Origin: Hyphomicrobiales bacterium
GTDB lineage: Bacteria > Pseudomonadota > Alphaproteobacteria > Rhizobiales > JAJFHB01
Direction: 5' to 3'
Assembly (NCBI GenBank): GCA_021775615.1
Contig: JAJFHL010000233.1
Location: 1 to 50,248 of the forward strand
DNA: 50,248 nucleotides
The position numbers and the translations under genes were made by a program. The notes under the pieces are model-generated. The model ran no database searches, was not told the origin of the DNA, and was given only the letters and a program-made list of their open reading frames with translations. Below are positions 1 to 50,248 of the stretch, in pieces (positions within the stretch are counted from its first letter, which is position 1; every line of letters starts with the position of its first letter).

Positions 1-1
1 C

Positions 2-124
2 GAGAGCGCCGGCGCATTCGGGCTGCGCGGAATCTGCGACGTATATGCCGAACGTATCACGGCGTACCAGAAGTCTCCACCTCCCAAGGACTGGGATGGT
101 GTCTTCACCGCAACGAGCAAATAG
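2..124 (+). CDS. C-terminal end of an unidentified protein (5' truncated by the window edge)
   Basis: An open frame enters from the left edge and stops with TAG at 122-124, giving the last 40 residues of a protein (ending KDWDGVFTATSK). The composition, with Tyr, Trp, Asp and a PPP turn, looks like genuine coding sequence and not a shadow frame. It is too short to assign to a family. The next plus-strand gene starts over 1.3 kb away, so this is probably the last gene of a transcription unit that begins outside the window. Confidence 0.5.
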   Translation, partial: ESAGAFGLRGICDVYAERITAYQKSPPPKDWDGVFTATSK

Positions 125-452
125 CCGCGCCTTCAGCAAGTGCATTCCTGCCAAACCGGCAACGGCGTGGTTGCGACCGGTGTCAAAGCTCAGGCCACTT
201 GTGGTGCGTTACATTACGGACGGGAGCAATGCTCGCAGGTGTTTATCTGTTTTGCGATGCTTGATGACGAGCCCGACGTTGTGGGAAGGCTGGATGGCCT
301 GAAGGTGTTCGCGAACGTCAGGGAAACCGGGAGATCTTTGTTGGTACCGACGATGAGAGCCATGGCGGCATTCTGCTCGTAGTGCCGTTGGATGGCGATC
401 AGAAAGAGAATTCCCGTGCATCCACTGTCCATGTCCGCGAGGCTGCGGCTTG
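125..452. other. Intergenic stretch without a recognisable gene
   Basis: These 328 bases separate the truncated gene from the LysR regulator that ends at 453 on the other strand. Short frames are open on both strands, but none has a ribosome binding site or a recognisable domain, and their protein texts look like random frames of GC-rich DNA. It could hold the eroded remains of a gene. I see no clear terminator hairpin. Confidence 0.4.
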
Positions 453-1334
453 CTACAGTTCCGAGCGCAGCCATCGTTGAAAGCGCTTGCCGCCGGCGGA
501 AAGGTCGCGGTCCGAAGGATAGTTCAGAAAGTAGTGACATCCCGTGTCGACGGCCAGGTCGAAAGGCTGGACAAGCCGCCCGATGGCCAGGTCGTCCTCG
601 GCCAGGGACCGAAAGAAGAGCGCAACGCCATGTCCTTCAAGCGCTACCTTTCGAAGGGCATGGGAGTCGTCGATCCGCGTGGCTGGCGGAGGATCGGGCA
701 ACACCACTCCCGCTGCCTGGAACCAGTTTACCCAGTCGTCCTGGTGGAACTCACAAAACAGAGGCTGACGCGCGAGGTCGGCAGGTTCGAAGTCCTTCCC
801 GCAGCGATTGAGAAACTCCGGGGAGCAAACCGGGGTGAGCGATCCATCGAATACTTTCTCCGCCGTCACCCCGGACCATCTGCCGTCTCCCCAATTGATA
901 CCGAGATCAATGTGATCGCGCCGGTAGTCGGGCGGCTCGTATGAGTGCTGCAATCTCAGATCGAGCGCCGGATTGGCCTCGATGAAACCCATGATGCGCT
1001 GGGTCAGCCAGCAGGCGGAAAAGAACGGGGCAACACTGACTGTCAGGGTCCTTTGACCCGCCCGCGACGAAACGGCCTGAACCCCCGCCTCCATGCAATC
1101 CATGCCGTCGCGAAGCGCGGCGAAGAGGGTCTTTCCCGGCGCCGACAGGGCATTGCGGGCGGTGAGGCGGTCGACGAGGCGCACCCCCAGGGCCTGCTCC
1201 AGGGCGCGGACCTGGCGGCTGACAGCGGCCTGCGTCACGCCGAGCTCTTCCGCCGCACGGGTAAAGCTCAAGGTCCGCGCCACGGCCTCAAACGCCCGCA
1301 GAGCGGCAAAGGGCGGCAAGTGTCGAGGCGTCAT
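453..1334 (-). CDS. LysR-family transcriptional regulator, GcvA-like
   Basis: A 293-residue DNA-binding regulator of usual LysR length. Residues 1-65 form the winged helix-turn-helix (FTRAAEELGVTQAAVSRQVR is the recognition region), preceded by the PPFAALRAFEAVAR opening typical of GcvA-like members. Residues about 90-290 are the substrate-binding-protein-like effector domain, with the GINWGDGRW and GHGVALF segments common in this subgroup. The ATG at 1332-1334 was chosen because it starts the conserved N-terminus; the frame stays open far upstream, but that part is antisense to the next gene. It is divergent from the ornithine-cyclodeaminase-like gene at 1461 and probably controls it and itself; the effector is unknown. 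Confidence 0.92.
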   Translation of the reverse strand: MTPRHLPPFAALRAFEAVARTLSFTRAAEELGVTQAAVSRQVRALEQALGVRLVDRLTARNALSAPGKTLFAALRDGMDCMEAGVQAVSSRAGQRTLTVSVAPFFSACWLTQRIMGFIEANPALDLRLQHSYEPPDYRRDHIDLGINWGDGRWSGVTAEKVFDGSLTPVCSPEFLNRCGKDFEPADLARQPLFCEFHQDDWVNWFQAAGVVLPDPPPATRIDDSHALRKVALEGHGVALFFRSLAEDDLAIGRLVQPFDLAVDTGCHYFLNYPSDRDLSAGGKRFQRWLRSEL

Positions 1335-1460
1335 GTCATTACCTGTGATTATGTCATCGCGATGCGAAGTTGTTTGCACACAGCCCGAGCCGGCATCATT
1401 AATGACCAGGCAGGTCGCATATTTCAAGCAAACCAACATGAAAAGAGGGGAGCCGCTGCT
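1335..1460. promoter_or_regulatory. Divergent promoter region with a palindromic site
   Basis: The 126 bases between the LysR gene and the ornithine-cyclodeaminase-like gene must carry both promoters. A perfect 10-bp palindrome, TCATTAATGA, lies at 1396-1405 in a locally AT-richer stretch and is a reasonable LysR operator candidate. A ribosome binding site for the downstream gene (aaaagagggg, 1441-1450) is visible 10 bases before its ATG. Assignment as an operator is inference. Confidence 0.4.
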
Positions 1461-2462
1461 ATGGAGAAGCTGGAGCCTTTGCCGACGGGCGCCGCTGAGA
1501 TCGCAAAGGGCGACATCAAGGTTATGACCCTCAGCGAAGCCGAAGTCACGGAAAGGCTGGACTCCGGCGCGCTGCTGGACGGGCTCGCCGGCGGGTTTCA
1601 AGCCATGGCGCGCGGCGAAGTCCAGACCCCGGACCGTCCGGAGATCACGGTGCCGGCCAAAGGCTTTCTTCTGGCGATGCCGTCCTGGCGTGAAGGCTCG
1701 CCGATGATGGTCAAAATGGTCGCCGTCTTCGAAGGTAATCTCGAACAGAACCTTCCAAACCATCTTGCGACGATCAGCCTGTTCGATCCGGACACCGGCG
1801 TGCCGCTCTGCGTGATGGACGGCACATACATCACCGGTATCCGGACGGCAGCAGCCGCCGCCTTGACGGTCCGCGAAATCGCACGGCCGGATGCGAAAGT
1901 GGCAACGATCATCGGGGCGGGCGTTCAGGCCCGCGAGCACCTTCGCCTCCTGCCGCTGGTGCGTGACTTCGAAGAGATCCTTGTCGGCTCCCTGCATTTC
2001 AGCGATGCGCGGCAATTGGCGGAGCGGGATCCCCGGGCAAGAGCGGTTGAGGACGTGGAGGCGGCCGTCCGCATGTCGGATGTCGTGTGTCTCGCGACTC
2101 ACGCCTACCAGCCCGTCATCGAGGCTGACTGGGTGCGGCCGGGCACGCACGTCACCTCCGTTGGCTACGCGCCGCCGCTCGGCGAACTGCCGGTGACGCT
2201 TGCCCGCGACAACAAGCTCTATGTCGAGGACGATGCGTCTTTCGAGGCCCCACCGGTCGGGTGCGGCGAGCTGCAGGGAATGGATCCGATGTCGGCGATC
2301 AGGTTCGGCGATGCGCTGACCGGGAAAGCGCCGCTTCGCACCAATGATGAGGAGATCACGGTCTACAAGGCCATGGGCATCGCCATGGAGGACCTTGTCG
2401 CCGCCGAACTGGTCTATCGGCGCGCTTTGGACGATGGAGAAACTGCCGGCATGATCTTGTGA
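1461..2462 (+). CDS. Ornithine cyclodeaminase / mu-crystallin family protein
   Basis: A 333-residue NAD(P)-dependent enzyme of the ornithine cyclodeaminase/mu-crystallin family. Members convert L-ornithine to proline plus ammonia, or reduce cyclic imines, or act as alanine or N-alkyl amino-acid dehydrogenases, so the exact substrate is open. Visible features are the GTYITGIRTAAAAAL segment near residue 121-135, which holds the substrate-contacting Arg, and a Rossmann glycine motif IGAGVQAREHL at 151-161. The start at 1461 follows a good Shine-Dalgarno; the upstream in-frame extension overlaps the LysR gene and is not used. The divergent LysR neighbour is the likely regulator. It fits the amine and amino-acid catabolic theme of the window. 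Confidence 0.9.
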   Translation: MEKLEPLPTGAAEIAKGDIKVMTLSEAEVTERLDSGALLDGLAGGFQAMARGEVQTPDRPEITVPAKGFLLAMPSWREGSPMMVKMVAVFEGNLEQNLPNHLATISLFDPDTGVPLCVMDGTYITGIRTAAAAALTVREIARPDAKVATIIGAGVQAREHLRLLPLVRDFEEILVGSLHFSDARQLAERDPRARAVEDVEAAVRMSDVVCLATHAYQPVIEADWVRPGTHVTSVGYAPPLGELPVTLARDNKLYVEDDASFEAPPVGCGELQGMDPMSAIRFGDALTGKAPLRTNDEEITVYKAMGIAMEDLVAAELVYRRALDDGETAGMIL

Positions 2463-2709
2463 CTGCGCCGCCCACGGCCATTCTGGTGCGCGTTATGCCG
2501 TCATGGTTGTGCATGATGAGCGCGGTGCAATCCTTCGGCATTGCTCCGGGGCGAATCAAGGCGTAGGCTCGGCCAATCTGATCCGCACATGTCGGCGCGC
2601 GCCGATCGCGCTGTCGCCATTCGTATGAATCCATATGAATGACGTGGGCTCGCGTTCATGGATCGACTCTCACCGAGGTGCGGCGCATAACGGCAACGGG
2701 GGTTGTGTG

Positions 2710-3255
2710 ATGGCGATGCGCTTGATTTGGGGGGCAATCGGAACACTCATGCTTGCAGCGGTGGTTATGCTTGTGCCCGCGGTGCAACAGGCCGGCGCAC
2801 GCGACGGCGGCGGCCCCGGACCCGGCGGAGGCGGAGCTGGACCGCAGCGCCAGACGATTGTGATATTTCCTGGGTCTTCCAACAACGAAGTGGCGCTGCA
2901 GTTGCTCAAGATCAGAGACAATCCGAATGTGGAGTTCAAATTGCGCGTGCCCAATGCGCCACGGGCCGCCAGCGCGCCGCTGGTCTATCTGTTCCGCACC
3001 GGCAGCGGCGCGCGGCATTCGGAGATCTATTTCGTTGTCAAGGCGTTCATGTCCAAGGACTTCGATCACGTCCGGAATTACGCCCGCCGCAAGTTCAACC
3101 AAACCACCGAAACACTCGAATTTGCCGAGCGGCGGCTCAAGCGCCTGCATCCTCTGAACGACGTAACGGAGTATGTGGAGGCGCTGCTCCATGTCTCGGA
3201 GTTGAAGGCAAGACTGGATGCCTACAGGCGCTTGCGGAACGCAGTACCTGAGTAA
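2710..3255 (+). CDS. Putative secreted protein of unknown function
   Basis: A 181-residue protein starting MAMRL at 2710, followed by a hydrophobic stretch (GAIGTLMLAAVVMLVPAV) and a small-residue cleavage-like region, so probably exported. The mature N-terminus is rich in Gly and Pro (about residues 30-46). A basic, charged part follows (RNYARRKFNQTTETLEFAERRLKRL) with a helical character. I recognise no family. A further in-frame ATG at 2635 would add 25 residues lacking signal-peptide character, so 2710 is preferred. A weak 7-bp hairpin (3257-3263 with 3277-3283) follows the stop and may help end transcription. Confidence 0.65.
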   Translation: MAMRLIWGAIGTLMLAAVVMLVPAVQQAGARDGGGPGPGGGGAGPQRQTIVIFPGSSNNEVALQLLKIRDNPNVEFKLRVPNAPRAASAPLVYLFRTGSGARHSEIYFVVKAFMSKDFDHVRNYARRKFNQTTETLEFAERRLKRLHPLNDVTEYVEALLHVSELKARLDAYRRLRNAVPE

Positions 3256-3641
3256 CGCGATCCGCGGGCAGGAGCGGGATCGCCGCTTCGGTCATGCCAC
3301 TGCGCCGAGCTTCACAGGCAGGCCGGTCTCAACGGGGCTGCACCCCGACCCGACGCGGCCGGTGAGCAGATGCTGTTTTTTTCCGACAGAGGGTGAAACC
3401 GAATGCCGTGCACATCACGGACCAGGCGTTCGAGCCCGAGCGCGCAATAGAATCCCGGTCCGCCGGCTGTCTCAAACGCCTACTGCGCGGCAGCGATGAT
3501 CGCGTTGGCCGCGATCGTCCTGCGCAAGTGGATTGCGCCGGTCACTCCCGAAGGCCGGAAGAGCGGCCTTCGAGGTGATCGACTCTGTATTTTAGAGCAG
3601 GAACAGACGGAAAATCGGTGTCCGCCGTTGCTGATCCAGCT
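3256..3641. other. Intergenic stretch between two small secreted-protein genes
   Basis: These 386 bases lie between the convergent genes ending at 3255 (plus) and 3642 (minus). No open frame here has a convincing domain or ribosome binding site. A 49-codon frame starting at 3496 has a short hydrophobic start but no other support. The region contains the weak hairpin just after 3255 and a stronger one at 3549-3572. Confidence 0.4.
3549..3572. terminator. Perfect 9-bp hairpin, possible terminator
   Basis: CGAAGGCCG at 3549-3557 pairs perfectly with CGGCCTTCG at 3564-3572 across a six-base loop (gaagag). It sits between convergent genes and about 70 bases beyond the stop of the minus-strand gene at 3642. 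There is no adjacent T-run on either strand, so intrinsic termination is uncertain. Confidence 0.35.
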
Positions 3642-3905
3642 TTAGCCCACACGGGCCTTCTGGCATCCGTGGCTGCGGCCGAACTTGCCCTTCCTGCGGG
3701 CACGGTCGACCTTGCGGTTGCATTCGCGGCGGGCGCGGGTGCAGGCGGTGCTGCCCTTCCTGGCCTTTGCGTAGCCCACGATTATGTGGTTGGAGGTGTC
3801 CACGGCCGTGTAGGCGCAGGACGCGGCCGAGGCCGGCGACACGGCTCCGGCCATAAACATGAAGCCGGTTGCCGCCGCGATGGCGAGTGAAGAGATCGCT
3901 TTCAT
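3642..3905 (-). CDS. Small secreted basic cysteine-containing protein
   Basis: An 87-residue protein with a clear signal peptide: MKAISSLAIAAATGFMFMAG, then AVSPASA before a likely cleavage at about residue 27. The mature 60 residues are strongly basic, with KARK, RARREC and RARRKGK clusters and four cysteines (SCAY, TACTR, RECN, HGCQ). This suggests a disulfide-stabilised periplasmic or secreted miniprotein. No family recognised. It is monocistronic, with about 225 bases to the next minus-strand gene. The clean signal peptide argues it is real despite its size. Confidence 0.7.
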   Translation of the reverse strand: MKAISSLAIAAATGFMFMAGAVSPASAASCAYTAVDTSNHIIVGYAKARKGSTACTRARRECNRKVDRARRKGKFGRSHGCQKARVG

Positions 3906-4131
3906 TTACTCAAATCCTTCTGTTGGCCGCGTTTCAAGACGCGTTGCGGGCGCCTTGAAGCGACGGCGTGTTGCAGTTGTCGCCCCCTTTGACGCGGGCC
4001 AACGGAAAGTGGTTCAAAAGTTTCTTGGAAATCGCAGCAGGGCGGAGCCGGCGAGAATGAGTGTCCGGGCCTTGGCGCGCGAGGCCGGCAGGTCCGATAT
4101 CAGCAGTGCGGCCCTTGTCTGATTGCCGCGA

Positions 4132-5730
4132 TCATCGCGGTGTCTGCGATACCACATGCGAGGCGAAACCCGCGCCGGCCTCGGTGTAGATGTTGAACAC
4201 CGTGGCGGCGCCGGCCTGTTTCAACTCCTCGACTTCGTCCTGAAACTTCGCCGTCGCCACGACTTTTCCAGAGAACGAGGTGCCCTGGAGCTGATCCAGA
4301 ACCGCGAGGTTGGTGTTGAGCTTCGGCAGTGCAAGCATGACCAGTTCGAGCGTGTCGGTTGCGTGGACGCGATCCCAGAAGTCGGCGTCGCCCGGGTCGC
4401 CGAGCAGCACGTTACGGCCGGCCGCGCGTTGGTTCCTCACCGTTACCGGATCGACGTCCACTCCGACAACGGTCCCGCCATAGAGCTCGTGCATCTTGTC
4501 GTAGGTCCCGGTGCCGATGCCGCCCATGCCGATGATCGCGATCGTCATGCCCTCGATGTCGAATTGCCGGTCGTCGGCGAGACGTTTCGATCTTTGCAGA
4601 CGCCTCCAGATCCTGCGGTAGCGGGTGTGCAGCCGGTGGACGACCGTGTTGAGCCCGGCGGCGATGGCGAAGGACAGGGACAGTGCGATCGCGATGACGA
4701 TCAGCCACTCGTTTTCGATCCAGCCGTTGGCGACGCCGATGGCCGCGACGATGAGGCCGAACTCGCTGTAATTGGTCAGGTTCAAGGATGCGTGCAGCGA
4801 GGTGCGGGCGCGCAGATTGAACCCCACAAGCAGGCCGAAAAAGAGCGCGGATTTGAGGAACACAAACGGCGTGATCAAAGCGCCGACGACGACCGTCTCG
4901 AGGGTCAGTTGGCCGGACAGGCCGATGGACAGGAAAAACCCGAGCAGAAACAGATCCTTGAAGCCCAGCATGGTCTTGGCCATTTCCTCGGACTTGTGGT
5001 GGCTGGCGATCAGCACGCCAAGGACGAGCGCCCCAAGGTCGCCCTTCAACCCGACCAGTTGGAAGACCTCGGCGCCGCCCAGGGCGAGCAGGAAACCATA
5101 AAGCACCAGCAGTTCGCCGTGACCGACGCGCTGCAGCAGCTTATGCAGAAGCGGCCGAAGCGGTATGAGCAGGATGATCGACAGTGCCCATACCGACGGC
5201 CAGATGCCGGTTGAAATGGCGAGAAATGCAACAGCGGCAAGATCCTGCATGATCAGGATGCCGATAGCGATCCGGCCGTGCAGCGAGGCCATTTCGCCCT
5301 TTTCCTCGAGCGCCTTGACCACGAAGACGGTGCTGGAAAAGCTCAAGGCAAATGCGATCAGCACGCTGCGTTGAAGGTCCAGGCCGGATACGAAGGGCGT
5401 GCCCGCCAGCGCGAGGGCGTAAATCGCGGCGCCGAACACCACGACAACGATGGAGGTGTGCAGGCCGGTCACGGCCCACACCTGCGGCCGTGCGAGGGTG
5501 CGAAGATTGAGCTTCAGGCCGACGACGAACAACAGCAAGGTGATGCCGAGATCGGAGAGCTTCTCGAGCATCTCCCCGCCGGAGACGCCCAGAGCATTGA
5601 GCGCAAATCCGGCTGCGAGAAACCCCACCAGCGGCGGCAGTCCGACGGATCTGGACAAGAGGCCAAGTGCGAAAGCGAGCGAGATCCAGACGACATCCCC
5701 AAGCGCGACAGCGGCCCATTCGAAGTCCAT
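4132..5730 (-). CDS. KefB-like CPA2 monovalent cation:proton antiporter with RCK domain
   Basis: A 532-residue inner-membrane transporter of the CPA2 family, expected to exchange K+ (or Na+) for protons. Residues about 10-375 are a run of hydrophobic helices containing the family motif MQDLAAV (161-167), matching KefB/KefC proteins. Residues 395-520 form a TrkA-N/RCK nucleotide-binding domain with the Rossmann motif IIGMGGIGTGTY. The TrkA-C part is missing or very short, as in many members. It starts 53 bases after the stop of the P-type ATPase gene on the same strand, so the two are probably cotranscribed. Its position in a cluster headed by an FNR-type box suggests a role in ion homeostasis under low oxygen or stress. 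Confidence 0.9.
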   Translation of the reverse strand: MDFEWAAVALGDVVWISLAFALGLLSRSVGLPPLVGFLAAGFALNALGVSGGEMLEKLSDLGITLLLFVVGLKLNLRTLARPQVWAVTGLHTSIVVVVFGAAIYALALAGTPFVSGLDLQRSVLIAFALSFSSTVFVVKALEEKGEMASLHGRIAIGILIMQDLAAVAFLAISTGIWPSVWALSIILLIPLRPLLHKLLQRVGHGELLVLYGFLLALGGAEVFQLVGLKGDLGALVLGVLIASHHKSEEMAKTMLGFKDLFLLGFFLSIGLSGQLTLETVVVGALITPFVFLKSALFFGLLVGFNLRARTSLHASLNLTNYSEFGLIVAAIGVANGWIENEWLIVIAIALSLSFAIAAGLNTVVHRLHTRYRRIWRRLQRSKRLADDRQFDIEGMTIAIIGMGGIGTGTYDKMHELYGGTVVGVDVDPVTVRNQRAAGRNVLLGDPGDADFWDRVHATDTLELVMLALPKLNTNLAVLDQLQGTSFSGKVVATAKFQDEVEELKQAGAATVFNIYTEAGAGFASHVVSQTPR

Positions 5731-5783
5731 CGGTCAAGACTTCATCTGAAGAAAACGGGCTGTCCGATGCGGCGTGACCGCCA

Positions 5784-8576
5784 TCATTGCACGTACCCGT
5801 CTTGCGTTGCCGGCCGGCCGTCTCGTGTCCGGCTGCGCGCGCGGCGGGCGATCAGGCGCTGGAGCCATTTCTCGGCCTCGAGAACCAGGAAGGCCGCGAC
5901 GCCGACACCGAGCACCTGGAGGCTCTGCACCAGGTTCAGCGGCCGGGTGTCGAAGAACGCCTTCATGAAGGGCGCGTATGTGAACAGGAGCTGGAAGACC
6001 ACCGCCGCGGCGACAGCCATCAGCACCGCCGGCGTGCCGCGCGCACCGCGCCATGTGATCGACGAGGCCTTCAGGTAGCGGACGCTGAAGAGATAGAATA
6101 TCTCGAGCACCACAAGCGTGTTGACCACGACGGTGCGGGCCTCTTCGATGCCCACGCCTTGCGTCTGCGTCAGTGCGAAAACTCCGAACAGGGCGCCGAG
6201 GAAAAGGACCGACACGAAAACCACACGCCATATCAGAAAGCCCGAGAGGATTGCCTCCCCGGCGGCGCGCGGCGGCCGGCGCATGACGTCGGGTTCAGCC
6301 GGCTCGAAGGCAAGCGCCAGACCAAGGGTCACAGCCGTAACCATCTTGACCCACAGGATCTGAATGGGGGTGATCGGCAGGGTGGAGCCGAGCAGGATCG
6401 CGGCAATCAGCACCAGAGCTTCGCCGCCGCTTGTCGGAAGGATAAAGAGAATAGCCTTCTTCAGGTTGTCGTAGACGGTTCGCCCTGCCCGGACGGCTTC
6501 GGCGAGGGTCGCGAAATTGTCGTCGGCGAGGACCATTTCCGAAGCCTCCTTCGCCGCCTCGCTTCCGTTCCGTCCCATGGCGATGCCGACGTCGGCGCGC
6601 TTCAGGGCCGGCGCGTCGTTAACGCCGTCTCCGGTCATTGCGACAATGGCGCCTTCCGCCTGCAGGGCCATGACCAGCCGCAGTTTGTGCTCAGGGCTGG
6701 TGCGCGCAAAAACGGACGTATCGCGAACCCGAAGCCGGAGTGCATCGTCGTCCAGGGTGTCGATATCGCGGCCGGTCAGGATTGCGCCGGGATGCTCCAG
6801 GCCGAGTTGCCCGGCGATGGCCGCCGCTGTGCCGGCGTGATCTCCTGTGATCATTTTCACGCCAACGCCGGCGGCCTGGCACTCGGCCACGGCGGCAACC
6901 GCCTCTTCACGCGGCGGGTCGATCAAGCCGAACAGGCCAAGAAACGTTAGCCCGTTTTCGACATCATCGAACTCAAGGTCGGTGTGAGAGACGTCCGTCG
7001 TCTTCATCGCGACAGCGAGAACCCGCTGACCGCCGGACGCGATCTCTTCGACTTTCGCGTTCCAATACTCCGGGTCAATCGCACTGTCGCCTTCGAACCC
7101 GCGCTGCCGCGCGCACATCTCAAGGATGCGTTCGGGAGCACCCTTGACGTAAATGAAGCCTTCACCGGAGTGGTTGTGGTGGAGAACCGCCATGAAGCGG
7201 TGTTCGGCGTCGAATGGAATAACGTCGCTGCGGGGAGCGTTCGCGGTTTCCACGCCATGATCGAGACCGGCCTTGCAGGCGACCGCGACCAGGGCGCCTT
7301 CCATGGGATCGCCTTCGACGCTCCAGTGACCGTCCGCCTCCTGCAAGCTGGCCTCATTGCAGAGTAGCGCCGCCCTCGTCATTTCCTGCAGAAGCGGATA
7401 GTCCGAGACGTCGATTTCGCGGCCGGCCTGTGAGAATCCGCCACGGGGCGCGTAGCCAACGCCGCTCACGGTAAACAGGCGTTTGGAGGTGGCGACCGTG
7501 ACAACGGCCATTTCGTTGCGCGTCAGCGTCCCGGTCTTGTCGGAGCAGATAACGGAGACAGACCCAAGAGTCTCGATCGCCGGAAGGCGGCGTACGATCG
7601 CGTTTCGCCGCGCCATGTCCTGCACACCGATCGCGAGGGTTATGGTCAAAATGGCGGGCAACCCCTCGGGGACGGCGGCGACCGTCAGGCCGACCACCGC
7701 CATGAAAATCTCGCTAAAGCCGTAGTCGCGAACCAGGAGGCCGAAGGCGAGGACAGCGGCGGCAAGACCGAGGATCGCCGCTGACAGCCATTTTGCGAAC
7801 CCGTTCATCTGCCGCGTCAGCGGGGTCTGCAGCGTTGTCACTTCGGACAGCATGCCGCTGATTTGCCCGATTGCGGTCTCAGCGCCGGTGGCGACGACGA
7901 CACCCTTGCCCTGGCCGTAGGTCACAAGCGTCCCGCTGAACGCCATTGAGGAACGGTCGCCAAGCGCCATTGCCGCGTCAACCGGCAGCGGGGTCTTTTC
8001 GACGGCGACCGACTCGCCGGTCAGGACGGCCTCGTCGATTTTCATGCTTCGGGCCTGGATGAGCCTGATGTCGGCGGGCACCCGCTCGCCTGCCTCAAGC
8101 AGGACAATGTCGCCGGGAACGATCTCCCCGCCAGGGACGGTCCTGCGCCTGCCTCCCCGCATGATGCTGGCCGTTGGGGCAAGCATGTCGCGGAGCGCTT
8201 CCAGTGCGTTTTCGGCCTTGCCTTCCTGGAGGAAACCGATGACTGCGTTCACCAGAACGACGGCGAATATGACCTGTGCGTCGATCCAGTGGCCAACCAG
8301 TGCGGTGACGACCGTAGCGCCGAGCAGCACGTAGATCAGAAAATCGTGGAACTGGGAGAAGAACCGCAGAAGCGGTCCTCGCCGTTTCGGCGGCGTCAGG
8401 CGATTTGGCCCAAACCGCTCCAGACGCTCGTGCGCATCCGCTTCGCTCAGGCCACCGGGATCGCTGCCTTGAACCGCCATGGCGTCATTGGCCGAAACCG
8501 CATGCCAAGCCTGCCCACCGGCCGGTTCGGTCGATGTGCCCTGTCCCGTTCCGCCGCTTCGCTGAAGAACCGTCAT
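5784..8576 (-). CDS. Cation-translocating P-type ATPase (P2, Ca2+/Mg2+-type)
   Basis: A 930-residue membrane pump with the full P-type architecture: N-terminal cation-ATPase domain (about 22-95), first helix pair, actuator domain with TGES (186-189), AVPEGLPAIL in the fourth helix (about 301-310), phosphorylation motif SDKTGTLT with the acceptor Asp near 346, the TGDGVNDAPALKRADVG hinge, and a C-terminal helix bundle. PEGLP with this layout points to the P2 group (Ca2+ or Mg2+ pumps); the ion cannot be fixed from sequence. The ATG at 8576 is preferred over 8618 because it is preceded by AAGAG/GGGAAG-type Shine-Dalgarno sequence. It lies 74 bases after a small HTH gene and 53 before the antiporter gene. 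Confidence 0.92.
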   Translation of the reverse strand: MTVLQRSGGTGQGTSTEPAGGQAWHAVSANDAMAVQGSDPGGLSEADAHERLERFGPNRLTPPKRRGPLLRFFSQFHDFLIYVLLGATVVTALVGHWIDAQVIFAVVLVNAVIGFLQEGKAENALEALRDMLAPTASIMRGGRRRTVPGGEIVPGDIVLLEAGERVPADIRLIQARSMKIDEAVLTGESVAVEKTPLPVDAAMALGDRSSMAFSGTLVTYGQGKGVVVATGAETAIGQISGMLSEVTTLQTPLTRQMNGFAKWLSAAILGLAAAVLAFGLLVRDYGFSEIFMAVVGLTVAAVPEGLPAILTITLAIGVQDMARRNAIVRRLPAIETLGSVSVICSDKTGTLTRNEMAVVTVATSKRLFTVSGVGYAPRGGFSQAGREIDVSDYPLLQEMTRAALLCNEASLQEADGHWSVEGDPMEGALVAVACKAGLDHGVETANAPRSDVIPFDAEHRFMAVLHHNHSGEGFIYVKGAPERILEMCARQRGFEGDSAIDPEYWNAKVEEIASGGQRVLAVAMKTTDVSHTDLEFDDVENGLTFLGLFGLIDPPREEAVAAVAECQAAGVGVKMITGDHAGTAAAIAGQLGLEHPGAILTGRDIDTLDDDALRLRVRDTSVFARTSPEHKLRLVMALQAEGAIVAMTGDGVNDAPALKRADVGIAMGRNGSEAAKEASEMVLADDNFATLAEAVRAGRTVYDNLKKAILFILPTSGGEALVLIAAILLGSTLPITPIQILWVKMVTAVTLGLALAFEPAEPDVMRRPPRAAGEAILSGFLIWRVVFVSVLFLGALFGVFALTQTQGVGIEEARTVVVNTLVVLEIFYLFSVRYLKASSITWRGARGTPAVLMAVAAAVVFQLLFTYAPFMKAFFDTRPLNLVQSLQVLGVGVAAFLVLEAEKWLQRLIARRARSRTRDGRPATQDGYVQ

Positions 8577-8650
8577 ACTTCCCAACTCTTTTCGCACCTG
8601 TGTATTGCGCGCGCTCATCCAAATGAGGAGACCGTCACAACGTCTCGCTG

Positions 8651-8854
8651 TCAGGTTTCGTTATCAGGCTTCGGTGTCGGGCTCGTCACATGCGCATTCA
8701 CGAACGCTTCCAGGTCCCTGGCCGCCACCCGGAACTCGCGGCCCAACTTGACGGCGCGCAGTCCACCCTCATGGATCCAGCTGCGGACGGTGGCATCACT
8801 GACCTTCAGGAGCTCTGCAATCTCGTGCGTCGTGAGGAATGGTTTGCTTAGCAT
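8651..8854 (-). CDS. Small excisionase-type helix-turn-helix protein
   Basis: A 67-residue protein that is essentially one MerR/excisionase-like winged HTH: LTTHEIAELLKVSDATVRSW followed by VKLGREFRVAARDLEAFV. Proteins of this 'helix-turn-helix domain-containing' type bind DNA as recombination factors or local regulators. The ATG at 8854 has a GAGG about 10 bases upstream; a TTG two codons earlier is the alternative. It is the first gene of the minus-strand run leading to the P-type ATPase and KefB-like antiporter, so a role as local regulator is likely. No integrase is near, so a true excisionase role is unlikely. Confidence 0.82.
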   Translation of the reverse strand: MLSKPFLTTHEIAELLKVSDATVRSWIHEGGLRAVKLGREFRVAARDLEAFVNAHVTSPTPKPDNET

Positions 8855-8919
8855 CGCCAAGCGGCCTCGTCATGAAATCTGATGGTTTCGAGCATGGATC
8901 AGCGTGGATGAACCGGCAT

Positions 8920-8933
8920 TGATCCAAATCAAC
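8920..8933. promoter_or_regulatory. FNR/FixK-type binding site (TTGAT-N4-ATCAA)
   Basis: TTGATCCAAATCAA is a perfect match to the symmetric FNR/Anr/FixK consensus. It lies in the divergent intergenic region, 66 bases before the HTH gene start at 8854 and 97 bases before the universal stress gene start at 9030, so it could serve either or both directions. Genes for universal stress proteins are classic targets of such regulators. Binding itself is inferred. Confidence 0.72.
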
Positions 8934-9029
8934 GATGTTGAGAGCGGGTGAGTGCAATTGAGCACGCTGAAAGCGCCGCATGAAACGAGGATGCAGCGCG
9001 TTGTAATCAGAACGAAAGGACCTGGAACC

Positions 9030-9878
9030 ATGAAAAGACTGTTGGTGGCAACCGATCTGTCGGCCCGGTCCGACCGGGCGGTGGAGCGCGCCGTGGCCCT
9101 GGCCGAGGAGCATGACGCCAAACTGACGATCGCCCATGTGGTCGATGAGGATCTGCCGGAAGCGCTTGCGCACAATCATCAGACGGCGGCGGAGTTGGCG
9201 ATTCAGCAGCATCTAAACTCCCTGACCGCGGGGAAGGGGCCGTCTGTTTCGGTCGATGTCTCCTTCGGCAGGGCCTATGTCGACATTCTCGCCATCTCGG
9301 AGAAAATCGACGCCGAAATGATCGTCGTTGGCGTGCACCGCGAAGATGCTTTCAAGGATATGTTTCGCGGCACCACGGTCGAGCGCATCATTCGGGCCAG
9401 CGGAGTACCTGTCCTTTTGGTCAAGGACCGCGTCGGCAGTCCATATCGGAGGATCGTCGTGGGGGTAGATTTTTCGGTCTACTCAAGACGCGCCGTGGAG
9501 TTTGCGGTCACATTCGCGCCCGGCGCCGAATTTCATCTCGTCCATGCCTATGACGTGCCCTTCAAGGGGTTCCTCTATGGTCATGACACACGGCGGCAGG
9601 TCAGCAAGCAGCACGAGGCGGAGTTCGAGCAGATGATCGAGGAGGAGATGGCAACCTTCCTTGCCGGCCTTGAGACGAAGGCGCCCAAGCTTGAACGTGT
9701 CATGCAGATGGGTGCGGTGCAGGAAGTCGTTGACCGGCAGATAGGCCGGTTGAAGCCGGATCTGCTCGTCATCGGCACGCATGGGCGGACGGGCGTTGCC
9801 CATGCCTTTCTCGGCAGCGTCGCGGAGGATCTGCTCAGAGAGCCGCCCTGCGATGTGCTGGCGGTCAAGGCCTGGTGA
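9030..9878 (+). CDS. Tandem universal stress protein (two Usp domains)
   Basis: A 282-residue cytosolic protein made of two UspA-like domains, about 1-145 and 148-282. The second domain carries the ATP-binding signature G-x2-G-x9-G-S (GTHGRTGVAHAFLGS, from residue 249). The first has a degenerate version (GVHREDAFKDMFRGT, second Gly replaced by Arg), so ATP is probably bound only by the second half. The start at 9030 is where the conserved MKRLLVATDLS begins, after a gaaagga ribosome binding site; the frame also opens earlier, at 8952. It is divergent from the HTH/P-type ATPase/antiporter run and shares the FNR-type box upstream, which suggests induction by oxygen limitation. Confidence 0.92.
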   Translation: MKRLLVATDLSARSDRAVERAVALAEEHDAKLTIAHVVDEDLPEALAHNHQTAAELAIQQHLNSLTAGKGPSVSVDVSFGRAYVDILAISEKIDAEMIVVGVHREDAFKDMFRGTTVERIIRASGVPVLLVKDRVGSPYRRIVVGVDFSVYSRRAVEFAVTFAPGAEFHLVHAYDVPFKGFLYGHDTRRQVSKQHEAEFEQMIEEEMATFLAGLETKAPKLERVMQMGAVQEVVDRQIGRLKPDLLVIGTHGRTGVAHAFLGSVAEDLLREPPCDVLAVKAW

Positions 9879-9891
9879 GTGAGGCGCCCTT

Positions 9892-11022
9892 TTAGACCGC
9901 CGGAACCTGTTGCGTGATGCAGTGGACGCCGCCGCCGCCTTCGGCGATGTAGCGACCGGTGATCGGGACAACCCGACGATCCGGGAAGGCTTCGCGGAGG
10001 ATGCCGAGCGGCACGTCGTCTTCGCCTGCCTTGCCGGCAACCGGCACGATCACGGCACCGTTGCAGATATAGAAGTTCATGTGGACGACATTCCAGCTGG
10101 TCAGCGGGATCTCGATGATCTCCAGCTTGCGGCCTTTCGCGTCGCGTGTCCGGCGCAGGATTTCGCGCGCTTCTTTCGTGATCGCATGGTTGGGGTCGCT
10201 TCGGTCATCCGTCGTGTGCAGCAGCACGACGCCCGGTGCGGCAAAGGCCGCCATGCCGTCGATATGGCCATCGGTGATCGGATCGGGGGTCAGTCCCCGC
10301 GGGATCCAGATGATTTTCTCGACGCCGAGCCAGTCCTTCAGCATCGTCTCGATCTCGGCCTTTGACTTGCCGGGATTTCGGTTCTTGTTCAACAGGCACT
10401 CTTCGGTGGTGATCAAGGTGCCCTCGCCATCGAGCGCCACCGCGCCGCCTTCGAGCACCATGTCCACGGGATGCAGGGCCATGCCGAGATGTTTCGCAAA
10501 CCGCGCCTTGGCGAGCAGGTCGTCGTCATAGGGGGGGAACTTGGCGCCCCATCCGTTGAACTCGAACCCGGCGACGGCGCGTTCGCCGGACGCGTTGGTG
10601 AGGATCATCGGACCGCTGTCGCGGCTCCAGCCATCGTTCATGGCGAACTCGACAAACGCGATGTCCGAAGACAGAAGCTTTTCCGCTTCGGCCCTGTCGC
10701 CCGGCTGGACCGCCATCAGGACCGGCTCGAATTCGGCCACCGCATTGGCGACCGCGGCCCACTCCGTGCGCGCGCCGCGGAGCTGATTGTCGTTCCAGTT
10801 CTGCGGCGGCAGGAACTGCATGAGCGTGCGTTCATGGCGCGTCCATTCGGCGGGGAAGGAAAACCCGTCATCGGCCGGCGCCGAACGTACCAGTTCGACC
10901 CCGGTCGAGGTGTAGTCGGCGGTGGCGGCGAGGCCGCGCGCCGGCAGGCCGGATGCGGCAAATCCCATTGCGGCGGCTCCCATTGTGGCGGCTCCCAGGG
11001 CAGTGAAGTTTCTGCGGTTCAT
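9892..11022 (-). CDS. Agmatine deiminase family protein with Tat signal peptide
   Basis: A 376-residue member of the agmatine deiminase/porphyromonas-type peptidylarginine deiminase family, which hydrolyses agmatine to N-carbamoylputrescine and ammonia. The core is intact: EGGAVALDGEGTLITTEEC, TDGHIDGMAAF, and GGGGVHCITQQ with the catalytic Cys near 368. Unlike usual members it begins with a twin-arginine signal peptide: NRRNFTALG at residues 2-10, an Ala/Gly-rich hydrophobic part, and an Ala-rich end near 33. It is therefore predicted to be folded in the cytoplasm and exported by Tat. The start at 11022 has a GGAGA Shine-Dalgarno. It is divergent from the aguB-like gene. A cytosolic paralogue lies at 12199-13245. 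The substrate could be another guanidino compound. Confidence 0.88.
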   Translation of the reverse strand: MNRRNFTALGAATMGAAAMGFAASGLPARGLAATADYTSTGVELVRSAPADDGFSFPAEWTRHERTLMQFLPPQNWNDNQLRGARTEWAAVANAVAEFEPVLMAVQPGDRAEAEKLLSSDIAFVEFAMNDGWSRDSGPMILTNASGERAVAGFEFNGWGAKFPPYDDDLLAKARFAKHLGMALHPVDMVLEGGAVALDGEGTLITTEECLLNKNRNPGKSKAEIETMLKDWLGVEKIIWIPRGLTPDPITDGHIDGMAAFAAPGVVLLHTTDDRSDPNHAITKEAREILRRTRDAKGRKLEIIEIPLTSWNVVHMNFYICNGAVIVPVAGKAGEDDVPLGILREAFPDRRVVPITGRYIAEGGGGVHCITQQVPAV

Positions 11023-11282
11023 GATCGTCTCCGTACCTCTTGGTCTGCAGGTGGACGGCCGGGCAATCGGTTTGGTCGACACACACCGATTACTGTTTCG
11101 ATATAATTGAATTAGTAATTTTCATATTCAGCCATGGAATTCGCGATGAATCCCGATTTACGGCTTCTGCCATCTATGATAATCATGCAGACGCGCGCAT
11201 CAAAACGCGAATTCATCATCAGTTTCATTAAAATCACTCATGAATATGAGTTCGATGGCAGACCCCATGGAGGCAGGTTGAA
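11023..11282. promoter_or_regulatory. AT-rich divergent promoter region with several inverted repeats
   Basis: These 260 bases between the Tat-type agmatine deiminase gene and the aguB-like gene are clearly more AT-rich than their surroundings. They hold three dyads: ACTCATGAATATGAGT (11236-11251, 6-bp arms), ATGATAATCAT (11176-11186), and GAATTCGCG at 11137-11145 with its exact inverse CGCGAATTC at 11206-11214. A strong GGAGG at 11269-11273 serves the aguB-like gene. The dyads are plausible operators for the nearby LysR regulator or another protein; this is inference. Confidence 0.45.
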
Positions 11283-12176
11283 ATGAGAGAGGTCACATTC
11301 GCAGTCACACAAATGGCGTGCACGTGGGACCGTGCCGCCAACATCGCCAACGCGGCCGACCTCGTGGAAAAGGCGGCGGCCAAGGGCGCCAATGTGGTGG
11401 TTCTGCAGGAACTGTTCGAGACGCCCTATTTCTGCATCGACACGGACAAGGCGCATTTCGCTCACGCCACACCGGCGGATGCAAATCCGGCGCTTGAAGC
11501 GCTCAAACCGCTTGCAGAAAAGCTGGATGTGGTCATCGCCGTGTCATTTTTCGAAAAGGCGGGGGACCGGTTCTTCAACACACTGGCGATGATCGACGCG
11601 GGTGGGGAGCTGCTCGGGTTCTACAGGAAGAGCCATATTCCCGATTTTCCGAATTACGAGGAGGCGTTTTACTTCGATCAGGGCGATACCGGGTTCACGG
11701 TGTTCGACACGAAGTTCTGCCGGATCGGCGGGGCGGTGTGCTGGGATCAGTGGTTCCCGGAGGCGGCCCGCATCATGACCCTCAGGGGCGCGGAGGTGCT
11801 CATCTATCCGACCGCCATCGGCCGTGACTCCAACATGCCGGGCTATGATTCAAAGCAGCACTGGCAACAGGCCATGCAGGGGCATGCGGCGTCGAACATG
11901 GTGATTGTCGCGGCAAGCAACCGTGTCGGCGTCGAGCAGGGCGAGGGAGGCTCCATAGCTTTCTACGGCGGCTCGTTCATCGCCAACCAGTTCGGCGACA
12001 AGGTGGCTGAAGCCGGCGAAGACGACACCGAGATCGCGACGGCGACATTCGACCTCGATGCGGTTGCCGAGATGCGCCGGCGCTGGGGGATGTTCCGCAC
12101 GCGCCGGACCGACATCTATGGCGCCCTCACCGAGACCGCACCACCTGAACTGATGGACGATCGCGCGGCCCCGTGA
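11283..12176 (+). CDS. aguB: N-carbamoylputrescine amidase
   Basis: A 297-residue nitrilase-superfamily amidohydrolase. It converts N-carbamoylputrescine to putrescine, CO2 and ammonia, the step after agmatine deiminase. The catalytic Glu-Lys-Cys triad is present: Glu43 in VLQELFETPYF, Lys116 in YRKSHIPD, Cys153 in GGAVCWDQWFPE. The motifs LQELFETPYFC, SHIPDFPNYEEAFYF and IYPTAIG match the AguB branch closely. The start has a strong GGAGG nine bases upstream. It is flanked by two agmatine deiminase genes, one divergent and one convergent (22 bases between stops), so the agmatine-to-putrescine route is complete here. Confidence 0.93.
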   Translation: MREVTFAVTQMACTWDRAANIANAADLVEKAAAKGANVVVLQELFETPYFCIDTDKAHFAHATPADANPALEALKPLAEKLDVVIAVSFFEKAGDRFFNTLAMIDAGGELLGFYRKSHIPDFPNYEEAFYFDQGDTGFTVFDTKFCRIGGAVCWDQWFPEAARIMTLRGAEVLIYPTAIGRDSNMPGYDSKQHWQQAMQGHAASNMVIVAASNRVGVEQGEGGSIAFYGGSFIANQFGDKVAEAGEDDTEIATATFDLDAVAEMRRRWGMFRTRRTDIYGALTETAPPELMDDRAAP

Positions 12177-12180
12177 CCTG

Positions 12181-12195
12181 CCCGCGAATGGCGGG
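12181..12195. terminator. Short hairpin between convergent aguB and aguA
   Basis: CCCGC at 12181-12185 pairs with GCGGG at 12191-12195 around a five-base loop, exactly in the 22-base gap between two convergent stop codons. It has no T-run, so it is at best a weak bidirectional terminator. Confidence 0.3.
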
Positions 12196-12198
12196 ACT

Positions 12199-13245
12199 TC
12201 AGGCGGCGGGCTGCTGCTGCGTGATGCAGTGAATGCCGCCGCCGCCAATGGCGATGTCGCCGACCGGCACCGACACCACCTTGCGGTCGGGAAACAGGGC
12301 CTCGTAAACGCCGCGCGCACGCTCGTCTTCGGGAATGCCGTAGGACGGAATGACCACGCCGCCATTCGCGATATAGCTGTTGACATAAGAGCGGCAGAAA
12401 CGGCTGCCGTCGGGCTCGGCGCTGTGGGCTTCCTCGATGAAGGCCAGTTCGATGGGCCGGCCCCTGGCGTCGGTCACGCCGTCCAGCGCCCTGGCGTTCT
12501 CCTCCATGATGTCGGCGCCTGGCGCGGCCGGATCGGGCGAGCGTTCGATCAGCACGACGCCTGGGCGAACGAAGACTGCGATCCCATCGACATGACCGTC
12601 GGTTTCGGTTTCCTCCACATTACCGGGCAGCCAGATCACCTTCTTCACGCCCAGCATCTGCATGAGTTCGGCCTCGACATCGGTCTTGCTCCAGCCCGGA
12701 TTTCGGTTTTCGTTGAGGAAGCAGGATTCGGTCGTGATCAACGTACCTTCGCCGTCGACGCTGAGGCCACCGCCCTCGGCGGTGAGCTGCGATGCAAACC
12801 GCGGCACACCGATGTGTTCGGCAATGCGGCGCGCCATCAGGGCGTCCTTGTCGTAGGGGTGGTACTTGCCGCCCCAGGCGTTGAACGTCAGGCCGACCGC
12901 CGCCAGGTTGCCGTCTGCGTCGATCACGAAACAGGGGCCTGTGTCCCGCGTCCAGGAATCATCCAGCGGCATTTCGACGACGTCGATGCCGGGTCCCAGC
13001 AGGGCGGAAGCTTCGGCGGCGTCCTGTGGCCGTGCAAGCATGGTCACAGGTTCGAACAAAGCGATGGCGGCGGCGACCGCCGCGTAGCCGCGCCTGGTCT
13101 TCTCCAGCCGGTCGCCCCAGACCTCGGCGCGGCATGGCCAGGCCATCCAGCACCGTTCATGGCGCTGCCATTCGGCGGGCATGTGGAACCCCAGGTCCGC
13201 CGGGCTGGCGTTTGGCTGCCGGAATGAAGTGCTTGTACCATCCAT
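12199..13245 (-). CDS. aguA: Agmatine deiminase (cytosolic paralogue)
   Basis: A 348-residue agmatine deiminase without a signal peptide, of usual family length. It hydrolyses agmatine to N-carbamoylputrescine, which the neighbouring AguB then cleaves. Visible family elements are MPAEWQRHERCWMAWP at the N-terminus, PLDDSWTRDTGPCFV, EGGGLSVDGEGTLITTESC, TDGHVDGIAVF, and GGGGIHCITQQQP with the catalytic Cys near 340. It is a diverged paralogue of the Tat-exported protein at 9892-11022. It is transcribed divergently from a LysR regulator at 13393, with 147 bases between the starts, and that regulator is its likely controller. Confidence 0.94.
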   Translation of the reverse strand: MDGTSTSFRQPNASPADLGFHMPAEWQRHERCWMAWPCRAEVWGDRLEKTRRGYAAVAAAIALFEPVTMLARPQDAAEASALLGPGIDVVEMPLDDSWTRDTGPCFVIDADGNLAAVGLTFNAWGGKYHPYDKDALMARRIAEHIGVPRFASQLTAEGGGLSVDGEGTLITTESCFLNENRNPGWSKTDVEAELMQMLGVKKVIWLPGNVEETETDGHVDGIAVFVRPGVVLIERSPDPAAPGADIMEENARALDGVTDARGRPIELAFIEEAHSAEPDGSRFCRSYVNSYIANGGVVIPSYGIPEDERARGVYEALFPDRKVVSVPVGDIAIGGGGIHCITQQQPAA

Positions 13246-13392
13246 CGGTCGTGCCTCTCAAAGCCGTAAAATTCCATCAGCGGTGTTCATCGATTGGCCT
13301 TCTGCAGGTCGACAAACCCAGCATCTGACTATATTCTGTATGCCACTGCTCTGAGAAACGCGAAGTTTTCAGCTTTTCGATCAAATTTGCTC

Positions 13393-14343
13393 ATGGATAG
13401 ACATTTCGGACGTATCCCTCCGCTGAGCGCTCTGCGCGGCTTTGAGGCCGCAGCACGTCTGGGCAGCTTTTCGCGGGCTGCGGAAGAGCAGAACATGACG
13501 CAATCCGCCATCAGTCATCAGGTCAAGGCGCTTGAAGAGTTCTTCCGCCAGCCACTGTTCAAGCGGATCGGCAGGACCGTCGAGTTGACCGATGCGGGCA
13601 GGGACTTTCTCGGGACCGCCGGCCGGTCCCTGCAGATGCTGGCGCGTGGCACGCGGCGGCTCGATTCCTATCTCAAACCCGGATCGGTCATCGTCACCAC
13701 ATCGCCTGCCTTCGCCGGCAAATGGCTGATCCCGAGATTTGCGCAACTGGCGAGCCTTCATCCCGAATTGCAGCCATGGCTCTACACGACCGACGAGCAC
13801 GCAAGCCTCGACAATGCAGAGTTGGACATTGCGATCTGGCGCGGCGATGGGGCCTGGCCGGGCCTCAAGGTCGAAAAGCTGTTCGACGACTGGATCACGC
13901 CCATGTGCGCGCCGGGACTGTTGCCTGACGGGTCGGCGGCGGCGGATCTCTCCGGGTTCGATCTGTTGCACGACGAGCGCCGGCCGGACTGGCATGAGTG
14001 GTTCATCCATGCGCAGGCCGAGAGATCCGATGTCAGCCAGGGCCTCAACTTCAGCGATTCCGGCCTGCTGCTGGACAGTGCCGCCGCCGGTCACGGCATG
14101 GCGCTGGGAAGCATGGTGCTGGCGGATCGCCTTGTGGAGGACGGCGCTCTCGTTCGGCCGTTCGACACCGCGATGCAGGCGGAAGACTCCTATTATGCCG
14201 TCTGCATTGAAATGCACCTGCGCCGGCCGGCGGTCCAAACCATGTGGGACTGGCTGATCGAGCAGGGCGCCCGGTTCGCCGACCGGCTGCAGGTAACGCC
14301 ACGCAGCGAACCGGCGCTGGCGGGAGTTCCTGAACCACTCTAG
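13393..14343 (+). CDS. LysR-family transcriptional regulator, GcvA-like
   Basis: A 316-residue LysR regulator. The N-terminal winged HTH (IPPLSALRGFEAAARLGSFS, then AAEEQNMTQSAISHQVKAL) covers about residues 8-65, and the effector-binding domain the rest, including LDIAIWRGDGAWPG and AAGHGMALGS. The ATG at 13393 starts the conserved N-terminus; an earlier in-frame ATG at 13294 would add 33 residues of unlike character. It is divergent from the cytosolic agmatine deiminase gene, so agmatine or putrescine is a likely signal, by inference. Its stop codon overlaps that of the convergent acetate kinase gene by four bases (CTAG, which reads TAG on both strands). Confidence 0.92.
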   Translation: MDRHFGRIPPLSALRGFEAAARLGSFSRAAEEQNMTQSAISHQVKALEEFFRQPLFKRIGRTVELTDAGRDFLGTAGRSLQMLARGTRRLDSYLKPGSVIVTTSPAFAGKWLIPRFAQLASLHPELQPWLYTTDEHASLDNAELDIAIWRGDGAWPGLKVEKLFDDWITPMCAPGLLPDGSAAADLSGFDLLHDERRPDWHEWFIHAQAERSDVSQGLNFSDSGLLLDSAAAGHGMALGSMVLADRLVEDGALVRPFDTAMQAEDSYYAVCIEMHLRRPAVQTMWDWLIEQGARFADRLQVTPRSEPALAGVPEPL

Positions 14344-15533
14344 CCGGGCTGGCCGGGCATGAGGGCGCGTGTGGACTGGCCGATGACCAGCTCTTCGTTT
14401 GTCGGGATGACGAGCACCTGCACTTTTGAGTGAGGCCCGCTGATGGTCGTGCGGTTTTCGTTGTTCGCCGTATCGTCGAGGACGACCCCGAGCCAGCCCA
14501 GGCGTTTGCAGATCTGGCGGCGCACCTTTGCCGAGTTCTCTCCGATCCCCGCCGTGAACACCAGGGCGTCAAGGCCTTCGAGGGCGGCAACGAGGGCGCC
14601 GAGCTCACAGGCGGCGCGGTAGCAGAACAGATCGATCGCCTCGCCCGCATGCGGCTCGGAACTCTCCTGCAGCACCTGCATGTTGTTGCTGATGCCCGAC
14701 ACGCCGAGCAATCCGGACTCGCGATAGAGCAACTGCTGGATCTCATCGTGGCTCATGTCGAGACTTTGCTGCAGGTGGAGCACGACGCCGGGATCGAGCG
14801 CGCCGCAGCGCCGTCCCATGACCAGGCCGTCGAGGGCGGTGAAACCCATTGTGGTGGCAACGCTGTGCCGCTCTTTCATGGCGCACATACTGGCGCCGTT
14901 GCCGAGATGGGCAATGACAACGCGGCCGTCGGCGCGCGGGCCCAGATGATCAGGCAGCTGGCCGGCTATGTATTCATAGGAAAGGCCATGGAACCCGTAA
15001 CGCAATATGCCCTCATCGCTGAGCTTGCGCGGCAGGGCGAAGAGCTGGGCCAGGCGCGGCTGGGTGCGGTGAAAGCCGGTGTCGAAACAGGCAACCTGAT
15101 GCAGGCCCGGGGCCCATTGGGAGACGGCCTTTACCGCGGCCAGGTTGTGTGGCTGGTGCAGGGGCGCGAGAGACGTCAACTCCTCGAGTTGATCCATGAC
15201 GTCCGGATCGATCACGACCGGGCCGGAAAAGCGGCGGCCGCCATGGACCACCCTGTGACCGGCGGCAACCAGGGTGGTTCCACCGTCGTTGTCGCGAAGC
15301 CACTCGAGCAGCCGGATCGTCAGCTCGCCATGTCCGGCACCGGGGTCGATCGCCTCCAGTCCGTCCTCTTCCAGAACCCGCCCTGTAGGGTCACGCACGA
15401 TGAAGTCCGGGGCGCGGCCGATGCCGCTGATCTTGCCGCCGAGCAGAGCGCCGGCGCCGGGATCCGATGCCGGGAAAAGGGCAAACTTGATGCTGGATGA
15501 ACCGGCGTTGAAAACAAGGATCGTGTCGGTCAT
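14340..15533 (-). CDS. ackA: Acetate kinase
   Basis: A 397-residue cytosolic kinase that interconverts acetyl phosphate plus ADP with acetate plus ATP. The sequence shows the ASKHA-fold hallmarks of AckA: FNAGSSSIKFALF at the N-terminus, AAGHRVVHGG, ACFDTGFH, YGFHGLSYEYI, VIAHLGNGASMCA, and FTAGIGENSAKVR near the C-terminus. The start at 15533 begins the conserved N-terminus; a 24-residue upstream extension is unlike the family. No phosphotransacetylase or phosphoketolase gene is beside it, so its acyl-phosphate partner is encoded elsewhere. The stop overlaps that of the convergent LysR gene. Confidence 0.95.
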   Translation of the reverse strand: MTDTILVFNAGSSSIKFALFPASDPGAGALLGGKISGIGRAPDFIVRDPTGRVLEEDGLEAIDPGAGHGELTIRLLEWLRDNDGGTTLVAAGHRVVHGGRRFSGPVVIDPDVMDQLEELTSLAPLHQPHNLAAVKAVSQWAPGLHQVACFDTGFHRTQPRLAQLFALPRKLSDEGILRYGFHGLSYEYIAGQLPDHLGPRADGRVVIAHLGNGASMCAMKERHSVATTMGFTALDGLVMGRRCGALDPGVVLHLQQSLDMSHDEIQQLLYRESGLLGVSGISNNMQVLQESSEPHAGEAIDLFCYRAACELGALVAALEGLDALVFTAGIGENSAKVRRQICKRLGWLGVVLDDTANNENRTTISGPHSKVQVLVIPTNEELVIGQSTRALMPGQPG

Positions 15534-15644
15534 GGAGAGATGTTCCGGGTGTGATGTATGAGAAACTTTGGTGACGGCAGGTTGTCGGATCTGGCCAGCG
15601 TGCAATTTACCGGCTGCGAACCGGCTTGCGCGAACAGGTCCGTA

Positions 15645-16454
15645 TCACGCGTGCCACACGACCGGGAATGCGGCGTGGTCCATGAGGGCGCCCTCGTCCA
15701 GGTCAACCTCTGGGAACGGTGGTGAGGTTTTCCAGGGCCGTGTGGTGAAACAGGCATCATCGCCAAGCCAGCGGGTCGAAAAGCCGCGCCGCCGGGTCTT
15801 GAGATGTGCCGTCGCAGGGGCGCCGTGCAGGGTGCGCATGTGAAATACAATGCAATCGCCCGGTTCCAGATCCCACGACAGGATGGTGCGGCTGTCCCGC
15901 TCGGCATCGATATCGGGAATGGTCTCGAACCCGTCAACACCTTCGCCGTAGTTCTGATGACTGACGAACAATCTCGGATAGTACATTTTTCCCGATCGGT
16001 GCGATCCGGCAACAAACTCGGGGCAAGCGCTCCGCGGCACCGGGTCGAGCGGCAACCAGATCGAACACAGCCGTTCACCGTCGACGCCGTAATACGGCAG
16101 ATCGTGATGCCACGGCGTGACTTCGGTCGTGCCGGGTTCCTTCACGAGGACATGCTCGTGATAGATCCGCGCGGAGGAGGACCGCATCAGGCGGCCGACA
16201 ATCTCGCCGGCGGGGGAATTCAGAACGAAATCCTTGTACTCGGGGATGCGGTGCCAATTGCAGTAATCATCGTAGAAGCCGCCGGGCTTGCCTTGCGGAG
16301 TGTAGACGGTGCTGTCGGGGCCGGGATGGGCAAAGTTTTTCTCAAGACCGGCTGAAAGAGAGTCCAGCCACGATATGTCGAAGACGCCGCGCAAACAGAC
16401 CGCGCCGTCTCGTTCAAAATCAGCGACAGTGCTTTCGGAGATGAGGTCATTCAT
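15645..16454 (-). CDS. Phytanoyl-CoA dioxygenase (PhyH) family Fe(II)/2-oxoglutarate oxygenase
   Basis: A 269-residue non-haem iron oxygenase of the PhyH family, which hydroxylates small molecules with 2-oxoglutarate as cosubstrate. The iron ligands are visible as HxD in TPWHHDLPYY (His116, Asp118) and a distal His in RTLHGAPA (His210), followed by an Arg-rich segment (KTRRRGFSTRW) with the expected 2-oxoglutarate-binding Arg. The substrate is unknown; PhyH proteins of this size act on ectoine, amino acids, secondary metabolites or alkyl compounds. Its ATG overlaps the stop of the upstream oxygenase gene by four bases (ATGA), so the two are translationally coupled and probably act in one pathway. 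Confidence 0.88.
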   Translation of the reverse strand: MNDLISESTVADFERDGAVCLRGVFDISWLDSLSAGLEKNFAHPGPDSTVYTPQGKPGGFYDDYCNWHRIPEYKDFVLNSPAGEIVGRLMRSSSARIYHEHVLVKEPGTTEVTPWHHDLPYYGVDGERLCSIWLPLDPVPRSACPEFVAGSHRSGKMYYPRLFVSHQNYGEGVDGFETIPDIDAERDSRTILSWDLEPGDCIVFHMRTLHGAPATAHLKTRRRGFSTRWLGDDACFTTRPWKTSPPFPEVDLDEGALMDHAAFPVVWHA

Positions 16455-17299
16455 GGCCCGGCCTCCAGGACCGGTTGCGGCTCCAGGCCGGTGCGGCCCC
16501 AGAAAAGCTTCCGGACTTCCGGGCTGTTGGTGGAGCCGGGCTCCTCTGAATAACAAAGAACCGGAACCAGCCTGGGGCGCTTGCCGTGCACCTTGGTTAC
16601 CCGGTGGATCGTCTGCCTGCCGCCGAAGATCAGGAGTGTCCCCGCCGTGAACGGCAGTTCGACGACGCCGTCGCGGGCGCCGTCGAGGACCTTCGCCACA
16701 ATTGCCTTTTCGTCCGGCAGGCCGCGGATCTTGGGGACAAACTCAAATGCGCCGCCTTCCTCGGGGGGCTGCAGCATCAAGGTAACGGTGAATTCCGACT
16801 CATCGAAGTGCCAGCCATGCTCTCCGCCATCCCTGAAGACATTGATCGAACAGGCGCCCATCATGTCGGCGAAGCGATGCAGGACCGGCTTGCCGAGCAC
16901 TGCGGCGATAAAGTCCTTGAGCGGGTTCCATTTGTAGAGGCGCTTCAGCGCCGCGTCTTCGTGGATGAGATCGTAGGCAACCGACCCAACATAGGTTTCT
17001 TCGAGGCGGTGGCTGACGTCGTCATCGTCGGTGATGCCGTCGTCTTCGGCCAGATAGGCATTGTGAGCGCTTCTGCAGAAGTAGGCCTTGTCGAGCAATC
17101 CGCCGGCCTCGGAGGCAAGCACGGCAAGAGCGTCGGGGCGAATGAAGCCGTGCAGCATGCACAGACCTGTTGCGACATACTCGCGATGGCGTTTTTCCGT
17201 GAAGGCGGCGCCGTCCGCTGCTGCCAGATTGGCGATGGGATAGCGGTCCAGATCGACCATCGATGCCGCGTCTGCGAATGAAGTCTGCGATGCGCTCAT
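16451..17299 (-). CDS. BesD/HalD-like Fe(II)/2-oxoglutarate oxygenase, predicted hydroxylase
   Basis: A 282-residue protein with a double-stranded beta-helix oxygenase core. The facial triad is H164-x-D166 in GWHFDESEFTVTLML and His232 in GRQTIHRVTKV, followed by the 2-oxoglutarate Arg in KRPRLVPVL. This layout resembles the family that includes the amino-acid halogenases BesD and HalD. In those halogenases the Asp of HxD is replaced by Gly to make room for chloride; here Asp is present, so hydroxylation (or another oxidation) is predicted. Family membership is from remembered motif similarity and needs a search. The ATG at 17299 has an AGGG upstream; a TTG at 17308 is possible. It is the first gene of a coupled pair with the PhyH gene. 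Confidence 0.78.
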   Translation of the reverse strand: MSASQTSFADAASMVDLDRYPIANLAAADGAAFTEKRHREYVATGLCMLHGFIRPDALAVLASEAGGLLDKAYFCRSAHNAYLAEDDGITDDDDVSHRLEETYVGSVAYDLIHEDAALKRLYKWNPLKDFIAAVLGKPVLHRFADMMGACSINVFRDGGEHGWHFDESEFTVTLMLQPPEEGGAFEFVPKIRGLPDEKAIVAKVLDGARDGVVELPFTAGTLLIFGGRQTIHRVTKVHGKRPRLVPVLCYSEEPGSTNSPEVRKLFWGRTGLEPQPVLEAGP

Positions 17300-17472
17300 T
17301 TCGGGCAACCCTGTCTCAACCTTGTATCGCGGGACAGCTTACAACAGCCCGCAGCGATGAGAAGTCAAGAATGGCCGCCGACGGCGCCGGCGGCGCCGTT
17401 GTTGCCTGGCGACCGCCGTGTTGCGCGGTTGCCGCTTGTATTGCACAGTACCGGCAACAAAGGGAGGGGACG

Positions 17473-18513
17473 GTGCGAATATACATAGTGTTGGCGGCGG
17501 CCTTGATTCACTCTCTGTCCCTGTTTGCCGCAAAGCCGGTGTCGGCGCAGGAGATCGGGCCGTTCGTGTTTCACCCCGGGCTGCAGATCACCCGGGCCTA
17601 CACCAGCGTCTACGGGCCGGACGCGGAAGAGTTCAACAAGATCACAGGCGTCACCGAAGAGGCGGTCGAGATCGACTATTCCGACACCCGCGGCATCGCC
17701 GCCCGGCGCACCGTGCGCGCCGTCGACCGCGTGGGCGCGCAGATCTATGTGATCGGCTTTGCAGAAGAGATGCCGCAGGTGCTTCAGGGCACCACGTCAC
17801 TCGGCCTTTCGACGCGCACGCTGGAGGCGCTCCGCGACAATGGCGAAGCGGCCATCGCGCTGATCTACGACACCTCGCTCAAACCGATGAACGGTGTCCT
17901 CACCATGGTGCAGCGCAATGTGATCACCAGTGTTCTGGTCGAGCAAGAACAGGTCGAAATTCCGGTGATGCGGGTTGCCGGCGCCTTCAGGCGCGGCAAG
18001 CGCAGCGCCACGGGCGACTTCACGTTTCTGGACAACAAGCACCAACCGGTCCTGATCAGCTATGACATCAAATTCGACTTCGAGGACCAGCCCAGAACGG
18101 TGCGAACGGTCCGGGTGAGCGCCGGCTCATCACAGCGTGCCGCCATGGAACTGACGCTGAGAACCCTCAGGCGTCTCGATCTCTACGGCATCCATTTCGA
18201 CTTCGACAAGGCGACGCTGCACCGCCAGACCGCGGCACTGGTGCGCGACATCGGCGAGATGCTGCAAGCCAACCCGGCCTGGGCCCTCTCGATCGAGGGA
18301 CACACGGATTCGATCGGCGATGCCGGTTACAACCAATCCCTGTCGGAGAAGCGGGCCGCGGCGGTTGTCACCGCCCTGGTCGAACGGCATGGAGTTGATC
18401 CGCAGCGCCTGCAGTCGTTCGGGCGTGGCGAGTCGACGCCCAAGTCGACCAACGACACCCTTCAGGGCCGGGCCATCAACCGCCGGGTCGAACTGATCCG
18501 CACCGACCGGTGA
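17473..18513 (+). CDS. OmpA-family outer-membrane/peptidoglycan-binding protein
   Basis: A 346-residue exported protein. It begins with GTG at 17473 after a strong agggagggga ribosome binding site, has a signal peptide (VLAAALIHSLSLFAAKPVSA, cleaved about residue 23), then an unfamiliar 200-residue N-terminal domain without obvious beta-barrel repeats. The C-terminal 110 residues are an OmpA/MotB domain: HFDFDKATL, IEGHTDSIGDAGYNQSLSEK, RLQSFGRGE, and RAINRRVELI, with the residues that bind meso-diaminopimelate in peptidoglycan. It is expected to sit in the periplasm or outer membrane and anchor to the cell wall. A FIST-domain gene follows 59 bases later. Confidence 0.9.
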   Translation: MRIYIVLAAALIHSLSLFAAKPVSAQEIGPFVFHPGLQITRAYTSVYGPDAEEFNKITGVTEEAVEIDYSDTRGIAARRTVRAVDRVGAQIYVIGFAEEMPQVLQGTTSLGLSTRTLEALRDNGEAAIALIYDTSLKPMNGVLTMVQRNVITSVLVEQEQVEIPVMRVAGAFRRGKRSATGDFTFLDNKHQPVLISYDIKFDFEDQPRTVRTVRVSAGSSQRAAMELTLRTLRRLDLYGIHFDFDKATLHRQTAALVRDIGEMLQANPAWALSIEGHTDSIGDAGYNQSLSEKRAAAVVTALVERHGVDPQRLQSFGRGESTPKSTNDTLQGRAINRRVELIRTDR

Positions 18514-18572
18514 CGGTCCCGCAATTCGGAAGCGGTGCGGCGCCGGGCCGGTTAACATGATAATCGAGCAAG

Positions 18573-19673
18573 ATGACTGACTTTGCCTACGCCCATGCCA
18601 GTGACGCCAACCTGCGGTCGCTCGCCGAGAACTGCGCGGTGCAGCTGAGCCATGCGCGTGGGCACACCATCGGGTTCGTCTATGTGACCAACCCGCTCGC
18701 CGGGGCGCTTGGCGAAATTGTCGAAATTCTGAAAGAACGTACCGGTGTCGGGATGTGGTTCGGCACCGTCGGGATCGGTGTCTGCGCCTCGGGCGCGGAG
18801 CATTTCGGCGTGCCGGCCATCGCCGCACTGACCGGCCGTTTTCAGGAGGACGCCTACCGTGTCGTCGGGTCGCTCAGCGCGCCCGAAGACGCCGGAGCGG
18901 AACTGACGCAGGGTTTCGCGGGCACTTTCGGTGTGGTCCATGGCGATCCGCGCAACCCGCGCACGCCGGAAATCGTTGCTGAACTTGCGCACCGTGGCGG
19001 CGCTTATCTCGTCGGCGGCCTGTCGGCGGCACAGACAGAGTTTCCGCAGGCCGCCGGGGGCATTGTGGAGGGCGGCGTGTCCGGTGTGCTGCTCGGAGGC
19101 AGGCTTCGGGTGGCGATGGGCCTCACCCAGGGCTGCTCGCCGATCGGGCCGACACACACGGTAACGCGCGGCGAAGGGCATGTGGTGGCGACCCTCGACG
19201 GCCGGCCGGCGTTCGATGTGCTGTGCGAAGACCTCGGCGTCGCCGACGGTGTCGATCCCAGCCCCTGGCTTGGCAACATTCATGTCGCGCTGCCGGTCGC
19301 CGGATCCGACGATAGCGATTATCTGGTGCGCAATCTCGTCGGTATCGAACCTTCCAACAGTTTCGTGGTGATCGCCGGCGAGGTTGCCGATGGCGACCGG
19401 ATGTTGTTCGTTCGGCGCGATGCGGAGAGTGCCGAGAAGGATCTTCGCCGGATGCTCGATGCCCTCAAGGAAGGCCTCCCCGGAGCGCCAAAGGCCGGGC
19501 TCTACTATTCGTGCGTCGCCCGCGGGCCCAACCTGTTCGCCACGCCGGGTCACGAGATGAAAGCGATTGAAGACGCCTTCGGCGACGTTCCCATGGCGGG
19601 ATTCTTCGGCAATGGTGAAATTTCCAATGACCGCGTCTACGCCTACACTGGCGTCCTTGCCCTGTTTCTGTAG
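18573..19673 (+). CDS. FIST N/C domain sensory protein
   Basis: A 366-residue soluble protein matching the FIST signal-transduction family: an N-terminal FIST_N half (to about 210, with GTVGIGVCASGAEHFG and GGLSAAQTEF) and a C-terminal FIST_C half (GIEPSNSFVVIAGEV, LYYSCVARGPNLF, MAGFFGNGEISN). FIST domains are thought to bind small ligands such as amino acids. Here the protein carries no kinase, cyclase or methyl-acceptor output domain, so it may hand its signal to a partner protein. It follows the OmpA-like gene and is 32 bases ahead of a nitronate monooxygenase gene on the same strand. Confidence 0.9.
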   Translation: MTDFAYAHASDANLRSLAENCAVQLSHARGHTIGFVYVTNPLAGALGEIVEILKERTGVGMWFGTVGIGVCASGAEHFGVPAIAALTGRFQEDAYRVVGSLSAPEDAGAELTQGFAGTFGVVHGDPRNPRTPEIVAELAHRGGAYLVGGLSAAQTEFPQAAGGIVEGGVSGVLLGGRLRVAMGLTQGCSPIGPTHTVTRGEGHVVATLDGRPAFDVLCEDLGVADGVDPSPWLGNIHVALPVAGSDDSDYLVRNLVGIEPSNSFVVIAGEVADGDRMLFVRRDAESAEKDLRRMLDALKEGLPGAPKAGLYYSCVARGPNLFATPGHEMKAIEDAFGDVPMAGFFGNGEISNDRVYAYTGVLALFL

Positions 19674-19705
19674 ATTGTCGCCATGAGGTACTCAGAGAGG
19701 CGTTT

Positions 19706-20680
19706 ATGAAAACACGCATTACGGAGCTGTTCGGCATCGAGCACCCGATCATTCAGGGCGGCATGCATTTTGTCGGCTTTGCCGAACTTGCCGCGGCGGT
19801 GTCCAACGCGGGCGGGCTTGGCATCATCACCGGGCTGACCCAGCAGACGCCGGACAACCTGGCCAAGGAGATCGCCCGGTGCCGCGAGATGACCGACAAG
19901 CCGTTTGGCGTCAATCTCACGTTCCTGCCGTCGTTTGCCGCCCCGCCCTATCCTGAATATATCGATGCCATCATCGACGGCGGCATCAAGGCGGTGGAAA
20001 CGGCCGGCCGCAACCCGCAGGAGCATCTGCCGCGGCTCAAGGAAGCGGGCGTCAAGATCATTCACAAATGCACTTCGGTGCGCCATTCGCTCAAAGCGCA
20101 GGCGATCGGCTGCGATGCGGTGAGCGTCGACGGGTTCGAATGCGGCGGGCATCCAGGCGAAGACGACATTCCGAACATGATCCTGCTGCCGCGCGCGGCG
20201 GACGAACTCGAGATCCCTTTCGTTGCCTCCGGCGGTATGGCAGATGCGCGCAGTCTCGTGGCCTCGCTCGCCATGGGGGCGGACGGCATGAACATGGGCA
20301 CCCGCTTCATCGCCACCAAGGAAGCCCCGGTGCACGACAACGTGAAACGCGCCATCGTGGCGGCGTCGGAACTCGATACCCGCCTCATCATGCGGGGGTT
20401 GCGCAACACCGAACGGGTGTTGAACAACAGTGCGGTCGAACGGGTTGGGGACATTGAGCGGGCCAAGGGCGCGGACATCCAGATCGAGGACATCGTGGAT
20501 CTCGTCGCCGGGGTTTATCCCAAGGTGATGCTTGAAGGCGAAATGGATGCGGGCGCCTGGAGCTGCGGCATGGTGGCGGGCCTGATCGACGACATCCCGA
20601 CCTGCAAGGAACTCATCGACCGCATTATGGGCGAGGCCGACGCGATCGTGCGGCGGAGACTCGAGGGCATGCTGGCGTAA
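19706..20680 (+). CDS. Nitronate monooxygenase family flavoprotein
   Basis: A 324-residue FMN-dependent TIM-barrel enzyme of the nitronate monooxygenase (2-nitropropane dioxygenase) family. It oxidises alkyl nitronates, such as the toxin propionate-3-nitronate, to carbonyls and nitrite; some relatives are enoyl-ACP reductases. Visible elements are HPIIQGGM at the N-terminus, SNAGGLGIITG, the DGFECGGHPGED segment, VASGGMADARSL for the phosphate-binding region, and MGADGMNMGTRFIAT. A tail of about 60 residues ends in short helices. It is the last plus-strand gene of an OmpA-FIST-NMO run and is followed by a very long inverted repeat. Confidence 0.93.
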   Translation: MKTRITELFGIEHPIIQGGMHFVGFAELAAAVSNAGGLGIITGLTQQTPDNLAKEIARCREMTDKPFGVNLTFLPSFAAPPYPEYIDAIIDGGIKAVETAGRNPQEHLPRLKEAGVKIIHKCTSVRHSLKAQAIGCDAVSVDGFECGGHPGEDDIPNMILLPRAADELEIPFVASGGMADARSLVASLAMGADGMNMGTRFIATKEAPVHDNVKRAIVAASELDTRLIMRGLRNTERVLNNSAVERVGDIERAKGADIQIEDIVDLVAGVYPKVMLEGEMDAGAWSCGMVAGLIDDIPTCKELIDRIMGEADAIVRRRLEGMLA

Positions 20681-20705
20681 CGCGTGTTGTGCTTTATGTG
20701 ATCCG

Positions 20706-20783
20706 GCACCAGCCCGCACCCCCTGCCCAACCACCCGACAACGGTACCCTAGGGGTGGTTGGGCAGGGGGTGCGGGCTGGTGC
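20706..20783. repeat. Perfect inverted repeat, 31-bp arms, 16-base loop
   Basis: Bases 20706-20736 are the exact reverse complement of 20753-20783; the 16 bases between are gacaacggtaccctag. The arms are very GC-rich (core AGCCCGCACCCCCTGCCCAA). The element lies between the convergent nitronate monooxygenase and EamA genes, where it could act as a strong bidirectional transcription block. It lacks the T-run of a classic terminator, and its arms are far longer and more perfect than a terminator needs, so a dispersed palindromic repeat is an alternative. Confidence 0.9.
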
Positions 20784-20815
20784 AGATTGAACGCAACAAG
20801 CTCTAACGCTCAAGT

Positions 20816-21673
20816 TCACGACACTGGCGGAGTGCTTGGAGGTGGCGCTTCCGCTACCTTCGCTTCGCGCAGGGCGATATAGACGCCGGACCCGGTGATC
20901 AGGGCGATGCCGATCCACACGGTGGCCTCGGGCAGGGTGGCGAACACCAGGTAGCCCACGATAATGGCGAAGACGATGTGGGTGTACTGATAGGGTGCGA
21001 TCACGAAGGCCGGCGCGAACAGAAACGCCGTGACGATGAGGCTCTGACCGGTGACCGAGAAGGCGAGAAAGGCCGCGAAGTCGCCGGCGTGGCCGGCCAG
21101 CGGGTCAACCCAGACAAACGGCATGACCGGGGCCAGGACGACGACCCCGAAAAGGGCGTTCTGGGCGATGGTGGCGAGCGGGGGATGGAGCCCGGCAAGA
21201 CGCCGGTTGCCGATGTAGAACAGGGCCATCAGAACGCCCGAGCCGAGCGCGATCAGATAGCCCTCCGAGCGGCCGCCGAAGCCGGGTTTGAGAATGATCA
21301 GGACCCCGGCAAAGCCAATCAGAACCGCGATGACACGGCGCAGACCGATGCGTTCTTTGATCATGAAAGGCGAGAGCAGGGCCACAACGGCAGGCGCCAC
21401 CGAGGCAACGGCGGTGGCGTCGGCCAGGGGTATGAAGTAGAGCGACCAGTAAAGTCCGCCGATGCCTGCGAAGCAGGTGATGCCGCGCAGCGTCTGCCAC
21501 CCGATCGGTGTCGGCCGCAGGGCCAGCCAGCCGTGTTTCACCATGGTTGCTGCGGCCATGATCGCAAACACCGCGGTCTGCTGCATCCAGATGATCTGGG
21601 CCGGCGAGACATCCTGCACGATGATCTTGGCGAAGGTGTCCTTGACCACGAACAGGGCCATCGCCGCGGTCAT
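20816..21673 (-). CDS. EamA/DMT-family transporter
   Basis: An inner-membrane protein of about 285 residues with roughly ten hydrophobic helices and two EamA repeats, as in drug/metabolite exporters of the RhaT/YdcZ type. Examples are MALFVVKDTFAKIIV in the first helix, ATAVASVAPAVVALLSPFMIKERIG at the end of the first repeat, and APYQYTHIVFAIIVGYLVF in the second. The start is uncertain: ATG 21673 cuts close to the first helix, and the frame stays open 5' into the upstream cupin gene, where an earlier or non-ATG start is possible. It is last in a minus-strand run after the double cupin gene. Substrate unknown, perhaps a metabolite of that run. Confidence 0.87.
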   Translation of the reverse strand: MTAAMALFVVKDTFAKIIVQDVSPAQIIWMQQTAVFAIMAAATMVKHGWLALRPTPIGWQTLRGITCFAGIGGLYWSLYFIPLADATAVASVAPAVVALLSPFMIKERIGLRRVIAVLIGFAGVLIILKPGFGGRSEGYLIALGSGVLMALFYIGNRRLAGLHPPLATIAQNALFGVVVLAPVMPFVWVDPLAGHAGDFAAFLAFSVTGQSLIVTAFLFAPAFVIAPYQYTHIVFAIIVGYLVFATLPEATVWIGIALITGSGVYIALREAKVAEAPPPSTPPVS

Positions 21674-21737
21674 CAATGCGATGCCGGCAAGCGGCGTATT
21701 CCGGGTCGTGGCGGCGGCGGCGCCCGCCCGGCTGCCG

Positions 21738-22532
21738 CTACTCAGCGGCTTCGACCGAACCTGCCGCAGCGGCCCTTGGAAGAAAGGCGCAGTAGATCTT
21801 GCGCACCTTTTCAGTGCTCTTCCAGCCGTAAGGCGCGCCGATCGGAACGAAGGCGGCATCGCCGGTCTTGAACTCGAAGGCTTCGGCGTCGCCCTTCAGC
21901 GTCATGGAGCCTTCAACCAGGAACATCAGCTCGCATCGGTTGATCGGCGCGGTGTGACGCTCGAACGGTTCCGCCTCCCAGACACCGGCCACCATCTGCC
22001 CCGTCGGGTCGGTGAAATAGGCGTGCGCGGTCATCGCCGGAATGTCGGTCATGTAGTCGGCAGGATCGCCGGCATCGTAGGGCGCCATGCCGCCCGCCGG
22101 ACCGGCCGGCTCGGGTTTGATCACCCGCAGGGCCTGCGGGTCCTCGGCCATTTCGCCGGAGGGGTCGTCGAAGATGACGAAGAACTTGCGGATGTATCCG
22201 GTCTGCTTCCATGAGCACGGGGTGCCCTTGGGGATGATGAAGCTTTCACCGGCCGTGATGACATCTTCCGAACCGTCTTCGTAAACCATCGAGACGGAGC
22301 CCTCGAGCACATACATGAACTCGTTGACCGGGTAGGGTTCGAACTTTGTGGTCATTGCCGTGCAGTCCCACACGCCCACCTCGAGTCCGCGCTCCTTGTC
22401 CACATAGTACAGGTGGCCGCGCTGCACCGGAGTGCCCTCGATCAGGTCGTCCGGGCTGATCGCTTCCCAGGTTTCGAGCCCGGTGCCTTCCGGTCCCATC
22501 GGCTCCAACTTCATGGTTCTCGGCTCGGTCAT
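21738..22532 (-). CDS. Double-cupin protein, (S)-ureidoglycine aminohydrolase-like
   Basis: A 264-residue protein with two cupin domains, about residues 40-125 and 170-250. Each shows the paired cupin motifs: NEFMYVLEGSVSMVYEDGSE with GESFIIPKGTPCSW, and RCELMFLVEGSMTLKGDAEAF (read as two motifs) with GDAAFVPIGAPYGW. The cupin_3 character of both halves recalls (S)-ureidoglycine aminohydrolase, a manganese enzyme of allantoin breakdown, but metal-ligand His are sparse, so the function is uncertain. It lies between a zinc-ribbon membrane protein and an EamA exporter, downstream of an FAD amino-acid dehydrogenase. The start at 22532 may instead be 22514. Confidence 0.82.
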   Translation of the reverse strand: MTEPRTMKLEPMGPEGTGLETWEAISPDDLIEGTPVQRGHLYYVDKERGLEVGVWDCTAMTTKFEPYPVNEFMYVLEGSVSMVYEDGSEDVITAGESFIIPKGTPCSWKQTGYIRKFFVIFDDPSGEMAEDPQALRVIKPEPAGPAGGMAPYDAGDPADYMTDIPAMTAHAYFTDPTGQMVAGVWEAEPFERHTAPINRCELMFLVEGSMTLKGDAEAFEFKTGDAAFVPIGAPYGWKSTEKVRKIYCAFLPRAAAAGSVEAAE

Positions 22533-22608
22533 TGTGCTGTCTCCTCAAGATCACCCGCTTGCTGATTGGCATTCTTCCACCAGTGCGGCGGTGTGGCCAT
22601 GGAAAATT

Positions 22609-23061
22609 TCACGTGCCCGCGGTTTTGCGCCGGTCGACCCGGAACTCAATCTGAAACGGGGTGCCGGCGTCGTGTGCGGTCTTGATCAGCTCGCGCCCTT
22701 TCTCCGCATTTTCCGCATCGAGCGCCGATGCGAGGTCGTCATATGTGGTTTCATCCATGGCGATACCGGTGTGGTGCACAACTTCGCTGTTGGCACGGCC
22801 GCGGCGGGATTCCTCATATGTGGCGGCGGCCGTGAACCCGCAGGATGTACACCGCGCCGCCTGAAGCGCCGCCTCGTCCCAGGCGTCATCGTCGATCTTC
22901 ATCTGATGCGTGATCTCGAGCGCCAGCTGATCGCACCGCGGGCAGACCAGGCCGCGGGTGACCGGCGACACTTTTGACCAGCCATAGGTTCGAAACACCA
23001 CGATCGCGATGACGACCGCGGCGACCACGAGATAGGGCAGCAGATTTTGAACGGTATCCAT
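22609..23061 (-). CDS. Membrane-anchored zinc-ribbon protein of unknown function
   Basis: A 150-residue protein with one N-terminal transmembrane segment (LLPYLVVAAVVIAIVVF, residues 7-23) and a cytosolic zinc ribbon formed by C40-x2-C43 (CPRC) and C71-x2-C74 (CTSC). The rest is acidic and helical (DDLASALDAENAEKGRELI). I recognise no family. It starts 16 bases after the stop of the FAD dehydrogenase gene, so it is probably cotranscribed with it and with the following cupin and EamA genes. Confidence 0.75.
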   Translation of the reverse strand: MDTVQNLLPYLVVAAVVIAIVVFRTYGWSKVSPVTRGLVCPRCDQLALEITHQMKIDDDAWDEAALQAARCTSCGFTAAATYEESRRGRANSEVVHHTGIAMDETTYDDLASALDAENAEKGRELIKTAHDAGTPFQIEFRVDRRKTAGT

Positions 23062-23077
23062 CGGCCGTGCGTAACGG

Positions 23078-24355
23078 TCAGAACCGGTCTGGCGAAAACG
23101 GCGTCAGGTCGACCAGCGGCTGCTCCCCGTCGGCGATCTGTGCCACCAGCCTGCCGGTGATGCCGCCCAGCGTCATGCCGACATGCTGATGGCCAAAGGC
23201 CAGAATGATCTCAGGCGTGCGGGACGAGCGGCCGATGACAGGCAGGGAATCCGGCATGGTCGGGCGGTGGCCGACCCATGTGCTCTCGGGCGTTTCTGGG
23301 AGATCGGGCAGCAGCTTGCGGGCGTGCCGGGTGATGTGGTCGATATTGCCCTGGCGTTTGGCGTCGGACAGACCGCCGAGCTCCACCGTGCCGGCGGCCC
23401 GCAGTCCATGGCTCATGGGAGTGAGATAGAACGCCCCCGGCGACCAGCCGACCGGGCGGTTCAGCATGGTCTCAAATCCCGGGTAGACGACATGGAAGCC
23501 GCGCTCGGTCTCGAGCGGCAGAGGCTCGACAAGCGTGCCGAAGAGCCGCTTCGAGAACGCGCCGGCGGCGAGCACCAACTGCTTGCAGCGGACCGGCGCG
23601 CCGGACGTCGTCAGCTCCAGTGTACCGTCCGGCAGCTTGGTGATGGCGGCCACTTCGGCTTCAATGACCGTACCGCCGTTCGATGCGAAATGGCCGGCGA
23701 TTGTTTCCACGGCGCCCGACGGGCTGACATACTGATGGCCGTCCGGGTAAAACGCCCCCTTGGCGTAGACTTTGGCGAGATTGGGCTCGAGCTGACCGAT
23801 CTCTTCCGGTTCCAGAATGTCCACGTTGACGCCGTGCTTGCGGCGCAGGGCCATCTCGTCCTGCGCCTTGGCGAAACTCGCCTCCGATTCATAGAGATAG
23901 AGACAGCCGCGTGAGTGGATCAACTTGTCTGCACCGCTTGCCCTGAACAGGGGAAAGGCGCCGTCTTCGGCATGTTCCATCAGCGACGCCAACGCCGCCG
24001 AGATGGCCTCGACGCGGGCCGGTGCGCAGTTGCGCAGGAACTGGACGAGCCAAGGCATCATACGCGGAACATGGGCCCAGTTGATGCGCAACGGGCTTTC
24101 GCGTGAAAACAAGAGGCCGGGCAGGCGGCGCGGCAGTGTGGGGCTGTTGATCGGCACATTGCCGTAAGTTGCAAGGACGCCGGCATTGCCGAAAGACGTT
24201 CCCATGCCGGGCCCGGTGCGGTCGATCAGCGCCACCTTGTGGCCGGAACGCTGCAGCCATGCGGCCGAACTGGTGCCCACCATGCCGGCACCGATGACGG
24301 CGATGTCGAATTGTCTGTCCACGGGATCTGTGAGCCTCTCTTTCGCGAGACGCAT
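23078..24355 (-). CDS. FAD-dependent oxidoreductase, D-amino-acid dehydrogenase (DadA)-like
   Basis: A 425-residue flavoprotein of the DAO/DadA superfamily. It begins with an FAD-binding Rossmann motif, FDIAVIGAGMVGTSSAAWL (from about 17), and has the family's TSFGNAGVLA, a long substrate domain, and the C-terminal GHRPTMPDSLPVIG and GHQHVGMTLGGITGRLVA that contact FAD. DadA-type enzymes oxidise D-amino acids to oxo acids plus ammonia, passing electrons to quinones; other relatives oxidise sarcosine, glycine or N-methyl amino acids. The start at 24355 begins the natural N-terminus; the frame is open further upstream, antisense to the NTF2-like gene region. It heads a four-gene minus-strand run and is divergent from 24450. 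Confidence 0.9.
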   Translation of the reverse strand: MRLAKERLTDPVDRQFDIAVIGAGMVGTSSAAWLQRSGHKVALIDRTGPGMGTSFGNAGVLATYGNVPINSPTLPRRLPGLLFSRESPLRINWAHVPRMMPWLVQFLRNCAPARVEAISAALASLMEHAEDGAFPLFRASGADKLIHSRGCLYLYESEASFAKAQDEMALRRKHGVNVDILEPEEIGQLEPNLAKVYAKGAFYPDGHQYVSPSGAVETIAGHFASNGGTVIEAEVAAITKLPDGTLELTTSGAPVRCKQLVLAAGAFSKRLFGTLVEPLPLETERGFHVVYPGFETMLNRPVGWSPGAFYLTPMSHGLRAAGTVELGGLSDAKRQGNIDHITRHARKLLPDLPETPESTWVGHRPTMPDSLPVIGRSSRTPEIILAFGHQHVGMTLGGITGRLVAQIADGEQPLVDLTPFSPDRF

Positions 24356-24449
24356 TTGGCTCCTTGTTGGCGCTGCCGTCAAACATCGATTGTGGTGGCG
24401 GCGGGACTTTTGTTCTAGTTTTGCATCTTCGAAACGGGAGCGGGCCCAG

Positions 24450-24947
24450 GTGGCATTCCTCGACCTCATGCGCAAGATGACCGCCGCCGCGGTGGCCGGG
24501 GACGGCCGCGGCGTGGCGCAGTGCTTTACGCCGGACGGCACCTACCACGATGTCTTCTATGGCGCCTTCACCGGACATGACGCCATTGCCGACATGATCG
24601 AAAACCATTTCCACCGCGACGGCGAGGATTTCCGCTGGGACCTGCATGACGCGGTGGACGATGGCGCGATCGGCTATGTGCGCTATGTCTTCAGCTACAC
24701 ATCGAGGCTGACCGACCATGCGGGACGGCGCTCGGTGTTCGAGGCGGTGAGCATCTGCCGGCTTCGCGACGGCGCGATTGCCGATTACCGGGAAGTCGGA
24801 AACGCCGCCGCCGGGCTGTCGCTGATGGGCTTTGCGGACCGCAAGATTGCCCGTTTCATTGCGCGCGAGGCGCAAGCCCTGACGGCGCGGCCGGAAGCGG
24901 CCGGGCACGTTTCCTTCAAGGCCAACCGCGGAGAGCGTGATGAGTGA
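24450..24947 (+). CDS. NTF2-like/SnoaL-type protein
   Basis: A 165-residue protein whose first 120 residues look like the NTF2/SnoaL-like alpha-beta barrel: VAGDGRGVAQCFTPDGTYHD, FTGHDAIADMIENHF, and the closing FEAVSICRLRDGAIADYRE. Such proteins are small-molecule isomerases, hydratases or binding proteins. About 40 helical residues follow. The start is the GTG at 24450 after gaaacgggag; no ATG matches the domain start, and the ATG six codons further in is the alternative. The stop overlaps the ATG of the enoyl-CoA hydratase gene by eight bases, which implies coupled translation and related roles. Confidence 0.8.
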   Translation: MAFLDLMRKMTAAAVAGDGRGVAQCFTPDGTYHDVFYGAFTGHDAIADMIENHFHRDGEDFRWDLHDAVDDGAIGYVRYVFSYTSRLTDHAGRRSVFEAVSICRLRDGAIADYREVGNAAAGLSLMGFADRKIARFIAREAQALTARPEAAGHVSFKANRGERDE

Positions 24948-25707
24948 CGACATCCTGATCGAAACAAACGAGGCGATCCTGACGATCAGGGTCAACCGCC
25001 CGGAGCGCAAGAACGCCCTGACCGCGGACATGTATGCCGCGATGGCCGACGCGCTGGAAACCGCCGCCGGCGACAGCAGCGCCAATGTCGCCGTCATCCT
25101 TGGGAGCGAGGGCGTCTTTACCGCGGGCAACGATATCAAGGACTTTCTCAACGATCCGCCGCATGGAGAGGCTGCGCCGGTGCACCGGTTCATCAGCTTT
25201 CTGGCGCAGACCGACATGCCCCTCGTTGCCGCCGTCGACGGGCCGGCGATCGGTATCGGCACCACAATGCTGCTGCATTGTGATTTCGTGCATGTCACGG
25301 CGCGGGCGCATTTGCAGATGCCGTTCGTCGACCTGGCGCTGGTGCCGGAGGCCGGATCCTCCTTCCTGGCACCCAGGCTGCTCGGCCATGCCAAGGCCGC
25401 CGAGCTCTTGATGCTGGGCCAGCCTTTCGATGGCGCCGAAGCGGTACGGTTGGGGATCGCCAACCGGCTCTGCACGCCCGAAGAGCTCGAACCGGCGGCG
25501 ATGGCGACGGCGCGGGCACTTGCGGCAAAGCCGCCGGCGGCCCTGCGCGCGACCAAGTCGCTGCTGCGGCAGTCCGAACGCCAGCTCGAGGCGGCCATGC
25601 AGCGCGAAGGCGACGCGTTCGCCAAGGGCTTGAGTTCGGCGGAGGCAAAGGAAGCTTTTGCGGCGTTTCTTGAAAAGCGAAAGCCAGATTTTTCGAGCTG
25701 CGGGTAG
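24940..25707 (+). CDS. Enoyl-CoA hydratase/isomerase family protein
   Basis: A 255-residue crotonase-fold protein, expected to act on an acyl-CoA. The typical pattern is present: RVNRPERKNALT near the N-terminus, GVFTAGNDIKDF forming the first oxyanion-hole strand, VAAVDGPAIGIGTTMLLHCD forming the second, and VDLALVPEAGSS in the active-site loop. The C-terminal helices (LAAKPPAALRATKSLLRQ) are also normal. The Glu in LVPEAGSS agrees with Delta3,Delta2-enoyl-CoA isomerase-like members as well as hydratases, so the reaction is open. The ATG at 24940 overlaps the preceding NTF2-like gene. A LysR gene lies convergent, 19 bases downstream. Confidence 0.93.
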   Translation: MSDDILIETNEAILTIRVNRPERKNALTADMYAAMADALETAAGDSSANVAVILGSEGVFTAGNDIKDFLNDPPHGEAAPVHRFISFLAQTDMPLVAAVDGPAIGIGTTMLLHCDFVHVTARAHLQMPFVDLALVPEAGSSFLAPRLLGHAKAAELLMLGQPFDGAEAVRLGIANRLCTPEELEPAAMATARALAAKPPAALRATKSLLRQSERQLEAAMQREGDAFAKGLSSAEAKEAFAAFLEKRKPDFSSCG

Positions 25708-25726
25708 GTCCCGGGGCGGGATCGTA

Positions 25727-26620
25727 CTAATTGATGGCCGCGTCGAGGAGCCATGCCTTGAATGTCCGGGTTTTCGGGGCGGACGTGCGCGGCAGGGAGG
25801 CGGGCTCGAGAATGTAGTAGGCTGATTCTTCGTCGATCGTCGTTTCGGATAGTGCAACGAGGCGGCCTGCCTTGAGGTCGTCCTGAATGATTGACAGAGG
25901 GCACAGTGCAACGCCCTGCCCCGACAGGGCCGCCGATCGCATGAGATTGAAGTCTTCAAACACCACGCCATCGTCCGCACGCCGCTCCTGCCCGGTGGTC
26001 TTGAGGAACCAGTCGCTCCAGCCACGCCAGTCGGTGTCGTGCAGCAATGGCGCCCCGGCGATCTGTTCCGGGCCGGTCAGGGGGCCGTGCCAGTCGAGCA
26101 AGGACTGGCTGCACACAGGTACCGAGGCGCCGGGAAAGAGAGGGGTCGCACGCGCCCTGGGAACGGCGAGTTTTTCTCTCGAATAGACAATCGCAATATC
26201 GGTCTGGTTGAAATCGATGGGTTGGCCGTGAATGGCGTATGTCAGGCGGATCGGGAAATCGGAGTTTTCAGCGGTAAACTCCGCCATGCGGGGGATCAGC
26301 CAGCATGCCGCGATCGACGGTATTACCGCAATGTTGAGCGGCTCGCCCACCGCGGTTTCGCGGACCTTGCGGCAGGCGTCCCTGATCTCGGTGAAAGCGT
26401 CACCGAGCGAACGCGCCAGGCCTTCTCCCTGAGGTGTCAGACGGGCGCGGCCGCCGCCGCGCTCGAACAGCTGGACGCCGAACCAGTCCTCAAGCTGGCG
26501 GACCTGGTGGCTGATCGCCGACTGGGTTACGAACAGTTCGTCCGCGGCACGCGAAAAACCGTTGTTACGGGCGGCGGCCTCGAAGGCCCTGAGTGCATTT
26601 AATGGTGGTGTCTGATCCAT
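25727..26620 (-). CDS. LysR-family transcriptional regulator, GcvA-like
   Basis: A 297-residue LysR regulator with the same GcvA-like opening as two others in this window (TPPLNALRAFEAAARNNGFS), then AADELFVTQSAISHQVRQLE as the recognition helix region and a C-terminal effector domain (TDIAIVYSREK, SGQGVALCP). It is divergent from the creatinase gene at 26759 with 138 bases between the starts, so it probably senses creatine or a product and controls creatinase and the transporter downstream. This is inferred from position only. Confidence 0.93.
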   Translation of the reverse strand: MDQTPPLNALRAFEAAARNNGFSRAADELFVTQSAISHQVRQLEDWFGVQLFERGGGRARLTPQGEGLARSLGDAFTEIRDACRKVRETAVGEPLNIAVIPSIAACWLIPRMAEFTAENSDFPIRLTYAIHGQPIDFNQTDIAIVYSREKLAVPRARATPLFPGASVPVCSQSLLDWHGPLTGPEQIAGAPLLHDTDWRGWSDWFLKTTGQERRADDGVVFEDFNLMRSAALSGQGVALCPLSIIQDDLKAGRLVALSETTIDEESAYYILEPASLPRTSAPKTRTFKAWLLDAAIN

Positions 26621-26758
26621 CTGAAGCTTGCTGCAACCTCATGAGATATTTTCATATCATACATGAGGTTTGATCCTTTGACAGCGGGCATTGTGCAACA
26701 GAGTTTGTGCAACCGCTGGGAGGTACCCGATATGCGGCACCGAGGGAGATGATGCGCC

Positions 26759-28060
26759 ATGCAGCGGCTGCAAAGGATTGAAGTTCTGTCCGATGATTAC
26801 GGGTGCGCGCCTGTCGCGGCGGCGCCACAGCGGCCCCGCAGGGTCGACTTTCAGGGCAACGGGAAAAAGGCCACGCCGACGTTCTCGATAGCGGAGATGA
26901 AACGTCGGCAAGACGCAATTCGCCACAAGATGGCGGACGGCGGCATCGATGCGGCGCTGTTCACGTCGTACCACAATATCTGCTATTTTTCCGACTTCGT
27001 GTATTGCCAGTTCGGCCGGCGCTACGGTCTCGTCATCGATCATCATGATGCGACGAGCGTCAGCGCGGGGATCGACGGTGGCCAGCCGTGGCGCCGCACA
27101 TTCGGCAACAACGTAACGTACACGGATTGGGAAAAAGACAACTATTTTCACACCTTGCGGGATCTGCTGAAGGGGGTGAGACGGCTTGGCGTCGAGTTCG
27201 ACCATGTCAGTGCGGAGCTGCGCGATCGACTCGCGGACTGGTTTCCGGGCGTGGAGCTGGTTGATATCGCCGGCCCCGCAATGCAGGTGCGAATCATCAA
27301 ATCGACTGAGGAAATCGACCATATCACCGAGATGGCGCGGGTCGCCGACATCGGCGGTGCGGCCTGTGTCGAGATGCTGTGCCAGGGAGTGAGAGAGTAT
27401 GAGGTGGCGCTGCATGCGACGCAGGCGATGGTGCATGAAATCGCGATTACCTGGCCGCATGCCGAACTCATGGACACGTGGACCTGGTTTCAGTCGGGCC
27501 TCAACACCGATGGCGCACACAATCCCCTGACAAGCCGTCAGATACAGGGCGGCGACATTCTCTCGCTCAACTGCTTCCCCATGGTGGCGGGGTACTATGT
27601 TGCGCTTGAACGCACGTTGTTCTGCGACACCGCATCGGATGCGGCCATCCGGTTGTGGGAGGTCAACTGCAAGGTACATGACCGGGGCAAGGAACTGCTG
27701 GTGCCGGGCGCGCGCTGCAGCGATGTGGCGCGCGAACTCAACGCGCTTTACGAAGAGCACGAGCTTTTGCAGTACAGGTCGTTCGGCTATGGGCATTCCT
27801 TTGGCGTGTTGTGCCACTATTACGGCCGCGAGGGCGCGCTTGAACTGCGTGAAGACTGCGACACGGTGCTCGAACCGGGCATGGTGCTATCCATGGAGCC
27901 GATGATCACGGTGCCCGATCACCTGCCGGGTGGCGGTGGCTACCGCGAGCATGACACCTTGGTGATTACGCAAGACGGCAACCGCAATATGACGCAGTTC
28001 CCGTATGGTCCGGACCAGATGATCATTGCGGCATGTCCTGCCGGGCGGGTCGACGAATAG
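26759..28060 (+). CDS. Creatinase (creatine amidinohydrolase)
   Basis: A 433-residue enzyme of the M24 'pita-bread' fold that hydrolyses creatine to sarcosine and urea. It matches Pseudomonas creatinase throughout: FTSYHNICYFSDFVYCQFGR, IDGGQPWRRTFG, ELMDTWTWFQSGLNTDGAHN, GDILSLNCFPMVAGYYVALE, SFGYGHSFGVL, SMEPMI. The catalytic His (His254) and the two active-site Glu (Glu284, Glu380) are at the spacing of His232, Glu262 and Glu358 in the Pseudomonas enzyme, and the metal ligands of M24 peptidases are not conserved, as expected. The N-terminus is about 20 residues longer than usual; the ATG at 26759 has a GAGGGAG about ten bases upstream. A polyamine-type ABC transporter follows 207 bases later. 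Confidence 0.93.
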   Translation: MQRLQRIEVLSDDYGCAPVAAAPQRPRRVDFQGNGKKATPTFSIAEMKRRQDAIRHKMADGGIDAALFTSYHNICYFSDFVYCQFGRRYGLVIDHHDATSVSAGIDGGQPWRRTFGNNVTYTDWEKDNYFHTLRDLLKGVRRLGVEFDHVSAELRDRLADWFPGVELVDIAGPAMQVRIIKSTEEIDHITEMARVADIGGAACVEMLCQGVREYEVALHATQAMVHEIAITWPHAELMDTWTWFQSGLNTDGAHNPLTSRQIQGGDILSLNCFPMVAGYYVALERTLFCDTASDAAIRLWEVNCKVHDRGKELLVPGARCSDVARELNALYEEHELLQYRSFGYGHSFGVLCHYYGREGALELREDCDTVLEPGMVLSMEPMITVPDHLPGGGGYREHDTLVITQDGNRNMTQFPYGPDQMIIAACPAGRVDE

Positions 28061-28267
28061 AGCGTGGAAAGAGCCGTCAACGTCGGCAGAGACATGCTGA
28101 CAGGACAAATCCGGCACGGCGTTAAGGAGTTGTCACAGAGCAACCTTGCATGTCGCTCCGAGACATGATTTGTTCGTGCGAAAATGAGCGCCCGCGATTG
28201 ACGTGGGATAAACAGTCTTGCGTGGCATGAGCCATAGCGGCGGATTGAGACGGGTCTGGGGAGTGCG

Positions 28268-29395
28268 ATGGGTGGATCGAACGGAGCTGGCGAACCGATG
28301 GTTCGCTTTGAAGGCGTCCAGAAGAGCTATGATGGCGAGGCACTGGTCGTAAAGGACCTGAACCTCGACATATCGAAAGGCGAGTTCGTCACCATGCTCG
28401 GGCCATCCGGTTCGGGCAAGACAACCTGTCTTATGATGCTTGCCGGTTTTGAACCGGCGACATACGGCGAGATCTATCTCGAAGGCGAGCCGATCAACAA
28501 TGTTCCGCCGCACAAGCGCGGCATCGGCATGGTGTTCCAGAACTATGCACTGTTTCCGCATATGACCATTGCGGAAAACCTGGCCTTTCCGCTGCAGGTA
28601 CGCGGCATGGGCAAGGCCGAACAGGAAGAGCGCGTCAAGAAGGCGCTGGAGATGGTGGAACTGCCGACCCTGGGCGGACGCCGCCCGGCGCAGCTCTCCG
28701 GCGGCCAGCAGCAGCGCGTTGCGGTGGCGCGCGCATTGGTGTTCGAGCCCTCCCTCATCTTGATGGACGAGCCCCTGGGCGCGCTCGACAAGCAGCTGCG
28801 CGAGCAGATGCAGTATGAAATCAAGCATATTCACGAGAACCTGAAGGTTACCGTCGTCTATGTGACGCACGATCAGGCCGAAGCGCTGACCATGTCGGAC
28901 CGCATTGCGGTCTTCAACGACGGGGTCATCCAGCAGCTGTCATCGCCGGAAGACCTCTATGAGCGGCCCGACAATGCCTTCGTCGCGCAGTTCATCGGCG
29001 AGAACAACAAGCTGGCCGGCACGGTTCAGGAGATCGACAAGGACAAGGTGGCCACGGTCAAACTCGACAGCGGCGACGTGGTCAAGGCCCAGGCCGTTGC
29101 GGTCAACGGCAAGGGCGACCGGACCTTGCTGTCGATACGCCCGGAGCGGGTTGCGATCGCGCCCAAGAAGCTGAAGAACACGATTGTCCTCGATGGCACG
29201 ATCGAAGAGCTGATTTATCTTGGCGATCATATCCGCACCCGCATGTCGGTTGCCGGCCACAACGATTTCGTCGTCAAGGTTCCGAATAATTCTGGGCACC
29301 ATGTGCTCAAGGAAGGCGAAAAGACCACGCTCGGCTGGATCGCAGAGGACTGCCGGGCGCTGGACTACAATATCTACGACAAGGATCACGGGTGA
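28268..29395 (+). CDS. ABC transporter ATP-binding protein, PotA-like (importer 1)
   Basis: A 375-residue ATPase for a polyamine/opine-type importer. Walker A is GPSGSGKTT (45-53), the Q-loop is [11 protein letters not shown], the signature LSGGQQQR (143-150), Walker B LILMDEP (163-169) and the H-loop [14 protein letters not shown]. The last 120 residues form the TOBE domain typical of PotA/FbpC-type subunits ([10 protein letters not shown]). It is the first gene of a four-gene transporter set (ATPase, binding protein, two permeases) downstream of creatinase, so the cargo may be creatine or a related guanidino compound. An earlier ATG is absent; an internal ATG at residue 11 is the alternative start. 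Confidence 0.95.
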
Positions 29396-29499
29396 GCGCG
29401 ATCCTTTCGGGAGACAAGGCGGGAGCAACTGCCTGCCCTGTAGATCGACGGCAAGGCCGTCAAACACTGAAGTGAAGTGAAAAGGGAGTAAGAAATCTA

Positions 29500-30642
29500 A
29501 TGAAAGATCTTTTGAAAAAGGGAACCGCACTGTCGGCCGTGGTGGCCGGCTGCGTTCTCGCGTTCAGTGCGACCACCACAACCACCGCCAGCGCGGATGA
29601 AGCGTGCGGCGCCGACGTCACAATGACATACGTGTCCTGGGGTGGCGCCTATTCTGCTTCACAGCAGAAAGCCTATCATGACCCGTGGATGGCGAAGTGC
29701 CCGGGCATCAAGATCGTCAACGACGATTCGGCTTCGGAAGGCCTCGCCAAGCTGCGTGCACAGGTGGAAGCCGGCAACGTCACCTGGGATCTGGTCGACA
29801 TGGAAGCGGCGCAAGCGGTCACCGCCTGTGAAGAGGGCCTTGCCGAAGAGATCGATCCTGATACGCATCTGGCTCCCGCGCCCGATGGCACGCCGGCATC
29901 GAAGGACTTCTTCGACGGCTTTTTCGTCTCCGAATGCTACATTCCGCAGATCGTCTATTCGACGACCTTCGGCTACCGCACGGACGCTTTTGGCGACAAG
30001 AAGCTCAGCAGCATTGCCGACGTCTTCGACCTCGAGGCTTTCCCCGGCAAGCGGGCTCTTGAGAAACGACCCGATGGAAACCTCGAATGGGCTCTGATCG
30101 CCGACGGCGTTCCGGCCTCTGACGTCTATGACGTTCTCGAGACCGAAGAAGGCGTCGCACGCGCTTTCAACAAGCTCGCCACCATCAAGGACCAGGTGAT
30201 TTGGTGGACCAAGGGCGCCCAGCCGCCGCAGCTGCTTGCTGACGGTGAAGTGGTGATCGCGTCCGCCTATAACGGCCGCCTGTTCTCCGCGATCGTCGAG
30301 AAGAACCAGCCGATTGCCATGATGTGGCAGTGGCAGGTCTTCGCCATCGATGGCTGGGTGATCCCCAAGGGCACCAAGAACAAGGACCAGGTGTTGAAGT
30401 ACCTGCGGTTCGCCACCGACACGCAACGCCTGGCGGATCAGGCCAAGTACATCTCCTACGGCCCGGCGCGCAAGTCGTCCGCTCCGCTGGTGGGCAAGCA
30501 TGCCGACCTCGGTATCGACATGGGTCCGCACATGCCGACGGCGCCTGAAAACGCCAAGGAAACGCTGCTGTACAACACCGACTGGTGGGCCGACAATCGC
30601 GAGTCCTTCGACGAGCGCTTCAACGCTTGGCTGGCCAAGTAA
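29500..30642 (+). CDS. Periplasmic substrate-binding protein, PotD-like (importer 1)
   Basis: A 380-residue exported protein with a signal peptide (LLKKGTALSAVVAGCVLAFS, cleavage near ASA-DEA at about 33) and the bacterial extracellular binding-protein fold of the PotD/SpuD group (MTYVSWGGAYSASQQKAYHD, WDLVDMEAAQAV, LEAFPGKRALEKRPDGNLEW, WWTKGAQPPQLLADGEV, AYNGRLFSAIVE). A clear ribosome binding site (aaagggag) precedes the ATG. The ligand is not fixed by sequence; polyamines, opines, or, given the neighbouring creatinase, creatine are possible. A stable hairpin lies directly after the gene, which often keeps binding-protein mRNA more abundant than permease mRNA. Confidence 0.94.
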   Translation: MKDLLKKGTALSAVVAGCVLAFSATTTTTASADEACGADVTMTYVSWGGAYSASQQKAYHDPWMAKCPGIKIVNDDSASEGLAKLRAQVEAGNVTWDLVDMEAAQAVTACEEGLAEEIDPDTHLAPAPDGTPASKDFFDGFFVSECYIPQIVYSTTFGYRTDAFGDKKLSSIADVFDLEAFPGKRALEKRPDGNLEWALIADGVPASDVYDVLETEEGVARAFNKLATIKDQVIWWTKGAQPPQLLADGEVVIASAYNGRLFSAIVEKNQPIAMMWQWQVFAIDGWVIPKGTKNKDQVLKYLRFATDTQRLADQAKYISYGPARKSSAPLVGKHADLGIDMGPHMPTAPENAKETLLYNTDWWADNRESFDERFNAWLAK

Positions 30643-30658
30643 GCCACACGCGACATGA

Positions 30659-30687
30659 CTGCAGAAGGGGGTTTTCCCCTTCTGCAG
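30659..30687 (+). terminator. Intra-operon hairpin after binding-protein gene
   Basis: CTGCAGAAGGGG at 30659-30670 pairs perfectly with CCCCTTCTGCAG at 30676-30687 across a five-base loop (gtttt). It lies 16 bases after the binding-protein stop and about 65 before the permease start, with no T-run behind it, so it is more likely a stabilising or attenuating stem than a full terminator. Confidence 0.75.
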
Positions 30688-30752
30688 AACCATTTCTTTG
30701 AACCTTTGCGAGATGCAGGCAGCACCGTAGAGAACTGCTTGGGGAGCAGAAA

Positions 30753-32024
30753 ATGACAGACGGCACCGTTGCAAACGAGGGCCCCCTTGTCACGTCCGAC
30801 GGGAGGCCGCTGAAACAGAGCCTTCAGGCCGCCCTCAAGCAAAAACGCCGCCAGGCCTTCATGCTGACGGTTCCGCTGCTCGCCTTCATTTTCATATTCT
30901 TTATCGTTCCGATCATTGCGATGCTGTGGCGCAGCGTCGAAAATCCCGAAGTGCCGAATTATCTGCCGAACACGGTTGCCGCGCTCCAGAGCTGGGATGA
31001 GGCAAGCGGCGTGTTGCCCGGCGAAGACGTCTATGCGGCCATGGTCAAGGACCTCCAGATCGGCCGGGAAAACCGCACCATCGGCAAGGTGGGCCGGCGC
31101 CTCAACTATGAAATCCCGGGCATGTCGAGCCTGTTCAAAGGCAGTTCGCGAAAAGCCAAGAATATGACCGAGGCGCCCTTCAAGGACGCCCTGATCAAGG
31201 CCAGCAAGAAGTGGGAGAAGCTTGACGTCTGGCAGCTGATCAAGCGCGAGAGCGGTGATCTCACGGCATCGTACTATCTGTCTGCGATGGACCTGCGGTT
31301 CACGCCCGACGGCTCGGTTGCCGCGCAGCCCGAGAACCGTCAGATCTACATATTCCTGTTCCAGCGCACACTGATCATGAGCGTCGTCATTACCGGACTG
31401 TGCATTCTGCTGGGCTTTCCGATCGCCTATCTTCTGGCGACCATCCCGATGCGCTATGCAGGACTTCTGATGATCCTGGTGCTGCTGCCGTTCTGGACGT
31501 CGCTGCTGGTGAGAACCACAGCGTGGATCGCGCTCCTGCAGTCGCAAGGGGTGATCAACGACTTGCTGGTGGCCATCGGCGTCGTATCAGACGACGGGCG
31601 ATTGCAGCTCATACACAACAAGACCGGCACGTTTATCGCCATGACGCACATTCTGCTGCCGTTCATGATCCTGCCGCTCTATTCGGTGATGAAAACCATT
31701 CCGCCAAGCTACATGCGGGCGGCCCGTTCGATGGGCGCGACGCAGTGGTGGGCTTTCTACAAGGTGTATTTCCCGCTGACACTGTCGGGCATCGGCGCCG
31801 GCACCATTTTGGTGTTCATCCTGTCGATCGGCTTCTACATCACGCCGGCGCTTGTCGGCGGCACCAGCGGAACGCTGATTTCGAACTTCATCGCCAATCA
31901 TGTCTCCGTCACCCTGAACTGGGGGCTGGCGGCGGCCCTGGGGACCATGCTGCTGGCGCTCGTGCTGGTGCTGTACCTGATTTATGACAAGATTGTCGGC
32001 GTCGACAACATGAAGATGGGCTGA
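30753..32024 (+). CDS. ABC transporter permease, PotB-like, with long periplasmic insert (importer 1)
   Basis: A 423-residue inner-membrane permease, clearly longer than the usual 280-310. A first helix (AFMLTVPLLAFIFIFFIVPIIAMLW split at 36-60) is followed by about 130 hydrophilic residues (61-195), then five more helices forming the normal BPD_transp_1 domain. The EAA-like cytoplasmic loop, SYMRAARSMGATQWWAFYKV, contacts the ATPase. The insert is charged, with several Lys-rich and Trp-containing patches, and is predicted to lie in the periplasm, where it could contact the binding protein. The gene is 15 bases before the second permease gene. Confidence 0.93.
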   Translation: MTDGTVANEGPLVTSDGRPLKQSLQAALKQKRRQAFMLTVPLLAFIFIFFIVPIIAMLWRSVENPEVPNYLPNTVAALQSWDEASGVLPGEDVYAAMVKDLQIGRENRTIGKVGRRLNYEIPGMSSLFKGSSRKAKNMTEAPFKDALIKASKKWEKLDVWQLIKRESGDLTASYYLSAMDLRFTPDGSVAAQPENRQIYIFLFQRTLIMSVVITGLCILLGFPIAYLLATIPMRYAGLLMILVLLPFWTSLLVRTTAWIALLQSQGVINDLLVAIGVVSDDGRLQLIHNKTGTFIAMTHILLPFMILPLYSVMKTIPPSYMRAARSMGATQWWAFYKVYFPLTLSGIGAGTILVFILSIGFYITPALVGGTSGTLISNFIANHVSVTLNWGLAAALGTMLLALVLVLYLIYDKIVGVDNMKMG

Positions 32025-32038
32025 GGGGGACATAACTC

Positions 32039-32890
32039 ATGGCACTTCCTGCACACGTCGAGCCCCTTGAGCGCTTCTGGTACTACGCATTCCGGGTGAT
32101 CTGCGCGCTGATCTTCATTTTCCTGATCGGCCCGATCCTGGTGATCATTCCGCTGTCGTTCAACGCGATCCCCTATTTCTCGTTTACCCCTGAAATGCTG
32201 TCTTTCGATCCGGCCGGCTATTCAACGAAATGGTATAAGGACTTCTTCACCAACCCGAACTGGCAGGGCGGTGTGAGGAACAGCTTCATCATCGCCTTCT
32301 TCGCGACGATCCTGTCGGCCAGCCTCGGCACCCTGGCGGCGCTGGGCCTGAGCCGCCCGGAAATGCCATTCCAGAAGACCTTCATGGCATTGTTGATTTC
32401 ACCGATGATCGTGCCGCTGATCATTTCCGCGGCGGGCATGTATTTCTTCTATTCCGACATCGGCCTGGCTTCGACCCATCTGGGCGTGATCATTGCCCAT
32501 GCGGCGCTCGGCACGCCTTTCGTGGTGATCACGGTGACCGCCACACTGACCGGTTTCGACCATTCGCTCACCCGCGCCGCGGCCAGCCTCGGGGCGCCGC
32601 CGCATACGGTATTCTTCAAGGTGATCATGCCGCTCATCCTGCCGGGCATCATCTCAGGCGGACTGTTCGCCTTCATCACTTCGTTCGACGAGGTGGTGGT
32701 GGTGCTCTTCGTCGGCAGTTACGAACAGCGAACGATCCCGTGGCAGATGTTCTCAGGCATTCGCGAGCAGATATCGCCGACTATCCTGGCGGTGGCGACG
32801 ATCCTGGTGATGATCTCCATCTGTCTGCTGGCGACCGTTGAGCTGCTGCGCCGCCGCTCGGAACGCCTGCGGGGCCTGTCGCCAGCCTGA
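32039..32890 (+). CDS. ABC transporter permease, PotC-like (importer 1)
   Basis: A 283-residue permease of usual PotC length with six predicted helices, the first being VICALIFIFLIGPILVIIPL. The loop HSLTRAAASLGAPPHTVFFK is the EAA motif that docks on the ATPase, and LPGIISGGLFAFITSFDEVV is the conserved segment after it. It pairs with the long permease encoded just upstream to form the membrane channel. It closes the creatinase-linked transporter operon; the convergent aspartate dehydrogenase gene ends 52 bases further on. Confidence 0.95.
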   Translation: MALPAHVEPLERFWYYAFRVICALIFIFLIGPILVIIPLSFNAIPYFSFTPEMLSFDPAGYSTKWYKDFFTNPNWQGGVRNSFIIAFFATILSASLGTLAALGLSRPEMPFQKTFMALLISPMIVPLIISAAGMYFFYSDIGLASTHLGVIIAHAALGTPFVVITVTATLTGFDHSLTRAAASLGAPPHTVFFKVIMPLILPGIISGGLFAFITSFDEVVVVLFVGSYEQRTIPWQMFSGIREQISPTILAVATILVMISICLLATVELLRRRSERLRGLSPA

Positions 32891-32942
32891 TTTATCTGGT
32901 TGGGCGGAAGAACAGGCCGGCGCCGAACAACATTGAAGCGCT

Positions 32943-33740
32943 CTAGCAAAAAATTGAGCTGGCCCGGTCGAGCACGGCTTTGGCCGCGCTCATGGCCGCC
33001 AATGCCGATGAGCGCGGGCTTTCGGGCAGGGTGCTGCCCTCCACCTTGAATGTTAGTGCGCCGAACGCTCCGGTGGCGCGGATTTCATGTCCGTTGCGGG
33101 TGACGTCCGGGTCGGCGATGAGTTGGACACGGGTCGCATCGAGGCCGATGCCGGCGAGCGCGATGGTTGCGGCGACATTGGCGTTCTTGGGATATTTCAG
33201 CGCAGCGTCCCGGGCGGAGCCTTCGAAATGCACCGCCGCGGCTTCGAGGCCATCAAGATCGAGCACGTCCTCGGCGGCCGAGCCTTTCCAGCCGGCCGGC
33301 GGCTTCCGGCCCACATATGTCACCTCGTCGAGCCCGCCGAGTTGGGCGGCGCCGAGCGCGTCGATGGCACCCACGGCACCCGGCGCGATCTGCAGCCGGG
33401 TGCGGCCTGCCCGCGCGGCGGCATCGAGTTCGCCCGCCAGTGCCGCATCCGCCAGAGCGCCGGAGGAAACCGTGATGAGATCGATGCCGCGACTGAGGAT
33501 TTCGGCACCGTGCCGGGCGAGGCCCGCATGCCCGGCGCAGTCGAGAGCGAGCGCGAGGCCCGGCGGGGCGTCGGCGATATCCGTAACGATCTTCGTTTCG
33601 GGGCCGAACACGTCGCGGGCCGCATCCTCGCGCCCCGGCCTGCACAGGGCACAGGCGATCCGCACCGCGTCATGGCCGCGAAGCGTTTTCACAACGAAAC
33701 CGGCGATCGCGCCATGACCGATGAGGGCGATGTCCAGCAT
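32943..33740 (-). CDS. nadX: L-aspartate dehydrogenase
   Basis: A 265-residue NAD(P)-dependent enzyme that oxidises L-aspartate to iminoaspartate, or runs in reverse to make aspartate from oxaloacetate and ammonia. Evidence is the N-terminal Rossmann motif IALIGHGAIAGFV, LDCAGHAGL and TVSSGALAD in the middle, and KYPKNANVAATIALAGIGLD, a segment diagnostic of the NadX family. The length is normal. The start at 33740 begins the glycine motif directly; the frame is open 12 codons further. No NAD-biosynthesis gene (nadA, nadC) is beside it, so here it may serve aspartate or ammonia metabolism. Confidence 0.92.
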   Translation of the reverse strand: MLDIALIGHGAIAGFVVKTLRGHDAVRIACALCRPGREDAARDVFGPETKIVTDIADAPPGLALALDCAGHAGLARHGAEILSRGIDLITVSSGALADAALAGELDAAARAGRTRLQIAPGAVGAIDALGAAQLGGLDEVTYVGRKPPAGWKGSAAEDVLDLDGLEAAAVHFEGSARDAALKYPKNANVAATIALAGIGLDATRVQLIADPDVTRNGHEIRATGAFGALTFKVEGSTLPESPRSSALAAMSAAKAVLDRASSIFC

Positions 33741-33806
33741 GTTGCGTTTCCCCTGATGTTCGCGAACGTGCCCCAAACTGGCCGATCACTTGAGGCCATG
33801 TCCACC

Positions 33807-33830
33807 GGTTTCAGGAGAAAACCTGAAACC
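33807..33830. repeat. Perfect 9-bp inverted repeat in a divergent promoter region
   Basis: GGTTTCAGG (33807-33815) and CCTGAAACC (33822-33830) are exact inverses with a six-base spacer (agaaaa). The site lies 67 bases before the aspartate dehydrogenase start and 87 before the GH3 gene start. It may be an operator, an mRNA leader hairpin or a copy of a dispersed repeat. Confidence 0.7.
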
Positions 33831-33916
33831 TGACCACACTCTCGCCACGTTAAAGATGCGTTAAGCAGAGGCGTTTACGTTTCGTTCACACATTCCCAAC
33901 GACGGATAACCGCTTC

Positions 33917-35077
33917 ATGCCGATACGCCTTCGTTTCGCGTTGATTGCCGCATCGCTCTGCATCGCTCTGACATCCGGCGCGCCGGCGCGGGCCGCCGCC
34001 TGCGATCCGGCGCGGAACGCGGACTGGGTCGACACCATGATCGGCCAGATGCTGATGTTCGGGTTCTCCGGCACGGAGCCTAGCGAGAAGGGGCCGCAGG
34101 CCATTGCGCGGCAGCTTTGCGAGGGCACCATCGGCGGGGTCATCCTGCTCGGCCACAACGTGAAGTCGGGCAAGCAGGTGAAGCGGCTGACGGCGCTGTT
34201 CAAGGGCGCCGGCGCCACCACCACTCCCCTGATCGCAATTGATCAGGAGGGCGGCAAGGTGCAGCGGCTCGGGCCCCGGCAGGGCTACAAGGCCATTCCG
34301 CGACCGGCGACCGTCGCGTCCAAGCTCAGTCCGGAACAGGCCTTTCAGGTCTATCTCGAAGCGGCGCGCCAGGTGCGCAATGCGGGATTCAATGTCAATC
34401 TGGGGCCGGTCGTCGATGTCAACGTCAACCCGAAGAACCCGATTATCGGCCGGCTGGGGCGCAGTTTCGGCGCCAAGGCGTCCACGGTGGTGGCCTATGC
34501 CCAGGCCTTTATCGAGGCGCATCACCGGATCGGCATACTGACGGCGCTGAAGCATTTCCCCGGTCACGGCAGTTCGCGCCGCGACAGCCACAAGGGCTTC
34601 GTCGACATCTCCAAGACCTGGCAGCGCGAGCGCGAGCTGGCGCCGTTTTCCGCGCTGGCCAATGACGATGCCTATGGCGACATGGTGATGTCGGGGCATC
34701 TCTATCACAGCGCGCTGTCGCCCGACGGGCGCGAGCCCGCGACCCTGTCGTCATCGGCCATAAACGGCCTTCTGCGCACCCAGATGGGCTATCAGGGCGT
34801 GGTGATCACGGACGACCTTGAAATGGGCGCGATCCGCAACAACTTCAAATTTCGCGATACCATCATCAAGGCGGTGCGGGCGGGCAACGACATCCTCCTG
34901 ATTTCAAACTCCGCCAGGCCGGACCGCGACATGCCGTCCAAGGTAATTGCCCTGATCAAGCAGGCGGTGACGTCCGGCGAACTCGAAATGAACGCGCTTG
35001 AAAATGCGTTCGAACGGATCCGCCGGCTGAAACAGAAGCTGGCGATGCTCGAGCAGAAGACGGCGCAGCAGAACTGA
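33917..35077 (+). CDS. Glycoside hydrolase family 3 protein, beta-N-acetylhexosaminidase-like, exported
   Basis: A 386-residue protein with a signal peptide (RLRFALIAASLCIALTSGA, cleavage near ARA about residue 27) and one GH3 (alpha/beta)8 domain. Key elements match NagZ-type beta-N-acetylglucosaminidases: LIAIDQEGGKVQRL, FNVNLGPVVDVNVNPKNPII, and LKHFPGHGSSRRDSH, whose loop carries the His/Asp acid-base pair, and VVITDDLEMGAI with the nucleophile Asp. NagZ normally acts in the cytosol on muropeptides; a signal peptide here implies action in the periplasm on peptidoglycan or chitin fragments. It is divergent from nadX and followed 102 bases later by a coiled-coil protein gene. Confidence 0.93.
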   Translation: MPIRLRFALIAASLCIALTSGAPARAAACDPARNADWVDTMIGQMLMFGFSGTEPSEKGPQAIARQLCEGTIGGVILLGHNVKSGKQVKRLTALFKGAGATTTPLIAIDQEGGKVQRLGPRQGYKAIPRPATVASKLSPEQAFQVYLEAARQVRNAGFNVNLGPVVDVNVNPKNPIIGRLGRSFGAKASTVVAYAQAFIEAHHRIGILTALKHFPGHGSSRRDSHKGFVDISKTWQRERELAPFSALANDDAYGDMVMSGHLYHSALSPDGREPATLSSSAINGLLRTQMGYQGVVITDDLEMGAIRNNFKFRDTIIKAVRAGNDILLISNSARPDRDMPSKVIALIKQAVTSGELEMNALENAFERIRRLKQKLAMLEQKTAQQN

Positions 35078-35179
35078 CTTTTCTGTCCTGAACATTAAAT
35101 TTTGCGGGAGCCATTGCGCACCGGGCCCGGCGCTGCAATCTTGCGCCTGCAACTGGTATAGTGCCGGCAACGGCAGGAG

Positions 35180-36271
35180 ATGAAGATGGACTTCTTGGAT
35201 CGAAAGTGGACCTTGCTCTACGTGGTCGTCCTGATCGTCGGCGTTGCGATTGGCTATGTGACGTCGCAGGTGCAAAGCGGCGACCTCAGCGATGCGGTCG
35301 AGGACCTCGACACCCGGTTGACGGCGCAAACCAAGCAGGCCATTGCCGCAAGGGCGGATGCCGAGGAAGCAAGAGACGCCCTGGAGCAGGTGCGCGGCGA
35401 ACTGCGAAAGCGCGAGAACGAGAGCGCTGACCTTGCGCAACGCATCACGCAACTTGAAGGACAGGTTTCGGAAAGCCGCGCCAATGCGGCGGAGATCTCC
35501 GAAGAGGCGGCCACTCTGGCGGCCGATCTTTCCACAGCGTCCCAACAGCTTGCCGAACGGCAGGCTGAAGTGGATGCCATGGCCGAACGCATCGCCGAGA
35601 TCGACCAGCTGAGTGCCGACCTCGCGAGCGCGACGCAGCTTGCCGAGGAGCGCAAGATACAGCTCGAAGCGTTGTCTGCGGGCGCCGGAGAGATCGAAAA
35701 ACTGAGTGCCGACCTTGCGGCCGCGGCACAGCTTGCAGAGGACAGGCAGACACAAATCGGCGAGCTCACCCAACGTGTCACGGCGCTTGAGGGCCAGATC
35801 TCGGATCAGGAAACGGCGGCGGCCGAGGCGGCAACCGAAATCGAACGGCTTACCGCCGAGCTGGCATCGGCCGCAACGCGCCTTGAGGAACGGCAGGCCG
35901 AGATCACCACATTAAACGAGCGTATCGCCGGCCTTGAAGTAAAGGTCGCTGAGCAGGAAGCGAGCAAACTCAAGGTCTCGGCGGAGACCTACAAGGCGAA
36001 CACCGAACTGACATCGGCGAAACAGCTGCTGCAGGACAGGGACAGTGAAGTCACCGGGCTGACCGAACAGATCGCCGGGCTGCAGAAACAACTCGATGAA
36101 CGCTCCGCCGAGGCGTCGGCCGCGACGGAACAGAACACATCCCTTGCCGGCGAGCTTGAAACGGTACGCAAGTCGTTCAAGGTGGAGCAGGCGAAGAACC
36201 GGGCCCTGACGGCATGGGTTTCCGCACTGGACGCTGAAATCGCCGCGCTCAAGGCCGCCGCGCGCCAGTGA
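35180..36271 (+). CDS. Membrane-anchored coiled-coil protein of unknown function
   Basis: A 363-residue protein with one N-terminal transmembrane helix (LLYVVVLIVGVAIGYV, residues 12-27) and, from about residue 35 to the end, an almost unbroken coiled coil rich in Ala, Glu, Gln and Leu. Related heptad blocks repeat: QLAERQAEVDAMAERIAEID, QLAEERKIQLEALS, QLAEDRQTQIGELTQRV, RLEERQAEITTLNERIAGLE, which suggests growth by internal duplication. It has no ATPase or enzymatic domain. It may be a periplasmic or envelope scaffold. The ATG at 35180 or 35186 could be used. Low-complexity composition hinders family assignment. Confidence 0.82.
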   Translation: MKMDFLDRKWTLLYVVVLIVGVAIGYVTSQVQSGDLSDAVEDLDTRLTAQTKQAIAARADAEEARDALEQVRGELRKRENESADLAQRITQLEGQVSESRANAAEISEEAATLAADLSTASQQLAERQAEVDAMAERIAEIDQLSADLASATQLAEERKIQLEALSAGAGEIEKLSADLAAAAQLAEDRQTQIGELTQRVTALEGQISDQETAAAEAATEIERLTAELASAATRLEERQAEITTLNERIAGLEVKVAEQEASKLKVSAETYKANTELTSAKQLLQDRDSEVTGLTEQIAGLQKQLDERSAEASAATEQNTSLAGELETVRKSFKVEQAKNRALTAWVSALDAEIAALKAAARQ

Positions 36272-36299
36272 CCCGGAACGGCTTTGAAAGGAAGAGGCG

Positions 36300-36728
36300 G
36301 TGAGCGAGCAAGACGGATCCGTGCCGCGCGTGGGGGGGTGCCAGTGCGGCAACATCCGCTATGAGATCACCGGCGAGACGGGCGAGCTTTATGCCTGCCA
36401 CTGCCTGGAATGCCGCAAGCTGACCGCCTCGGCCTTTTCCATGTCGCTGATGACCCGGGTCGCCGACTTTCGCGCCACCCGCGGCACGACCAAAGTCTGG
36501 ACCCGCCTGAGCGACAAGGGCAATACTCTTCACTGTCACTTCTGTCCTGACTGTGGCTCACGCGTGTGCCACGTGACCGAGGGCGACGACGAGTGGCTTA
36601 CGGTGAAACCGGGCTCGCTCGATGAACCGGTCGACTACGTGCAGGCCATCCATATCTGGACCAAACGCAAGCTGCCGGGATTTGAAATCCCCGATGGCGC
36701 GGTGCAGTTTCCCGAAGAGCCGGACTGA
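36300..36728 (+). CDS. GFA family zinc-binding protein (CENP-V/GFA domain)
   Basis: A 142-residue protein with the beta-tent GFA fold. Zinc ligands are visible as GGCQCG (Cys14, Cys16), CHCLEC (Cys33, Cys35, Cys38) and HFCPDCGSRVC (Cys82, Cys85 and nearby). The family is named after glutathione-dependent formaldehyde-activating enzyme, but most members have other or unknown roles, so formaldehyde chemistry should not be assumed. It starts with GTG at 36300 after ggaagaggcg. It lies 28 bases after the coiled-coil gene and 23 before the next small gene, so all three may share a transcript. Confidence 0.92.
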   Translation: MSEQDGSVPRVGGCQCGNIRYEITGETGELYACHCLECRKLTASAFSMSLMTRVADFRATRGTTKVWTRLSDKGNTLHCHFCPDCGSRVCHVTEGDDEWLTVKPGSLDEPVDYVQAIHIWTKRKLPGFEIPDGAVQFPEEPD

Positions 36729-36751
36729 ACACGCCGCGCGATGGATGGCGC

Positions 36752-37138
36752 ATGAATGCGAACTTTGAGAATGTCTTCACACGCTTGAGCGATCTCATGC
36801 GCCCCTATGCGGCGGGGCTCGACTGCAAGGCGGACGAGGCGGGCCGCCTCTATATCGACACGCATCACATCATGAAAAACAAAAAGCCGCTGTTCTTCGG
36901 GGCGGTCGAGATCAAGAAGGCCTATGTCAGCTATCACCTGATGCCGGTCTATGTGAACCCGGCGCTGCTGGAGGGTATGTCGGGCGATCTCAAGACACGC
37001 ATGCAGGGGAAATCGTGCTTTAACTTCAGGGCCGTAGACGAGGCGCTCTTCGACGAGCTTCGCGCGCTCACGCAAGCGGGTTTCGAGGACTATTGCCGGC
37101 AGGGCTTTTGCCTGTCCGGTCGTCCCGACGACGGATGA
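36752..37138 (+). CDS. Small conserved-looking protein of unknown function
   Basis: A 128-residue soluble protein without signal peptide or membrane segment. Its central part (KKPLFFGAVEIKKAYVSYHL, then MPVYVNPALLEGMSGDLKTR, then MQGKSCFNF) has the look of a compact alpha-beta domain similar in style to DUF1801/YdhG proteins, but I cannot confirm the family. It follows the GFA gene by 23 bases on the same strand. The 158-base AT-richer gap after it carries the promoter region of the next transporter. Confidence 0.78.
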   Translation: MNANFENVFTRLSDLMRPYAAGLDCKADEAGRLYIDTHHIMKNKKPLFFGAVEIKKAYVSYHLMPVYVNPALLEGMSGDLKTRMQGKSCFNFRAVDEALFDELRALTQAGFEDYCRQGFCLSGRPDDG

Positions 37139-37296
37139 GATTGATTGGTGTGCGAATTTTATGGGTGGGCGAACCCTTTCCGAAACCGCCGCCGGGCTCT
37201 GGAAAATCCGATCCGGCGTGCTATAGTCTCGGCGGAAAATGCAGCATACAATCAGTCGACAAGACATTTTGAAACGTAAGGGGAGAAACAAACACA

Positions 37297-38355
37297 ATGT
37301 CAGTCAGGAAAACCATGTTCGGATCCGTGGCGGCGTTTGCCGTTGCCGCTGGACTTGCGGCGGCGCCCGCGCTTGCCGGCGATCTCACGATCGTGTCATG
37401 GGGCGGCTCCTATCAGGACGCCCAGAGCAAGGCGGTGTTCATACCGGTGGCCAAGGCGCTCGGCATCAAAATCAAGGAAGAGTCCTATGGCGGCATCTCC
37501 GATGTGCGCCTGCAGGTGAAGGCCGGCGCCGTCACCTGGGACATCATCGACACCGGTTCGGGCGGTGGCGCGCGCGGCGGTGTAGAAGGCATCCTGGAGC
37601 CGCTCGACTACGACATGATCGACGTATCCAATTTCGTGCCTGGAACCTATCTGCCGGCCTGCGTCGGCACGATCACGTTCTCGACCGTCTTTGCCTACAA
37701 CACCGAGACCTATTCGGGCGACAACGTGCCTAAGACCTGGGCCGATTTCTGGGATGTCGAGAAGTTCCCGGGCAAGCGCTCCTACCGCGCTAAATACAGC
37801 GGTGCGCTGGAGCCCGCATTGATGGCCGACGGCGTGCCGCCGGAAAAGGTCTATGAAGTTCTCAGCACCGAGGAAGGCATCGACCGGGCGATCGACAAGA
37901 TCCGCCAGTTGAAGGATCATGTCGCAGTCTGGTGGAAATCTGGCGCCCAGCATGCCCAGCTCATGAAGGACGGCGAAGTCGACATGACGACGGGGTGGAA
38001 CGGCCGCTTCGACGTGGCGATCGGCGATGGCGCCAAGGCGGCCTACAACTACGGCCAGGGGCTGCTCGATTATGACTGTTTCGCCATTCCGAAAGGCGCG
38101 CCGAACAAGGAACTTGCGATGAAGTTCCTGGCCGAGGCGAGCAAGGCCAGCTACCAGGCCGCCATGCCGCAATACATCACCTACGGGCCGACCAACAAGG
38201 AAGCCTACGATCTCGGCATCATCGACAATGAGGTTGCCGGCAAGCTGCCGTCGCATCCCGACAATGCCAAGGTCCAGCTGGTGGTCGACAACGACTGGTA
38301 TGCCAAGTGGGAGAAGATCGCTTCCTCCAAGTACCAGGACATGTTGACGGAATAG
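37297..38355 (+). CDS. Periplasmic substrate-binding protein, PotD-like (importer 2)
   Basis: A 352-residue exported protein with a clear signal peptide (GSVAAFAVAAGLAAAPALAG, cleavage near residue 28) and the polyamine/opine-type binding-protein fold: DLTIVSWGGSYQDAQSKAVF, VTWDIIDTGSGGG, FPGKRSYRAKYSGALEPALM, WWKSGAQHAQLMKDGEVDMT, WNGRFDVAI. It is related to the binding protein at 29500 but clearly distinct. The start follows an aaggggag ribosome binding site, and a TATAGT at 37222-37227 is a possible -10 element. A rho-independent-type hairpin follows the gene. The ligand is unknown. Confidence 0.94.
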   Translation: MSVRKTMFGSVAAFAVAAGLAAAPALAGDLTIVSWGGSYQDAQSKAVFIPVAKALGIKIKEESYGGISDVRLQVKAGAVTWDIIDTGSGGGARGGVEGILEPLDYDMIDVSNFVPGTYLPACVGTITFSTVFAYNTETYSGDNVPKTWADFWDVEKFPGKRSYRAKYSGALEPALMADGVPPEKVYEVLSTEEGIDRAIDKIRQLKDHVAVWWKSGAQHAQLMKDGEVDMTTGWNGRFDVAIGDGAKAAYNYGQGLLDYDCFAIPKGAPNKELAMKFLAEASKASYQAAMPQYITYGPTNKEAYDLGIIDNEVAGKLPSHPDNAKVQLVVDNDWYAKWEKIASSKYQDMLTE

Positions 38356-38376
38356 GCACGAACTGTGTCATCCTGC

Positions 38377-38408
38377 GGGGCGGCGCCAGATTGCGCCGCC
38401 CCCTTTTT
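38377..38408 (+). terminator. Rho-independent terminator/attenuator after binding-protein gene
   Basis: GGGGCGGCGC (38377-38386) pairs with GCGCCGCCCC (38393-38402) around cagatt, followed by CTTTTT to 38408. This is a classic intrinsic terminator shape. Because the ATPase gene starts only 24 bases later on the same strand, partial read-through, giving more binding protein than membrane components, is likely. Confidence 0.88.
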
Positions 38409-38431
38409 ACCAAGCGGCGAGGGGGGATGCG

Positions 38432-39526
38432 GTGAGCGAACGCGCGGAGCGGGCCGAAGCACTGCCCATATTCATCAACGACGTCACAAAGACCTACGGC
38501 AAGGTCTTTGCTCTTGACGGCGTGTCTCTGGATATCCGGAGCGGCGAATTCATGACTCTGCTGGGGCCGTCTGGCTCCGGCAAGACGACGCTGTTGATGG
38601 TGCTTGCCGGGTTCAACCGGCCGGATCACGGCAGCGTCAAATTCGGCGACCGCGAGGTTGTCCGCACACCGCCGCACCAGCGCGACGTCGGTATGGTGTT
38701 CCAGAACTATGCGTTGTTTCCCCATATGAGCGTCGAGGCGAATGTTGGGTTTCCGCTCAAGCTGCGCAAGGTGCCGCAGGGCGAAATCGCCGAGCGTGTG
38801 GAAGGCGCACTCGATACGGTCCAGCTTGGCGGCTATGGCTCGCGGCAGATCGATCAGCTCTCCGGAGGGCAGAAGCAGCGCGTCGCGCTGGCCCGGGCAA
38901 TTGTCTTCGAGCCGCGGATACTCCTGATGGACGAGCCTCTGTCGGCGCTCGACAAGAAGTTGCGCGAGCACATGCAGATCGAGCTTCGCCATCTGCATGA
39001 AAAACTCGGCATGACCACGGTCTACGTGACACACGACCAGCGCGAAGCGCTGACCATGTCGGACAGGGTTGCTGTGATCAACCACGGCAAGGTGATGCAG
39101 CTCGACGAGCCACGGCGGATCTATGATTTTCCCGCCAACAAATTCGTTGCCGATTTCGTCGGCGAATCCACATTTCTCCCGGTCACGGTCGCGAACGGCA
39201 CGGCGTCCTACAACGGCACCGCGCTGCACACCGCCGAACCGCCGGCGAGCGGCGAGCGTTACGACCTCCTGATGCGGCCCGAACGTCTCACCATGGTCGA
39301 GGGACGCAAGCCCAAGGACGTGAACATCTTCAAGGGCAAGGTCCAGGACCTGGTGTTCCAGGGAGAAAGCTTCCTGATGTATGCCGAGCTTGCCGACGGC
39401 ACCCTGGTGCCGGTGCGCGGCATTGCCCAGCGTGACGCCATGGCGAAGGTTCCGAAAGTCGGCGGTGCGGTTTCGCTCGGCCTCCACAAGGAAGACGCGG
39501 TTCTCATCGTCGCGGACGGGGAGTGA
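38432..39526 (+). CDS. ABC transporter ATP-binding protein, PotA-like (importer 2)
   Basis: A 364-residue ATPase with Walker [10 protein letters not shown] (45-53), Q-loop [11 protein letters not shown], signature LSGGQKQR, Walker B ILLMDEP, H-loop YVTHDQREALTMSD and a C-terminal TOBE region (LLMRPERLTM). It starts with GTG at 38432 after a gcgaggggggatgc ribosome binding site. It is the energising subunit for the binding protein encoded upstream and the two permeases downstream, and is a paralogue of the ATPase at 28268. Confidence 0.95.
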   Translation: MSERAERAEALPIFINDVTKTYGKVFALDGVSLDIRSGEFMTLLGPSGSGKTTLLMVLAGFNRPDHGSVKFGDREVVRTPPHQRDVGMVFQNYALFPHMSVEANVGFPLKLRKVPQGEIAERVEGALDTVQLGGYGSRQIDQLSGGQKQRVALARAIVFEPRILLMDEPLSALDKKLREHMQIELRHLHEKLGMTTVYVTHDQREALTMSDRVAVINHGKVMQLDEPRRIYDFPANKFVADFVGESTFLPVTVANGTASYNGTALHTAEPPASGERYDLLMRPERLTMVEGRKPKDVNIFKGKVQDLVFQGESFLMYAELADGTLVPVRGIAQRDAMAKVPKVGGAVSLGLHKEDAVLIVADGE

Positions 39527-39530
39527 ACGC

Positions 39531-40466
39531 ATGAGCGCGGCCGACACGATTGCAACCACCGAATCGCCACGCGCCGAGACGTCTGAGCGGCCGCACGCCG
39601 ATGGCCTGAAGCGCGACGCTTTCCTGGAGCGGATGAGACTGTTCGGCCTGTGCTCGCCGGCACTTCTGCTGGTGCTGGTGATCATGGTCATTCCGGTCGG
39701 CTGGCTGTTCTACCTGTCGTTCCTGAGCGATGAGGGCACGTTCTCGCTCGAGCACTATCAGCGCATGATTGACAGCAAGTCCTATGCGCGGATCTTCCGG
39801 ACCACGTTCGAGGTCAGCATTCTGACCACGGTGATCTGCGTTCTGATCGGTTACCCGCTGGCCTATTTTCTGGCGCAGCTTCCCAGTCGCGCCGCCAATA
39901 TCTGCCTGCTCACGGTGCTCCTGCCGTTCTGGACCTCCCTGCTGGTGCGCACCTATGCCTGGCTGGTGCTGCTGCAGCGCAAGGGTCTGATCAACAGCTG
40001 GGCGATCGATCTGGGACTGTGGGACGAGCCGGTCAAGCTGGTGCACAATCTCAACGGCACCCTGATCGGCATGGTGCACATCATGCTGCCGTTCCTGGTG
40101 CTGCCGGTCTACGGTTCGATGAAGGCGATCGACAAGGACTATCTCAAGGCGGCCGCCAATTGCGGAGCCTCGCCGACACAGGCCTTCTGGCAGGTGTTCT
40201 TCCCGCTGTCGCTGCCGGGGCTGTTCGCCGGCGCCCTCATCGTCTTCGTGTTGTGCCTCGGCTTTTTCGTGACGCCCGCGGTGCTCGGTGGCGGGCGGGT
40301 GATCATGGTGGCGATGCGGATCGCCGACAATATCGAGATCTTCTTCAACTGGGGCGCGGCGAGCGCGCTCGGGGTGGTGCTCCTGCTTTTGACCATGGGC
40401 ATTCTCTACGTCTCGTCGAAACTGCTTAAGCTCGACCGCATTCTCGGTGGAGGGTCGCACACATGA
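39531..40466 (+). CDS. ABC transporter permease, PotB-like (importer 2)
   Basis: A 311-residue inner-membrane permease of ordinary length, with about six helices (LLLVLVIMVIPVGWLFYLSF first) and the EAA-type loop YLKAAANCGASPTQAFWQVF followed by LPGLFAGALIVFVLCLGFFV. The segment LLPFWTSLLVRTYAWLVLLQ matches the same position in the permease at 30753, but the 130-residue insert found there is absent here. It starts four bases after the ATPase stop and overlaps the next permease gene by four bases (ATGA). Confidence 0.95.
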   Translation: MSAADTIATTESPRAETSERPHADGLKRDAFLERMRLFGLCSPALLLVLVIMVIPVGWLFYLSFLSDEGTFSLEHYQRMIDSKSYARIFRTTFEVSILTTVICVLIGYPLAYFLAQLPSRAANICLLTVLLPFWTSLLVRTYAWLVLLQRKGLINSWAIDLGLWDEPVKLVHNLNGTLIGMVHIMLPFLVLPVYGSMKAIDKDYLKAAANCGASPTQAFWQVFFPLSLPGLFAGALIVFVLCLGFFVTPAVLGGGRVIMVAMRIADNIEIFFNWGAASALGVVLLLLTMGILYVSSKLLKLDRILGGGSHT

Positions 40467-41284
40467 ACTGGCTCAAGGGAGCGGCCTCGGACACGCAGAT
40501 CACCCACGGTAATCGCTTGTGGCTCTATGTGCTTTCAGGTCTGGTGATGATCTTCCTGGTGGCGCCAACGGTGATCGTCATCCCCATGTCGTTCTCCGAA
40601 TCGCAATACCTGGAGTTTCCGCCGCGCGAATGGTCGGTGCGCTGGTACGAGCATTACTTCCAGTCGGAGCAGTGGATCTCGGCAACGTTGACGTCGCTCA
40701 CCGCGGCCTGTCTCACGGCGCTGGTCGCAACGCCGCTCGGCACCATGGCAGCCTACGGGCTGTTCGTCTCGAACGTGCGCTTCGCCCATCTGGTGTTCAT
40801 CATCTTGATCTCGCCGATGATGGTGCCGGTCATCCTGGTCGGAATCGGCGTGTTCTACGCCTATGTGAAGCTCAAGATGGTGCACACCATTTTCGGGCTG
40901 GTGCTGGCCCATTCGATCCTCGCCATTCCGCTGGTCCTGATCGTGGTGAGTTCGGCCCTGCGGAGCTATGACATGAACCAGGAGATGGTGGCCCGAAGTT
41001 TGGGCGCCACGCGCCTGCGCGCCTTCATGGTGATCACCCTGCCGCAGATCAAGTTTGCCGTGATCACCTCGACGCTCCTGTCGTTCCTCACCTCGTTCGA
41101 CGAGGTGATCATCGCCATGTTCGTCTCCGGCGGCGACAACTCGACCCTGACCCGCAACATGTTCAACGCCCTGCGTGACCAGATCGACCCGACCATCGCC
41201 TCGATCTCGACGATTATGGTGCTGATCTCGTCGGTGCTCCTGATCTGCACCCAGGTCTTCGGCAAGTCGAAGAAGGAGCATTGA
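40463..41284 (+). CDS. ABC transporter permease, PotC-like (importer 2)
   Basis: A 273-residue permease, partner of the preceding one, with six predicted helices and the conserved loop MNQEMVARSLGATRLRAFMV, followed by LLSFLTSFDEVIIAMFVSGG. Its ATG overlaps the preceding stop (ATGA), indicating translational coupling. It ends the second polyamine-type importer operon. A GlxA-family regulator gene lies convergent 47 bases downstream. Confidence 0.95.
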   Translation: MNWLKGAASDTQITHGNRLWLYVLSGLVMIFLVAPTVIVIPMSFSESQYLEFPPREWSVRWYEHYFQSEQWISATLTSLTAACLTALVATPLGTMAAYGLFVSNVRFAHLVFIILISPMMVPVILVGIGVFYAYVKLKMVHTIFGLVLAHSILAIPLVLIVVSSALRSYDMNQEMVARSLGATRLRAFMVITLPQIKFAVITSTLLSFLTSFDEVIIAMFVSGGDNSTLTRNMFNALRDQIDPTIASISTIMVLISSVLLICTQVFGKSKKEH

Positions 41285-41331
41285 TGCGGGGGGAGGGCCG
41301 GCCAGGGATATCTCTATGAGCAACCCGGCAC

Positions 41332-42354
41332 TCAGGCCGATGAGCAGGGCCCGAACTTGAGGCGATACTCATAAGGCGAGACGCCGGCCTGGCGCAGGAA
41401 GGCGCGGCGCAGGCGCTGTTCGTCGGCAAGGCCTGCCTTGACCGCGATGGCCGCCAGCGAACGGTTTCCCTGCTGCAGCAGGCGTTTGGCCGCATCCACC
41501 CGCAGCCGCTCGACGGCCCGGGCCGGCGTAACCCCGGTGCGCTGTTTGTAGCGGCGGGCGAAGCTGCGCGGGCTCATGCCGGCGCGCTCGGCCAGTTGTT
41601 CGACATTCAGATCCTGTTCGAGATTGCCGGCGATCCAGGCATGCAGGTCCGAGAACGTGCCGTCCGCATCGCCCTTCTGGGCATTGAGCACGCTTGAGAA
41701 CTGTGATTGGCCTCCCGGTCGCTTCAGGAAAACCACCAGGGACTGGGCGACTTCCATCGCCGCGTCGTGACCATGGTCGTCGGCAACCATGGCGAGGGCG
41801 AGGTCTATGCCGGCGGTGACCCCCGCCGACGACCACATCTTGCCCTCGCGCAGAAACAGGGGATCGCAGTTCACCCGGGTGCCGGGAAAACGACGCTGTA
41901 GTTCGTCGACATGGCGCCAGTGGGTGGTGACGGCGCGGTCTTCGAGCAAGCCGGCCTCGGCGGTCAGGAACGCTCCCATGCAGGTTGAGGCGACGCGGCG
42001 GCATTCGTCGTACTTCACGGCGATCCAGTCCGTCACGTCGTTTTGGCCGACCTGGTCGAAGACGCCGTCGCCACCGGCGATGATGAGGGTGTCGATCGGC
42101 TCGTCCGATGCTTCGGACAGTGTGACTGTACTCAGTTCGATGCCGGTGTCGGTTGCGACCGGTCCGCCGTCGGGGGACGCGAGCATCAGTTCGTAGCGTC
42201 GCCTGTGTGGCTTGCCGTCCTTGTTGTTGGCGCTGGAGAACACCTGGGCCGGGCCAGCGGCATCGAGCAGGGTGACACCCGGGTAGATGACGATCACGAC
42301 CCGCGCCGGGTTGGCCGCGCCGTCCACATCACCATTGGCAGGAATTGAAATCAT
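41332..42354 (-). CDS. GlxA-family transcriptional regulator (GATase1-like plus AraC HTH)
   Basis: A 340-residue regulator with an N-terminal class I glutamine amidotransferase/DJ-1-like domain (RVVIVIYPGVTLLDAAGPAQ, TLIIAGGDGV, STCMGAFLTAEAGLL) and a C-terminal AraC-type double HTH (LNVEQLAERAGMSPRSFARR, AAIAVKAGLADEQRLRRAFL). Regulators of this type often control catabolism of arginine, carnitine, choline or glycine betaine. The start at 42354 begins the conserved domain with a short leader; the frame is open 20 codons upstream. It is convergent with the importer 2 operon and divergent from an MFS gene (73 bases between starts); the MFS gene is its most likely target. Confidence 0.93.
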   Translation of the reverse strand: MISIPANGDVDGAANPARVVIVIYPGVTLLDAAGPAQVFSSANNKDGKPHRRRYELMLASPDGGPVATDTGIELSTVTLSEASDEPIDTLIIAGGDGVFDQVGQNDVTDWIAVKYDECRRVASTCMGAFLTAEAGLLEDRAVTTHWRHVDELQRRFPGTRVNCDPLFLREGKMWSSAGVTAGIDLALAMVADDHGHDAAMEVAQSLVVFLKRPGGQSQFSSVLNAQKGDADGTFSDLHAWIAGNLEQDLNVEQLAERAGMSPRSFARRYKQRTGVTPARAVERLRVDAAKRLLQQGNRSLAAIAVKAGLADEQRLRRAFLRQAGVSPYEYRLKFGPCSSA

Positions 42355-42427
42355 ATTGTCATTTATGCCAAAAGCGCCGACGCGTAAAGCATTGCGTTCA
42401 CGCGGGACCGACAACCTGATCGAGGCA

Positions 42428-43663
42428 ATGGTGATCCATCACGCACTGAAACAGAAGAACTTGCGGCCCTGGCTCATTGTCGGCCTGTCATTCATCGCGC
42501 TGGCGCTGGTCTATTCCACCCGGGCGGCCTTCGGCCTGGTGATGCCGCTGCTGGAGCGTGAACTCGACTGGTCGCGCAGCTTCACCTCCGGCACCGCCGC
42601 CGCGGCGCTTATCACCATGGCGGTGCTGGCCCCGCTTGCCGGGCGGCTGGTCGACCGGCAGGGCGCCCGTGCTGTCATGCTGATCGGCCTCGGTGCCCTT
42701 GCCGCGGGATGTTTCCTGATCGCCGCCACCAGCCACCCTCTGGCCTTCATGCTGGCGTTCGCCGGTGTGTGCGGCGTCGGCTTCGGGCTGGTCGCGACAC
42801 ATGTGGTGTCGGCAACGGTGGAGCAGGAGGTCGACCGCCAGAAGGGGCTGGCGACCGGCATTGCCACATCCGGCGCCACTGCCGGGCAGTTTGCGATCGT
42901 GCCGCTGCTAGCGGTGCTGGTGTCGAACTACGACTGGCGCTGGGCGTTCGTTGCCCTGGGCGTGGCGGTGGTGGTGATGATGATTTCCATCGCCCGCTGG
43001 TTTCCGTCCGGAATGCGGGCAGGCTCCGGCGAGGCCGCATCGGGTGCGTCCGACACGACCCTGGCCCAGGATGTTTCCGCCATCCTGCGCATGCCGGCGT
43101 TCCAGATCCTGTTCTGGAGTTACTTTATCTGCGGCTACACCACGTCTGGGGTCATCGAGACCCACTTTCTGCCCTATGCGGCCTATTGCGGCTTCGGCGC
43201 GGTGCCTTCGGCGATGGCCTACGGGCTCTTATCGGCGATCAACCTTGTCGGCATGATCGCTGCGGGATGGCTGACTGACCGGGTCAACCGGCCGCTCCTG
43301 CTCGGCGGCATCTATGTGCTGCGTGGCCTGACCTTCATCGTGCTGGTGCAAGTTGGGGCGAGCCTCGAGACGCTCTTCGTCTTCGCGTTTCTCTTCGGCC
43401 TTGTGGACTATTCGACCGTTCCGGTCACCGCCAGCCTGGTGGCAAGCCACATCGGGGTGCGGGTCATGGGGCTGGCCTTCGGCATGATCTCCGCCGGGCA
43501 CCAGATCGGGGCTGCCGCAGGAGCCTATTTCGGCGGCGTCCTGTTCGACATCTACGCCCGTTATGACTGGGTCTGGTGGTCGTCCCTGTGGCTCGCGGTG
43601 CTGGCCGGCGCGCTGGTCCTGATGCTGCGCGAGCGGCCGCGCGCCGTCCTGGTCACGGGCTGA
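42428..43663 (+). CDS. MFS transporter
   Basis: A major facilitator of about 411 residues with twelve predicted helices. It resembles the monocarboxylate/oxalate-formate antiporter-like group: PWLIVGLSFIALALVYSTRA in helix 1, GRLVDRQGARAVMLIG in the loop after helix 2, GWLTDRVNRPLLLGG in the equivalent second-half loop, and GHQIGAAAGAYFGGVLFD near helix 11. The start is uncertain: ATG 42428 is preceded closely by GAGG, GTG 42431 has better spacing, and ATG 42365 would add a basic leader of 21 residues. It is divergent from the GlxA-type regulator. Substrate unknown, probably an organic anion. Confidence 0.92.
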   Translation: MVIHHALKQKNLRPWLIVGLSFIALALVYSTRAAFGLVMPLLERELDWSRSFTSGTAAAALITMAVLAPLAGRLVDRQGARAVMLIGLGALAAGCFLIAATSHPLAFMLAFAGVCGVGFGLVATHVVSATVEQEVDRQKGLATGIATSGATAGQFAIVPLLAVLVSNYDWRWAFVALGVAVVVMMISIARWFPSGMRAGSGEAASGASDTTLAQDVSAILRMPAFQILFWSYFICGYTTSGVIETHFLPYAAYCGFGAVPSAMAYGLLSAINLVGMIAAGWLTDRVNRPLLLGGIYVLRGLTFIVLVQVGASLETLFVFAFLFGLVDYSTVPVTASLVASHIGVRVMGLAFGMISAGHQIGAAAGAYFGGVLFDIYARYDWVWWSSLWLAVLAGALVLMLRERPRAVLVTG

Positions 43664-43769
43664 TTGGAATTCATGCAACCTATACGGTAAATTAAGCCTG
43701 TAGTCGCAGACTGCTCAAATGTGTTGATGGATGGTCCGGTCGTTCTCGAGGCCGGAGACAGTGAGTTCT

Positions 43770-45077
43770 GTGCCGAAGATCCAGCAAATTCTCTTAGGCT
43801 TTGCCATGGGCTGTCTCGCTTGTGGGTTCGCTGCGCTATTGTTTTTGGCGCTTGGAAGCGGCGCCGGCATTGCCCTCGTCTTTGCATTGCCCGTATTGAT
43901 TCCTGTCGTCGTGATCGTGGCCCTTGCCGGCCAGATCGCGTCTACAGCCAACTTTATCAAACGTGAGCTGGAGTGGGCCGCATGGAGCGTGTGGCTGATC
44001 TATCCGTTAGGCTGGGTGTCCGTCGGGGCTTATTGGGCATACATCGACCACAGAACGGAGCTGGCCCGGCAGGAGGACTATTCGTCAAGGACGCTTGCCC
44101 CTCTCACGGACACGGTGGACGTACTTTTGTTGATCATGTCAGACCGGGAAACCGACTGGAGTTTTGACAAGGACATATGCGGGGAAACATGCGCCAATCT
44201 ACTGCGCCACGGGTTGTTGAATGAAGTTGCTTTCCCCGCGCCCACGCCTGATCTGGGATATCGAGTATTTCGTCTCGCAGAAGGTAAAGCCTGCGAAGCA
44301 GCGGAGGCGAACAGTAAGGTTCACAGATACCTAGATGATCAGTATTACACCTCAGCCAGGAACATCGAGCAGTTGCGCAAGCGATATCGAGCGGTGCCCG
44401 CCAAGTTGGAAAAGGTGAACAAGGAGTTTGCCGAGAAGGAGCGAGCATTCGTGGCTTCGGCAGTGCGTCCCCGGCTGCAGGACACTTTTGCCACCAGGAT
44501 ACTGGCAACCCGGGGCCACTACGACCAGTGCATTGTGGTCCAGCAGAAAACAGATTTGGACTATGATATCAGGATCGACCTCGGTCAGGATTTCGCTCGC
44601 CCCTACGGCCCATGCTGCCAGGTTGCTGATATCTATGAGCACAGGGAGGGGGGCGATATGCTCATTGCAAGATGGGAGGCCGGGGACCGGAGAAAGTTTG
44701 ATGGAGCCTGGTTCGACATCTCTGATGTCATCGCGGTCATTAAGGGACGGGAGGTTCCACAAAAGATCCCGCCGTATGAAGTGACGAGCATCGATGCAGA
44801 ATTGAAGCGGCTCTTGGCCCTCGTAAATCGGGGGACTTACTTCCACAGTGCGACTGCGCTGTCAGAGTGGATTCGCGTTTTAATCAGAGATCACTCCGAG
44901 CTCAATGGCGAGAAAACATCAGCCCTCAGCGCTGAGAACCTGGGAGACTTGAGCTTGGTGGTCGCGTCGTTTGAACATAGGACACATGATGACATGCTTA
45001 ACGTGCTCGGCAAATCCATGGATGAAAACGCCTTGGAGCAGCTAGAGCGTTTGCTCGAAATCCTGACAAGAAAGTAA
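43770..45077 (+). CDS. Unrecognised membrane protein of atypical composition
   Basis: A protein of about 435 residues that I cannot assign. The first 85 residues hold two or three hydrophobic segments (GFAMGCLACGFAALLFLALG, then IALVFALPVLIPVVVIVALA, then WAAWSVWLIYPLGWVSVGAY). The remaining 340 residues are soluble, charged and helical, with a coiled-coil-like stretch (NIEQLRKRYRAVPAKLEKVN) and scattered cysteines. Codon use is visibly less GC-biased than in neighbours (many TTG, AAG, GAA, TAT), which may mean recent acquisition. GTG 43770 is chosen because GGAGA lies 11 bases upstream; GTG 43761 and an ATG at 43731 are alternatives. Confidence 0.72.
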   Translation: MPKIQQILLGFAMGCLACGFAALLFLALGSGAGIALVFALPVLIPVVVIVALAGQIASTANFIKRELEWAAWSVWLIYPLGWVSVGAYWAYIDHRTELARQEDYSSRTLAPLTDTVDVLLLIMSDRETDWSFDKDICGETCANLLRHGLLNEVAFPAPTPDLGYRVFRLAEGKACEAAEANSKVHRYLDDQYYTSARNIEQLRKRYRAVPAKLEKVNKEFAEKERAFVASAVRPRLQDTFATRILATRGHYDQCIVVQQKTDLDYDIRIDLGQDFARPYGPCCQVADIYEHREGGDMLIARWEAGDRRKFDGAWFDISDVIAVIKGREVPQKIPPYEVTSIDAELKRLLALVNRGTYFHSATALSEWIRVLIRDHSELNGEKTSALSAENLGDLSLVVASFEHRTHDDMLNVLGKSMDENALEQLERLLEILTRK

Positions 45078-45084
45078 GCAATCC

Positions 45085-45393
45085 CTACCGGTACACTAGT
45101 CCCGACACGGCGTAGCTGACATGGTCCGTATAGCCGGCGCGGTACTTGAGGAAGCACCATCGGTTGCGGGTGTCGTAGGTGAACACCGCGCAGGAGCCGT
45201 TGTTGACGCAAAGCTGCTGGCAGTAGCCCATCGAGACGCCGCGGTGCAGGGCGATGTCGTTGCCGGGATAGTCGATGCCCCAGCGCAGCTGGACGTTTGC
45301 GGCCTCCGCCTCGCGCACCGGTGGCGAGGTCAAGGTGATCACCGCGGCGCTGACGACAAATACGCTTGCCTTTACCAACCTGCTCCAGTTCAT
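45085..45393 (-). CDS. Small exported PAN/Apple-like domain protein
   Basis: A 102-residue protein with a signal peptide (LVKASVFVVSAAVITLTS, cleavage near AEA-ANV at about 32) and a short cysteine-containing domain that reads like a PAN/Apple fold: RWGIDYPGNDIALH, SMGYCQQLCVNNGSCAVFTY, RNRWCFLKYRAG. The four Cys (CQQLC, SCAVF, WCFLK) fit the two conserved disulfides of such modules, which usually bind protein or carbohydrate. The ATG at 45393 is used because it starts the signal peptide. It is convergent with the unrecognised membrane protein gene, with seven bases between stops. Confidence 0.8.
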   Translation of the reverse strand: MNWSRLVKASVFVVSAAVITLTSPPVREAEAANVQLRWGIDYPGNDIALHRGVSMGYCQQLCVNNGSCAVFTYDTRNRWCFLKYRAGYTDHVSYAVSGLVYR

Positions 45394-45496
45394 GGTCGTT
45401 GCCTCCCGAACGGATATGGAGCCTGAATTAAAGCGGCAAGGGCCGGCTGGAGTCAAATTACAACCGGAATGAGCGTTTTGCCAGCCCCGCCCGGCA

Positions 45497-45889
45497 TCAG
45501 TCGATGCAGGCGATCGCCTCGATCTCGACCAGCATCTCGGGCTCCGCAAGGGCCGCCTGGACCGTGGTGCGGGCCGGCGGGTTGTCGCCGAACACTTTGG
45601 CGAACTCTTCGTTCATGATCTGAAAATAGCGAATGTCGGCGAGATAGACGTTGCATTTGAGAACATCGTCCGGCGTCGCGCCGGCCTCTTTCAGGACCGC
45701 GACTACGTTTGAGAGCGTTTGCACGGTCTGGGCGCGCACGTCGCCGATGCCGACCACGTTGCCTTGATCGTTCCAGGCGACCTGTCCCGAGACGAAGACC
45801 ATGCCCTTGGCGGTGGTTCCGGGATTGTAGGGATAGGCGGGGCGGGGCTGGAAGTCGAGTTGTGCGGGTTTGAGGACCTTCTTTGGCAT
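45497..45889 (-). CDS. RidA family enamine/imine deaminase
   Basis: A 130-residue RidA/YjgF-type protein, usually a trimer that hydrolyses reactive enamine and imine intermediates to keto compounds plus ammonia. The conserved elements are VFVSGQVAWNDQGNVVG, LKEAGATPDDVLKCNVYLAD, FGDNPPARTTVQ with the carboxylate-binding Arg, and VEIEAIA with the conserved Glu. It lies 40 bases after the ATPase gene of the sugar-type ABC transporter on the same strand, so it is probably the last gene of that operon. This suggests that the imported compound, or its first product, is an amine or amino sugar. Confidence 0.94.
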   Translation of the reverse strand: MPKKVLKPAQLDFQPRPAYPYNPGTTAKGMVFVSGQVAWNDQGNVVGIGDVRAQTVQTLSNVVAVLKEAGATPDDVLKCNVYLADIRYFQIMNEEFAKVFGDNPPARTTVQAALAEPEMLVEIEAIACID

Positions 45890-45929
45890 AAGTGCTCCTG
45901 TGTCTGTGTCGGCTTGTCGCCGGTCTCGG

Positions 45930-46931
45930 TTACGTCATTCGGGTGCCCCCGGCATCGAAGCGGTGGATGGCGCTGCGGTCAAGCTTGAGTTTGACGGCGG
46001 CGCCAGGCTCCACACTGGTGTTGCCGCCCGCCCGGACGATCAGCGTGCCGGCCTCCGCCGCATCGGCATAGACATACGTGTCGCTGCCGAGATGCTCCAC
46101 CATGGAGACGGTGGCGGTCCAGTCGCCTGCCCGGGGCGCGATCGTCAGATGTTCGGGCCTGATCCCTAAGGTCTCCGCACCGAATTCCTGCGCCGCCGCG
46201 CCGGTCACGAGGTTCATGCGCGGTGCGCCGATGAAGCCGGCAACGAACAGGTTCTGCGGTTCGCGGTAGAGCTCGAGCGGCGTGCCGGTCTGTTCGACCC
46301 GGCCTTCGTTCATGACAATGATGCGGTCGGCAAGGGTCATGGCCTCGACCTGGTCGTGGGTGACATAGACCATGGTGGTGCCGAGCGATCTGTGCAGGCC
46401 GGCAAGCTCCAGCCTTGTGTTGACCCTGAGCGCCGCGTCGAGATTGGAGAGCGGCTCGTCGAAGAGGAAAACGTCCGGCTCGCGCACGATGGCGCGGCCG
46501 ATGGCGGTGCGCTGGCGCTGGCCGCCGGAAAGCTCGGCCGGCTTGCGTTCGAGAAGCCCGTCGAGTTTGAGCGTTTCGGCCGCCTTTCGGACCCGGCGCT
46601 CGATCTCGGAATGTTCCAGGCCGGAGAACTTCAGCCCGAAGGCCATGTTCCTGTAGACGTTCATGTGCGGGTAAAGCGCATAGGACTGGAACACCATGGC
46701 GATGCGCCGGGCGGCGGGCGCAAGGTCGTTGACCCGGCGGTCGCCGATCTCGATGTCTCCGGCATCGGCCTGCTCGAGGCCGGCGAGGAGGCGCAGCAAA
46801 GTGGACTTGCCGCAGCCGGACGGCCCGACGATGACGGCGAACTCGCCGTCCACGATGTCGAGCGAGACGGATTTCAGAACATCTTCGGTTCCGAAGGACT
46901 TGCTCACATTGTGGAGACGGACATCCGGCAT
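45930..46931 (-). CDS. ABC transporter ATP-binding protein, MalK/UgpC-like (importer 3)
   Basis: A 333-residue ATPase of the carbohydrate-uptake CUT1 class. Walker A is GPSGCGKST (36-44), the signature LSGGQRQR, Walker B VFLFDEP, the H-loop [14 protein letters not shown], followed by the TOBE domain ([12 protein letters not shown]). It is 12 bases after the second permease gene. MalK-type subunits are often shared by several sugar importers. A RidA gene follows it. Confidence 0.95.
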
Positions 46932-46943
46932 GAGGGCGTCCCG

Positions 46944-47771
46944 CTACTTGACCGCGCCGGCGGTCAGGCCGCGCACCAACTGGCGCGACAGCACCAGATA
47001 GAGGGCGAGCACCGGCACGATGGCGAGGGTGAGCGCCGCCAGGACCGCGTTCCAGTCGGTGACATACTGGCCGACGAACTGCTGCACGCCGAGGGTGATC
47101 GTCTGCGTGCCCTCGCCGGGGCTGAGGATCAGCGGGAACCACAGGTCGTTCCAGATCGGCACCATGACGAAGATCGCGACGGTCGCGATGGCGGGGCGGA
47201 TCAGCGGCACGACGATGGAAAAGAAGATGTGGACCTCGCCGACGCCGTCGCAGCGGGCGGCGTCTTTCAGGTCTTTGGGGATCTGGGCGATGAACTCGGC
47301 GAGAATGAAGATCGCCAGCGGCAGTCCCTGCGCGGTGTAGACCAGTATGAGCGCGGTGAGCGTATTGGTGAGATCGAGGGCGACCATCAGTTCGAGGATC
47401 GAGACGGTGCCGAGCCGGATCGGCACCATGATTCCGACGGCAAACAGCACGCCCAGTACCAGCCGTCCGCGGAAGCGGTATTCGCTCAGGGCCCACGCCG
47501 CCATGGCGGCGAACAGCAGCACCAGGGCCAGCGTGACCAGGGTGACGGTCAGGGAATTGACGAAATAGAGCCCGAAGTCGGAGACGGCGAGGACTTTCGA
47601 GAAGCCTTTCAGCGAGAAGGTGTCCGGGCCGGGCAGGGCCAGCGGGTCGGCGAAGATGGCGCGGCGCGACTTGAAGGCGTTCGAGACGATGAGGAGCATC
47701 GGCAAAAGCGCGATGGCGGTATAGACCAGAAGCACGGTGTGGACGGAGATCGTGGTCAGGCGGTTCTGCAC
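46944..47771 (-). CDS. ABC transporter permease, MalG/UgpE-like (importer 3)
   Basis: A 275-residue CUT1 permease with six predicted helices, the first being VLLVYTAIALLPMLLIVSNA. The docking loop DLKDAARCDGVGEVHIFFSI and the following VVPLIRPAIATVAIFVMVPI are typical of the MalG side, and the sequence ends RQLVRGLTAGAVK, the usual family C-terminus. It is ten bases after the MalF-like permease gene and 12 bases before the ATPase gene, so the operon is tight. Confidence 0.95.
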   Translation of the reverse strand: MQNRLTTISVHTVLLVYTAIALLPMLLIVSNAFKSRRAIFADPLALPGPDTFSLKGFSKVLAVSDFGLYFVNSLTVTLVTLALVLLFAAMAAWALSEYRFRGRLVLGVLFAVGIMVPIRLGTVSILELMVALDLTNTLTALILVYTAQGLPLAIFILAEFIAQIPKDLKDAARCDGVGEVHIFFSIVVPLIRPAIATVAIFVMVPIWNDLWFPLILSPGEGTQTITLGVQQFVGQYVTDWNAVLAALTLAIVPVLALYLVLSRQLVRGLTAGAVK

Positions 47772-47781
47772 CGGTCCGCCC

Positions 47782-48726
47782 TCAGAACGCGTGGCGCTGG
47801 ACGCGCCGCTGCAAGGCGAAGAGATAGATCATCACGCCGACAAGAATCACGCCGAACATCACCGTGGCGACCGCCGCCCCCATGGTGGGGCTGCCCTGCT
47901 GCAGCTGGAAACCGAAGAAGGTGCGGTAGAAGAAAGTGCCCATGATGTCGGTGGAGAAATTGGGCCCGGCAATGGCGCCCTTGACCGCATAGATGATGTC
48001 GAAGGCGTTGAAGTTGCCCACATAGGTGAGGATCGACACAAGCGCCACCGTGGGCATGACCAGGGGCAGTTTGACGTGCCAGAAAATGCGCAGATGGCCG
48101 ATGCCGTCGACCTGCGCCGCATCGCTCAGGTCTTCGGGAATGTTGAGCAGCGCCGCATAGATCAGGATCATCGGAATGCCGATGAACTGCCACACCGAGA
48201 TCAGCGAAATGGTGAGAAGCGCGGTTTCCTCCTGGCCGAGCCAGGGAGCAAACCAGTCGCCGAGGCCGATGGCGCCCAGAAGCCCCTCCGATACCCCCCA
48301 GAGCGGGCTCAGGATCAGCTGCCAGATGAAACCAACGATCACCACCGACAGCATGGTCGGCAGGAAAATGAGGGTGCGGTAGGCGTGTCGCCCGGTGAGG
48401 CTCGGCAGGGAGAGGAGCCCGGCGAGAAGAATGCCGATGGGGTTCTGCACCGCCATGTGGATGGCGAAGAAGACCGCGTTGTTGGCAAGGGCATTCCAGA
48501 ACGGGCCCGACCAGCTCTCATCGGTGAGAAGGGTCACGAAGTTCTGCAGGCCGATGAATGCGTGCTGGCCGGATGCGTCTGTGTCGTAGGCCGAAAGCAC
48601 GATGGTCGAGAGCAGAGGGTAGACCGAAAACACCGCGTAAATTGCGAATGCCGGGCCGATGAAGAGGCCGAGCAGGGCCCAGCCGGGCATCGCCGTCCGT
48701 GCGGTGGAAACGGGGTCTGAACTCAT
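47782..48726 (-). CDS. ABC transporter permease, MalF/UgpA-like (importer 3)
   Basis: A 314-residue CUT1 permease. It has helices beginning LLGLFIGPAFAIYAVFSVYP, the docking loop DLSDAAQVDGIGHLRIFWHV, and the C-terminal helix pair with a basic end (LQRRVQRHAF). The ATG at 48726 lies ten bases after the binding-protein stop; an ATG at 48768 would overlap that gene by 32 bases and is less likely. It forms the channel with the MalG-like protein encoded next. Confidence 0.94.
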   Translation of the reverse strand: MSSDPVSTARTAMPGWALLGLFIGPAFAIYAVFSVYPLLSTIVLSAYDTDASGQHAFIGLQNFVTLLTDESWSGPFWNALANNAVFFAIHMAVQNPIGILLAGLLSLPSLTGRHAYRTLIFLPTMLSVVIVGFIWQLILSPLWGVSEGLLGAIGLGDWFAPWLGQEETALLTISLISVWQFIGIPMILIYAALLNIPEDLSDAAQVDGIGHLRIFWHVKLPLVMPTVALVSILTYVGNFNAFDIIYAVKGAIAGPNFSTDIMGTFFYRTFFGFQLQQGSPTMGAAVATVMFGVILVGVMIYLFALQRRVQRHAF

Positions 48727-48736
48727 GCCGGGTGTT

Positions 48737-50017
48737 TCATTGCTGATGCGGTGCGTACCATTTGGCAAGACCTGCCTCGAGCCGCGCGGCGGCGTCTTCG
48801 GGGCTCAAAGTGCCGTTGATGACCTGAGCGCTGACGTTCCAGATTTCCGCATCGAGGTTGGGAGTGCCGCGCGACAGGATCTGGTAGGCGTTGCGGATCG
48901 TCGACTTGCAGGTGGCGCGCCACGAAATGAATTCCTGGGCCAGCGGATCTTCAAGTGTGATGGTGTGGTCCGACAGGGGGAAGAACCCCGGCAGGGCATT
49001 GGCGAAAAGGGTGGCGAATTCAGGTGTCGTCAGCCAGGTCAGGAAGGTGCGGGCGGCGTCCTGGTTCGGGCTGGCCGCGTTGACGCCGATGCCGATGTCG
49101 GTGTGGTCTGAGATGTGACAGTCGCCGGCGCCGCCTGGAACGGGCGGCTTGAAGGCGCCCATCTCAAAGGGCGCCTGGGCGCGGAAGGTGGCGATGTCCC
49201 AAGAGCCTGCCGGATAGATCGCGGCACGGCCGAGGGAGAACAGCGTCTGGCTGTCGGCATAGGACTGGGCCTTGTAACCGCGCCCGAGATAGGCGCTCCA
49301 GCGCGCCAGATGCGCGAGCGTCGCCACATAGGGGGCATCGGTCAGCTTCGCCTCGCCGGCGATCAGGGCGCGGCGGCCGACCTCTCCCTTCCAGTAATTG
49401 GGGCCGATGCTCTGGAAACCCATGGTGGCGGCTTCCCACTGGTCGGACGTGCCCATGGCCATGGGGGTGTAGCCGCCGTCCCCGGCGATGGCATCGAGAA
49501 CCGCGAAGAAGTCGGCCTCGGTTTCCGGCGGCATCAGCCCAAGCTCCTCGAACGCCTCCTTGTTGTAGATGAACCCGTGGATCACCGAGGCGAGCGGCAG
49601 GCAAAAGGTGACGGCGCCATCGTCGGTCTGCCAGGCGCTGCGGGCGACGTCGGAGAAGTGCTCGAGCCCGGCGAGGTCGTCGAGTGCCACAAGGTGGCCC
49701 TGTTTGTAGAGCGCGAGAGCGGCGTCGAACGGACGGCAGGTGATCAGATCACCCGCGGTGCCGCCGGCCAGGCGGGCGTTGAGGCTGGCGTTGTATTCGG
49801 TCGGGGCGGTGGGCGTGAACTTTACATCGATGCCGGGGTGCTGCTGTGCGAAGGCGGGCAGGATGATGCCGGTCCAGATGTCGCGATCGTCGCTGCGCCA
49901 GCTTTCTATCCTGAGCTGCTGGGCGCCGGCGCCAGAGGGCAGGATCGTCACAATTGACGACAGCGCAACCGTGAATGCGAGGATCACTGCGGTGCGCCAT
50001 ATACCAGTTTGCGCCAT
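48737..50017 (-). CDS. Periplasmic sugar-type substrate-binding protein (importer 3)
   Basis: A 426-residue exported binding protein of the CUT1 (family 1) class. It has a signal peptide (RTAVILAFTVALSSIVTILP, cleavage near GAGA-QQL at about 33), then LRIESWRSDDRDIWTGIILP, HPGIDVKFTP, and the later conserved GRAAIYPAGSWDIATFR and TFLTWLTTPEFATLFANALP. The ligand is probably an oligosaccharide, amino sugar or glycoside. It is the first gene of a five-gene minus-strand operon (binding protein, two permeases, ATPase, RidA). The start at 50017 is where the signal peptide begins; the frame is open 28 codons further upstream. Confidence 0.94.
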   Translation of the reverse strand: MAQTGIWRTAVILAFTVALSSIVTILPSGAGAQQLRIESWRSDDRDIWTGIILPAFAQQHPGIDVKFTPTAPTEYNASLNARLAGGTAGDLITCRPFDAALALYKQGHLVALDDLAGLEHFSDVARSAWQTDDGAVTFCLPLASVIHGFIYNKEAFEELGLMPPETEADFFAVLDAIAGDGGYTPMAMGTSDQWEAATMGFQSIGPNYWKGEVGRRALIAGEAKLTDAPYVATLAHLARWSAYLGRGYKAQSYADSQTLFSLGRAAIYPAGSWDIATFRAQAPFEMGAFKPPVPGGAGDCHISDHTDIGIGVNAASPNQDAARTFLTWLTTPEFATLFANALPGFFPLSDHTITLEDPLAQEFISWRATCKSTIRNAYQILSRGTPNLDAEIWNVSAQVINGTLSPEDAAARLEAGLAKWYAPHQQ

Positions 50018-50211
50018 TCCTGCGGTCTCCCGTCGAATCGCCCCGCTTTCTTTTAGCGCGTGTCGCCGGCCGCGAGCTATTTTTTTGACTCGCCCCCGCA
50101 CCCCGCCAAGTGAACGGATTTGGCGTTATCAAGCGTTTCCGTAACAAGAAGAAAGGGTCTAGGTCATGGACTCATAAATGGCGCACATTCTGTTTGGTCA
50201 GGAGGGGTCGA
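50018..50211. promoter_or_regulatory. Divergent promoter region of the sugar transporter operon
   Basis: These 194 bases separate the importer 3 operon from a gene reading out of the window to the right. AAGCGTTT at 50131-50138 matches the AAnCGnTT core common to LacI-family operators, within TCAAGCGTTTCC, but the flanks are not a good palindrome. A strong ggagggg at 50201-50207 is the ribosome binding site of the rightward gene. Confidence 0.35.
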
Positions 50212-50248
50212 ATGCTGGAAAACAAGCGCAAGATCAGGCTTTGCGCCT
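50212..50248 (+). CDS. Start of an unidentified gene (3' truncated by the window edge)
   Basis: An ATG at 50212, five bases after a strong ggagggg Shine-Dalgarno, opens a frame reading MLENKRKIRLCA into the window edge. Twelve residues are too few to assign. Its place, divergent from a sugar ABC operon, is where a regulator or an enzyme for the imported compound often sits. Confidence 0.5.
   Translation, partial: MLENKRKIRLCA

Follow-up and report, generated by a model that had tools for sequence, protein, structure and literature searches.

Enzymes with the BesD fold are valued for their selective C-H chemistry and are known mainly from biosynthesis; to the best of our knowledge, no catabolic role of this fold has been described. 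Judging from their entry titles, the solved BesD-family proteins have lysine and ornithine among their substrates, and their ligands are aliphatic amino acids. In the halogenases, a glycine takes the place of the carboxylate ligand and leaves a site for the halide (PMC13244439). A second relevant system is MysH from the biosynthesis of palythine, a mycosporine-like amino acid, for which a cyanobacterial sunscreen paper gives a predicted glycine hydroxylation that destabilises the side chain (PMC10510106), and whose gene is a member of a sunscreen biosynthesis cluster (PMC11378024). The third is the 2,5-dihydroxypyridine dioxygenase NicX, whose Fe ligands are reported to be His265, Ser302, His318 and Asp320 (PMC7910607).

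The locus compared here with these systems lies in a stretch of 50,248 nucleotides, referred to as the window in its full length, and consists of two genes on the minus strand. A HalD/BesD-fold Fe(II)/2OG oxygenase of 282 aa, a predicted hydroxylase, is encoded at 16451..17299 in an open frame with an ATG start at 17299, an in-frame TTG 9 bases upstream of it, and a TGA stop at 16453-16451. The second gene (15645..16454) encodes a PhyH-family Fe(II)/2OG oxygenase of 269 aa, its frame likewise being open from the ATG at 16454 to a stop that ends at 15645. Stop and start share the four bases ATGA (16451..16454, minus strand), which agrees with the original prediction of two coupled genes from different oxygenase families: the upstream protein matches the Pfam family HalD (PF23169, 59 bits versus a cut-off of 26), and its partner PhyH (PF05721, 96.3 bits versus a cut-off of 22). 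The HalD-like protein, for which an NCBIfam search returned no name, also gave a weak match to the PhyH model that stayed under the cut-off of 22 (18.3 bits, E 0.003), so that HalD and PhyH probably belong to a common superfamily as distantly related branches. An acetate/propionate-family kinase (14340..15533, minus strand; TIGR00016, 356.4 bits versus a cut-off of 293.4) starts 111 bases downstream of the PhyH gene on the same strand; it belongs to no cluster common to the other loci, and its membership of the unit is uncertain.

The HalD-like protein carries the metal-binding pattern His164-Phe-Asp166 with a distal His232 (numbered from the ATG), and His164, Asp166, His232 and Arg243 show no variation across the 26 aligned rows, one of which comes from the window. 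The structure model built on these 26 sequences (mean pLDDT 90.7) retrieved BesD-family entries exclusively at ranks 1-11 of the fold search, with Z scores of 18.3-22.4 versus 16.7 for the next, unrelated entries. HalB came first (Z 22.4, rmsd 3.6, 235 residues aligned), followed by the BesD-homologous hydroxylase 7jsd (Z 21.7, rmsd 3.7, 236 aligned) and by HalA, HalD and BesD (Z 21.0-21.6), while the second hydroxylase entry scored 18.3. Foldseek likewise placed the BesD family first, and HalB was the first solved sequence found with a profile of the 26-row alignment (E 8.7e-10). The protein thus shares its fold and PF23169 with the halogenases BesD, HalB and HalD and with the BesD-homologous lysine hydroxylase, and Arg243 is conserved where the 2OG-binding arginine is expected. 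It differs from them in its low identity, just 13-18% across the BesD-family rows, and in that its gene is often coupled to a PhyH gene. Asp166 stands in 26 of 26 rows at the place where a BesD-type radical halogenase has the glycine of HxG. As HxD is kept, hydroxylation rather than halogenation is predicted, in line with what had been proposed from His164 and Asp166 beforehand, and no halide site is expected.

The PhyH partner shows the metal pattern His116-His117-Asp118 with His210, that is, an HxD...H arrangement. Among solved proteins it is closest to MysH (E 1.3e-35, residues 5-254 of 269 matched), and the next named one is the 1-deoxypentalenic acid 11-beta-hydroxylase (E 6.2e-8). The predicted reaction of MysH is the hydroxylation of an N-linked glycine, which is thereby released, and the PhyH partner may by analogy break a C-N bond. 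The relation to MysH also made the breakdown of mycosporine-like compounds a candidate role. In contrast to MysH with its biosynthesis cluster, however, the orthologs of the pair recur near importers and breakdown-type enzymes, and no mys genes were noticed by eye in the ortholog neighbourhood listings. The PhyH subfamily is large, with 12 matches in the window's own genome, some of them marginal.

A locus scan in which each species was represented by one genome gave 31 loci. Of these, 28 are orthologous (53-72% identity); the three distant ones (L089-L091, 26-39% identity) were kept out of the ortholog count, and two pairs of identical public contigs (L069 and L060, L088 and L059) were each counted once among the 28. 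The record titles of the ortholog loci name Alpha-, Gamma- or unspecified Proteobacteria, most of them being gammaproteobacterial, and Granulosicoccaceae, Woeseia, Leucothrix and Bugula neritina in these titles are lineages or hosts that we take to be marine. Three loci end at or near the HalD-like gene: L072 and L074 stop at or inside it, and L068 leaves 244 bases without a PhyH match. Among the 25 informative loci that remain, 14 carry a PhyH ortholog immediately 3' of the HalD-like gene (as fragments only in L067), which exceeds chance; the proportion becomes 14 of 26 if L068 is scored as lacking PhyH. The stop-to-start offset is -4 in eight of the 14 and between +2 and +15 in five others, and one locus has +127. 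The pair is thus conserved in other genomes, and the refuting condition attached to the original prediction, a lack of such conservation, is not borne out.

The partnership is not a fixed one. At 10 of the 25 informative loci no PhyH match lies beside the HalD-like gene, and in L078 a 43% PhyH paralog sits on its other side. In L070 (10813-10819), where the block of genes is otherwise present, the PhyH gene is missing and 5 bases separate the HalD-like gene from a CMD-like gene. On the HalD-like tree, the 28 rows of which comprise 25 ortholog loci, the window, L089 and L090 (the latter two scored as absent), the PhyH-adjacent label changes 7 times, with 4 changes forced by well supported branches; shuffled labels gave 9.5 changes, and 40 of 500 shuffles were as low as the observed value. 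This tree omits L091 as well as L083, L084 and L087, whose HalD-like frames are split or truncated in draft genomes and which were kept in the neighbour counts. Because PhyH is scattered on the tree and missing at 10 loci with room for it, we regard it as an optional partner: the pairing is genuine but not obligate, and PhyH has been repeatedly gained or lost. The original prediction of a short pathway that oxidises its substrate twice accordingly holds as far as a coupled oxygenase pair is concerned, but a fixed two-oxidation unit is weakened by the 10 loci without PhyH, the different gene order of the paralog in L078 and the changes on the tree. Distances of the HalD-like and PhyH proteins correlate at 0.60 over 11 of the 15 available pairs, one from the window and 14 from the other loci, a value that ignores the species tree and omits L062 and L067 (PhyH frame not in the gene list), L083 and L087 (split frames) and the paralog in L078.

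At the ortholog level, the pair was found among 41 genomes (the window's own and its relatives) only in the window's genome and in G039, with the HalD-like gene alone in G021. A class-wide profile search of 385 genomes at an E limit of 1e-70 matched 8 genomes, and the matches other than the window, the best at 296.8 bits versus 456.6 bits for the window, were taken for paralogs. None of 37 pattern matches in viral contigs encoded a relative. As for the literature, titles and abstract openings of the open-access matches listed for homarine, mycosporine breakdown, BesD hydroxylases and PhyH with betaine named no such pair, which accords with the initial statement that no described pathway with it was known; the combination of HalD-like and PhyH enzymes is new within the literature searched, and the component enzyme kinds are known.

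We then compared the neighbourhoods of the 28 loci (445,973 bases in total) with a background of five genomes of the window's alphaproteobacterial order (28.06 Mb). The expected values cross methods, since BLAST, with queries taken for the most part from the loci themselves, was used to score the loci, and profile search to score the background; moreover, most loci are gammaproteobacterial in contrast to the alphaproteobacterial background, and they are not independent of one another. Read in this way, SBP_5 (Dpp-type) binding proteins occur in 10 of 28 loci versus 1.3 expected. Five of the ten belong to one syntenic block (L066, L067, L070, L071, L086) that L073 resembles, and after collapsing these six syntenic or near-syntenic loci to one, 5 remain versus about 1.1 expected (P 0.0055). 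Rieske oxygenases were found in 6 of 28 loci (1.5 expected, P 0.004). MttB-family genes, a possible link to betaines, occur in 3 of 28 loci versus 1.3 expected, which is not above chance (P 0.13); they lie in L079 (297.5 bits, under the cut-off of 525) and in L063 and L078, where BLAST matched them at 24-25% identity. A hand count for the wider HalD-like family, covering 21 places across five genomes (orthologs account for 3), gave SBP_5 within 10 kb in 3 and Rieske in 1, for an expectation of about 1.3 each, a linkage not clearly above chance. The pair is therefore near import proteins more often than by chance among orthologs, and not in the wider family.

HalD-like homologs on plasmids elsewhere (32-36% identity) have neighbours that differ from host to host. 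Amino-acid-type transporter genes lie nearby on the Pantoea and Klebsiella plasmids, and on those of Ensifer and Shinella (L109, L110) a 32% homolog lies within an oligopeptide-type ABC set, flanked by ATPase and binding-protein genes; the Yersinia and Rahnella plasmid homologs have neither of these two sets nearby. On a Mesorhizobium plasmid, a 32%-identical HalD-like homolog, annotated as a 2OG oxygenase, stands in a row of genes with MttB family and Ldh on one side and Rieske and SBP on the other. This row, together with the MttB-like genes, the carnitine 3-dehydrogenase gene of L077 and the gene set of L118 described below, points to N-alkylated compounds, though unevenly.

A neighbour found far above chance is a third protein, present at L071 (13062-14150) and in L062, L066, L067, L070, L079, L086, L087 and L088, that is, in 9 of 28 loci versus 0.03 expected, one of the two background genes of its fold itself adjoining the pair (in G039). 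None of the nine members has a match in Pfam, and sequence searches in NCBIfam and PDB were blank; the fold search alone named NicX. Its model (pLDDT 81.4) aligns with NicX at Z 25.1 (rmsd 3.4, 304 aligned, 13-14% identity; Foldseek E 6e-14) versus Z 17.5 for the aminopeptidase AmpT. His262, His294 and His296 are invariant in ten homologs and, by order rather than superposition, resemble His265, His318 and Asp320 among the NicX ligands (PMC7910607), with a histidine where Asp320 is expected. The protein is thus like NicX in its fold and similar histidine order, and differs in being 14% identical, in the apparent Asp-to-His change at the metal site and in matching no Pfam family. CMD-like and GST genes accompany it in five loci of the one syntenic block, and at L118, in another genome, a 39% homolog occurs near genes that resemble GST, CMD, Rieske and sarcosine oxidase, some of these assignments having been made from the sequence itself. 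The window's genome (96.65% complete) contains no match to the NicX-fold profile, suggesting that the role is unneeded there or is performed differently.

These observations would fit a module of three enzymes, namely a hydroxylase with the BesD fold, an N-dealkylating oxygenase like MysH and a dioxygenase with the NicX fold, that oxidatively dismantle a marine nitrogen compound, for example a betaine or an N-heterocycle, with the CMD-like and GST partners and the SBP_5/Dpp-type importer as parts of the same reading. We consider this possible, though rather doubtful; if true, such a three-oxygenase module, undescribed so far, would be the first catabolic role known to us for the BesD fold. The narrower proposal that the oxygenases prepare an N-heterocyclic ring which the NicX-fold protein then opens seems unlikely. 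It draws on the frequency of the third gene, on the preference of its model for NicX over AmpT, on the ligand-like order of its histidines (PMC7910607), on the CMD-like and GST genes of the block, and on L075 (10930-13643), where the HalD-like gene is followed by an apparent two-subunit molybdenum hydroxylase, as read from the sequence. However, the low identity to NicX, the histidine in place of Asp320, the aliphatic ligands of the solved BesD-family entries and the lack of a NicX-fold match in the window's genome all speak against it.

Within the window itself, the surroundings had suggested a free amino acid or guanidino acid as the substrate. At 9892-13245, two agmatine deiminase homologs flank a carbamoylputrescine amidase homolog, all under their NCBIfam cut-offs and 2.4-4.6 kb from the pair, and this arrangement, together with lysine and ornithine among the BesD-family substrates, is what favours oxidation of a free cationic amino acid, agmatine or a guanidino acid. 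BLAST clustering of the 28 other loci, however, placed an AguA-like gene close to the HalD-like gene in a single locus, L082, and members of the nitrilase family in two, L077 and L084, so that the linkage with agu-type genes is not conserved; furthermore, the position of Asn219, a lysine contact of BesD, is Val in the profile alignment, although residue comparison at the substrate site is of low reliability here. The recurrent neighbours are instead SBP_5 binding proteins, the NicX-fold protein and Rieske oxygenases, with carnitine-type enzymes in few loci. We thus regard the agmatine or guanidino reading as improbable, and the original suggestion of such a substrate is not supported. Queries for Rieske, SBP_5, the NicX-fold protein, MttB and carnitine genes had no match in the 20.9 kb of the window that were tested. 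Elsewhere in the window (26759-32890) lies an M24 gene (creatinase/Xaa-Pro peptidase-like), which matched two NCBIfam models but scored far under the cut-off of each, with an apparent polyamine-type ABC transporter, read from sequence, downstream of it.

Besides, the window's genome as a whole has 13 MttB-family, 22 Rieske alpha-subunit, 16 SBP_5 and 12 PhyH-subfamily matches, kinds of protein often tied to quaternary-amine use, and each of four relatives searched has at least 9 MttB-family, Rieske alpha-subunit and SBP_5 matches. On one of its contigs (L121, G000:C102) the start of a Rieske gene occurs twice, at 3794-4939 and at 7132-7584, the second copy reaching the contig end; this reflects either a tandem duplication or an assembly repeat.

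Carnitine formation classically employs two 2OG oxygenases, for trimethyllysine and for gamma-butyrobetaine hydroxylation, and the HalD-like and PhyH proteins could be imagined as non-homologous stand-ins for them, feeding carnitine and glycine betaine breakdown. BesD-family relatives bind lysine by their entry titles, and in L077 a carnitine 3-dehydrogenase gene (712.8 versus a cut-off of 592) lies beside the PhyH gene. The same locus holds a homolog of BKACE and a Rieske protein that resembles GbcA (319.4 bits, under the cut-off of 670). By BLAST, dehydrogenase and BKACE genes related to these occur in L069, with Pfam BKACE on its contig, and a 40.7%-identical PhyH paralog on a Sulfitobacter plasmid is near annotated carnitine 3-dehydrogenase, Rieske and ABC transporter genes. 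Nevertheless, carnitine dehydrogenase and BKACE occur together in 2 of 28 loci only, no aldolase was recognised by eye among the neighbour genes listed, and the route has no place for the NicX-fold partner, for which reasons we find it decidedly unlikely. That the pair tailors a natural product or osmolyte instead of serving catabolism is very unlikely: the nearest solved relatives, MysH (PMC10510106, PMC11378024) and the BesD family, are biosynthetic, but no biosynthetic cluster signature was noticed by eye in the neighbourhoods listed, and SBP_5 import proteins are enriched instead.

A catabolic role is thus the most economical reading. As the pair recurs in Proteobacteria, often near import and breakdown genes, it probably helps to degrade a nitrogen-containing small molecule, and the substrate class would be an N-alkylated amino acid or a betaine, an inference of moderate strength. 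Tentatively, and at somewhat less than even confidence, we surmise that the pair forms the oxidative core of an accessory catabolic module for such an N-alkylated amino acid or betaine-type compound. Its substrate, a small nitrogen-containing molecule and most probably an N-alkylated amino acid or an osmolyte of the betaine type, would be imported, in some hosts through an SBP_5/Dpp-type ABC transporter. Judged by its fold and residues, the HalD-like enzyme would insert one oxygen into an unactivated C-H bond; the PhyH enzyme, by homology to MysH, would next oxidise the carbon adjoining the nitrogen and thereby cause the C-N bond to break. The remaining steps of the breakdown would fall to enzymes that vary with the host, such as dehydrogenases, lyases and Rieske oxygenases, or to the NicX-fold protein.

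Being conserved, frequently coupled and near import proteins, the pair would indicate a catabolic branch of BesD-fold enzymes. If this is true, the branch would offer new hydroxylases for free small molecules and a testable breakdown route for an environmental nitrogen compound, and the NicX-fold partner found at nine of the 28 loci, with no Pfam family to its name, would constitute a second lead.
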